From the IMG/VR virus record IMGVR_UViG_3300009094_000043, positions 1 through 36,448 of that record: a DNA stretch of 36,448 nt. One strand, written 5' to 3'. Below are positions 1-36,448 of the stretch, piece after piece. A program made the translations under genes and the position numbers. The first letter of the stretch is position 1. Each line of letters opens with the position of its first letter. The DNA comes from a virus. The notes beneath the pieces are model-generated. The model was not told the origin of the DNA. It was given only the letters and a program-made list of their open reading frames with translations, and searched no databases.

Positions 1-123
1 AGGCCATCAAAATGCTCAAGGCGCATCAGGATAATCTCTACGCCAACCGTATGCGCCTGGAAGGCCAGCTTGAGCGCGAAGGCGGCGACAGCGCGGAGCT
101 TCAATGGCATTGCGAGTGCGGCC
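1..123. repeat. Terminal direct repeat, left copy
   Basis: These bases are identical to 36326-36448 at the other end of the window. One reading frame runs through the join without a break, so the repeat marks closure of a circular or circularly permuted genome. A 123-bp overlap is short for a biological terminal redundancy and is most easily read as an assembler overlap. Confidence 0.95.
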
Positions 124-269
124 ACTCCTGCCACTTTAACGAACTGAAGCGCGGCAAGTGTCCGAAGTGCCACCGGACGCAGGATGGCGTGCTGGTGATA
201 GCCGCGCCTATGCCGCGTGGGCATTGCGTGGTGATTGACGGGCCGGACGGCGCACAGTGGAGAGTTTAA
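1..269 (+). CDS. Zinc-ribbon coiled-coil protein, C-terminal part of the junction gene
   Basis: This is the 3' part of a 118-residue gene that begins at 36238 and crosses the contig ends. The N-terminal third is a charged helix likely to form a coiled coil. The middle has a cysteine cluster (C67, C69, C73, C83, C86 of the joined protein; CEC, CPKC) typical of a small zinc ribbon. The C-terminus is a short beta-type tail. It lies in the rightward early operon between a small hypothetical gene and the gene at 370. Function is unknown; the ribbon suggests nucleic-acid or protein binding. The frame continues upstream of base 1, which proves the CDS is cut only by the window edge. Confidence 0.8.
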   Translation, partial: AIKMLKAHQDNLYANRMRLEGQLEREGGDSAELQWHCECGHSCHFNELKRGKCPKCHRTQDGVLVIAAPMPRGHCVVIDGPDGAQWRV

Positions 270-281
270 CGAGTTTGCCTG

Positions 282-349
282 CGTCGTTGGGGGACGACGG
301 GGCAAAAGGGGAGGGGCGCACGGGGAACATCGGATAGGCGCCTCTCCCC
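282..349 (+). other. Two adjacent RNA hairpins in the intergenic leader
   Basis: CGTCGT (282-287) pairs with ACGACG (294-299) around a G-rich loop. GGGGAGGGGCGC (308-319) pairs with GCGCCTCTCCCC (338-349), 12 pairs with one G-U. No T-tract follows, so these are not simple terminators. They lie between the stop at 269 and the gene at 370 and may act in processing, stability or attenuation. Confidence 0.55.
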
Positions 350-369
350 GCTTAACGAAAGGGGAAACA

Positions 370-741
370 ATGACCGACGAAGAGTTCGACAAGCAATACG
401 AGGCAGCGGTGGAACGGGGCAAGGAGCACAGGGCACGACTGCTGATAGAAAGAGCGAATCGCCTGAAATTCTTTGTTGAGACTTTCGCCGGGCGCTCGAA
501 CTCACTCATTGAGGTGGGCGCTTACTTGGTACTTGAAACCTACTGCGGCCGTCGTCGGGCAATCTGGCGGTATCTCTGCTATGCGTTGAAAGAGTGGCGC
601 AATAGCTGGCGCTTCAGTTGGGAGTATAATCGCCGATTTTGGTGGTATCGGCTGAATGGCTACCAGAAGCGGGCAGCGATTGAGAAAACCTGCGACTCGC
701 TTGAGACGCGATTTCTTTCGGAAGACGAGGAGGAACAATGA
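370..741 (+). CDS. Hypothetical acidic/aromatic protein upstream of RecT
   Basis: A 123-residue protein of unknown function. The start at 370 follows the purine run AAAGGGGAAAC; the frame is open further upstream but has no better ribosome site there. The first half is charged and helical. The middle and C-terminal half are very rich in Trp, Arg and Tyr (several W-R and R-W pairs around residues 65-105), ending in an acidic tail. Its stop overlaps the RecT start (ATGA at 738-741), so the two are translationally coupled. That position is where recombination partners such as an exonuclease sit, but I see no nuclease motif, so no function is assigned. Confidence 0.75.
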   Translation: MTDEEFDKQYEAAVERGKEHRARLLIERANRLKFFVETFAGRSNSLIEVGAYLVLETYCGRRRAIWRYLCYALKEWRNSWRFSWEYNRRFWWYRLNGYQKRAAIEKTCDSLETRFLSEDEEEQ

Positions 742-1544
742 GCACAGCATTACAGCTTCACGATAGTGATATGGGTTCATGGGCGGTAATCCGCCAGCAG
801 GCCGAAGTTCTGGTAAAAACAGGCTTCCTGCCTCAGTCCATCAAGACGCCCGAACAAGCGATGGCCATCATCTTGACGGGCAGGGAATTGGGCATCGGCG
901 CTATGGCCGCGCTGAATACCATCAACGTCATTCAGGGCAAGCCGACGGTAAGCCCCCAGTTGATGCTGGCCCTCATCAACCGCTCCGGCCAAGTGGAGAA
1001 CATCCAGATTGACAGCGGCAAAGATGGCGCAACTGTGACTATTAAGCGCAAGGGCCGCTCTGCGTATACTGCCAAGTTCGGCCCGGCTGAAGCTGTGGCA
1101 ATGGGCCTGAACGGCAAGGATAACTACAAGAAGCAGGCCGCAACGATGTATAAGTGGCGCGCGGTGGCCGACGCTGCCCGCGCGACGTTCGCGGATGTGC
1201 TGCTTGGACTCTACACGCCTGACGAAATGGGCGCCGCTGTCGAGCCTGAAAGCGGGGAAGTTATCGAAGCCATACTGGAACCGACGCCGATAGCCGAACC
1301 TGAACCCGTCGAGCCTGAACCTGAAGCCAAGCCGACGGGCAGCAAAGGCACGCGCGAAATCCTGCGGCTTATCAATGAGCTACAGTGGGGCAAGGACAAG
1401 GTTGCCGCGTGGATGGAAGAGCATTTCAACTATGCGATTGAAACTGACGATATGGCCGGGGTGTTTGATGCGCTCGGGGTGGCCGAACAGCGAAAGATAT
1501 TCGTGGCGCTGAAGGCTGCGTTTCGGAACGGAGGGAAACAATGA
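738..1544 (+). CDS. recT: RecT-family single-strand annealing protein
   Basis: A 268-residue phage annealase of the RecT group. These proteins coat and anneal single-stranded DNA in phage recombination. Evidence is the N-terminal block 'GRELGIGAMAALN...GKPTVSPQLM' (residues 48-76) and the block around residues 130-165 (WRAVADAARATFAD followed by GLYTPDEMG), both typical of phage RecT proteins. A Pro-Glu linker (about 180-200) joins a small C-terminal helical domain (205-268). Length fits the family. It is coupled by ATGA overlaps to both neighbours. No partner exonuclease of the RecE or lambda Exo type is visible beside it; the RusA-like resolvase at 29.8-30.2 kb may act on its products. Confidence 0.85.
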   Translation: MSTALQLHDSDMGSWAVIRQQAEVLVKTGFLPQSIKTPEQAMAIILTGRELGIGAMAALNTINVIQGKPTVSPQLMLALINRSGQVENIQIDSGKDGATVTIKRKGRSAYTAKFGPAEAVAMGLNGKDNYKKQAATMYKWRAVADAARATFADVLLGLYTPDEMGAAVEPESGEVIEAILEPTPIAEPEPVEPEPEAKPTGSKGTREILRLINELQWGKDKVAAWMEEHFNYAIETDDMAGVFDALGVAEQRKIFVALKAAFRNGGKQ

Positions 1545-1831
1545 GCGAATCGAAGTATACAAAAGGGCCGTGGCATTGGGAGCATTCAGATGGGCTTCGG
1601 AAGAGGCTGACAACAGTCGGGAGCGATGTATTCACTGCGGCGCTGACCGATGATTACTTCCCCTATGTGGACATAGACGAACCGGACGCCAACCTGATAG
1701 CCGCCGCGCCTGACTTGCTGGAAGCGTTGGAATTTGCCTTGCAGCAGACAGGCTGCGACGGTGACCTGTGTACGGAGGACTGGCACGAAGAAGCGCGTAA
1801 GGCAATCGCAAAAGCAAAGGGAGAGGCTTAA
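1541..1831 (+). CDS. Conserved small phage protein with 'LIAAAPDLLEALE' motif
   Basis: A 96-residue protein starting at the ATGA overlap with recT. It has the pattern common to many small prophage proteins: an N-terminal 'GPW' segment, a central 'DANLIAAAPDLLEALE' helix (about residues 49-64), and a C-terminal 'EEARKAIAKAKGE' helix. The family is widespread in early operons but has no established biochemical role. Two cysteines (CDGDLC) precede the last helix. The call of a real gene is firm; function is unknown. Confidence 0.8.
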   Translation: MSESKYTKGPWHWEHSDGLRKRLTTVGSDVFTAALTDDYFPYVDIDEPDANLIAAAPDLLEALEFALQQTGCDGDLCTEDWHEEARKAIAKAKGEA

Positions 1832-1833
1832 GC

Positions 1834-1872
1834 GATGATGGCCGGCGAATCGAAACATCACCGGCCATCATC
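1834..1872 (+). other. Perfect 12-bp inverted repeat (RNA hairpin)
   Basis: GATGATGGCCGG (1834-1845) and CCGGCCATCATC (1861-1872) are perfect inverted copies around a 15-nt loop. The stem begins two bases after the stop at 1831. The following bases are not T-rich, so it is a poor intrinsic terminator. It could stabilise the recT mRNA 3' end, or it could be a DNA-binding site. Two similar short words (ATTAGGCTAA at 1881, AATAGGCTAG at 1901) follow it. Confidence 0.6.
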
Positions 1873-1937
1873 AATCGAGAATTAGGCTAACCAATCAAGG
1901 AATAGGCTAGCAGGGCCATTATAGCACGGAGGGAATC

Positions 1938-2198
1938 ATGCAGGAGACACTGACGGTGATGAATATGCCTGTGACTGTCCAGTCGCCGCCGCGCTGGTGG
2001 ACGGTGCGCGACGTGGCCGAGTATCGCGGCTTGAGCGAATCGGCCATTTACACTTACGTCTGCCGCGCCAGGAAGCTACGCAAGCAAGGCAAGCACGGCG
2101 GCATCCCATTTTCACAGCCGCGTGGCACTGGCGCTCTGAGGTTCAGGCCAGAGGCGGTTAAACGATTCTTCGAGGGTGAGGAGGAATCAGGCAAATGA
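1938..2198 (+). CDS. Excisionase-like / MerR-fold HTH protein
   Basis: An 86-residue DNA-binding protein. Residues 20-45 (WTVRDVAEYRGLSESAIYTY) form the helix-turn-helix of the HTH_17/excisionase group, followed by a basic stretch (RARKLRKQGKHGG) and a small wing (GALRFRPEAVKRFF). A strong GGAGGG ribosome site precedes the ATG. It is coupled by ATGA to the next gene. In the early operon that ends in the integrase it is a good candidate for a recombination directionality factor (Xis), but a transcriptional regulator is equally possible. Confidence 0.7.
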   Translation: MQETLTVMNMPVTVQSPPRWWTVRDVAEYRGLSESAIYTYVCRARKLRKQGKHGGIPFSQPRGTGALRFRPEAVKRFFEGEEESGK

Positions 2199-2881
2199 GT
2201 GAAACCAAAATGTTGACGATTGAATTTGTCCAGCAGTCGAGCGGGGAATGTGGGGAGGCGGAACTTCGGATTATGGAACTTCAAGACGAGCGCGATACCG
2301 CGATTCGAGAGCGAGACGAATCGCGATTCATAGCCGAGAAGAAGCACGATTATCTTGAGAAGCAGCAGACGGCAATCCGCGAGCTTGAGGCGCAGTTAGC
2401 GGTGAAAGACTCCACTATCTCCGACCTGCGCGAGGCCGATAAGCGCGCGGTGAAGATTGCGGCGGGGCAGGTGGAGGAAGTGAAGAGGGAGCTAGAGGCG
2501 CAGTTGAAGGAGGCGAACGCGCGAATCGCCGACTTTGAGATGCTGTTACATGAGTGTCCAGACTGCGGCGCTACAACAAACTTCATCGGTAAAGGCTTGT
2601 ATGAGTGCTGGAAATGCACAGAGGCCGAAGTGCGCGAGAAGTGGAAGACCGTCGAAGCGCGCGAGGCGGCGTTGAAAGAAGAGAATGAGCGGCTGCGGGG
2701 TGTCTTGCAGCGGATAGTCAAACGCGTACAAGGCTGTACCCCCATTGTGGCGACAGACGTGCGAGAGATGGCGCAAGCCGCGCTGCGAGCCGAGCGGGAG
2801 GTGGAGGAGCGTCAAGCCGAAGTAGACACCACCGCCGACACGGAAGGAGCGAAGGGGGATAAATGCGAAAGTTTGACGTGA
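2195..2881 (+). CDS. Coiled-coil protein with inserted zinc ribbon
   Basis: A 228-residue protein, almost all charged heptad-like helix (about residues 25-105 and 140-210), broken by one CPDCG...CWKC zinc ribbon at about residues 120-140. The ATG at 2195 overlaps the previous stop (ATGA). Similar helix-ribbon-helix proteins are common in early regions of phages from soil and water bacteria and have no fixed function; an oligomeric adaptor or DNA-associated role is inference. The C-terminal 19 bases overlap the next gene. Confidence 0.7.
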   Translation: MSETKMLTIEFVQQSSGECGEAELRIMELQDERDTAIRERDESRFIAEKKHDYLEKQQTAIRELEAQLAVKDSTISDLREADKRAVKIAAGQVEEVKRELEAQLKEANARIADFEMLLHECPDCGATTNFIGKGLYECWKCTEAEVREKWKTVEAREAALKEENERLRGVLQRIVKRVQGCTPIVATDVREMAQAALRAEREVEERQAEVDTTADTEGAKGDKCESLT

Positions 2882-3077
2882 TTTCCAAGGATATCCCAGA
2901 AGAGTTGCGGACGAGGCGCGGAACCTACAGAGCGACAATTACAGTTGGCGTCTCGTTTATAGACTTTGAGGGCGTTTATGAACTCCCAGAAACGGCGCTT
3001 GTCCGGGACACCATTGAATCGCGTTTGAGGGCGTTCGTAGGCGTGAGCATTTTGATCCAGGAAGGAGCGAAGGGGGA
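2842..3077 (+). repeat. 18-bp direct repeat carrying two ribosome binding sites
   Basis: GGAAGGAGCGAAGGGGGA occurs at 2842-2859 and again at 3060-3077, each time at the 3' end of a gene and directly upstream of the next start. Both copies encode EGAKG in the upstream gene. This is most likely a duplicated translation-initiation cassette. Confidence 0.75.
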
Positions 3078-3081
3078 ATGA
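2863..3081 (+). CDS. Small hypothetical protein
   Basis: A 72-residue protein of unknown family, starting at 2863 after the strong purine-rich site GAAGGGGGA. It is predicted to be mostly beta with two charged helices; a beta-hairpin-like part (residues 20-42, YRATITVGVSFIDFEG) lies in the middle. It overlaps the end of the coiled-coil gene by 19 bases in another frame and is coupled to the next gene by a 4-base overlap. The 18 bases before its start are repeated exactly before the next gene (2842-2859 and 3060-3077). Confidence 0.6.
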   Translation: MRKFDVISKDIPEELRTRRGTYRATITVGVSFIDFEGVYELPETALVRDTIESRLRAFVGVSILIQEGAKGE

Positions 3082-3308
3082 GCGAACGAACCGAAGAAAT
3101 GCCGGTTGAATACGTACTGGTCTGTTCGTGCGGGAAAGGGCAACGGCTGGAACTGACGTCCCGCGAACAGCGCGACGGCGACTTGAATGACAGCACTCAA
3201 ATCCTTGCCAACTTGTTCGAATATTTCCACGCGCAACACGGCACAGTCGAAGGTGGGTTTACGCTGAAAGCCCCCGCCAGCACGCGCGCGGGGGAGGTTG
3301 AGGAATGA
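3078..3308 (+). CDS. Small hypothetical protein with CxC motif
   Basis: A 76-residue protein starting at an ATGA overlap. It contains 'LVCSCGKGQ' near residue 15 and 'YFHAQHG' near residue 50. The Cys pair plus two His could bind one zinc ion, as in many small phage ribbon proteins, but the arrangement is not one I recognise. It is coupled on both sides. The C-terminal end is Ala-Glu rich and dispensable-looking. Function unknown. Confidence 0.6.
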   Translation: MSERTEEMPVEYVLVCSCGKGQRLELTSREQRDGDLNDSTQILANLFEYFHAQHGTVEGGFTLKAPASTRAGEVEE

Positions 3309-3562
3309 GCGAACAGACACAAAGAAAGTGGAAATACACTGTGCGTCGGCAGTTTGGATTTCCGCATTATCACGTAACGCTGTTTTCCGATAGTTGCCAT
3401 GTGTGGGACGTTTTGAACACCAACAGATGGGAGATTGACTATACCGGGCGCATCAAATTCAACACGCAGGCTGAGGCCGAGAGGTTTATCGCCAGCGTGC
3501 GGCGGGCGCTTTCAAGGCGCGGAATCAAGCTCAGCTTGATTGAAAAACACATTGCGATATAA
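3305..3562 (+). CDS. Small hypothetical protein, end of first early block
   Basis: An 85-residue protein rich in aromatic and basic residues (KWKYTVRRQFGFPHYHVTLF at the N-terminus; an 'AEAERFIASVRRAL' helix near residue 60). It starts at an ATGA overlap. A perfect 8-bp inverted repeat (AATCAAGC-TCA-GCTTGATT, 3523-3541) lies in its last codons and could fold in the mRNA just before the next promoter. No family recognised. Confidence 0.6.
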   Translation: MSEQTQRKWKYTVRRQFGFPHYHVTLFSDSCHVWDVLNTNRWEIDYTGRIKFNTQAEAERFIASVRRALSRRGIKLSLIEKHIAI

Positions 3563-3591
3563 CAAGAACTATATCAACTTCCCCGGCTACC

Positions 3592-3660
3592 ATAATAACT
3601 ATTATCGGACCCAGCGGATACGCTTATTTGTTTTACTTTTCAGCCGCTCTTCTGTATAAT
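3592..3660 (+). promoter_or_regulatory. Sigma-70 promoter with upstream palindrome
   Basis: TTTACT (3632-3637) and a perfect TATAAT (3655-3660) are 17 bp apart, the best -35/-10 pair seen in the rightward strand. The expected start, about 7 bases past the -10, falls on or next to the ATG at 3668, so the transcript would be leaderless. An inverted repeat ATAATA-AC-TATTAT (3592-3605) just upstream is a candidate operator. Confidence 0.75.
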
Positions 3661-3667
3661 CCGACCT

Positions 3668-3874
3668 ATGAAAAAGCAGCTAAACTATGACGAACTCATT
3701 GCCCTTCTCAGGCGCAGAATCAAGGAATGCGGGTCACAGAAGGACTTTGCGGCTATGGCTGGCATTTCGGCTCAATATGTCAGCGATGTGCTCCATCGCC
3801 GCCGCGAGCCTGGGCAGGCAATACTTGACGCGCTTGAACTGCAAAGGGTCGTGACTTATAGAGAAAAGGATTAA
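3668..3874 (+). CDS. Small HTH regulator (Cro/C1-like), candidate lysogeny regulator
   Basis: A 68-residue protein with a lambda-repressor-type helix-turn-helix at about residues 20-48 (GSQKDFAAMAGISAQYVSDV) followed by LHRRREPGQAILDALEL. There is no Shine-Dalgarno site in the few bases before the ATG, but a strong promoter places the mRNA 5' end at or beside it. It is one of two such short proteins in the genome; 26784-27062 has the same arrangement (KAELGRRLNVSGQFIDLL, then KRKPGNKLLKAIG). Its own promoter and position just before the integrase suggest control of integration or lysogeny. It lacks a C-terminal dimerisation or peptidase domain. Confidence 0.75.
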   Translation: MKKQLNYDELIALLRRRIKECGSQKDFAAMAGISAQYVSDVLHRRREPGQAILDALELQRVVTYREKD

Positions 3875-3911
3875 CCCGATGACACGGCTTATAGGCGAGA
3901 AGAAAGGACGT

Positions 3912-4139
3912 ATGAGCAAAAAAGAAGAGAAGTCACCAGCAGAGATAGCAAAACAGAATGGCTGGACTTCTGGCAATGTTCTTCGCGCTGTGGAACACCG
4001 ACGCGCCGATGTGCTGTTCCAGGTTACGGCAGTTGGTCATGAAATAGTCTTAGGACGAAGAATATTAAGCAATGGCAAGTACGGAAACGAAACCGAACTG
4101 CCGCTCTGCGACGAGTTTATTCGATGGTTTCGGGAATAA
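3912..4139 (+). CDS. Small hypothetical protein
   Basis: A 75-residue protein. The start at 3912 is preferred to the in-frame ATG at 3879 because AAAGGA lies at the right distance before it. The sequence has a Lys/Glu-rich N-terminus, then 'IAKQNGWTSGNVLRAVEHRR', which could be a helix-turn-helix-like pair, then a beta-rich end (FQVTAVGHEIVLGRRIL). No confident family. It follows the HTH gene and may be co-transcribed with it from the promoter at 3632. Confidence 0.55.
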   Translation: MSKKEEKSPAEIAKQNGWTSGNVLRAVEHRRADVLFQVTAVGHEIVLGRRILSNGKYGNETELPLCDEFIRWFRE

Positions 4140-4148
4140 CCGCCTAGC

Positions 4149-4165
4149 CTCCCGCCTGCCGGGAG
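4149..4165 (+). other. Small hairpin upstream of ribosome site
   Basis: CTCCCG (4149-4154) pairs with CGGGAG (4160-4165) over a 5-nt loop, just before the AAAGGAAAG ribosome site of the gene at 4178. A similar GC-rich hairpin (CACCC...GGGTG) follows that gene, before the integrase. Both could tune translation or RNA stability. Confidence 0.4.
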
Positions 4166-4177
4166 AGAAAGGAAAGT

Positions 4178-4405
4178 ATGCCAGATATTTACTTCAAAGA
4201 CAGAGCGATAAACCTGCCTGGTATTCGGCGCTATTTGGCCGAGCGCGGCTTGGCAACTGTTCGTGTGGATACATATCCCAGCGATTATGACGAGTATCGT
4301 ATAGTAATTAAAGGCGCGCCGCTTGGCAGTGGTCTACGCGTTTACGAACAGGCGATTGACACGGCTAAGAAAGAATACAAGCGCAAGGTAAAGAAAGAAC
4401 GATGA
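4178..4405 (+). CDS. Small hypothetical protein upstream of integrase
   Basis: A 75-residue protein with a good ribosome site (AAAGGAAAGT before ATG). It looks like an alpha/beta fold: a helix with 'LPGIRRYLAERGL', strands around 'VRVDTYP' and 'YRIVIKGAP', and a C-terminal basic helix ending KKEYKRKVKKER. The basic tail suggests nucleic-acid contact, but no family is recognised. About 100 bases separate it from the integrase. Confidence 0.55.
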   Translation: MPDIYFKDRAINLPGIRRYLAERGLATVRVDTYPSDYDEYRIVIKGAPLGSGLRVYEQAIDTAKKEYKRKVKKER

Positions 4406-4509
4406 GTAACCACCCTTCCCGCCTGCGCGCGGGTGAAACATTGACCGCGACCGAAGTCCTCAGCCATAATCCTCCTGCCCGAATCCTAACGAAAGATGCC
4501 CGATAATCC

Positions 4510-5613
4510 ATGTCCGTCAAACTGCTTAATGGTGTGTGGCGCTACCGCTTCATGCACAAGGGCAAGAGCTATTTCAAGTCCTTGCCCGGCGTGAGGACTA
4601 AGACAGATGCGCGCGCAGCCGAGGATGCCCGCAAAACCAAAGTACGCGAAGGCCGCGACGACGAACCCGACACCTCCACGAACTTTCGCGCATTCGTAGA
4701 AGAAACCTTCCTCCCCTGGGCTGAAACAAACCTGTCCCCCGGCTCCTACCAGTCCTACAAGTGGCGCTGTGACGTGCTGATAGAAGCGTTCGGCAAGATG
4801 GACATCGCCGACGTGTCCCAGATAGCCATTGAGAAGCTGAAGCGCGCCGAGCTGAAGCGCGTCACAATCCGCAAAGCCACGCAGTCAGCTGCCAGCGTGA
4901 ACCGCACGCTGCAGACGCTAGCTTCGATATTCAGCCGCGCGGTGGAACTGAAGCTGCTCCACCAAGACGACAGGCCGAAGATTGAAACCTTGCGCGAAGA
5001 TAACCAGCGCATTCGCTACCTCACCGTCGAAGAGGAAAAGCGCCTGAGAGAGGCCGCTGCAGAATCCTGGCCCTATCTCGATGACATCATCTGCGTCGGC
5101 TGCGCCACCGGGCTACGGCTGGATGAACTCTTCAGTTTGAAGAAGTCAGAGGTAGACTTACTGCTAAATGTGGTGCTGGTGCTGGACGGTAAAGGCGGTA
5201 AGTCCCGCGTTGTGCCTCTCGACCCGCAGGGCGAATGCCGGGCAATTCTGGCGCGTCTCGTCACCGTCTCCAAGTCCGAGTACATCTTCACTTCCCCGCA
5301 CTCAGGCGGCAAGTTCACCAGAGTGACAAAGTCGCTAGCCTCTGCCTGCAGGATAGCTGGACTCACAGGCGTCACTCTCCATACCCTGCGTCACACATTC
5401 TGTACCCGGCTTGCGGCGGCTGGCGTGGACGTGCGAACCATCATGGAGCTTGCCGGCCACGAGGACATCAGCACCACGCTCAAGTACACTCACGTCGTCA
5501 AAGCCTCCACGCATGACGCCATCCGGCGCCTCACCGAACTTCAAAGCAAGTTGCACAAATTTTACACTCCTGAAGAAATGGCCGATGACGCTGATGGTAC
5601 TTATAGCCAATGA
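4510..5613 (+). CDS. int: Tyrosine-family phage integrase
   Basis: A 367-residue site-specific recombinase that inserts and excises the phage genome. The N-terminal part (about 1-55) is an arm-type DNA-binding domain with 'SYFKSLPGVRTKTDA'. A core-binding SAM-like domain follows (60-150). The catalytic domain (about 165-330) has Arg203 in 'GLRLDEL', a beta-hairpin Lys near 228-231 ('GKGGKSR'), His291 and Arg294 in 'HTLRHTF', His317 in 'AGHEDISTT' and the nucleophile Tyr326 in 'KYTH'. All active-site residues are present. No strong Shine-Dalgarno precedes the ATG. The attP-like sequence begins 25 bases after its stop, the usual arrangement. Confidence 0.95.
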   Translation: MSVKLLNGVWRYRFMHKGKSYFKSLPGVRTKTDARAAEDARKTKVREGRDDEPDTSTNFRAFVEETFLPWAETNLSPGSYQSYKWRCDVLIEAFGKMDIADVSQIAIEKLKRAELKRVTIRKATQSAASVNRTLQTLASIFSRAVELKLLHQDDRPKIETLREDNQRIRYLTVEEEKRLREAAAESWPYLDDIICVGCATGLRLDELFSLKKSEVDLLLNVVLVLDGKGGKSRVVPLDPQGECRAILARLVTVSKSEYIFTSPHSGGKFTRVTKSLASACRIAGLTGVTLHTLRHTFCTRLAAAGVDVRTIMELAGHEDISTTLKYTHVVKASTHDAIRRLTELQSKLHKFYTPEEMADDADGTYSQ

Positions 5614-5637
5614 CTGCAATGTTTAAGTAAGTGTAGA

Positions 5638-5678
5638 AAAGCGGAGAGTGAGGGATTCGAACCCCCATTATCCGCTTT
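5638..5678 (-). other. attP: attP candidate: tRNA T-arm fragment inside an inverted repeat
   Basis: On the minus strand this reads as the 3' end of a tRNA: GGGGG-TTCGAAT-CCCTC (T arm) then ACTCTCCG, which matches the acceptor 3' strand of serine tRNAs (GGAGAGU at the 5' end). No complete tRNA is present here. The fragment is framed by a perfect 8-bp inverted repeat AAAGCGGA/TCCGCTTT (5638-5645, 5671-5678). Its place directly after int and its tRNA-end character make it the likely attP core, which would restore a host tRNA gene on integration. Confidence 0.65.
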
Positions 5679-5808
5679 GCTAAATTCCTCAATGTTTGCT
5701 AAGTCTCTTTAGAACTTGGCTAAATATGGCGGGTTAGAGGCTGAGGCGTTGCAATATTCTTTCTATTCTCAAACTTTCTCTTTTTTCTTTTGCACAGATT
5801 TTGCACAC
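5676..5808 (+). repeat. Repeated short words in the attP region (arm-type sites?)
   Basis: TTTGCTAA occurs at 5676-5683 and 5695-5702. TTTTGCACA occurs at 5788-5796 and 5799-5807, exactly 11 bp (one helical turn) apart. Related GCTAA words recur near 5718 and 5831. Integrases of this family bind pairs of such repeats beside the core, so these are candidate arm-type binding sites. Confidence 0.5.
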
Positions 5809-5846
5809 GTCACATTGAAGATAATTCAACTGCTAAGTTTTGTGAT

Positions 5847-5976
5847 ATTATGCGCCTGGGGGCGTCTACGTATAACGTGGCCGAGAGGCTAAAAGCTGAT
5901 ACCAGCTAAGTGCTAACCTGAGGCTGGCTACTCGATAGGGAGGCACGCGCAGGTTCGAATCCTGCCATTATGCGCC
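5847..5976 (+). repeat. 10-bp direct repeats flanking the tRNA-like gene
   Basis: ATTATGCGCC occurs at 5847-5856 and 5967-5976, exactly 120 bp apart. The right copy forms the 3' acceptor end of the tRNA-like gene. A copy of a tRNA end on the far side of the gene is what an insertion or recombination event at the tRNA 3' end would leave. Confidence 0.7.
5871..5973 (+). tRNA. Degenerate serine-type (class II) tRNA-like gene
   Basis: The segment has a class II D-arm (T-GGCCGAGAGGC), a consensus T-arm (GCAGG-TTCGAAT-CCTGC, 5949-5965) and an acceptor stem TATAACG/CATTATG (5871-5877 with 5966-5972) with one C-A mismatch and one G-U. The D-arm text is nearly that of bacterial tRNA-Ser(GCU). The best anticodon loop is CAGCTAA (5903-5909) with GCT as anticodon, but position 33 is A instead of U and the stem has weak pairs. 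The variable region is unusually long. No CCA is encoded. It is probably decayed or highly diverged. Confidence 0.5.
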
Positions 5977-5993
5977 GCCCAGGAGGATGACAA

Positions 5994-6167
5994 ATGAGCA
6001 GAGAAGAGCTTGAGATGTGGCGCGCACAGGTGGATAAAGACTGGGAAGAGCGCCAGCGCAAAAGCCGCAAATTACGCCGTATAATGAATGTTCTTATTGT
6101 CGTATGGCTCGTCCTGTACGCGGCTCTAATTGTCGGCATCATTCTGGACGGAGAATCACGCAAATGA
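5994..6167 (+). CDS. Single-pass membrane miniprotein
   Basis: A 57-residue protein with a strong AGGAGG site 8 bases before the ATG. The first 30 residues are charged and cytoplasmic-looking (MSREELEMWRAQ..., then QRKSRKLRR). Residues 31-51 (MNVLIVVWLVLYAALIVGII) are one membrane helix, followed by a short acidic tail. The stop overlaps the next start (ATGA at 6164-6167). It lies outside the integration module, next to attP, where lysogenic-conversion or superinfection-exclusion genes often sit. That role is inference. Confidence 0.7.
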   Translation: MSREELEMWRAQVDKDWEERQRKSRKLRRIMNVLIVVWLVLYAALIVGIILDGESRK

Positions 6168-6406
6168 ACTGGACATCTGAATACCCAACACAACCGGGAT
6201 ACTACTGGATTCGCAATCTCTTGCGGCACGTAGACCCGCAATGGCAAAAGTACGAAGAAGTAGAAACGGTGCCTTTTATTGTTGAAGTCACTAGAGACCT
6301 TACCTTTTATCCTACGGGTGGAGAAACCGAACGCGACAGTAGCGACATCGTGTCCTGCGAATGGTGCGGCCCTATCACGCCACCAGAGCAGGAGAATGTT
6401 CATTAG
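6164..6406 (+). CDS. Small hypothetical protein with N-terminal 'PGYYWI' motif
   Basis: An 80-residue protein. The start at 6164 is chosen because it overlaps the previous stop by ATGA; the frame is open upstream but the coupled start is the natural one. The N-terminus 'MNWTSEYPTQPGYYWIRNL' and C-terminus 'SCEWCGPITPPE' follow a pattern I have seen in small phage and bacterial proteins of unknown function, likely an all-beta fold. It is co-translated with the membrane miniprotein. No function is assigned. Confidence 0.65.
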   Translation: MNWTSEYPTQPGYYWIRNLLRHVDPQWQKYEEVETVPFIVEVTRDLTFYPTGGETERDSSDIVSCEWCGPITPPEQENVH

Positions 6407-6529
6407 GATACTAAATATCTCTTTACTTCTTTAGTCCCATATATTAAACTCTGTCCCATTAGCAACATGTCACTCTGACATTCCCCTACCCGGCTACTTG
6501 CTAAGACAAAGCAACTGAGAATCCGTAAT
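6407..6529. other. Short intergenic stretch
   Basis: AT-rich, about 120 bases, with no open frame of note and no clear promoter. It ends at the weakly supported gene at 6530. I see no hairpin followed by a T-tract. Confidence 0.4.
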
Positions 6530-6754
6530 ATGACAATCTCTGCACAACAGCCTAGATATGAGGCTCTTCGCTACACCTGCTCTCACGGACACGAATACGT
6601 CCTCATAGCACCTGCAACTGAGCTTTTATCCATTGACGCTTTGGACAATAGCTGTGACTGTCGGGACGGTAAGCTCCCAGGCGTCAACCTGTTCATCCTC
6701 GATTCGTCCGAGGCGAACGCCGAACCGGGGCAAAACCCCAATAAGCCCCAATAA
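6530..6754 (+). CDS. Possible small Cys/His protein
   Basis: A 74-residue reading frame with 'YTCSHGHEYVLIAPA' near the start and 'NSCDCRDGK' in the middle, a Cys/His set that could bind zinc. There is no convincing ribosome site before the ATG, and the C-terminal residues (NAEPGQNPNKPQ) look like filler. It is the last rightward frame before the convergent zone. A real gene is somewhat more likely than not. Confidence 0.4.
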   Translation: MTISAQQPRYEALRYTCSHGHEYVLIAPATELLSIDALDNSCDCRDGKLPGVNLFILDSSEANAEPGQNPNKPQ

Positions 6755-7065
6755 ATCATCCCATCCCTTCTCGCTTTCACCTATCACTTTAACTTATAGG
6801 GTGTAAACCCCTGGTAGTATTGACAAAAACCCCATCCACTACGACTGGACACCATCAGTATCTGCACCGCATCAGTCCACCGTTACTAACGTGTAGCCAT
6901 TAGGTGACACTGTGCCACGTACTAGACACTGCACAACGTTCCACGTACAACACGCGATACACTGTGCCACTGGCCAAGCCGAAGGGCCACCGATGAACCC
7001 AGGGGTGGGGTGGTAGGAGGGGGCATGGCCTGTATTCTCGCACTGAAAAAATTCTGGGGATTGGC
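6755..7065. other. Convergent intergenic zone with repeats and a G-rich tract
   Basis: This 311-bp gap separates the rightward and leftward operons. ACACTGTGCCAC occurs at 6907-6918 and 6959-6970, and CCACGTAC at 6915-6922 and 6941-6948. A G-rich run (7001-7023) could form a two-layer quadruplex. There is no strong intrinsic terminator on either strand. Repeats in a gene-free zone could mark a packaging, terminase or regulator binding site, but nothing decides this. Confidence 0.45.
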
Positions 7066-7551
7066 TTAAGTGGTTAACTGTGCATAGTTTAGCGGTGGTG
7101 GTGGTCGCTTGTCAAGGTAGTTGGGGAAAGCGTACTCGCCACAGAGTTGCTTAGATACGGCAAGGCTCAGCATAGCCGACCGTTGCTCGTAGAGGTGTTT
7201 AACCTTAAGAGCGCAGCCTAGCGGGTCTTTGTTGATTTGCGTACCGGTGAAGCGTAGGACGTGCCAGCCGAGCAGTGCGAAGGTGACATCGCGGCTGGTA
7301 TCCCGTTCGCGGTCTTCCTTGGTGTGGTGGTACGCGAAGCCGTCACATTCGACGATTAGTTGAGCGGCAGGGAATGCAATATCGGCATACTTACCATCGA
7401 GTTCATACTGACGCTCATAGTCCAATAGTGCTATTTGGTCAAAAGCGGCGGTTAGGCGGTTCTCAATGTAGGAAGGTTCTGGACTATCATTGACTAAGAT
7501 TGACTGTGATTGACGGCAATTGACGTCACGTGATACGTTGTTATCAGTCAT
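7066..7551 (-). CDS. Vsr/DUF559-like endonuclease
   Basis: A 161-residue protein of the PD-(D/E)xK-related DUF559/Vsr group. The key block is residues 50-101: 'ELDGKYADIAFPAAQLIVECDGFAYH', with Asp57, Glu68, Asp70-Gly71 and His75, then 'GWHVLRFTG' (94-102). This matches the family pattern D...hhh(E/D)xDG..H......G..VLRF. These enzymes are nicking or mismatch-repair-type endonucleases, often stand-alone in phages. It is the last gene of the leftward transcript. The ATG has a good GGAG site seven bases upstream, but that site lies in one arm of a long inverted repeat. A homing or DNA-competition role is possible. Confidence 0.75.
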   Translation of the reverse strand: MTDNNVSRDVNCRQSQSILVNDSPEPSYIENRLTAAFDQIALLDYERQYELDGKYADIAFPAAQLIVECDGFAYHHTKEDRERDTSRDVTFALLGWHVLRFTGTQINKDPLGCALKVKHLYEQRSAMLSLAVSKQLCGEYAFPNYLDKRPPPPLNYAQLTT

Positions 7552-7552
7552 G

Positions 7553-7625
7553 GCTCTTCTCCTGTTTGTTAATGTTTCGCCTGTGCAAGAGGCGTCTCAA
7601 GTTCAAGTCAAGCATGGAGAAGAGC
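7553..7625 (-). promoter_or_regulatory. Inverted repeat that can hide the nuclease ribosome site
   Basis: On the leftward mRNA, GCTCTTCTCC (7625-7616) is perfectly complementary to GGAGAAGAGC (7562-7553), which contains the Shine-Dalgarno of the gene starting at 7551. An inner GCCT/AGGC hairpin shortens the loop. Three CTTGA words lie between. On the plus strand the same repeat is followed by TTTTATTTTG, so it could also work as a terminator for plus-strand RNA. The 12-mer GCTTTTATTTTG is shared with 27269-27280. Confidence 0.55.
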
Positions 7626-7648
7626 TTTTATTTTGTCAACGAGTGAAA

Positions 7649-8002
7649 TTAGTGGACTTGATAAGGGGACCTAAGGGCAACACTCTCTAAGGGGAATATA
7701 ATATATTTTTTTCTGATTTCGCGTGCTACATCCAGGCGACCCATATACATAAGGGCTACTATTGCAGCAGCCCTAATTTGGCGCATTGTGAATCCTTTCC
7801 ACACTGGGCCGCAATATCCAAGCTCCAACCGCTGCGCTCTAGTGAGAAACCGCAAAATATGAGACTCGCCATAAAACACAGATAGCCCTATACGGTAAAA
7901 CTCTATCCGGCGCGCTTTTCGTAGGCGGTAAAGGGTCACACGGTGAACATTTAGCTTTTTTGCAAGTTCCGCTTCTGTGTAGATTTGCTCTTTAATCTTC
8001 AT
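7649..8002 (-). CDS. HTH protein, excisionase/MerR-like N-terminus
   Basis: A 117-residue protein. Residues 5-40 ('IYTEAELAKKLNVHRVTLYRLRKARRIEFYRIG') form an HTH_17-type winged helix of the kind found in excisionases and small regulators. The rest is helical and basic with 'FTMRQIRAAAIVALMYMGRLDVAREI', not recognised. It follows a small membrane protein and precedes the nuclease. It could control the nuclease or late functions. The bases ACAGG stand before its ATG as a weak ribosome site. Confidence 0.65.
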   Translation of the reverse strand: MKIKEQIYTEAELAKKLNVHRVTLYRLRKARRIEFYRIGLSVFYGESHILRFLTRAQRLELGYCGPVWKGFTMRQIRAAAIVALMYMGRLDVAREIRKKYIIFPLESVALRSPYQVH

Positions 8003-8017
8003 AACCTGTCAAGACGT

Positions 8018-8242
8018 TTAGTTGGTTTCGACGCGGCGTCTGGCCCATCTGAATGCCTCATGGATGGATAGGAGCAGCAGCGCGCAGAATATCCAGCCTA
8101 TGCCGTAGTAGGTGAAGTAGAACGTGAGCTTGGCGGCTAGGGTGTCGGTGACGGCAGCATCAGGCCACGATGAACGGAAGGGGCTGGTGATGATGATGGT
8201 GATGAACAGGTAGAACAGGAATCTGGTGAGTGTTTCTTTCAT
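8018..8242 (-). CDS. Two-helix small membrane protein (holin candidate)
   Basis: A 74-residue protein with a hydrophobic segment at about residues 7-22 (RFLFYLFITIIITSPF), another at about 42-62 (FYFTYYGIGWIFCALLLLSI), and a basic C-terminus (WARRRVETN). Size, two helices, charged tail and position directly after the virion genes fit a class II holin. No endolysin is next to it, so this remains a guess. The ribosome site is weak. Confidence 0.55.
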   Translation of the reverse strand: MKETLTRFLFYLFITIIITSPFRSSWPDAAVTDTLAAKLTFYFTYYGIGWIFCALLLLSIHEAFRWARRRVETN

Positions 8243-8262
8243 AGGCGCGCATTGTGGAACTG

Positions 8263-8330
8263 CCCGGTTGAGAAGTCAAGAAGCGCAACTTCTCAACCGG
8301 GGTTGAACCCGGTTATTTATTAGCCGGGTT
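8263..8330. terminator. Stem-loop cluster at the end of the virion operon
   Basis: CCCGGTTGAGAAGT (8263-8276) and ACTTCTCAACCGGG (8288-8301) form a perfect 14-bp stem. AACCGGG (8295-8301) can pair instead with CCCGGTT (8308-8314), and AACCCGG (8306-8312) with CCGGGTT (8324-8330), which on the plus strand is followed by TTTTTCTT. The segments compete for partners. The cluster overlaps the last codons and stop of the 913-residue gene. Transcript end or 3' stabiliser is the likely role. Confidence 0.6.
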
Positions 8331-11054
8331 TTTCTTGGAAGATTCGGCGGCGTCCATGATTGTATTGGCGTCCAGTTCGATTTCAGGGAGCGCAAGCTCG
8401 CGGCTGGTGATTGCTTTGGCGCGATTGTTCAGGCTATCCAGCGCGATAGCTTTGATATTGTCCGGAGCCGCTTTAAACCTGGGGCTGTCGAGCAGGCGCA
8501 GGCCGTACAGGGTGTAATTCTGGCCGAACTGCCGGACGCGCGCGTTAAATGCGTCATCCTTCTCGCCGTCTTTCTGCCGCAAGTCTGAAACGCGCTTGTT
8601 GAGCCGTTGAAGTTCGGTAAAGAGGGGTTGTGACTTCTCAATGGCAGCGTTCACAGGCTTGGAGTCGTACTGCTGGACACCTATCCCGACAGCGCCGGGT
8701 AGAGCCTTAGCGACACCAGGGAAACCTTCAGCTTGGTAAGCATCTAAGAAGTCATTCCACTGTAGCGGCAAGGTTCGCTCGAGAATGGCGTCTTTAGTTG
8801 AATATTTCTTGCCGGTGACGGTTCGGCCTTTTACCCAGTCGAAGAAGAACGAAGGAGCGGGCGCAAGTTTGGTACGCAGAAACTTGCCCGCGATGTCTAA
8901 GGCGTCCGGCCCTGTGGACTTCTCACCCTTCCGGGCACGGTTCAAGTCAGCGCCGACGCGGTACATCACCCGCATAACCTGTTGAAGCCCTGCCAGCGGG
9001 TCATATCTGAAGTTTCCTGCCCTAATTTTCAGGAAATCAGGGGAATTAGGGCTTAGGCTGACTTCGGCCCCAGCTGCTTTGGCTAGTTGGTATGTAGCGG
9101 CAACCATTCCCGCGAACTGTACCAAGTCCTTCATTTGCTCTTTCAGGACTATCCGGCCTTCGACTGTCGCCGCGTTGCGGGCATACGTCACCGGATTTAA
9201 GACATTGAGCCTCGAGGCCAGATTGCGCGGAGCGAAGAAGACTTCGTTAAGAACTGGCAGCAATTTGTCCCCAGCCTTGCCGAAACTGCCGCGCCCTGTG
9301 GTGATGTTTATCCAGTCTGCGGCTTTCTTGTATGCCGCTTGCGCCGCTTCAGGCGAGAGTCCAGCCTTGTCTATGGCTGCTTTGTATCTCGAGAAGGTGT
9401 CAATTCGCAGGCTGTCGAGATAAGTCTTATACGCCTGTTCTGAATGCTTGACGATGGGCGTTCTTTCCGCGAGTCTCGAGAGAAAATACTCTTCACCCTT
9501 GCCTAACTCCTTCGCTTGAGTGGCTAGATATAGCCCGGCTTCGTCGGCTACGCCTGCATTGGGGTGCGCGGCTATAGATTCTGCGATTTGCTGGTAGTTT
9601 TTCGTCTTGAACGCCTGAAACATTCGTATTCCGGCTCGAGCGGCCTTGCCCCATTGGGTCGGAGGCAGGGTCAGGATTGCTCCTTGGCGGAACGGGGCGG
9701 AAATATCGCCCGATGATAGGACAGAGCGAAAAAAGCGGAACGGTTCAAGGCCGTATTCAACGACCTTTTTAAGCCTCGAGGCCGGAATCTGTTCCGCCGC
9801 CTGTGATATTGCCGCGTTTAAGTCCATCGGAGCGCTAGCCGTCGGCCCGGTGACAGACGCGCTGCCGCCGCCGACGTTCATTGCCTGGGCTTCGCCTACC
9901 GATGGCCCCACGCTCTCAGTGTAGGGCGCATCAGGCGCTCGCTTGACGCCAAACGATTGCGGCGCGAACTCAGCTTCGGTTAGAAGCGGCGGGAAGTCCG
10001 TCTCCCCCGGCAGACTGCCGCGCTCCTGGATAGGATTCGGGTTATCAGGCATCACCATCTGCGGCGCGCCCTTCTGTCTGGGGTAGCGGGACTGAACCAT
10101 GCTCTCATTCGGGCCTAAGTCCACGCCAGGCCTGCGACTGCGCGCAATTGACTCTATGGCCTGCTCAAGCGCCTTGCCCTTCTCTTCGGGGCTGAGGTTT
10201 GAGCGGCTGATTCTATCCACCGCCTCCTCGTATTGCTTGATGGCTTGCTGGACGCTAGGCGCGCTTTTGCCGGTTGGCCCAGGGGTTGATATAGGAGCGG
10301 ACGGTTCGACGGTAGGAGAGGCTGTTTCCGCGCGAACGGCGGCGCGTTCTGTGGCTGGAACTGCCCCTTCTAACGACTGCTGTACCTCCGCTCTGGCGGC
10401 GGGCAGGGCTTCGGCTTCGATTATCTGCGCGGCGCCTTTACCGAACGTGCGACGGACGGCGTTGACGCCCGCTTTGAACGCTCGGCCTGCGCCTTTCGCC
10501 GCTGCCCCGGCAAATGGCGCTGTCACGATGTTTGCTACCGCTGTTTCGGGGGCTGTCGGGAAAGCGACTTCACCAAGTATCGAGCCGACGCCGCCCGCTA
10601 TACGTCCGGCGCGCGTTCTCGGCTTGGCTTCTTCAATCGCCATGCCCTGTTTCATTGACTGAATAGGTTCGGGTAGCCGTTCGTCGGCTCTGCGGTTCAG
10701 TTCGGCCACTCGCTCCGCCTGCCCCTGCTTCGTCGGCTCATATGCGGCGCCCGCAGGGTCGAACGCCGACACGAACTCAAGCCCGGCCCTGCCAGCGCGC
10801 TCCAATGTCTCACCCGGCGCGTTGTAAAGGTCTGCGGCAGTCTCAACAACGTTGCGCAGCAGTGGCCCGGCTACGCCTGTCTGAAAACTGCTGAATACGC
10901 CCTCTGGTTGCCGCGTCGGCGCGTCGGTGAAGTCATCATAAGCGCCGGGATATTTGAGTTTAACTCTGCGCCCAAGGTCGTCGTCGGCCAAATCGTCATA
11001 CTTGCCCGGATATTTCGCTTTGACTTTGCGCCCTAGTTCTTTAATGTCCGGCAT
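8313..11054 (-). CDS. Large virion/ejection-type protein with N-terminal KYPG repeats
   Basis: A 913-residue protein. The start at 11054 is chosen because TAATG couples it to the previous stop; an upstream in-frame start would overlap that gene by about 100 bases. The N-terminus has a tandem motif, 'LGRKVKAKYPGKYDDL' then 'LGRRVKLKYPGAYDDF', which recurs in many phage virion proteins. A long Pro/Ala/Thr-rich low-complexity part (about 200-420) follows. The C-terminal half (about 430-800) is helical, with 'NLASRLNVLNPVTYARNAATV' and a mildly hydrophobic stretch, as in large polyvalent ejected proteins. Being the biggest and last of the tail-gene series, it is probably carried in the particle and ejected, or forms a DNA-translocation channel. 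No lysozyme motif was seen. Confidence 0.7.
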   Translation of the reverse strand: MPDIKELGRKVKAKYPGKYDDLADDDLGRRVKLKYPGAYDDFTDAPTRQPEGVFSSFQTGVAGPLLRNVVETAADLYNAPGETLERAGRAGLEFVSAFDPAGAAYEPTKQGQAERVAELNRRADERLPEPIQSMKQGMAIEEAKPRTRAGRIAGGVGSILGEVAFPTAPETAVANIVTAPFAGAAAKGAGRAFKAGVNAVRRTFGKGAAQIIEAEALPAARAEVQQSLEGAVPATERAAVRAETASPTVEPSAPISTPGPTGKSAPSVQQAIKQYEEAVDRISRSNLSPEEKGKALEQAIESIARSRRPGVDLGPNESMVQSRYPRQKGAPQMVMPDNPNPIQERGSLPGETDFPPLLTEAEFAPQSFGVKRAPDAPYTESVGPSVGEAQAMNVGGGSASVTGPTASAPMDLNAAISQAAEQIPASRLKKVVEYGLEPFRFFRSVLSSGDISAPFRQGAILTLPPTQWGKAARAGIRMFQAFKTKNYQQIAESIAAHPNAGVADEAGLYLATQAKELGKGEEYFLSRLAERTPIVKHSEQAYKTYLDSLRIDTFSRYKAAIDKAGLSPEAAQAAYKKAADWINITTGRGSFGKAGDKLLPVLNEVFFAPRNLASRLNVLNPVTYARNAATVEGRIVLKEQMKDLVQFAGMVAATYQLAKAAGAEVSLSPNSPDFLKIRAGNFRYDPLAGLQQVMRVMYRVGADLNRARKGEKSTGPDALDIAGKFLRTKLAPAPSFFFDWVKGRTVTGKKYSTKDAILERTLPLQWNDFLDAYQAEGFPGVAKALPGAVGIGVQQYDSKPVNAAIEKSQPLFTELQRLNKRVSDLRQKDGEKDDAFNARVRQFGQNYTLYGLRLLDSPRFKAAPDNIKAIALDSLNNRAKAITSRELALPEIELDANTIMDAAESSKKNPANK

Positions 11055-12151
11055 TATCTTATCCCCAACGGGTCCGCCGCTTGAGCTTGTGGCGCTGCCT
11101 GCTGCTGGCCCTGTTCTCCGGTGGACAGCACGCCGTTGATTTTGACGTATGGCCATTGGCCAGCGCCGAACCCTGCCTCTACGCCGGGCCTGCCAGCGAG
11201 CCGCTTAATAAGCTGGCTGAGGCGCCGTCTCAAGTCGTCTTGCCCTTTCGCGTCCCCGCGCGCGACGGCGGTTACGAGGTTCTGCCTTGTGTTATTGAAC
11301 TCTTCAACGAGTTTAGCCGTCTGCGCGCTGATACCGGTTCCACCCGCGCCGAGCCTTCCCAGTCTTGCGATTTGCGCCTGCGCCTTTTGGGCTTGCAGTC
11401 CGCGCCACTTCTCGGCGGCAGCGGACAGGTTGGGACGCATTCCAACGTTATATTCGGAAATCTCTTTGGCGATATTCGGCGGCGCGCCGTCCTTTGTTCT
11501 CAGGTCGTTCTCAATCGTCCTACGCTGCCGTTCGTCTATAGCTTTCTGTTGAGACTGTAACTTCTCGTCGGCTGCGCGTTCCTGTTCGCGTATCTTGAGC
11601 AATTCGAACGCCTGTCTGCTGCGGGTGTCGGCCTCGTCCTTGCGTATGCCCTGCTTCTTCAGCCACAGATTGTAATCGCGCTCATACTGCGCCTCTGCCA
11701 ACTTGTTCGCCTGCGCCGCTTCACGTTCAGCGCGCCTGTCGGCTAGCTCAACGCCCTGTGTGCGCCGCCCCTGGTAGCGTTCCAGTTGCCGCTGGTATTC
11801 GCGTTGCGGTTCGCGCAGTTGGTCTAAGAACTCCCCGCCGCGCCCTTGTACGCCAGCGCCGAACCCCATCAGCGCGTTAGCTATCCTCTGCCCGCGTGAA
11901 AGTGGAGCGGGAGCGGTAGGCGCAGCCCCGGCGTACTGATTGACGAAGTTCATATCCGTCGCCGCAGGCTCAGCGATACGCGGCGGGAGCGGTTCAGGGT
12001 TCTGCGCCGCAAAAGCCGCCGTCGTGTCGTCCGACAATGGCCCCAGATTCGGGACTGGCGCGTATGGGATTGGCGCTGATGGCGCAGGTTTCGGCAGTCC
12101 CGGCAGGTCGCCCCGGTTGAGAGCCAGCAATAATTCTAGAATCGAGGCCAT
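11054..12151 (-). CDS. Coiled-coil internal virion protein
   Basis: A 365-residue protein. The start at 12151 is preferred over the upstream ATG at 12196 because AGGAGA lies just before it and it begins three bases after the previous stop. The N-terminal part is Pro-rich. Then comes a glycine-containing segment 'IANALMGFGAGVQGRGG' and a long Gln/Arg/Glu coiled coil (about residues 110-215). The C-terminus is Gln/Ala rich. The composition resembles P22-type ejection proteins (gp7, gp20, gp16 group), which are found in the same place between tail genes. The exact homology is not established. Confidence 0.6.
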   Translation of the reverse strand: MASILELLLALNRGDLPGLPKPAPSAPIPYAPVPNLGPLSDDTTAAFAAQNPEPLPPRIAEPAATDMNFVNQYAGAAPTAPAPLSRGQRIANALMGFGAGVQGRGGEFLDQLREPQREYQRQLERYQGRRTQGVELADRRAEREAAQANKLAEAQYERDYNLWLKKQGIRKDEADTRSRQAFELLKIREQERAADEKLQSQQKAIDERQRRTIENDLRTKDGAPPNIAKEISEYNVGMRPNLSAAAEKWRGLQAQKAQAQIARLGRLGAGGTGISAQTAKLVEEFNNTRQNLVTAVARGDAKGQDDLRRRLSQLIKRLAGRPGVEAGFGAGQWPYVKINGVLSTGEQGQQQAAPQAQAADPLGIR

Positions 12152-12152
12152 A

Positions 12153-13094
12153 TCATCTCCTAAATGCGCTATATGCTGTCCCGGCGCCTTGTGCAAGCGC
12201 GCCAGCCGCGCTCAACGTCTTCAAGAACTTATTAAATGGCGAGTTGGCCTGGTCGAGCGCCTCTTGCTGCTGCTGCGTTTTGAGTTGGTCTAGATAGTTT
12301 GACAGGTTGAACTCCCGTGACGACTCATTAAGCTTCAGCTTGTCCAAGTCCAGCCCCGCGCTAGCGATATCGCGCTGCGTGCCCTGTCCTGACAAGTTCG
12401 AGTAGAGACTAGCCGCCCCTTCGCCCTGTCGCTGAATCAAGTCCGTCAAGTATTGTTGCAGCCCTATCGAACGCTGCGCCGCGCCGGACGCCTGTTGCTG
12501 GTTGATTCGCCCCAACGCTTCGAGGAAGCGCGCCGACTGGTCGTCGGCAATAGAGCTTTGGTTGACTTTGTTCCCGTACAACTGCGCCACCAGTTGCCCG
12601 CGCGCGTCAGTGGCCTGCTTTTGAATGTCTCCGCGTTCAGCCGCGTTGATGGCGTCGAGTTGCGCCTGTAGTTCTGGCGGTAGTGACGCGAATTGCGCTG
12701 GCTGCGTGTAGCCTTGCTCAACTCTCTGGCGCAGCGCCTCAAGTGTGGACTGCTGCCCCTGCGAGGCGGCGTTGGGCACGATGGCGGGACGGTTCGTTGT
12801 CTCTGTGAACTGCCCGTCAGGTTTGCGAATTACGTTATGCTCGTAGCCTTCAGGGTCTTTATACGTCAGCTTCCCCGGCGTCTGGCTGACTATCTGACTC
12901 CCTGGCGGTATGCGGTCAGTCAGCGCGCCGTGCAACTGGTCAAGCAGCTGTTGCGCTTCCGGCAACTGGAAGAACTGCGTAGGACTAAGCCGATAGCCCG
13001 GCCTATCAAGCCTGTCGTATAGCGCCTCAAGCTGTCGCTCGGTCGGCGAGAGATGCTCAGTGTCTCTGCCGGTGAAAAGGTATGAACGGCCCAT
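12153..13094 (-). CDS. Gln/Ala-rich internal virion protein
   Basis: A 313-residue protein, rich in Gln, Ala and Leu, mostly helical from about residue 110 ('STLEALRQRVEQGYTQPAQF' onward), ending with a small hydrophobic stretch ('TLSAAGALAQGAGTAYSAF'). An early segment 'GKLTYKDPEGYEHNVIRKPDG' looks like a small beta unit. The C-terminal glycine/alanine helix is like membrane-active tails of ejected phage proteins. Together with its two downstream neighbours it forms a set of three. Function by position only. Confidence 0.6.
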   Translation of the reverse strand: MGRSYLFTGRDTEHLSPTERQLEALYDRLDRPGYRLSPTQFFQLPEAQQLLDQLHGALTDRIPPGSQIVSQTPGKLTYKDPEGYEHNVIRKPDGQFTETTNRPAIVPNAASQGQQSTLEALRQRVEQGYTQPAQFASLPPELQAQLDAINAAERGDIQKQATDARGQLVAQLYGNKVNQSSIADDQSARFLEALGRINQQQASGAAQRSIGLQQYLTDLIQRQGEGAASLYSNLSGQGTQRDIASAGLDLDKLKLNESSREFNLSNYLDQLKTQQQQEALDQANSPFNKFLKTLSAAGALAQGAGTAYSAFRR

Positions 13095-13103
13095 ATTGCC
13101 TCC

Positions 13104-13736
13104 TTACTGTTGAGTCAGTTCAATGATGCTCATATTCTGAACCACGTCGGCAGCGGCAGCGCCAGCGGCGACGACTGAACGGACACGCATAACAACTGCA
13201 TTTGAGTTTAAGTTGGCCACGCCAGCTAAGTCCGTGCTTCGAGAAAACATATTGCTGCCCGTCCCGAAGCTCCCCGCTACCGCTGCCGCGCTTATACCCA
13301 TCGCGTTCTCAAGTAGAAAATGTGAGACTCGGACACTTGTCGAGGACAGCCGCGCTATTCTGACAGCCATCACCCATCCTATGTTTAGCTGTATATCAGT
13401 CACCCCTGCGCCTTCGTATGTTTGCCCGTCAAACTGCGCGTTTACAGCCTTGGTTCTAGCATTGGCGGCGAAGTTGCCGCCGTACCAGACGGTTAGATAA
13501 TCGCCGTTCGTTTCCAAGCTGTTCGCGGGCAGGGTGAACGTGTGAAGCACGTCCGGCCCAACCCCGGCGCTATTCGTTACCGCAAAGTTGCGATGAATGT
13601 TGCGCGGCATTGCGCGCGTCCACGCGATAAGGTTGTCAACCTCGGCAACCACATCACGAGTCAGCGCCCCGCCGTCGTCGGTAAGCCTGCGAACGATGGT
13701 TGAGGCCATCGGATTTGTTACGCGCGCAAGACTCAT
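13104..13736 (-). CDS. Beta-rich virion protein, possible tail appendage
   Basis: A 210-residue, low-charge, Ala/Val/Thr/Asn-rich protein with many alternating strands (for example 'TFTLPANSLETNGDYLTVWY' and 'RVSHFLLENAMGISAAAVAG'). Such sequences are typical of fibre or tip proteins. It begins with ATGA overlap on the membrane coiled-coil gene upstream. No catalytic motif is seen. It could be a receptor-binding or capping protein; confidence in 'structural' is moderate. Confidence 0.55.
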   Translation of the reverse strand: MSLARVTNPMASTIVRRLTDDGGALTRDVVAEVDNLIAWTRAMPRNIHRNFAVTNSAGVGPDVLHTFTLPANSLETNGDYLTVWYGGNFAANARTKAVNAQFDGQTYEGAGVTDIQLNIGWVMAVRIARLSSTSVRVSHFLLENAMGISAAAVAGSFGTGSNMFSRSTDLAGVANLNSNAVVMRVRSVVAAGAAAADVVQNMSIIELTQQ

Positions 13737-14080
13737 TGTTTCGTCAGCATTCTTATTTCCACTTCAACGCTTGTCATTCGCTGTTGTAAGTCTCTGGCGG
13801 TTTCATTGAATCCGCCAATCTGCGCCTTCAGGGATGTGATTTCCTGGTCGTGATACTTGTTCACGATGTCCATTTTGTCGTTCATGCCCTGAAGTTGCGT
13901 TTCCACCTTTTGAAGAGACGCCCCTAGACGCCACACGGCGCTTACCATCAACACAAGGTTGCTAACAATGATTGCTATTATTTGTCCAAGATTCATCGTA
14001 TATGTCATATCTTGGGGGGATTGGTTCTCTCCATGCTTCATGTCATCACAATGACGCCGCTTTCTTGAGGGGCGGGGCAT
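13733..14080 (-). CDS. Membrane-anchored coiled-coil protein (holin/spanin-like candidate)
   Basis: A 115-residue protein. The N-terminus is basic (PRPSRKRRH). Residues about 30-52 ('LGQIIAIIVSNLVLMVSAVW') are one transmembrane helix and residues 55-113 are a heptad coiled coil. AGGAAG precedes the ATG by seven bases. The shape, one helix plus a long coil, is that of class III holins or of Rz/i-spanin proteins, and it lies among the tail genes where lysis genes can occur. No partner endolysin is seen beside it. It could also be a structural anchoring protein. Confidence 0.55.
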   Translation of the reverse strand: MPRPSRKRRHCDDMKHGENQSPQDMTYTMNLGQIIAIIVSNLVLMVSAVWRLGASLQKVETQLQGMNDKMDIVNKYHDQEITSLKAQIGGFNETARDLQQRMTSVEVEIRMLTKQ

Positions 14081-14088
14081 ATCACTTC

Positions 14089-14655
14089 CTACAGCATCAC
14101 CATGGTTTGCGAGTTTAGCGTAGTCACTTCCAGTTGAACGCTTGTGACGGTAGCCGTCACCGATGCGGACGCGATGCCCGCGCCTGACTGCGTAGCGTTC
14201 GCGTGCATCCTGTTCCGAATCGCTATCTGACTTATCGTCGGCAATGGCGTAACGTTGAACGACACAGAACCGCTCTCAATCAAACTTGCGGAGTCAATCC
14301 CGCTAACGCTGACGCTGCGTGTCAATAACGTCGTCGGAAAAGTCGCGCCGCCGTCTACGGACAATAGCGAGATAAAACTGGCGTCCGCCGCAGCGCTCCC
14401 GCCTGACGAATTGTCGGCATCGGCCCCGCCTGATGTGATGTTCCAATTGAACTTCACCACTACTTTCGTTATTTGCCCTAGCGCAGCCGGAAACGCGCTC
14501 CACCGAATGCTCTTGTTCTGCGCCGCGCCAACCCCTGTGTCTATCACCGTCGAAGACGCATAGCTTGTATTCGTCGGCGTCGTAAGCGCGTTGTCGGAGC
14601 CTAGCGCCGGGTCTGGCGTCTGATTAGTTGTCGCTTGTAGCGTGAGAATGGCCAT
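14089..14655 (-). CDS. Beta-rich virion protein (fibre-associated)
   Basis: A 188-residue, Ser/Thr/Ala-rich protein. The start at 14655 overlaps the previous stop (TAATG), which is favoured over the longer in-frame start at 14736 inside the upstream gene. Alternating polar and hydrophobic strands fill its length. The sequence has no cysteine and few charges, like tail-fibre or knob proteins. It is translationally coupled to the fibre gene upstream. Confidence 0.6.
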   Translation of the reverse strand: MAILTLQATTNQTPDPALGSDNALTTPTNTSYASSTVIDTGVGAAQNKSIRWSAFPAALGQITKVVVKFNWNITSGGADADNSSGGSAAADASFISLLSVDGGATFPTTLLTRSVSVSGIDSASLIESGSVSFNVTPLPTISQIAIRNRMHANATQSGAGIASASVTATVTSVQLEVTTLNSQTMVML

Positions 14656-15413
14656 TAAAACACCGTCCTGAATCCTTCTAAAGTGACCATTACATTTCTT
14701 TCCGTGATGGTTCCGCTTCTTGCTGTAAGAAAACAACTAAAGATTTGATTCTCTGCGGCGGTAAAGTCCCCGATATTATTCGGGTAAACCGTGGCCACGG
14801 TGTTAAACGTGTCGTTCAATCCCATATCAGCGATAGTCCCGACGCCGAATTGGTCAACCCTGAACACGAGACTCCCGCCCGCTGTATGCGAACCCTCGCG
14901 GAACATAACCTTCACCTGGGTAATGGTGTACGTACCGCCTGCCGGAACTATGAAGCTTCCAAACTCTCTGCTGTTAAGATTCGCGGTAGCAGGGTCAACA
15001 ATTGACCATCCAACAGAAAACGAGACAACCCTGTCATCAACATACTGCTTCCTCGCTAATTGATTGGCAGTGGTGGGGCTTGCCGCAGGGCCAACAGGGA
15101 TACTGCCGAACGTGTAGACGCCAGCCGCGCCGGTGAGTCCGTTCGCGGTCAGGGAGCCGTCATTTGTGATGGTCGCCTTGCTTGAGCCGTTCTGCTTCCA
15201 GCGCGCCAAAAGTCCCGCGCCAACCTGGTCCTGGTCAACGGGCGGGTCTGTCCCGTCCGAAGTCTTGACGAGCAACTTACTGCCCGTAGTGCCACCGTTG
15301 AGAACGCCAGCCGCGCCGGTAAGCTGGTTAAACTCGTTGTCGAGCAAAACCAGACTGGATACTGGCTTGATGGCGTCGAAACTGGCCGTCGTTCTAGTTG
15401 GTAAAGATGCCAT
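14655..15413 (-). CDS. Tail fibre-like protein
   Basis: A 252-residue protein with the habit of short phage fibres. A repetitive N-terminal half has 'TNDGSLTANGLTGAAGVYTFGSIPVGP' (about 82-110) and 'TTANQLARKQYVDDRVVSF' (about 113-132), the join that precedes a C-terminal beta-sandwich-like tip (about 135-252). The 'LARKQYVDD' type linker is common just before receptor-binding tips. It follows the beta-propeller tail gene by three bases. Host-binding role is inferred. Confidence 0.7.
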   Translation of the reverse strand: MASLPTRTTASFDAIKPVSSLVLLDNEFNQLTGAAGVLNGGTTGSKLLVKTSDGTDPPVDQDQVGAGLLARWKQNGSSKATITNDGSLTANGLTGAAGVYTFGSIPVGPAASPTTANQLARKQYVDDRVVSFSVGWSIVDPATANLNSREFGSFIVPAGGTYTITQVKVMFREGSHTAGGSLVFRVDQFGVGTIADMGLNDTFNTVATVYPNNIGDFTAAENQIFSCFLTARSGTITERNVMVTLEGFRTVF

Positions 15414-15416
15414 AAA

Positions 15417-17048
15417 TCACACGTCCGTAACTCTCTTGTTGTTGAGCGGTATGTAATCAAGAGAGAAGTCCTGAATCGTGAAGCCCTCGCCCGCCTGAGA
15501 GTTGCTAAAGTTAAAAGTTATGTCCTGCGATTCGCGCCCGTACTGATTGCTTTTGAGTGGGCGTACAATGTCGTTCTGTCCGCTAAACGTCGTTCCCCAG
15601 AGGCCCGCGCCCCACAGTCCACCGGCCCACAGCGCGCCTGTAGCCGTCCCTGTCAGTCCGAATGAGTAAGAGTCAGTCCGTAGGATGTTCTGGTCGAAGT
15701 AATACTGAACGGTAATGCCCACGCTTGCGCTCAACAGGTTCAAGCCGACGCCCCATTCGTGCCAGTACTTGCGAAGCAGTTGCGCGCCGCCGTTGAACGA
15801 CTTCGGCACGAATGCCTTGGTATATGCGCTGCCCTGGTCGCTGAACGCCGCCGTGGTGAGCCGTGGCACATAGGTGAATAGCTGATAATTACTGCCGCCT
15901 GAATTGAGCGCGCCGATGACGTAGGTTTTACCGCTTGCGCCGGGAAATGAGGTGTAAGCCGTGCCCGCAACCATTCCGTTGAACCGCGTCCAGCGCACAA
16001 TCCCCTCATCAACCTTCAGGTAGTCGAGGACGTAGACGACTTTATTGCCGTTGGGCGCGACGCTGGACGGAATGCTCAGCCAATACTGCGCCCCGGTGTC
16101 CACCAGAATTGATGGGATTTCCTCAGTAGTCTTGAGAAAGTTGGTAATCTCTTTGATGTTGCGGCTGTAAAACGCGGTGCGAAAGTCTTCGGCGGTTTGA
16201 ACCAGCGCCAGACTTGCTATGCCCTGTTCAGAGAGAAATATGACATCGTTCGGGACTTGCTGAATGCTGTACGCGGCGACACAACCCACGTCTTTAGTCA
16301 CGACTTCACGGCGTATATTGTTGGCGTCGGTATTCGGGTCTGCGAAAGCCACCAGCCGGTGTATGCTGCGCCGCTTGAAGATATACAGCGCGTCCCGCGT
16401 TGAGAACAGCCCCATAATCTTGTCGCCGTCGTTCGTGTCTATATCAATCGTCACAGCGCCAGCCGCGCCCGTAGTCGTCCAGTCTTCGGGATTGCCGAGC
16501 GCCGAACCCTGCACGCGGCTCAGGTTGGAAGCGTGCGCTACCCACACCCGGCTATTCCAAACGGCGATGTATTTCGCGCGCGGGGGACTGCCGCCCAGGG
16601 CCGCCGCCGTGCTTGTGCTGTCCACTTTCACCGGATTCGTTCCCGACGTCGCGCCGTTGACTCCGATGGCCAAGCCCCCGAACGTTACCCACTGCCAGTA
16701 GACATTATTCGGCAGCGTCAGCGCGCCGGATAGGGTTGTCAGCCCGGTGCCGTTGGTTTCGATGATGCGTAGGGTTGTGCCTTCGGTGAGCAGGATGCCT
16801 ATCTCGCCAGTGTCTATTGAGAAGTAGTGCAGGGATGTGATTCGATTGGAGAACGTGTCGGCTGATAGCTGAGTGACGCCGCGACGGGTTGAGAGATTGC
16901 CGTTATCGTCAAACTCAAAGTTTAGTAAGTCCTGCGCCTCACTGTCGTCTATTTCCGTCGGAGGGACGGACGTATTTATCCCTTTGCGCCAATCCCTGAC
17001 GCGCAGAGGTTGCATTCCGATATTGTCCAGGTTGGACGATGCCGCCAT
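15417..17048 (-). CDS. Podovirus tail/stabilisation protein (beta-propeller, P22 gp10-type)
   Basis: A 543-residue protein. The N-terminus 'PLRVRDWRKGINTSVPPTEI...EAQDLLNFEFDDNGNLSTRRG' is the pattern of podovirus tail hub or stabilisation proteins (a start-up strand, then repeated blades). Blade-like segments recur: 'WQWVTFGGLAIGVNG', 'SRVWVAHASNL', 'DGDKIMGLFSTRDALYIFKRRSIHRL', 'DVIFLSEQGIASL'. It lies right after the adaptor gene, as P22 gene 10 follows gene 4. It would close the portal channel and carry the fibres. Gly/Trp repeats (WAGGLWGAGLW) near residue 475 are a local oddity. Confidence 0.7.
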   Translation of the reverse strand: MAASSNLDNIGMQPLRVRDWRKGINTSVPPTEIDDSEAQDLLNFEFDDNGNLSTRRGVTQLSADTFSNRITSLHYFSIDTGEIGILLTEGTTLRIIETNGTGLTTLSGALTLPNNVYWQWVTFGGLAIGVNGATSGTNPVKVDSTSTAAALGGSPPRAKYIAVWNSRVWVAHASNLSRVQGSALGNPEDWTTTGAAGAVTIDIDTNDGDKIMGLFSTRDALYIFKRRSIHRLVAFADPNTDANNIRREVVTKDVGCVAAYSIQQVPNDVIFLSEQGIASLALVQTAEDFRTAFYSRNIKEITNFLKTTEEIPSILVDTGAQYWLSIPSSVAPNGNKVVYVLDYLKVDEGIVRWTRFNGMVAGTAYTSFPGASGKTYVIGALNSGGSNYQLFTYVPRLTTAAFSDQGSAYTKAFVPKSFNGGAQLLRKYWHEWGVGLNLLSASVGITVQYYFDQNILRTDSYSFGLTGTATGALWAGGLWGAGLWGTTFSGQNDIVRPLKSNQYGRESQDITFNFSNSQAGEGFTIQDFSLDYIPLNNKRVTDV

Positions 17049-17060
17049 AGTTCATAGAAA

Positions 17061-17768
17061 CTAAAGGAATGGGTTCTTAAAATGCGACGGGTCAAAGATT
17101 GCTTGCGCTCTGCCACCGCCGCCCGGTAAATCATTCCATCTCTGCTGGCTCGTCGCCGCCACTTTGCGCTTCTCCCGCTTTTCCAGCTTGTCTAGCAGCT
17201 TGTCGTATATGCCCCGTTGCTCTTTCGCCCTATCTAGCATTCCGTCAAGCTCGTATAGCTCAGCTTTGACGTAGTAGCGAATCAATGGAATGAACTGCTC
17301 CAGCACCGGTATAACCGTTGAAGTTGCGACTTCGGACGGGTGAAAGTAGTACGTGCGCTCTATCGTGAGGATAGAGGTAGGAACGGGCGCAAGCCGGAAT
17401 TGATAGAGCACGTTGGCGCCTGAAACCAAAATGCCATCCTCAATCCAGACTCCCGCCCGTCCTGGAGTTTCGAGCTTCGCCATATAGCGCGCCGCTTCCT
17501 GCGTTCCCCACAGCCAAAGAGGTTCCCCGGTGTCGGTGTAGCGCAGCTGTTCAATGTCGCGCCCGCCAACGGGAAGCTGATACACAGCAGTCCCGGCGAC
17601 AGTCGAGAACGTGGAACGGGTGCGGAACATGTTGTAATTCGTAGTAATCGCAATATTGTCTAAAGCGTCGTTTACGCGCTTTTCAGTCCTCTGGACAAAG
17701 CCCGCGTCGTCGGTGGCTTTCTCCATGTTCTGCAATATTTCGATTGCTAACGAATTAGGCGTACTCAT
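17061..17768 (-). CDS. Head-to-tail adaptor protein (P22 gp4-like)
   Basis: A 235-residue protein with features of podovirus adaptor proteins: an N-terminal helical part ('RVNDALDNIAITTNYNMFRT'), a beta middle with 'YQLPVGGRDIEQLRYTDTGEPLWLWG' (about 64-88), and a long helical C-terminal half ending in a basic tail. Its place between the capsid genes and the beta-propeller tail protein is where gp4-type adaptors sit. The start overlaps the previous stop (TAATG at 17768-17770). Confidence 0.7.
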   Translation of the reverse strand: MSTPNSLAIEILQNMEKATDDAGFVQRTEKRVNDALDNIAITTNYNMFRTRSTFSTVAGTAVYQLPVGGRDIEQLRYTDTGEPLWLWGTQEAARYMAKLETPGRAGVWIEDGILVSGANVLYQFRLAPVPTSILTIERTYYFHPSEVATSTVIPVLEQFIPLIRYYVKAELYELDGMLDRAKEQRGIYDKLLDKLEKREKRKVAATSQQRWNDLPGGGGRAQAIFDPSHFKNPFL

Positions 17769-18292
17769 TACAGTCTCGGATTTTCGATAAACGTTTCAGG
17801 CAGCAGCCGCTCGTCGCGCGCCACTTTCACTTGCTCAGGTGAGCGCACATGGGATGGGCCTGTGGTCGAATGTTTCACCGCTAGATGTCGAGCCAGCGTA
17901 TTCTCCGCATGCCACCGCGCCGTTTTACCGTTCCACGGCAGAATCAAATCCTCTGGGATTGAGTCGTAGCCGTTCACCCATCCGGTAGCTTCAGCGCCGT
18001 CGAAACTACATCTAGGGTCGGCCTGACACATTGACGGGGTGAGAGTCACCCATCCAATCGGCGTAACGGTAGCAAGTCGTCCCTCCTGCGGGTCTACGAC
18101 TTTCGAGCGGTGAATCTGGCCACGGTCAATGTGGCTCACGGTGACTTCACGCGCGGCTTTGGCCTCCTGCCCTTGCAGATAGTCGGCCATCAGCTTTTTC
18201 ATCCGCTGCTGTTCTTCTTCAAGCGACAGTTCAGTGACTTTCGCCTCAGCGTCGGCCCGCTCCTTGAGTGTCGTGTAACTGGTTTTCCCCAT
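17768..18292 (-). CDS. Hypothetical protein with C2H2-like cluster
   Basis: A 174-residue protein of unknown family. The first 50 residues are a charged helix ('EEEQQRMKKLMADYLQGQEAK'). The second half has 'MCQADPRCSF' and 'RWHAENTLARHLAVKH', giving two Cys and several His in zinc-finger-like spacing, and 'GWVTLTP', 'GWVNGYD'. It is in the head-to-tail gene run, so a virion or assembly role is likely by position. AGGAG precedes the start by five bases. Confidence 0.55.
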   Translation of the reverse strand: MGKTSYTTLKERADAEAKVTELSLEEEQQRMKKLMADYLQGQEAKAAREVTVSHIDRGQIHRSKVVDPQEGRLATVTPIGWVTLTPSMCQADPRCSFDGAEATGWVNGYDSIPEDLILPWNGKTARWHAENTLARHLAVKHSTTGPSHVRSPEQVKVARDERLLPETFIENPRL

Positions 18293-18300
18293 ATTCGCTC

Positions 18301-18492
18301 CTAGTACATTTTCTTCCTCTTCCCGCCGCTGAGCGCGGCGCGCGAAGAAGCTATCGGGTGATTGCTGGCGATTCCGCTTTTAACGGCTGGCTTCTGCGGC
18401 GCTGCGCCTCTGGACACCGTCCGCCCCATCAGCTTGAATCCAGTCTTCAGATTGCTGGACAGATTCGGCTTGCCTATATTTTTCATTGCCAT
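18301..18492 (-). CDS. Small basic protein in head operon
   Basis: A 63-residue protein with many Lys/Arg, Ser and Gly, and no acidic residue. The ATG at 18492 has AAGGAG upstream. Such small basic proteins between capsid and connector genes may bind DNA inside the head or be minor virion parts. It has no match I recognise. Confidence 0.55.
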   Translation of the reverse strand: MAMKNIGKPNLSSNLKTGFKLMGRTVSRGAAPQKPAVKSGIASNHPIASSRAALSGGKRKKMY

Positions 18493-18540
18493 AAATATTC
18501 TCCTTGTGGATATGGGGCCAGTTGCCCGGCCCCTCTCCTG

Positions 18541-19038
18541 CTAGTTCTGTATCAGCACAGTAGCGAAACCGCCCGATGTGGTACTGAGGGCGATTACTTG
18601 CCGCCCGCCAACTACCGCCTCAGCCTCAGCCGGTGCGAAAGTGGCGTTGAAGCCTGTATCGTCCAAAGTGCCCGCCGTACCGGTTGTCCACAGAAGCGCG
18701 CCCGCAACGATGGTTGCAGCCGTCGCCGCCGTCGCCACGCCCGAATAGGCAATCCAGCCAAACTGGTTGGCGGCTATCGTGGTTGGCAAACTGATACCTT
18801 CCACCTTTTGGTTGGCGGCGCTGGAAGCAATGACTGTCGCGTGACGTTCTGCGAGAGTCGCCGTTACGTCCAGACGGACAGCCTGCCCTACCGTCACAGT
18901 ACCGCCAAACTTGCAGTATTTGATTCGGTTGGGCGTGCCCGATGTTCCCCCGCGTGGGTCTTCACAAATCAGCCCCAGAGGAAACTGCGCCACGGTATCT
19001 ACCTGTGTTGGATTTATCCCTAATCTGATATCTGCCAT
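18541..19038 (-). CDS. Capsid decoration/stabilising protein
   Basis: A 165-residue protein of small residues (Ala, Gly, Thr, Val) with beta strands and a 'GTVTVGQAVRLDVTATLAERHATVIASS' segment (about 45-73). The composition and length match phage head-decoration or cement proteins, and it sits 10 bases after the major capsid gene. A very good AAGGAGG site precedes its ATG. It could alternatively be a head fibre base. Confidence 0.65.
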   Translation of the reverse strand: MADIRLGINPTQVDTVAQFPLGLICEDPRGGTSGTPNRIKYCKFGGTVTVGQAVRLDVTATLAERHATVIASSAANQKVEGISLPTTIAANQFGWIAYSGVATAATAATIVAGALLWTTGTAGTLDDTGFNATFAPAEAEAVVGGRQVIALSTTSGGFATVLIQN

Positions 19039-19047
19039 GTTTCCTCC

Positions 19048-20127
19048 TTACGCACCGGCGAAGTTAATGCGCCCCTGACGGCGACGATTGGAAAGAACCA
19101 GATTTCCGTACATCAAGCACTTGATACTGGCCGAGTCCTGATTGTCCGGTTGAATTGGGTCGGTGAAAGTGAACTCGTAGCCCTCGCCAAAAACCATCTT
19201 GGCGTAGTCGAGGTTGAGCGCCACGCAGCCGAAACCAGCGGTATTCGACACCGAACCAGCGGCAACCGACGTGTTGGGCTGCATATCTTCGTCCCAAACG
19301 TGGGGAACGCCCATATAAACCACGTTCTTGAATCCAGCCTGTCCGAGCGCCGCATCCGTGCTGTCCGGCCCGCGAACTATCTGCTGCTTCTGTTCGAGAC
19401 CGTCCAGCAGCACTAGATAAGCCGGACGAACCATCACCACAAGGTGCGGACTGTCAGAACCCGCCATACACGCGACAATCATGCCGCGCAGTCCGGCGAA
19501 GAGGTTGTTGACACCGGCAGGAGAAGCGGCGTTGATGTTCGCCCCGCCCGTCGCCGTGCCCGACAAGCCAAACCCGGTAGTTGTGAAGAACTGATTGCGC
19601 CATGTGGGATTGAGCGCGCTATCCAGCGTCCCATACGTCCCGGTTTGCGGGTCGAACGGGAGCGCCGATTGATAGCCAATCAGAGCTTTTCCACCGTCGG
19701 CTGAACCGTCGGCGGGGAGCGCCTGATTGACCTTGCGCTTCATGGTGATAGCCAAGCGCTGGCCCATCGCGTCCCACAGGTCAATGATTTGGCCTGGGCC
19801 GCTGTTCTGGAATTTCTCAAAGCCTGAAATCTGTTCGACGCCCGCAAGCTGCTTGAACGCGTATTCCGCGCCTGTCGCAACTTCGGTACGGGTCATATCG
19901 AGCGGGTCATATCCGGAATACCACTTGGCGCTAGCGGCATCGTCCAGCATGATTGGCTCAAAGATTGTCTTACCCTGCCGCGTAACTATCCCGCCAAGTT
20001 GCCCAAGCATCCATAAAACTACCTGGTTACTTGTAATGTTGTCAGTGAGAACGCGGCTGAAGTCCGTGAGAGATGTCGCATCCACTTGCGCCCAAGTGGT
20101 GCGAAGCATCGTTCCTGGTACTGCCAT
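19048..20127 (-). CDS. Major capsid protein
   Basis: A 359-residue protein. The N-terminus 'VPGTMLRTTWAQVDATSLTD' and later 'TIFEPIMLDDAASAKWYSG', 'TRTEVATGAEYAFKQLAGVEQIS', 'WDAMGQRLAITMKRKVNQAL' are like HK97-fold major capsid proteins of podoviruses (strand-rich A-domain and spine helix). 'LFAGLRGMIVACMAGSDSPHLVVMVRPAYLVLL' (about 211-243) fits the A-domain core. A strong AGGAG site precedes the ATG. Order scaffold, capsid, decoration is canonical. Confidence 0.8.
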   Translation of the reverse strand: MAVPGTMLRTTWAQVDATSLTDFSRVLTDNITSNQVVLWMLGQLGGIVTRQGKTIFEPIMLDDAASAKWYSGYDPLDMTRTEVATGAEYAFKQLAGVEQISGFEKFQNSGPGQIIDLWDAMGQRLAITMKRKVNQALPADGSADGGKALIGYQSALPFDPQTGTYGTLDSALNPTWRNQFFTTTGFGLSGTATGGANINAASPAGVNNLFAGLRGMIVACMAGSDSPHLVVMVRPAYLVLLDGLEQKQQIVRGPDSTDAALGQAGFKNVVYMGVPHVWDEDMQPNTSVAAGSVSNTAGFGCVALNLDYAKMVFGEGYEFTFTDPIQPDNQDSASIKCLMYGNLVLSNRRRQGRINFAGA

Positions 20128-20144
20128 ATATAGTGTCTCCTAGA

Positions 20145-21038
20145 CTAGATGGGACGCGCCCTGCCAGTCTGTTGGTTATGGAGCATAATTCGGCCTAGCG
20201 CGCCAACGTTCATAAGGCTGGCGGGTAATGCCGGTTCTGCTGCGCCACTGACACCATTACGCGGAGGCAGGCTATGGGCCTGCGCTGCTTTCTGCGCCGC
20301 TTCTTGCGCTGTCATGGTTCGTTGGGCTGGTTTGGCGCTTGGTGAGGGCGCCGCTTGATGAGGTGAGGTGATTTGGGATGATGCCACCCATTCGTAGGCA
20401 TCAGGAATGGTGAACCGTCCGTTGGACTTCGCTACCATTTGCAGCGCCTTGTCCATAAACGGCTTGAAATTCGGGTCGTTACCGTAGTCGGCTAGGACGC
20501 TATTGTACTGCCGGGTATATTCCGCCGACTGCATCGCGTCCCGGTGCGGGTCAAGCGCCGCCTGTACCGACTGCTGCACCGTTGCCTGAATGTAGGCGTT
20601 ATTGAGCCGGTGAAACTCTGCCACTTGGCGCGGCTCGTAGAAGTCGAAATCTTCCGGATTTGGCGGCTGCGGCCCCTGTGGCTGCTGTGGCTGTCCGGCT
20701 AGTTGCCCTTGCGCCATCATCTGCATCGTCTGTTTCAGTTCGGATATTTCGCGGTGGAGCGCGTCGTAGGGCTGCGCCTCCTGGACGCCATTATCGCTCC
20801 CGCGAGGGACGGTAGATTCGATAACCTGTTCCTCTGCCGGCTCTTCTGCTGCTGGTTCCTGTGGAACCCATCTTAACTGGCCATTCTCTTTCCATTCCGG
20901 CTTGTACTCAGGTTGCGCTACTTGCGCCGCCATCCGGACAGTGTGCAGCGATTTACGTTGAACGGGCGCGCTATCCCGCGATGGCCCTTCGCCTTCCGGA
21001 ACCACATTCGAACCGCCAACTGGAACTGTAATCTGCAT
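20145..21038 (-). CDS. Capsid scaffold protein
   Basis: A 297-residue hydrophilic protein rich in Gln, Glu, Pro and Ala, directly upstream of the capsid gene. It has an acidic Pro-rich region, a helical centre ('LHREISELKQTMQMMAQGQL', then 'EVRQ'-like Q-rich stretches) and a basic C-terminus ('NVGALGRIMLHNQQTGRARP'). Scaffolds of this family have this low-complexity, coil-containing, basic-tailed form. No protease was seen. Called by position and composition. Confidence 0.75.
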   Translation of the reverse strand: MQITVPVGGSNVVPEGEGPSRDSAPVQRKSLHTVRMAAQVAQPEYKPEWKENGQLRWVPQEPAAEEPAEEQVIESTVPRGSDNGVQEAQPYDALHREISELKQTMQMMAQGQLAGQPQQPQGPQPPNPEDFDFYEPRQVAEFHRLNNAYIQATVQQSVQAALDPHRDAMQSAEYTRQYNSVLADYGNDPNFKPFMDKALQMVAKSNGRFTIPDAYEWVASSQITSPHQAAPSPSAKPAQRTMTAQEAAQKAAQAHSLPPRNGVSGAAEPALPASLMNVGALGRIMLHNQQTGRARPI

Positions 21039-21118
21039 AAGTCTAATCCCTGCTGTGAAATCGGATTTTATGGGTAAAACTAAACCCTGTCAACAAATGT
21101 GTGTTTTTCTGACACACA

Positions 21119-21532
21119 TCAACTATTCTCACGGATAAACTTCTCGCCGTCTGCGCCGCCAAGCCCCAACCCTGATGGGCCGAAAGTCTTTTCGCTCCAG
21201 CCGCGCACATCCTTTTGGAGCTTTTCCTTTTTCGCCTTCTGTGCGTTGTCGGCAATCTTGTCCCATGCTTCTCTGTCGCTTCTGTCACCGACGGGAACGT
21301 GGTTCTTTTCCTTCATAATGGCCTTAAGCTGACTACTGGATGTGACATACCCATAGTTCGGATGCACATAGCCGTCCCAGTACGTGTCGGGACGCATGAC
21401 GGGCAGCGACCAGATAAGAGGTGACGGCGCGCCGCATTCTGGGCATGCGGCGCGTTCGTCAGCTGGTAGACGCGGCAATAGTTCTTCAAAGTGGTTGCCG
21501 TCTACCGGACAGTGAAATTCGTAGAGAGGCAT
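21119..21532 (-). CDS. FmdB-like zinc-ribbon protein
   Basis: A 137-residue protein. The N-terminus 'MPLYEFHCPVDGNHFEELLP...ACPECGAPSPLIWSLP' is that of FmdB/regulatory zinc-ribbon proteins. The first knuckle normally reads CxxCG; here it is CPVDG, so the second Cys is replaced by Asp and zinc binding would be altered. The second knuckle CPECG is intact. The rest is a charged helix. Such proteins occur in the late genes of several phages. Its role is unknown. Confidence 0.7.
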   Translation of the reverse strand: MPLYEFHCPVDGNHFEELLPRLPADERAACPECGAPSPLIWSLPVMRPDTYWDGYVHPNYGYVTSSSQLKAIMKEKNHVPVGDRSDREAWDKIADNAQKAKKEKLQKDVRGWSEKTFGPSGLGLGGADGEKFIRENS

Positions 21533-21535
21533 GGC

Positions 21536-21751
21536 TTAAAAACGGCCCTCAAGAGACGCGCAGTGATTCGCCTGCATTCGTGCTTCTGACAGTTTGCGAA
21601 TAGCAACCGTTTTACCCGGCCCTTCAGGCAGTGCCGCGTTCAACAACTGCGCGCATCCCAGAAACGCGGCGTTGATTTGGTCGTATGTTACGCGCTGCTC
21701 TTCGGTTGGCGCGTGATAGCTAAAAATGTCTTTCAATTGGTCGTCTGTCAT
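21536..21751 (-). CDS. Acb2/Tad1-hairpin-like small protein (candidate anti-CBASS/anti-Thoeris sponge)
   Basis: A 71-residue protein matching from memory the small phage proteins now grouped as the Acb2/Tad1 hairpin domain (previously an unnamed family). Signature positions seen: F10-S-Y12-H13-A-P15, Gln19, Tyr23-x-x-Ile26, Pro42-Glu-Gly, Lys47-Thr48-x-Ala50-Ile51-x-Lys53-Leu54-x-Glu56-Ala57-x-Met59-x-Ala61-Asn62. Acb2 sequesters cyclic di- and trinucleotides made by CBASS; Tad1 sequesters Thoeris signals. The gene has an AGGAGGAAAC ribosome site, the strongest in the area. It sits in a non-structural insert within the head operon. I cannot tell the ligand. Confidence 0.65.
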   Translation of the reverse strand: MTDDQLKDIFSYHAPTEEQRVTYDQINAAFLGCAQLLNAALPEGPGKTVAIRKLSEARMQANHCASLEGRF

Positions 21752-21759
21752 GTTTCCTC

Positions 21760-22338
21760 CTAGTAGCGAAAGCCTGCGCCCGCGCCGTATTTGTGAGTGG
21801 ACGAACCCGCGAAGCCCTGCGTAAATTCGTACTCAAGAAAGAATGGCCGCACAAAGAAATGTCCCAGATTCACATCCGCGCCCAATTGATAGCGGCGCAC
21901 GAAATGACGCGTGGAAACGTCGGTCGGATTCCTGAACCCGAACAGCGCAGTAGCGAACGGTTCAACCGGGCCAGCTTTGTAGCTGAGCCGTGGGCCGAAT
22001 GAATAGGTGTCGGTATCGCGCTGCACTACGTCGAACATTGCAGCGGAAGTAGGAAGCGGCGACATAACCGGATACGTCTCCGGGTCAAGCTGCGTCACGT
22101 CGAAAGTGCGCTGAAAGTTGAAGACGCCGCCGAGACGGAAGCCGCCCCTGCTGATAATCTTGCCGTCCACGTCAATCCAAAAGCCATTCAGATATTCGGC
22201 AACTTCGTTCGGGTCGAATTTAAACTCGCTGCCGACGTAGCCGACTGACAGCTTGATTTTGTCGTTTGATTTGTCCTGCGCGAACGTCGAAGCGGCAAAC
22301 GCAACGACGAATGTGAGTGTGATGATTACTTTTCTCAT
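21760..22338 (-). CDS. Outer-membrane beta-barrel protein with signal peptide
   Basis: A 192-residue exported protein. Residues 1-20 are a signal peptide (Lys-x-x-hydrophobic core 'VIITLTFVVAFAASTFA', cleavage after FA before QD). The mature part alternates polar and hydrophobic residues in strands ('KIKLSVGYVGSEFKF', 'GFRLGGVFNFQRTF', 'YSFGPRLSYKAGPVEPFATALFGF', 'RYQLGADVNLGHFFVRPFFLEY') and ends '...GAGAGFRY', the terminal aromatic needed for barrel assembly. An 8-strand barrel of the opacity/OmpA-like kind is likely. It is unrelated to the head and is probably a lysogenic-conversion or exclusion cargo gene. Confidence 0.7.
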   Translation of the reverse strand: MRKVIITLTFVVAFAASTFAQDKSNDKIKLSVGYVGSEFKFDPNEVAEYLNGFWIDVDGKIISRGGFRLGGVFNFQRTFDVTQLDPETYPVMSPLPTSAAMFDVVQRDTDTYSFGPRLSYKAGPVEPFATALFGFRNPTDVSTRHFVRRYQLGADVNLGHFFVRPFFLEYEFTQGFAGSSTHKYGAGAGFRY

Positions 22339-22356
22339 TCCTTCTCCTGTTAAGTG

Positions 22357-22611
22357 TTAAGCGGCAAGAATGCCGATTAGCTGTTTTTCGATAGCTATAA
22401 AGCCGTTAGCCGTGCAGTCGGCGCTGTAGATAACCGGGACGCCGTTAATCACAACGCTTTTGTAGCCCCACTCAGCAAGCCGGTGGTCGGCTGGAAGTCC
22501 AGCGTCTTCCAGTTCACGATATGCGCCTTCGCTTACGACTATCAGCCCGTAGCGGCCCTGAAACGCCGGACTTGTAGTAAATCTCTCTATCACTTGCTGC
22601 GTTGTTGGCAT
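22357..22611 (-). CDS. Small hypothetical protein
   Basis: An 84-residue protein with an alpha/beta pattern ('GRYGLIVVSEGAYRELEDAGLP', then 'GYKSVVINGVPVIYSADCTANGFIAIEK'). GGAGAAAG precedes the ATG. The second half resembles short surface-type phage proteins, but no family was recognised. It is between the portal and the outer-membrane barrel, so it may be the first gene of the accessory insert. Confidence 0.55.
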   Translation of the reverse strand: MPTTQQVIERFTTSPAFQGRYGLIVVSEGAYRELEDAGLPADHRLAEWGYKSVVINGVPVIYSADCTANGFIAIEKQLIGILAA

Positions 22612-22628
22612 TCTTTCTCCTTAAGCGG

Positions 22629-24527
22629 CTACTGCATAAAGCCGCGCATTCCCTGCATTAAATCCGGCTGTGAAAGCCCTTCACCCGGCGCGCCAACGCC
22701 CGGCGTTTGGCCGACAGGCGACGGCGCAAACGCCCCGCCTATCTCTGGCGTCATCCCTGCGCCTTCCGTCGTCGGCATAGGTGTACGCGACGAGCGGAAG
22801 AATCGGCCAATATCCTTCTCGCCAAACTTATCCAGAACCCAACCGACGAGCGCGGGCATATTGAACGTATCCGGCGCTCCGGTTTGAGCTAAGACAGGTA
22901 GTGACTGGACGGCAAGCTGGAATATTTGAAGCGCCTGCTGCTTCTCCAAGTCGGGGTCAGTCTTCGGCGCCGCGAAGTACTCAACGTCTACATCCGCGTC
23001 GTCCTGTATCTGCTCGTTGGTGTACTCCTGCCACTGCGCGCCGTCCGGTCCGACAATTTCTATCGCGTCGGCCACGGTGCGGTGTTTCTTCAGGTGATGT
23101 AAGACTTGCCGCGCGATGTCTTCCACGAACTCCTCAAAGTCTTCCACATGTTGGTCGAGCTTCAACCCGGTGAGTCTTGCGCGTGTGCCGATTTCCCCTG
23201 CCGTGGTTCGGGACGGCAAGCGCCCACCCTGCAAGAGCGCGTCGGCCCCGGTCATCTCTTCGATGGCGCGCTGAATATTGGCCTGAATGATTTGGAAGTC
23301 CTGCGGCAGATTCGGAAGTTGAATCGCCTGAATGTCCCCGACAACAAGGTCATCACCGGCTAAGTATTTCGCCACCTCTTCGGGGTTCGTCCCTTCGCTC
23401 GCTTTGAGCCGTGGCCGACTCTTGCGCGCCACGTCCTGCTCAAGCGTGGCCATTCTGTTCAACTGTATCTGCTGGTCTTCAATCCACGCGGGAAGCCCCA
23501 GGCCATAGGGTTGGTTCGGGACTTCAATGTAGTTGTCCATCGCATACGGAAACTTATCCAAGTAGTCGTATGGCCATTTCTCGCTGAGCAACGGACGCGG
23601 GCAACCGTCGGGGTAAATCATGTGGTTTTTGGTTTTCCAGTCCCAAATCTCTATCAGCGCAACTAGATTGTCCTCCGGCAGCGTGATGCCCTGCATTGCC
23701 TTCATTGCGCGCGGGTCGAGGCCCAACATCTGCCACGCGGCCATCGTTGAAACTGAGGCGTCGCCGCTCCGTATCAGTCCAAGCGTTTCCTGGTCATAGG
23801 ACTTGTTCGACAGCACGTCGGTGAACGGGACGAAGAAGACTTCAGCGCACCAGCGCGCCGTGTGCAGCGAGCAGTCCTTACCTGACAGGTCGAATAGAAA
23901 ATTAAGCGGGTTGACGCGCTCGATATAAGCCGCGTCTTTCTTCACGTAATCGGCGTAGTTGATTGTCTCGCCTTTGGCTTTGCTCTCGTCCACTTCGACG
24001 GTGTAGCCGCTCTTGGCAACGCAGTGGCCAATAACCAACAGGTCACGAGCGCAGGCTTTCATGGCGCGCGTCATGTTCCGTTCGCGCCATTCATAGTTGA
24101 GTAGCGCCTGCTGAATCTTCACGCCAAGATAGTCATCATCGGTTGGACGCTGAGCCTTTAGTAGAAACTTTATCTCGTCGTTTATCAGAAACGGCACGAT
24201 GCTGTTGATTATGCTCCCGGTTTTGTTCACGGTCGCCGTGTCGCGCGGGTTGTCGCTGTTGGGCTGGCCTCCGCTGCTTCCCCTGTCGTTCCATTGTTCT
24301 CCTTCATACCAGAGGTAGTATCTACGCCAATCCTTTTCCCCATTGCGCCGTTCAGCGCGCGCGCGGCGCATCATCGCAATGCGAGCCAACCAAATCTCAC
24401 CATCAAGTTTCGGGTCGCCTGTCTCGGTTCTATGATTGACGAGCGCGCGTCGGACGCGGGAATTGCGCGTAACCGCAGGGCCGTCAGGGAAGAGAATTGG
24501 AACTGTTACTTTCTTTTTACGTGGCAT
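22629..24527 (-). CDS. Portal protein
   Basis: A 632-residue portal, ring-forming channel for DNA packaging and exit. The N-terminal half has 'DWRRYYLWYEGEQWND...DTATVNKTGSIINSIVPFLI' (about 65-120), typical of P22-type portals, then 'CAEVFFVPFTDVLSNKSYDQ' (about 230-250). The C-terminal third has 'TGADALLQGGRLPSRTTAGEIGTRARLTGLKLDQHVEDFEEFVEDI' (about 433-480), the conserved crown and stem-proximal motif. The tail is Gly/Pro-rich. The start codon lies right after the terminase stop with AGGA in the terminase end as ribosome site. Size fits P22-like portals. Confidence 0.85.
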   Translation of the reverse strand: MPRKKKVTVPILFPDGPAVTRNSRVRRALVNHRTETGDPKLDGEIWLARIAMMRRARAERRNGEKDWRRYYLWYEGEQWNDRGSSGGQPNSDNPRDTATVNKTGSIINSIVPFLINDEIKFLLKAQRPTDDDYLGVKIQQALLNYEWRERNMTRAMKACARDLLVIGHCVAKSGYTVEVDESKAKGETINYADYVKKDAAYIERVNPLNFLFDLSGKDCSLHTARWCAEVFFVPFTDVLSNKSYDQETLGLIRSGDASVSTMAAWQMLGLDPRAMKAMQGITLPEDNLVALIEIWDWKTKNHMIYPDGCPRPLLSEKWPYDYLDKFPYAMDNYIEVPNQPYGLGLPAWIEDQQIQLNRMATLEQDVARKSRPRLKASEGTNPEEVAKYLAGDDLVVGDIQAIQLPNLPQDFQIIQANIQRAIEEMTGADALLQGGRLPSRTTAGEIGTRARLTGLKLDQHVEDFEEFVEDIARQVLHHLKKHRTVADAIEIVGPDGAQWQEYTNEQIQDDADVDVEYFAAPKTDPDLEKQQALQIFQLAVQSLPVLAQTGAPDTFNMPALVGWVLDKFGEKDIGRFFRSSRTPMPTTEGAGMTPEIGGAFAPSPVGQTPGVGAPGEGLSQPDLMQGMRGFMQ

Positions 24528-26480
24528 TTACATTCCTGGGACTCGTAAGCCTCTAGTTCTTGCTAGCCTGTGCGCTTCCCAGGCGAATGAACCGCGCGGT
24601 ATCGTCTCGCGCGGCGGTGAAAAGCGGTGGAGATGTTTCTTCATGTGGCGAGCTATCAATGCGGCGGATACGAAGTCGTCCTTGCTGCCCGCCGCGCCGC
24701 CGAACTTGCCGTTCTTCAATTCCTGATAGCTCTTTAGCTGGTCAACTAATGACTTTTCGTGTATCGAGCGGAAGAGTATGGCGTGGTCGCGTATGTCTGC
24801 GGCCAGGTCCGATATGAGCTTGCTTTTGCTGTCGGCTGACACGTTGAAGCCGGGGGGCGCATTCTTTTTTGTCTTCCCGGTGAACATGTCGCGCGGGTAG
24901 TACAGGCGCGGATAGCGCCATACCTTTTGCAGGTAGTCGTTCACTACAGCGCCGCCCCGTTCGTTATGTTCGACGGCTAGCAGGGCGTCGTCATACAGTC
25001 GGCCCAAATAGTTCAGCATTTCCGCGAAGTCGTAGGGGCTGATGACAGCGTTAAAGCTGGCGACTTCTTCTACTTCGTCGGCTGAGATAGCCAGCACAAG
25101 CGCCGCCGATGGGTCAGCCTCGGCGGACATTCCCATTGACGTGTCAGCGCCGATAACGAAGGATGTATGCTGCTTATCGAACTCCCCTGGTAGTCGGTAG
25201 AAGTAGACTTTCCCGTAGCCGTCGGCCCGGTGAAACTTCCGGTTTGGATTTATCTGGTCGTCGTCCTGAACGAACTTGCAGCGTATCGGGGTGTACCCTT
25301 CAGCCTGAACATAGGAGCGCATCTCTTCGAGGCTTTGGTGGTCGAATAGGTTCTTTGCGCTTGTGGCGAACGCGTCCGCGACAGTGGTCGGGTATTCATG
25401 CTTGAACACCTGCAAGCTGCCGAGACACTTAACGTCAATTGCGCGCCGCCGCCAATGAAGACGCAGCCGAACTTCCTCTTCTATCCACTCTTCCCCACCT
25501 TCGCCCATTTTCTCTGGATACCAAATAGGCAGGGCTTCGCGGATATGCCGGGACTCTTCTATCTCGTCGCCGTATCGGGAATCGGGGTCGGCGGATAACT
25601 CCCCTAGCTTGTCGTAGGTTAGCTTAGCGGTCCTGTACTCATCGAACGCGCACCACGGTATGAATACTTTTCTATAGCCGTTGTTCTGGTCGGTCCACCA
25701 TTTAGTTGCTTCGTTTTCCCCTTTGGCCGTGGACTCCATAATTATCATCGTCCCGGCCTCGTCCGACATCACCTGAAGCAGTCCACCCATCTGGTCGGTT
25801 ACGTCAACGCCAACTTCCGGCCACAGCGCGAACTCTGACAGCAAGACGCCGTGGAAGTTATAGGAGCGGCCAAGCTGCCCCGACTGCGCCGTCATAAAGA
25901 CTAGTTTGCTTTCGAGTCCGACGCTTGCGCCGCGCCTCCGTTCGTGCGTGGTGGAGCCGAAGTACACCAGGTCTCGTCGGCTAGTGTGACAGCCGGGGCG
26001 CAACATCGGGTGCAACTGGTTGTGCATTGCCCGCAAGCGGTTGTTGAAGTCGTAAGTACTGGACTCTTTGTTGGCGCATATCAAGACTTCGCGGTTCGGA
26101 CGAAGGGAAGTCAACCACAGGAACAGCGCAAGCCAGAATGTCGAGACGCCCTCTTGTCGGGCCTTCAGGATGAACCAGCGCACGGGCCGACGGGCTGCAA
26201 GGTCTTCCACTAACCATTCCCACATTCGCCGCTGGATGCGGTTAAGTTTCAGCCGGACGCGCTTGCCGCCTTTGGTTTTGATGAAGACGTTTATAGCGGC
26301 CCAGACAGGGAAGTCCCATTCAGATAGTTCATGGAAGCGGCGCTGGATGTAGCCTTCGGGGTCGGCGTCATATAGCGCAAGTTCTCGTTCCACGCGCGCA
26401 GGGTCCGGCGTGGCCATTCGGATAGCGTCGGCGGTAACTAGCGCCGCGCTGTCACTGGTTGTCGGCGTCGAAGTCTCCAT
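24528..26480 (-). CDS. terL: Terminase large subunit
   Basis: A 650-residue packaging motor: ATPase plus nuclease. The Walker A is 'KARQEGVST' (106-114), the variant form used by large terminases. The Walker B region is 'GVLLSEF' (211-217), preceded by 'GQLGRSYNFH'. A coupling 'MESTAKGE' motif follows (about 250). The nuclease domain has 'FVIGADTSMG' (about 442-451), 'LAVEHNERGG' and 'KDDFVSAAL' near 607, giving the acidic metal-binding set. The gene overlaps the small-subunit candidate by 29 bases. Packaging type (headful or cos) cannot be read directly. Confidence 0.9.
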   Translation of the reverse strand: METSTPTTSDSAALVTADAIRMATPDPARVERELALYDADPEGYIQRRFHELSEWDFPVWAAINVFIKTKGGKRVRLKLNRIQRRMWEWLVEDLAARRPVRWFILKARQEGVSTFWLALFLWLTSLRPNREVLICANKESSTYDFNNRLRAMHNQLHPMLRPGCHTSRRDLVYFGSTTHERRRGASVGLESKLVFMTAQSGQLGRSYNFHGVLLSEFALWPEVGVDVTDQMGGLLQVMSDEAGTMIIMESTAKGENEATKWWTDQNNGYRKVFIPWCAFDEYRTAKLTYDKLGELSADPDSRYGDEIEESRHIREALPIWYPEKMGEGGEEWIEEEVRLRLHWRRRAIDVKCLGSLQVFKHEYPTTVADAFATSAKNLFDHQSLEEMRSYVQAEGYTPIRCKFVQDDDQINPNRKFHRADGYGKVYFYRLPGEFDKQHTSFVIGADTSMGMSAEADPSAALVLAISADEVEEVASFNAVISPYDFAEMLNYLGRLYDDALLAVEHNERGGAVVNDYLQKVWRYPRLYYPRDMFTGKTKKNAPPGFNVSADSKSKLISDLAADIRDHAILFRSIHEKSLVDQLKSYQELKNGKFGGAAGSKDDFVSAALIARHMKKHLHRFSPPRETIPRGSFAWEAHRLARTRGLRVPGM

Positions 26481-26787
26481 CCTCTTCCGCGTCTATCACT
26501 GCGCTTGCGGTTATTTGCGTCAGCCCCGCGAGCGGCCCTGGCTGCAACGGCGCGCCCTCTATTAACTGGTTGAATGTCGCCTGAACCTTGACGGATTGCG
26601 TTTTCATTCCGCCGCCAATTTTAAGTATTAGTCCGATAGCTGTAAGCGCGGCCTTGTCGTCTTCGCCCTGAAGGATTGCTGCGAGCCTGTCCATTGCCGC
26701 GCCGTGAAGGGATAGCGCGCGAGTCTTCGTAGTCTCTTGAATATCCCTTGCTACTTCCTTGCCGCAGGGAACTAGCGCCTCGCTCAT
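26452..26787 (-). CDS. Probable terminase small subunit
   Basis: A 111-residue protein directly before terL. It is helical in the middle ('SLHGAAMDRLAAILQGEDDKAALTAIGLILKIGGG', about residues 26-60), with a strand 'KTQSVKVQATF' and an acidic tail. Small terminases often have such a central helical oligomerisation core and an acidic C-terminus that touches the large subunit. No N-terminal HTH is present; the neighbouring gene 26784-27062 supplies an HTH, so the two might share the job. Called mainly by position. Confidence 0.5.
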   Translation of the reverse strand: MSEALVPCGKEVARDIQETTKTRALSLHGAAMDRLAAILQGEDDKAALTAIGLILKIGGGMKTQSVKVQATFNQLIEGAPLQPGPLAGLTQITASAVIDAEEDGDFDADNQ

Positions 26788-27062
26788 TCGCCCTCCACGT
26801 CAATTTCAATCATTACCCGACGGCGCGCGCCAATGGCTTTCAGCAGCTTGTTTCCCGGTTTTCGCTTCCCGGCAATCAGTAAGTCAATAAACTGCCCGGA
26901 TACGTTCAGCCGTCTACCTAACTCCGCCTTGCTCCCCACGTCGTGCGCAAGCCGCGCAAGGTGTTCTTGGAACCTATCCAACTCAAGTAAGAAAGTGCGG
27001 CGAGCGCCACTTGGGGGCAACTGCGGAGTTAAAGCGCTGGTTTCGGGTGTTGTTTCGCTCAT
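26784..27062 (-). CDS. Small Cro/C1-type HTH protein at head of packaging genes
   Basis: A 92-residue protein with a helix-turn-helix at about 46-65 ('KAELGRRLNVSGQFIDLLIA') followed by 'GKRKPGNKLLKAIGARRRVMIEI'. The same arrangement (HTH, then R/K-rich linker with EPG or KPG, then a short helix and strand) is seen in the protein at 3668-3874. The start overlaps ATGA with the next gene. It may be the DNA-recognition part of packaging, or a late regulator. AAGG lies before the ATG, and a perfect TTGACA stands upstream with a weak -10. Confidence 0.65.
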   Translation of the reverse strand: MSETTPETSALTPQLPPSGARRTFLLELDRFQEHLARLAHDVGSKAELGRRLNVSGQFIDLLIAGKRKPGNKLLKAIGARRRVMIEIDVEGE

Positions 27063-27371
27063 GGCACCTTATTGCATAAACCGCACAGTGTGTCAAATAG
27101 CTACAGGATGTATCGGAATGTCTCAGGCAGGCTTGCAGGAATGAGTAGGGGTTGGTAGACTGGCAGGGAACTTAGAACTCTTTGATTTCGGACCTCTGTT
27201 AGGCAGTTGTTTAGTACTTCGGGCTAAGGTGTATTCAGCCCGTCAGTTCACTTAGGCCGGACTGACGGGCTTTTATTTTGCCTAAAAGCGAAAAGCCGCC
27301 ACCGGCGCTTACCGATAACGGCCTTTCACAGCTTTTCTAAACAATTGAACGGGCGCATAGTACTGTCGCGC
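27063..27371. other. Intergenic zone with competing stem-loops and plus-strand terminator
   Basis: On the minus strand a perfect TTGACA occurs near 27096 with a weak -10 (AATAAG) 17 bp on, a possible late promoter. On the plus strand CGGGCT (27220), AGCCCG (27237) and CGGGCT (27266) can pair in two exclusive ways. Another stem GAAAAGC (about 27290) with GCTTTTC (about 27330) encloses a CGCC-ACC-GGCG hairpin. No reading frame of note is present on the plus strand. Confidence 0.45.
27237..27280 (+). terminator. Intrinsic terminator facing rightward
   Basis: AGCCCGTCAGT (27237-27247) and ACTGACGGGCT (27261-27271) form a perfect 11-bp stem with a 13-nt loop, followed by TTTTATTTTG. The T-tract is on the plus strand, opposite to all genes nearby. 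It would end a rightward, possibly non-coding, transcript. Confidence 0.65.
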
Positions 27372-27596
27372 CTATTCGGTGTCAACTTCTTCTTGATATA
27401 ACCACTCTTCGCGCAGCCCCTTCTCGTAAGCCCGCCTCCATGCCTGCGCCGCCGTGCGTCCAATGGCTACAACTCTGCTGCCTGGACTTAGTCGAACTTG
27501 ATACTCGTTCACGCCTTTCGAGTAGTCCAGCCCACAAACTGCCTCCGGGTATACCTCGATAATCCAATCTTTTTCGCCTGGACTTTGCCTTCTCAT
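27372..27596 (-). CDS. Small hypothetical protein
   Basis: A 74-residue protein, alpha/beta, with 'DWIIEVYPEAVCGLDYSKG', 'YQVRLSPGSRVVAIGRTAAQAWRRAYEKGL'. The second part resembles the 'G.TA..AW..A' ending of small phage proteins that handle host functions. It is the last gene before the intergenic zone. Its start overlaps ATGA with the previous gene. No family is sure. Confidence 0.55.
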   Translation of the reverse strand: MRRQSPGEKDWIIEVYPEAVCGLDYSKGVNEYQVRLSPGSRVVAIGRTAAQAWRRAYEKGLREEWLYQEEVDTE

Positions 27597-27835
27597 GCCA
27601 CCTCCGCAAGCCTAACCGCCGCCGCCGCCAAGACGGCTGGCACCGGGGATAAAAGCGCCTCTATCTTCTCCGCAATCCCTTTACACTCAGAATCAACTTC
27701 CCGTAGCTGAAGCTGTCGAATATGGTGCAGCGCCTCCAATATCCTGTCGGGCACATCCACGACATCTAGGCTGGATTCCGGCTTGCTTTCTGTGGAATCG
27801 GAGTAGTTTAAAACTGACAATCCCTTCTTGGACAT
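27593..27835 (-). CDS. Small hypothetical helical protein
   Basis: An 80-residue protein with a good GGAGAA ribosome site. Its 5' 143 bases overlap the end of the zinc-finger gene in another frame. The centre is helical ('DRILEALHHIRQLQLREVDSECKGIAEKIEALL') and the end is hydrophobic Ala/Val ('VPAVLAAAAVRLAEVA'). Function unknown. Either this gene or the end of the zinc-finger gene may be shorter than drawn. Confidence 0.5.
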   Translation of the reverse strand: MSKKGLSVLNYSDSTESKPESSLDVVDVPDRILEALHHIRQLQLREVDSECKGIAEKIEALLSPVPAVLAAAAVRLAEVA

Positions 27836-28385
27836 CTCGGTTCTCCTTCAAAAGTTCGTGTAATGCCAGCGGGCCGAAGTAGCACGCGACTGGCCTAACT
27901 TTCCGCTGGCAATCAGCGCATTTTGTACGCCAAAGTATCTGATAGCCGTGAACTAATTTCAGCCGCTTTTTGCCCCTGTATTCTACCTCAATCTCGGCCT
28001 TTCCGTGCGGCGTTGAAAGCTCATAGCCCTTTGGATACGGTGGCCTCAATCCTGAATGCGTCCAATCAGTTAGGGTAGCTTTGCCAGTACTGGCATTTTG
28101 CTGTTTTGCCAGTACTGGCATTTTAGCTGGCGGTTGTGATTTGCCAGTACTGGCAAACGGGAGAACATTTGCCGATTTGCCAGTACTGGCAAGAGGCGGT
28201 TTGCCAGCCGCTACTTCACCATCAGGACGCCCGCCAGCGCCAGACAGATTAGCGCCCAAGTTATCCAGAACACCAGGCCGAGTGGCCGCTTTCTCATGCT
28301 GCGCCTCCTGTTCGGGTTGTCCCGCCGCCATCGCTTGTCCCTGTGCGTGCGTGGCGGCTGCTATTTTCCCACTTGGTTTGGCCAA
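27693..28385 (-). CDS. Zinc-finger protein with low-complexity N-terminus (Q-like position)
   Basis: A 230-residue frame with a TTG start at 28385 (AGAGG four bases before); an ATG at 28331 is the alternative. The first 105 residues are Ala/Gly/Pro/Lys rich and contain the four palindromes. The second half looks folded: 'KAEIEVEYRGKKRLKLVHGYQILWRTKCADCQRKVRPVACYFGPLALHELL...PRCRGCARQ', with CxxC pairs at 'CADC' and 'CRGC' that would hold one zinc. Location before the packaging genes and a zinc-binding tail recall antiterminator-type late regulators, but this is only an idea. The last 143 bases overlap the next gene. Confidence 0.5.
   Translation of the reverse strand: MAKPSGKIAAATHAQGQAMAAGQPEQEAQHEKAATRPGVLDNLGANLSGAGGRPDGEVAAGKPPLASTGKSANVLPFASTGKSQPPAKMPVLAKQQNASTGKATLTDWTHSGLRPPYPKGYELSTPHGKAEIEVEYRGKKRLKLVHGYQILWRTKCADCQRKVRPVACYFGPLALHELLKENRDVQEGIVSFKLLRFHRKQAGIQPRCRGCARQDIGGAAPYSTASATGS
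28082..28191. repeat. Four identical 14-bp palindromes
   Basis: TGCCAGTACTGGCA occurs at 28082-28095, 28107-28120, 28142-28155 and 28178-28191. Starts are 25, 35 and 36 bp apart. Flanks extend to TTGCCAGTACTGGCAA in copies three and four. Three copies encode ASTGK in the overlapping gene; the copy at 28107 is read in another frame (MPVLAKQ), so the DNA sequence, not the peptide, is conserved. Confidence 0.9.
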
Positions 28386-29038
28386 TTAACCTCTGTCTGC
28401 TGCTGCAGGTGGTCGGCTATGCCGTCAAAGTCCCGGTCAATGTCTTCCTTGTTGAGCATCTTCATTCCGACGAATCCAAGGCACAGAATTGACGCAATCA
28501 TGATGAGAGCGTACATGCCGCCGTTGAGATACCAGAGCGGGAAGAACGAAGTCGCCTTAATGGCTTCGTCTCGCTTGTTGATGGTGTCCGCAAGAAGTTT
28601 TTGCGCGTTTGAGTTTGCTTTGTTGGCTGTCGCCATGCGCTCTTTCTGCGTCCGGCCTACTCCCTGCTCCTTGCTCATTTGAGTAAGCGAATCGCGCAGG
28701 CGTTTTTCTTTGTCGTCCTGCACGATGGCCGCTTCGTCCAGGCCACGCAACGCACCGGTGTGAAACACAATCACGATGGCCAGCGCGCAGGCGAGAATTA
28801 GTGACCACTTGCGGACGTTGATATGGATGCTGAAGCATTTAAGCACCGTCAGCGCCAATACGGCGAACTCGCCGGCGCAGGCGCCCGCTTTGGCGGCAAG
28901 GCGGTATGTCGGCTGAAGGCTATCAATGTGCTGCCAGAACGCGGAGAGCGACCACGCGCAGAGAAAGCCCCAAAGGCCGATGAAGATTACAGCCATCCAG
29001 CCGCGCTGCGAAAGCAGGGATTCTTTTTTGGCTTGCAT
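28361..29038 (-). CDS. Four-TM membrane protein with a coiled-coil loop
   Basis: A 225-residue inner-membrane protein. Hydrophobic helices lie at about 13-35, 47-69, 78-100 and 165-195, with a long charged coil between helices three and four (about 105-160, 'KEKRLRDSLTQMSKEQ', 'KLLADTINKRDEAIK'). The last tail 'NKEDIDRDFDGIADHLQQQ' is cytoplasmic. The ATG has GGGGA upstream. The coil loop and topology are found in some exclusion and sensor proteins. No family was recognised. The structured leader just before it suggests regulated translation. Confidence 0.65.
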   Translation of the reverse strand: MQAKKESLLSQRGWMAVIFIGLWGFLCAWSLSAFWQHIDSLQPTYRLAAKAGACAGEFAVLALTVLKCFSIHINVRKWSLILACALAIVIVFHTGALRGLDEAAIVQDDKEKRLRDSLTQMSKEQGVGRTQKERMATANKANSNAQKLLADTINKRDEAIKATSFFPLWYLNGGMYALIMIASILCLGFVGMKMLNKEDIDRDFDGIADHLQQQTEVNWPNQVGK

Positions 29039-29041
29039 TTC

Positions 29042-29191
29042 GTCCCCTTTTAGTCAAGGGAACCGGGTAGGCGCTGAAGGTTGCTAAACTGAACAGGCTC
29101 AGGTTATAAGCAAACCGCTCTGCACGTACCAAGTTCTATTTGGTTTAAGGTAGGCGAGAGCTTTAACCTTTCGCCTACCAGTGCAGAGCGG
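29042..29191 (-). ncRNA. Structured leader RNA candidate (three-way junction plus hairpins)
   Basis: On the leftward strand an 11-bp outer stem CCGCTCTGCAC/GTGCAGAGCGG (29191-29181 with 29125-29115) encloses two hairpins: GGTAGGCGA/TCGCCTACC (29179-29171 with 29157-29149) and ACCAA/TTGGT. A hairpin TTGCT...AGCAA (29113-29081) with an inner AAC-CTGA/TCAG-TT stem follows. Then TCCCTT/AAGGGGA near 29045-29060 can cover the ribosome site of the membrane-protein gene at 29038. The 184-base gap holds no reading frame. Confidence 0.55.
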
Positions 29192-29222
29192 ATAATGCCA
29201 CGAATCAGGGAAGGGTGCAATT

Positions 29223-29474
29223 TTAATCCCCTCCCTGCGGTTTTAGGAGAGTTTGACGGGTGCAGTCTTCAGCGTGCGGCTCGTCGCTGAACTGCTCACA
29301 CCAAGGACAATGACTAAAACCATCCATGCCCTCAGAGCCTATGGCGACATATTCCACCTGTTCCAGCGCGCCGCGTAGCTTTCGATTCTCTTCCAGCAGG
29401 GCATTCATATTCGCTTCTAGCGCCTTGGCAACAGCCTTCCAGCCGCCAGCGATTGCCGCTTTAGTTTCGTTCAT
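29223..29474 (-). CDS. Small Cys/His protein
   Basis: An 83-residue protein. The N-terminal half is a helix ('WKAVAKALEANMNALLEENRKLRGALEQVE'). The C-terminal half has 'SHCPWCEQFSDEPHAEDC', a C-x2-C...H...C zinc knuckle that occurs in many small phage proteins of unknown role. Start overlaps the previous stop (ATGA). The gene ends just before the structured leader. Confidence 0.65.
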   Translation of the reverse strand: MNETKAAIAGGWKAVAKALEANMNALLEENRKLRGALEQVEYVAIGSEGMDGFSHCPWCEQFSDEPHAEDCTRQTLLKPQGGD

Positions 29475-29794
29475 CTCAACTTTCTCCCCATTGCCGCGCT
29501 GTAAAAGTCCAGCTTTTGCTCGGCCATAATCGGCTCAACGTAAGCCGGGTATTGCTGAAAGGGGACGTACTCTTCCAGCGGTTCAATGGCCAACATCTCA
29601 GCCCGAACCCTGTCCGTCGGCGCGTTCTCTACCTCAGCAACGAACACTACGAATGGCTCCTTCAGTTCGGGACAGTCCAATTCGTCGCAGGCTTTCAGGT
29701 GCGCGTTATAGCGTTCGAGTGTCGGCTTGTACCATTTCGTCTTTTTGAACTCCGCAATCATTTCGCTTCTCTGCTCAGCCGTCATTTCTCGCAT
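29471..29794 (-). CDS. Small hypothetical protein
   Basis: A 107-residue acidic protein starting after AAGGAGAG. It opens with 'MREMTAEQRSEMIAEFKKTKWYKPTLERYNAHLKACDE' and has an acidic centre. No family recognised. It overlaps the RusA gene by 20 bases and is coupled to the Cys/His gene downstream. Confidence 0.55.
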   Translation of the reverse strand: MREMTAEQRSEMIAEFKKTKWYKPTLERYNAHLKACDELDCPELKEPFVVFVAEVENAPTDRVRAEMLAIEPLEEYVPFQQYPAYVEPIMAEQKLDFYSAAMGRKLR

Positions 29795-30167
29795 GGTCGC
29801 TCTCCTTCTGTACCAGGATTTCTATTTCAGGTTTCAGTTTCCAACGCGCCGCTATCTCTTGCGTCAGCGTCCCAAGTTTTACCCACTTCGGCGAATCGTC
29901 CGGCGTTATCGCGTTCTTGAATAGTCCGTCGAACACGGCTTTTAAGCTTGCCCGCGCATTGTCTTCGTCAAGTAGCCGCCCACGTCGGATAGTGACAGAC
30001 ACGGTGACGGGCACGAAAGACATCGGCTTGCCCGCCAGAATCCAGACTGTCTGCGCCGCGTTCTTGTGCGCCATCTTCGCCCGAATCCAGTCACGCAGCT
30101 TGCGGCGCTTGTTCGGATTCTGGTCGTTTGCGTCCACCGGGATAATTAGTCTGCAAATTTCGTTCAT
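29775..30167 (-). CDS. rusA: RusA-family Holliday junction resolvase
   Basis: A 130-residue RusA endonuclease that resolves four-way DNA junctions. The family signature is present: 'LLDEDNARASLKAVFDGLFKNAITPDDSPKW', with Asp67, Asp69-Asn70, Asp80 and Asp90-Asp91 in the expected positions. Length is usual. A GAGGAGG site precedes the ATG. It belongs with the RecT annealase and the initiator as recombination and replication genes. Confidence 0.9.
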   Translation of the reverse strand: MNEICRLIIPVDANDQNPNKRRKLRDWIRAKMAHKNAAQTVWILAGKPMSFVPVTVSVTIRRGRLLDEDNARASLKAVFDGLFKNAITPDDSPKWVKLGTLTQEIAARWKLKPEIEILVQKESDHARNDG

Positions 30168-30170
30168 GCC

Positions 30171-30656
30171 TCATACCTCCTCGTCAAAGAAATCCTCTTC
30201 CAGTAGTCGCAGCACTTCGCCCGCGCCTTTCTCGCGCATTCTCAGCAGCGCCTCTGCCCATGTGGAAGGCTTCAGTCTAGAAAACTTGCCTAGTGGCATC
30301 GGGTCAGGCCATAGCCGCCGGACTCTCACCATCGCTATATCTGGAACGCTCCTGCATCCCGGATTAGGGGAATCTCCAAGGGTGTAGAGGACGCAGGCCG
30401 CTGGCAGATTGGCCATCTTCGCTAGGTGCTGTATAACTGTGCTTGGCTTCCAGTCTTTACCTTGGTCAATGGCTGTTTCGATGAGTGCAACAGGGAATTT
30501 GGATTTATCGTCGTACTCAACGTACAAAGAAACATCCAAGTCAATCATCGCTAGCAGTTGAGCCTTCTCTAGTCCGATGTAGCGTGCGGTACTGGCCCGC
30601 CTGTGCCATAGCGAATAGGACTGGTCGCGGAATCCGTAAACTTCTTCATGTGCCAT
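30171..30656 (-). CDS. Conserved phage protein, unknown (possible nuclease-like fold)
   Basis: A 161-residue protein. The start at 30656 has GGAGG eight bases before it and is preferred over an ATG six codons further up. The text 'YSLWHRRASTARYIGLEKAQLLAMIDLDVSLYVEYDDKSKFPVALIETAIDQGKDWKPSTVIQHLAKMANLPAACVLYTL' is the sort of conserved alpha/beta protein seen in replication regions. The D-x-D...E-x-x pattern with 'ALIETA' loosely recalls PD-(D/E)xK nucleases, but the Lys is missing. It overlaps the methyltransferase end by 11 bases. Confidence 0.55.
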   Translation of the reverse strand: MAHEEVYGFRDQSYSLWHRRASTARYIGLEKAQLLAMIDLDVSLYVEYDDKSKFPVALIETAIDQGKDWKPSTVIQHLAKMANLPAACVLYTLGDSPNPGCRSVPDIAMVRVRRLWPDPMPLGKFSRLKPSTWAEALLRMREKGAGEVLRLLEEDFFDEEV

Positions 30657-31947
30657 TAGCGACCCTCCACACAATGATTTCCCGCGTTAGTACCAAGCAA
30701 CGCTTATTCTCTTTGGCCCACTCCACCATCTGCGCGTTGCACTGCTGCGACTCGTAGGGAACGCTGAACCGCATATCAACCGGGAGTTTGACGGCGCGGA
30801 GCATGTCGCCTACGTGGTCGGTGAATTGACGCTCCGGCGCCTTCCACTGCGTCGGCTGGATTATCAGCGCGATGTAGGCGCCGTCTTCATTCGTGAGTTT
30901 CTTGGCGAATCCGTTGATAATGTCGGCCAGCGTCTTGTTGAACTGGTCGAGTGGCATATTGGCCAGGTCTGTCGGGTCATCACTGTATTCGCCTGCGGCC
31001 TGCTTCCAGTACGGCGGGTCGAGATAGACGAGGCGGACATCTTTCCACTGCGGCGGCTTCGGTAGTCCTTCCGTCAGGTCGTGCGCCCGGATTTCCTTTT
31101 CGCGCTCAACGATTGGCTTGCGGTCGGAGACGTAGTAGCGGCGGAATCGCTTGCGGCAAAGGTCAACGGTAGAGCCGCCGCCTGCGAACGGGTCAATTAC
31201 AACGTCAAATGGCCTTGTGTAGAGATACAGCAGATTGTCGAGCCAGCGTATTTCCGAGTTGCCGAAGTGGTTCGAGCCGGATGTTTTCTCTTGTTGCTTC
31301 CAGATATTGTAAATCGGGGCGTGGAAACTCTCGTCGGCGTGCTTGGCTTGAGTTTTATGAAATTCGGACATCTGTCCAAAATTCATAAATTCTTCAATCC
31401 ACTTCGAAACCGTTCCTTGGTCGAGTGTAAGCTCGGCGCTTATCTCTTGCTGTGTGGCACATGCAAGCCACATATTGAACGCCTGCTTACGTGCGCCTTC
31501 TTTCTTTTCCTTCTTGGTGCGTGACAGGAATCGCTGAATCTGTTTTGCGCCGACACTTAAGATTCGTTGTAGTTCGCCCTCTTTCGCGGCTTGCTCTTTC
31601 GCTGGCGTACCAAGCCAAATCTTGATAGCCATATTTTCCTTATCATCAATCGAAAGCTGTATGCCGTGTTTAGCGTTACGCTCGATTGCTAGTTCCAAGA
31701 AGTGGACATCGCTCTTTGTCTCGGTGAGGATTGCTCGAATCGTCTCAACGCCGTTCTTCTTGTGCGCTGTCCACCGATGCCAGCCGTCTATGAGTTCGTT
31801 ATGCTGGTTGACTTCGATAGGTGGAAGAACGTCCAAGTCTTCCGCGTACTTCTGCACCGTGACGGCGCTGGTTTCGATACGTGGATACAAATCGTCTCTG
31901 AAAACCACGTCTGCTGTTTTAATTGTTTTATGTCCGTTATTGCTCAC
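30646..31947 (-). CDS. ParB-like / HTH / DNA methyltransferase fusion
   Basis: A 433-residue three-part protein starting at GTG (31947) with GGAGG before it. Residues 10-100 are a ParB N-terminal domain with 'ELIDGWHRWTAHKKNG' (the GxHRxxA nucleotide motif at 55-61). Residues 125-190 are helix-turn-helix rich ('ATQQEISAELTLDQGTVSKWI'). Residues 200-433 are a DNA methyltransferase: SAM motif 'DPFAGGGST' (252-260), then 'DPPY' (310-313), the order of the alpha/Dam-like amino-methyltransferases. No cognate restriction gene is present. It could protect phage DNA, mark the origin, or read its own sites. Confidence 0.8.
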   Translation of the reverse strand: MSNNGHKTIKTADVVFRDDLYPRIETSAVTVQKYAEDLDVLPPIEVNQHNELIDGWHRWTAHKKNGVETIRAILTETKSDVHFLELAIERNAKHGIQLSIDDKENMAIKIWLGTPAKEQAAKEGELQRILSVGAKQIQRFLSRTKKEKKEGARKQAFNMWLACATQQEISAELTLDQGTVSKWIEEFMNFGQMSEFHKTQAKHADESFHAPIYNIWKQQEKTSGSNHFGNSEIRWLDNLLYLYTRPFDVVIDPFAGGGSTVDLCRKRFRRYYVSDRKPIVEREKEIRAHDLTEGLPKPPQWKDVRLVYLDPPYWKQAAGEYSDDPTDLANMPLDQFNKTLADIINGFAKKLTNEDGAYIALIIQPTQWKAPERQFTDHVGDMLRAVKLPVDMRFSVPYESQQCNAQMVEWAKENKRCLVLTREIIVWRVANGT

Positions 31948-31967
31948 GCGTCCCTCCTTCTCCTGCT

Positions 31968-32309
31968 TTATTCGTATCGGCCCGCCAAGCCCATCTCAGC
32001 GACCATCACGCGGGCCAATGTCTGATAGGCTGATAATTCCGCCTGTATTGCGCCTACGTTCAGCTTCGCCGCTTCGCGCAGCGCGTCGGCTGAGTGCGCG
32101 GCGTACATCTCATTGCTGCACACTCTGTCAACGTGCGCTTTCTTTTCAGGGATAGTCCCTTCGGCCTGTAGAAGCGCGACGGCTTGCGCCTTGCGGTATT
32201 TCTGGTCAGCGACGGCCCATTCAGTGGCCAGCGGTTCAAGCTGACTGCGCGCGACTCTGAGTTCTTCGACGGCGGCTAGGATGTTGTTTTCAAGTTCTTC
32301 TTTCGTCAT
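31968..32309 (-). CDS. Coiled-coil protein with 'AEGT' motif
   Basis: A 113-residue helical protein. The text 'VADQKYRKAQAVALLQAEGTIPEKKAHVDRVCS...AHSADALREAAKLNVGAIQAELSAYQTLA' is a conserved small phage protein found next to replication and recombination genes in diverse phages; its function is not known. It starts two bases after the small gene upstream and has no ribosome site of its own, so it is probably coupled. Confidence 0.7.
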   Translation of the reverse strand: MTKEELENNILAAVEELRVARSQLEPLATEWAVADQKYRKAQAVALLQAEGTIPEKKAHVDRVCSNEMYAAHSADALREAAKLNVGAIQAELSAYQTLARVMVAEMGLAGRYE

Positions 32310-32311
32310 AG

Positions 32312-32482
32312 TCAGTTCAGTTTTGCCGCCTCAAGCTGTTTAATCTTTCGCACTATCTGGCGCTTCATTTTGTCCAGCGGCGCCACAAGACGCGCTTTAA
32401 TCGCTGCCGCGCGCGCCTTCCTGCGTTCAAGTTCGTCCAGCATTCGCGCTTCCTGCTCAGTCATAATCCGCTCGGTTTCCAT
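32312..32482 (-). CDS. Small basic helical protein
   Basis: A 56-residue protein, starting at ATG 32482 after GGAGG and ending with TGA two bases before the next start. The sequence is one charged amphipathic helix (begins METERIMTEQEARMLDELER). It could be a coiled-coil partner of the gene at 31968 or a nucleic-acid binding peptide. Its size and clean ribosome site support a real gene. Confidence 0.55.
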   Translation of the reverse strand: METERIMTEQEARMLDELERRKARAAAIKARLVAPLDKMKRQIVRKIKQLEAAKLN

Positions 32483-32495
32483 AAGACCTCCGTTG

Positions 32496-33329
32496 TTAGC
32501 TGCGGGTTGTTGGCTGCCAGTCCCGCAGGCGGGTCATGGCTTCTTTGACTTCTTCGGGCATTGCTATTTCTTCTTCAGCCGGGGGCAGGGCAGTGCGGTT
32601 GCGCGCCTCCTGCATCATTCGGCGTTGACGGTCGAGCGACCTAAGCGCCATGTCGAATCCGCCTTCAAGCAATCGGCGGGATTCCTCGGCTAGCTGGCCC
32701 TGCGCCACGTTGAATGTCAGTGAAAGCTCAATCGTCCTATCCGCGCCGACGAATAGCACCGGCTGCTGCAGCGTCGGCATGCGCTTGGCCCAGGTAGCGC
32801 CCTGTTCACGCATTGACATTTCCGAGAGTCCAGCGCGGTAGAGTTCAACTTCGCGGTTGCTGTTCAGCGCGGCGGCGTATTGGCGAAGGAATGACTTCTG
32901 ATAGCTGGCTAGCATTTCGTCGGTGCAGCCGGTCACTTGCTTCCCGCGCTCATTCGTTCCACCGGCGGAGAGGAGGCGGCAGGCTTCCAGCCAGCTACCG
33001 AATACGGCGTCCATGGCGGCGGCTGTGGCCCTGTCGGAGAACTTGACGGAGGCTGTCCCGCCATTCGCTGCGGCTTCAAGGAATGCGGCCCAGGCGTTCG
33101 CGGCCCTGTCTTCGGGGTTGCCTTCGATTAGCTCACGAAGTTCGGCTGGTTTGGGGAAGAACTTCCTGGTATCAATGGCCAGTTCTACAGCGGCCTCAAC
33201 TTGCTCAATGGTGAACTCCCTCAGGGCGCGGAAGTATATTTCGCCCAATGCGTCACTAATCGGCTTGCCGTAAGTCTCACTTAGGAGCGACAGTTGTTTT
33301 GCAAATTCCACTGAGTCCCTGTCAGTCAT
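32496..33329 (-). CDS. Helicase-loader-like replication protein (lambda P position)
   Basis: A 277-residue protein directly after the initiator, with an ATGA overlap (33326-33329). The N-terminal 60 residues ('KQLSLLSETYGKPISDALGEIYFRALREFTIEQVEAAVELAIDTRKFFPKPAELRELI') have the helical domain with 'FFPKPAEL', shared by phage helicase loaders and replisome-organiser partners (lambda P / G39P-type). The middle and C-terminal parts are helical. An 'O-P' pair is the expected replication module of a lambdoid phage. The exact family is not confirmed. Confidence 0.65.
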   Translation of the reverse strand: MTDRDSVEFAKQLSLLSETYGKPISDALGEIYFRALREFTIEQVEAAVELAIDTRKFFPKPAELRELIEGNPEDRAANAWAAFLEAAANGGTASVKFSDRATAAAMDAVFGSWLEACRLLSAGGTNERGKQVTGCTDEMLASYQKSFLRQYAAALNSNREVELYRAGLSEMSMREQGATWAKRMPTLQQPVLFVGADRTIELSLTFNVAQGQLAEESRRLLEGGFDMALRSLDRQRRMMQEARNRTALPPAEEEIAMPEEVKEAMTRLRDWQPTTRS

Positions 33330-34216
33330 ATTTTCTCCTTCGCCATGTGGCGTTTCACGAACCCGTCAAGCGCGGCTATGGTCTGCTGCGCGGCGGGTGA
33401 GAATTGGGCGAGTGCGCCGTTGCCGGTGCGCCCGTTTACCTTCGCTATGAACATTTCGACGTGCTTCACATCTCGGCAAATTAGCTCGATGTCGTCCCAT
33501 ACCGTCCCCTGGTCGTTCTGGCCCATGTGGTACGGGGAAGAGGCGCACCCGTCTATCGCCTGCTTGATGTCCTCCACCGAGAACTTGTCCTTCAGGCGAG
33601 CTTTAATTTTCTTCTGTCGGTCTTGCGAGAACTTGGCCTTCGGATGGTTGAGTCTTGATTGCCAGTATTGGAAGATTTCCTGAACTTCAGGTGAGGAAGC
33701 GGTGCCGTCCGGCGTGCCGGACATGTCTTTGTTTCTCTCTGTAATATCTCTTCTCTGTATTATGTACTTATCTGTTTTATATTGGTGTTGGTTTACCACA
33801 TCTGGTTCAGCCACTTCTGGTTCAACCACATCTGGCAAATCAACATCTGGTGCCACTTCTTGGTTTGCCGCATCTGGCTGGCTAGCATCTGGTTCTACCA
33901 GTTGTTGGTTTTCAGCATATGGTGTTTCATAGACTGACGTAATCCACCGAACGAACCTTCCCTTGTCCCGCTCCTCCGTCCGGCTGGCGTACCTGTGCGG
34001 GATAAAAATCTCATTGATGATGTGATAAGCCTGGGACCGGCCCACGTCTTTGAAGCGTCGGCAGATGTCGTCAACGGACGGCTCCCAACTGTCTGGTTTC
34101 GATAGTAGGTAGGCGAGTACGCCAAGTGCGCGGGCGCTAAGGTTGGTGTCCTGGGCCGTGGACCGTAGTAGCTGGAAGAACGGATTCTGCTGGTTGTGAG
34201 GTGCGCGGATAATCAT
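33326..34216 (-). CDS. Replication initiator, lambda O-like with winged HTH
   Basis: A 296-residue initiator. Residues 10-75 are a winged helix-turn-helix ('LSARALGVLAYLLSKPDSWEPSVDDICRRFKDVGRSQAYHII'). A variable linker (about 105-145) made of 5-residue units (EPDVV, LPDVV, EPEVA) is encoded by 15-bp DNA repeats. The C-terminal part ('FSVEDIKQAIDGCASSPYHMGQNDQGTVWDDIELICRD') is the domain seen at the end of phage DnaD/O-type replication proteins. By analogy it binds the repeats inside its own gene and recruits the loader encoded next. ATGA overlap couples the two. Confidence 0.8.
   Translation of the reverse strand: MIIRAPHNQQNPFFQLLRSTAQDTNLSARALGVLAYLLSKPDSWEPSVDDICRRFKDVGRSQAYHIINEIFIPHRYASRTEERDKGRFVRWITSVYETPYAENQQLVEPDASQPDAANQEVAPDVDLPDVVEPEVAEPDVVNQHQYKTDKYIIQRRDITERNKDMSGTPDGTASSPEVQEIFQYWQSRLNHPKAKFSQDRQKKIKARLKDKFSVEDIKQAIDGCASSPYHMGQNDQGTVWDDIELICRDVKHVEMFIAKVNGRTGNGALAQFSPAAQQTIAALDGFVKRHMAKEKI
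33727..33897. other. ori: Predicted replication origin: 15-bp iterons plus AT-rich region
   Basis: Repeats of the form CCACATCTGGTTCAG have TCTGG cores at 33801, 33816, 33831 and 33846, a 12-bp irregular step, then 33873 and 33888; the period is 15 bp except for one 27-bp step. An AT-rich stretch (about 33727-33790) lies next to the first repeat. All of it is inside the initiator gene, as with lambda ori in gene O. Confidence 0.7.
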
Positions 34217-34356
34217 TACTGCCTTTACAAGCGCTTTCTGTGGGGTTGTTGATTACATAAATAGAAATAGAAGCCCTGGGGAACGATTGCCCGATGTCCC
34301 CAGGGCATACCCCGCGCCAGCGAACGGTAAATGACGGGTGGCGCGGGCTGAGATTG
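34217..34356 (-). terminator. Two tandem stem-loops between RHH gene and initiator
   Basis: In the leftward RNA, CCCGCGCC/GGCGCGGG (34347-34340 with 34318-34311) is followed by GCCCTGGGGA/TCCCCAGGGC (34306-34297 with 34282-34273), a 10-bp stem with the T-rich tail TTCTATTTCTATTT. This is a plausible attenuator between the first gene of the leftward operon and the replication genes. Confidence 0.6.
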
Positions 34357-34545
34357 CTAGTCTTTGCGCTCCGTCTTGCGACGATGTTCATCTTCGACAA
34401 TCTTCTTTACGACTTTTGGAAGACTCGGATTGTCATCGTCAATTTGCTCGCGCAGCCATTTCGCGGTGGATGGCTTTAGCCCTCTAACAAAAACGGGCTT
34501 AACTTTTTTCGCGCCGACGTGGCGTTTTTTGGCGTTCTGTGCCAT
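34357..34545 (-). CDS. Small RHH-type DNA-binding protein (Cro position)
   Basis: A 62-residue very basic protein. 'KPVFVRGLKPSTAKWLREQIDDDNPSLPKVVKKIVEDEHRRK' has the strand-helix-helix pattern of Arc/CopG repressors. It is the first gene of the leftward operon, with AAGGAGGGGGG before its ATG and a sigma-70 promoter further up, and lies opposite to another RHH gene at 34681. It is a good candidate for an early regulator working against the divergent gene. Confidence 0.7.
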   Translation of the reverse strand: MAQNAKKRHVGAKKVKPVFVRGLKPSTAKWLREQIDDDNPSLPKVVKKIVEDEHRRKTERKD

Positions 34546-34582
34546 TCTTCCCCCCTCCTTCTGCCCTTGAATGCGATACGTT

Positions 34583-34628
34583 ATTGCATCGCTAGCGCAG
34601 TGATATCATTGCATCAGCAATCTGTCAA
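34583..34628 (-). promoter_or_regulatory. Leftward early promoter with operator repeats
   Basis: On the minus strand TTGACA (34628-34623) and TATCAC (34605-34600) are 17 bp apart. ATTGCATC occurs at 34608-34615, between -35 and -10, and at 34583-34590, 25 bp away. The 19-bp block GCTAGCGCAGTGATATCAT (34591-34609) matches 16 of 19 bases of 35527-35545. This is the likely operator of the switch. Confidence 0.7.
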
Positions 34629-34680
34629 CACTTATCTCTGCCCGATGATAAGATTTCCTTTGCCCGATGGGATACGCTCC

Positions 34681-34980
34681 ATGAAAAAACACATGGCCGA
34701 AGAACTAACCGAAGATTTCAGTGACGAGTTAAATGAAGAGTCTAAAGGCGGTAGGGCACAAATCCTACTGAGGGTGAGTGTCGAAGAGAAGGCGCGCTTC
34801 ACCGAACTCGGCTCGACAGCCGGTTTCTTAAGCGTCAGCAAGTTTATTATCGAGGCGATGAATCGCTACGGCGACATCATCGCGGAGACAGTCCTGGACG
34901 AAGACCGCAAGTCTGCGGAGGTTCGCAAGAGTCACCGCGATGATTTACGCCGAAAACTTCAGTCGCCTGAGTCGTCGTAG
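34681..34980 (+). CDS. RHH-type regulator, repressor candidate
   Basis: A 99-residue protein with a ribbon-helix-helix in the middle ('RAQILLRVSVEEKARFTELGSTAGFLSVSKFIIEAMNRY', about residues 25-63), an acidic N-terminal helix and a basic C-terminal helix ('EVRKSHRDDLRRKLQ'). The ATG at 34681 is taken; one at 34645 in the same frame would add 12 residues. Neither has a strong ribosome site. It is divergent to the other RHH gene and in the place of a phage repressor gene. The operator repeats upstream may be its targets. Confidence 0.65.
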   Translation: MKKHMAEELTEDFSDELNEESKGGRAQILLRVSVEEKARFTELGSTAGFLSVSKFIIEAMNRYGDIIAETVLDEDRKSAEVRKSHRDDLRRKLQSPESS

Positions 34981-35177
34981 GCGACGGCTCTAATAATGGC
35001 CTTCGCCTCGGCGGATTCGATGTCGTTCAGTGATTCCGCAGGGAGAAGTGTCTTTAATTCTCTTGTGAAATTGAGGAGAACATGCCGCACGCGGGCGGGG
35101 GTATGTCTGTAGGCTAGTAGTAGTGAGACAACTTCGGCAAGCGCTAAAAGATGGACTTGTGTTGATTGCGGAGTCAT
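34959..35177 (-). CDS. Small helical protein, uncertain
   Basis: A 72-residue leftward frame, Leu/Ala-rich and helical ('LLALAEVVSLLLAYRHTPARVRHVLLNF', then 'SLNDIESAEAKAIIRAVAYDD'). It overlaps the end of the rightward RHH gene by 22 bases, tail to tail. No good ribosome site precedes the ATG. Composition is protein-like, and its strand is opposite to the genes downstream. It may be an accessory of the immunity region. Confidence 0.4.
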   Translation of the reverse strand: MTPQSTQVHLLALAEVVSLLLAYRHTPARVRHVLLNFTRELKTLLPAESLNDIESAEAKAIIRAVAYDDSGD

Positions 35178-35602
35178 AACGGGTAGCTCTGTGCCTGGCG
35201 TGTTTTATTGGTTAATTGTTTTTTCTGGGGTGATATGTACATCATGGGGCATCACCTGGGGGCCTCCATCGTTAGTGTTCGTGGAGGCATATGGCGCAGC
35301 GGGTGAGGCGCGCCTATTTCCGAGCATACGCTTTGTAAAACCATTTAGCAATAATATTGTGCGGCGAAACGCCACGCGAAAGCGCTTTTCTTATCCTTCC
35401 CTTTCCCGGCCAACCCATCTGAAATGTTTTTGAGTTTTTAGCATACGGGGGAATTTTATCCCCTATATGTGCGGCGGCGCACATATAGAGAATTTTATTG
35501 TTTTTTGCATTTTTCTCTTGCAATGCGCTAGCGGTGTGCTATCATCTCGTCATTGCAGAGATGACGGAGCGATGGCAGATTGATAAACAACGGAGGCCCG
35601 AA
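35178..35602. promoter_or_regulatory. AT-rich control region before the rightward operon
   Basis: The 425-bp gap has no convincing gene. It includes a strong hairpin CTATATGTGC-GGCGGC-GCACATATAG (35463-35488) flanked by direct repeats GAATTTTAT (35451-35459 and 35490-35498), followed by a T-rich run, so it may end incoming plus-strand RNA. The rightward promoter (35518-35545) follows directly. Confidence 0.5.
35518..35545 (+). promoter_or_regulatory. Rightward early promoter
   Basis: TTGCAA (35518-35523) and TATCAT (35540-35545) are 16 bp apart. The block GCTAGCGGTGTGCTATCAT (35527-35545) repeats the element at 34591-34609. The promoter would drive the SWIM gene at 35603 and the rest of the rightward operon. 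Sharing the element with the leftward promoter implies one regulator for both. Confidence 0.7.
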
Positions 35603-35938
35603 ATGCTGAAATTAGAACCCGCGAAAATGCAGAAAGCGATTCAAAGAGCGAAGTCTGAACACCTGAAAGTCAAAGTCCTTAATGTGACGGAACGCACATA
35701 TAGCGTAACCGGCAGCAAGGGCGACGTTTACACGGTGCGCTTTGTTATCGCCAACGGCCACAAGCTGGGCGAGTGCAACTGCAAGGGTGGACAAGCGGGC
35801 CTCTACTGCAAGCATCTGGCCGCTGGCGCGCAGGCGAACATTCTGTGTCAGTCGTTCCGCGAGCGCGGAGCGGAAGTCGAACCGACAATCGGGCAGATGG
35901 CTATGTACACGGCTAGAAACACGGGCTGGATGGTTTAA
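35603..35938 (+). CDS. SWIM zinc-finger protein
   Basis: A 111-residue protein that opens the rightward operon. The start at 35603 is chosen because GGAGG stands seven bases before it; the frame is open further up through the promoter. A SWIM motif C-x-C...C-x-H is clear: 'GECNCKGGQAGLYCKHLAAG' (about residues 60-80). SWIM domains bind nucleic acid or proteins in recombinases and helicases. The protein is far shorter than usual SWIM proteins, so it is the domain alone with small flanks, maybe a recombination helper to RecT. Confidence 0.75.
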   Translation: MLKLEPAKMQKAIQRAKSEHLKVKVLNVTERTYSVTGSKGDVYTVRFVIANGHKLGECNCKGGQAGLYCKHLAAGAQANILCQSFRERGAEVEPTIGQMAMYTARNTGWMV

Positions 35939-35950
35939 CGGAGGACGACC

Positions 35951-36226
35951 ATGCTACTTAAATACGAAACACGGCGAACTCAATCAAATACAACGCGCTC
36001 CCTTATTACGCTTGTCGGCACAGGATTGGCTTACCGGAGCGACAGCTTGGCCACGGCGCAAAGCTGGGACAGCAAGAAGCAGGCCGTTGAGTTTGCTAAA
36101 ACTCTCGGCTTTTCCGCTCGCCACGTCTGCGCGGCTTGGCTCAATCGCCTCACCTGGGGATGGATTATTCGTGGCGAGCTTGATGACGTGTACTGTCAAG
36201 ACGGTCAAATGCGACTCCCGTCGTAA
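35951..36226 (+). CDS. Small hypothetical protein
   Basis: A 91-residue protein with GGAGG eight bases before the ATG. It has 'LVGTGLAYRSDSLATAQSWDSKKQAVEFAKTLGFSARHVCAAWLNRLTWGWIIRGELDDVYC', probably a short alpha/beta unit with one strand pair. No family recognised. It is the second gene of the rightward operon and is probably made together with the SWIM protein. Confidence 0.55.
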   Translation: MLLKYETRRTQSNTTRSLITLVGTGLAYRSDSLATAQSWDSKKQAVEFAKTLGFSARHVCAAWLNRLTWGWIIRGELDDVYCQDGQMRLPS

Positions 36227-36237
36227 TGGAGGAACCA

Positions 36238-36448
36238 ATGAACAAAGCCGACGAACTCAAAGCCAAAATATCCGTGATTGACTTACAGCTAGCCGACGTA
36301 AACCGCCAGATTGAGCGGAAGGAAGAGGCCATCAAAATGCTCAAGGCGCATCAGGATAATCTCTACGCCAACCGTATGCGCCTGGAAGGCCAGCTTGAGC
36401 GCGAAGGCGGCGACAGCGCGGAGCTTCAATGGCATTGCGAGTGCGGCC
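36238..36448 (+). CDS. Zinc-ribbon coiled-coil protein, N-terminal part of the junction gene
   Basis: The first 70 codons of the 118-residue gene that continues at base 1 of the window. The start has GGAGG seven bases before it. The first 55 residues form a heptad coil (begins MNKADELKAKISVIDLQLAD), and the zinc-ribbon cysteines begin at C67. The last 123 bases repeat the window's first 123. See 1-269 for the rest. Confidence 0.85.
   Translation, partial: MNKADELKAKISVIDLQLADVNRQIERKEEAIKMLKAHQDNLYANRMRLEGQLEREGGDSAELQWHCECG
36326..36448. repeat. Terminal direct repeat, right copy
   Basis: Identical to 1-123. It supports joining the ends into a circle of about 36,325 bp. Confidence 0.95.

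Follow-up and report, generated by a model that had tools for sequence, protein, structure and literature searches.

A perfect 14-bp palindrome, TGCCAGTACTGGCA, is repeated several times around the start of a small phage gene. Such a locus raises the question of whether it is the DNA word or the encoded peptide that has been kept, and, if it is the DNA, what reads it. Here, we examined these questions in the window, that is, the whole stretch of 36,448 nucleotides, which is a virus record in its full length and carries an end repeat of 123 bp, and in the relatives that could be found for it.

The palindrome array and the start of the Cys-rich gene

An exact-copy search of the window identified exactly four copies of TGCCAGTACTGGCA, all of them within positions 28082-28191 and with start-to-start spacings of 25, 35 and 36 bp, in agreement with a preliminary description of this DNA. 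That description had noted no other copy in the window, and none was present elsewhere in it at 0 or 1 mismatch. When up to three mismatches were allowed, eight matches were observed in the window, compared with a mean of 1.4 and a maximum of 5 in shuffled sequences (none of 100 shuffles reached 8). The four copies and their surroundings are as follows:

28082 to 28095: palindrome copy 1, TGCCAGTACTGGCA, within the Cys-rich gene; reads ASTGK on the minus strand; invariant in the relatives G001 and G002
28107 to 28120: palindrome copy 2, spanning the conserved ATG; reads MPVLAK on the minus strand
28142 to 28155: palindrome copy 3; the open frame includes it, but the gene probably starts downstream of it
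28178 to 28191: palindrome copy 4, probably intergenic, 19 bp past the stop of the small membrane-peptide ORF
27693 to 28121, minus strand: Cys-rich gene, encoding a 142-aa basic protein with two CxxC; most likely start ATG 28121; conserved in G001 and G002
27593 to 27835, minus strand: gene for an 80-aa acidic helical protein, with an AAGGAG ribosome site upstream; conserved partner that overlaps the Cys-rich gene by 143 bp
28211 to 28297, minus strand: ORF for a 28-aa peptide with a single TM segment and an AGGAGG-like ribosome site; bounds the array upstream
28361 to 29038, minus strand: gene for a 225-aa membrane protein, the upstream neighbour; in G001 and G002 a membrane protein occupies this place as well

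In the open frame that covers the array (27693-28385, minus strand), the peptide is ASTGK for copies 28082, 28142 and 28178, and MPVLAK for copy 28107, so that the earlier account of three copies with one peptide and a fourth in another frame was correct for this frame. However, several features suggest that the gene begins inside the array. ATG 28121 is the only start codon common to all three viruses, and copy 2, read on the minus strand, begins with the T and G of this codon, whereas the N-terminal extension above it was not conserved as protein. Substitutions between the window and G001 below ATG 28121 were distributed as 8, 9 and 29 over codon positions 1, 2 and 3, and this excess at third positions indicates that the Cys-rich gene is coding; the corresponding counts upstream, within the array, were 1, 4 and 2 (Fisher P about 0.1, with small numbers), and those between the window and G002 were 7, 8 and 9. 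Just upstream of the array, the 28-aa ORF (28297-28211) uses a different frame from the open frame 28385-27693, and its equivalent in G001 (46 aa) also has a strong ribosome site. No good ribosome site was observed before ATG 28121 in the window and G001. These comparisons suggest that the open frame above 28121 is probably not translated. The previous statement that the palindromes are inside a gene thus holds for copy 28082, which is wholly in the gene, whereas copies 28142 and 28178 are probably upstream of it and copy 28107 probably spans its start. The idea that a low-complexity N-terminus served as host for the cluster is weakened too, because the conserved start falls inside the array.

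Conservation of the array and its module in related phages

To define the distribution of the array, 2.9 million viral contigs were scanned for two TGCCAGTACTGGCA copies 5-35 bp apart. Only two other viral contigs matched, G001 (34,543 bp) and G002 (23,964 bp, incomplete), giving three independent viruses with the array. Both relatives contain exactly four copies, with the same spacing of 25, 35 and 36 bp and at the same gene as in the window, and each carrier has one array locus per genome or contig. In a gap-free alignment of the 110-bp array from the three viruses, all 56 site bases were invariant, versus 23 of 54 spacer bases (Fisher exact P = 5e-13); the window-G001 pair alone gave a P value of 5e-4, and the spacers of the window and G002 were identical at 26 of 54 positions (about 48%). 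Zero variation was found at synonymous positions across the 12 palindrome copies. The earlier proposal that the DNA word is kept, not the protein, is strongly supported by this difference between sites and spacers and by the identical spacing: the palindrome has stayed constant while the protein and the spacers drifted, and no relative was found in which the peptide was kept and the palindrome lost.

Scattered copies of the word were lacking as well. The two-copy TGCCAGTACTGGCA pattern was also looked for in bacteria and archaea, and none of 84,980 genomes matched it. The 16-mer TTGCCAGTACTGGCAA was found in only 14 stretches among the 2.9 million viral contigs, two of which came from the phage group of the window, and this rarity gives little sign of a host motif common in phages. 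Protein searches for more relatives yielded only G001, G002 and one further contig (G015) among viral contigs, and none among genome contigs or in the phage collection. A blastn search of the cluster against plasmids and phages produced chance-level matches only, and a literature search for the palindrome word found it only in an unrelated plant paper and in similarly incidental texts. Because the sites are invariant, the spacers have drifted and close-set copies are lacking in bacterial and archaeal genomes, the DNA word is, on the sequence comparison, under strong purifying selection, and the array is very probably a protein-docking array, not a protein repeat. It is also rare: its carriers form a small group of phages for which metagenomes are the only source, and they are presumably soil phages, judging by their IMG sample numbers.

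The unit conserved in the three viruses comprises the array, the Cys-rich gene and the 80-aa gene. The Cys-rich proteins of the relatives were 86% and 65% identical to that of the window from MPVLA onward, and the 80-aa proteins 69% and 64%. This module has been inherited together, though G002 shares few other genes with the window, from which it is largely different outside the module, and has another late-gene arrangement. Neither protein had a significant match in Pfam, PHROGs or NCBIfam. In a PDB search, the 80-aa protein matched only coiled coils or designed helices and the Cys-rich protein matched nothing; the structure model of the latter was unusable (pLDDT 44).

Several other observations were made on the layout of these genomes. 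Both frames of the 143-bp overlap between the Cys-rich and 80-aa genes (27693-27835) are conserved in the three viruses. The late-gene block (8313-27062 in the window) is inverted relative to the early operon when the window is compared with G001 and G002, and the similarity between the window and G001 breaks at 27593, the end of the 80-aa gene. The additional contig, G015, carries the same module as G002 (at L013) and stops about 0.1-0.2 kb short of the array, inside the Cys-rich gene, perhaps owing to a chance assembly break.

Candidate readers of the array

Since identical sites have been kept, their binder should itself be conserved. Three candidates named previously were rejected on this basis. 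The ParB/HTH/methyltransferase fusion has no match in G001, although the sites are identical there. The small HTH protein (26784-27062) is 32% identical in G001, where it stays next to the terminase, at a distance of about 16 kb from the array. As for a replication factor, the O-like initiators of the window and G001 are different proteins, and the gene in G001 carries GGTAGCAAAAATGCTACC iterons of its own. It should be noted that, at nearby places in their operons, the two viruses carry ParB-like plus methyltransferase proteins whose sequences are unrelated (30646-31947 in the window; 31491-32603 in reverse-complement coordinates of G001).

The reading that we put first, with some hesitation, is an autoregulatory, operator-like array whose reader is a dimeric product of the module itself; this reading may well be wrong. 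Each perfect palindrome would represent one dimer site for a sequence-specific DNA-binding protein, a dimer being suggested by the dyad symmetry of the sites. We favour a binder from within the module because the array and its two genes are co-inherited while the other proposed binders are not conserved. Within this module the array appears to straddle the start of the Cys-rich gene, and the palindromes adjoin or overlap the conserved ATG 28121, as expected of an autoregulatory operator. The most likely binder is predicted to be the Cys-rich protein, alone or with its 80-aa partner, which would act at this single locus and block or tune its own expression within the leftward operon. Binding of a protein, the identity of that protein and its effect on transcription are what we infer from this arrangement. 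Some observations count against such an operator: no family or fold assignment marks the Cys-rich protein as DNA-binding, and a simple repressor would not usually have four strong sites whose helical spacing is non-integral. A promoter search in and beside the array gave one match, which was at chance level and not kept in G002. The reader may instead be a protein encoded in the missing part of G002, or a host protein. Overall, with so few carriers of the array, confidence in the mechanism is moderate to low.

Arrays of TGCCAG-N2-CTGGCA or CCAGTACTGG recur in unrelated phages. Three CGCCAGTACTGGCG and one degenerate copy are located in an HTH_36 initiator gene and read in two frames (L031), two CCAGTACTGG lie in a DnaD/O-like gene (L032), and two TGCCAGATCTGGCA were found at a further locus (L050). 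In another contig (G016), four TGCCAGC[AG]CTGGCA sites occupy one locus (L049, 1201-1474), apparently between genes and near a terminase-like gene. At L026 (G008), TTGCCAGTACTGGCAA and a one-mismatch copy are 36 bp apart in a putative winged-helix gene, although in the model of its protein (pLDDT 34) only the order of secondary structures is winged-helix-like. In L048, a 50%-identical relative of L026, both centres have changed from GTAC to AGCT together, with the arms kept, and this concerted change supports the idea that in arrays of this kind the copies are sites which have to agree with one another for their reader. The palindromes of L047 and L048 (relatives of L026:898-1992) are likewise 36 bp apart, with the 4-bp centres changed jointly and the neighbouring bases the same. 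No Cys-rich homologue was detectable in the look-alike genomes, in a search without a positive control. The apparent connection of these look-alikes with initiators, which was noticed post hoc, keeps both a replication role and a decoy role under consideration.

A replication-related array, either a second origin or the iterons of an initiator-type winged-helix protein, appears unlikely. Same-core arrays are present in initiator-type genes of phages elsewhere (L031, L032 and L026), and the lambda origin consists of four 19-bp repeats inside gene O (PMC4488673). However, the initiators of the window and G001 differ, and the G001 gene has seven iterons of another sequence. The O-like gene of the window has its own repeats, beside one of the AT-richest tracts (about 33741-33923), and the minimum of GC skew is near 33-34 kb, not 28 kb. 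No AT-rich tract lies beside the array, around which the AT fraction is 0.25-0.60; such a tract is found at about 33741-33795 instead. The repeats of the O-like gene (33795-33923) are directly beside this tract, at the cumulative GC-skew minimum, and by sequence features of this kind the region 33741-33923 is likely the replication origin of the window phage. In G001, the O-like HTH_36 gene (L007:3683-4576, plus strand) contains seven GGTAGCAAAAATGCTACC-type inverted repeats that are read in three frames, and by analogy it is a lambda-like origin with its own iteron sequence.

We consider it unlikely that a host-encoded regulator, for example one of the LuxR type, reads the array. The arms TGCCAG/CTGGCA do match an RhlR-bound site of P. 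aeruginosa, CTGCCAGATCTGGCAG (PMC10732425), and such a binder would need to come from the host because neither a LuxR-type HTH nor a GerE domain was found in the window. On the other hand, the array sites are without the flanking C and G that belong to the RhlR box and to the CTG-N10-CAG ends of LuxR-type boxes (their flanks are mostly T or A), the two-copy cluster occurred in none of the 84,980 bacterial and archaeal genomes, and the 16-mer is rare in viral contigs.

It is likewise unlikely that the copies form an RNA element in which any two of them pair in the leftward transcript, thereby hiding the ATG in copy 2 as a translational or RNase switch. Folding of the minus-strand RNA gave a predicted energy of -61 kcal/mol (z -10) for the window and one of -67 kcal/mol (z -9) for G002, and the start codon is within or beside a predicted hairpin. 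However, the predicted pairing differs between the two viruses (copies 4:3 and 2:1 in the window; 4:1 and 3:2 in G002), and Rfam gave no match above gathering scores. RNA pairing would also tolerate G-U or compensatory changes, none of which occurs in the 12 copies, and it needs inverted repeats only, not individually palindromic copies; recognition of DNA by a symmetric dimer would thus be the simpler explanation.

A partition, packaging or recombination site seems very unlikely. A single-locus cluster of identical dyad sites might be expected of one, and the array of the window is about 1.6 kb from the terminase large-subunit gene, but in G001 the terminase genes are about 14-16 kb from the array, with the late block inverted relative to it. 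A scan of proteins recognised no ParA, and the phage has an integrase. A pac site in particular was rejected, as in G001 there is no linkage to the small terminase gene (the G001 array is about 16 kb from the terminase-side HTH gene).

It is highly improbable that the array serves as a decoy, imitating the iterons of another replicon so as to titrate away the initiator on which a competing phage or prophage depends. This reading was considered because the exact 16-mer and the 36-bp spacing are common to the array and to the initiator-like gene of an unrelated phage (L026/G008), and ectopic lambda origins are known to arrest lambda replication in the laboratory (PMC4488673). Finally, the view that the copies are a protein repeat (ASTGK) whose identity as DNA is incidental, or that they were duplicated recently, deserves almost no credence: three of the four copies encode the same peptide, but the same DNA word is used in a second frame, its synonymous positions are invariant in all 12 copies and the spacers are only about 48% identical.

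Comparison with known systems

The locus provides a clear case of a DNA signal in which no letter has changed, although the phage gene that it lies in and next to is drifting. Two small proteins without a family match are tied to the array, and naming the binder would name a new phage DNA-binding module.

Among known arrangements, the multi-site autoregulatory operator of a small regulator or a toxin-antitoxin-like pair has in common with the array that palindromes straddle the start of a small gene which overlaps a second small gene. The array differs from it in its four exact copies, in their wide, non-integral spacing and in the lack of a known DNA-binding domain, and the one promoter match was at chance level. 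The LuxR-type (RhlR) box shares the TGCCAG..CTGGCA arms, whereas the centre of the array sites is TA instead of AT, the flanking C and G are missing and no LuxR-type protein was found in the phage.

The resemblance to a lambda-type origin extends to four dyad-symmetric sites of similar size in a cluster of about 100 bp, which overlaps coding sequence and is kept as DNA. In contrast to that origin, the array is found at the Cys-rich gene, which has no initiator family match, and not in an initiator gene (the O-like gene is at 33326-34216); it has no adjoining AT-rich tract, and the initiators of its carriers are different proteins with their own iterons. The arrays of HTH_36/O-like initiators (L031, L032 and the G001 iterons) sit in initiator-type genes, whereas that of the window is at the Cys-rich gene. 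In these arrays, too, in-gene palindromes are read in more than one frame, and those of L031 and L032 have the CCAGTACTGG core. That TGCCAG-N2-CTGGCA arrays turn up again in unrelated phages points to a common solution for recognition.
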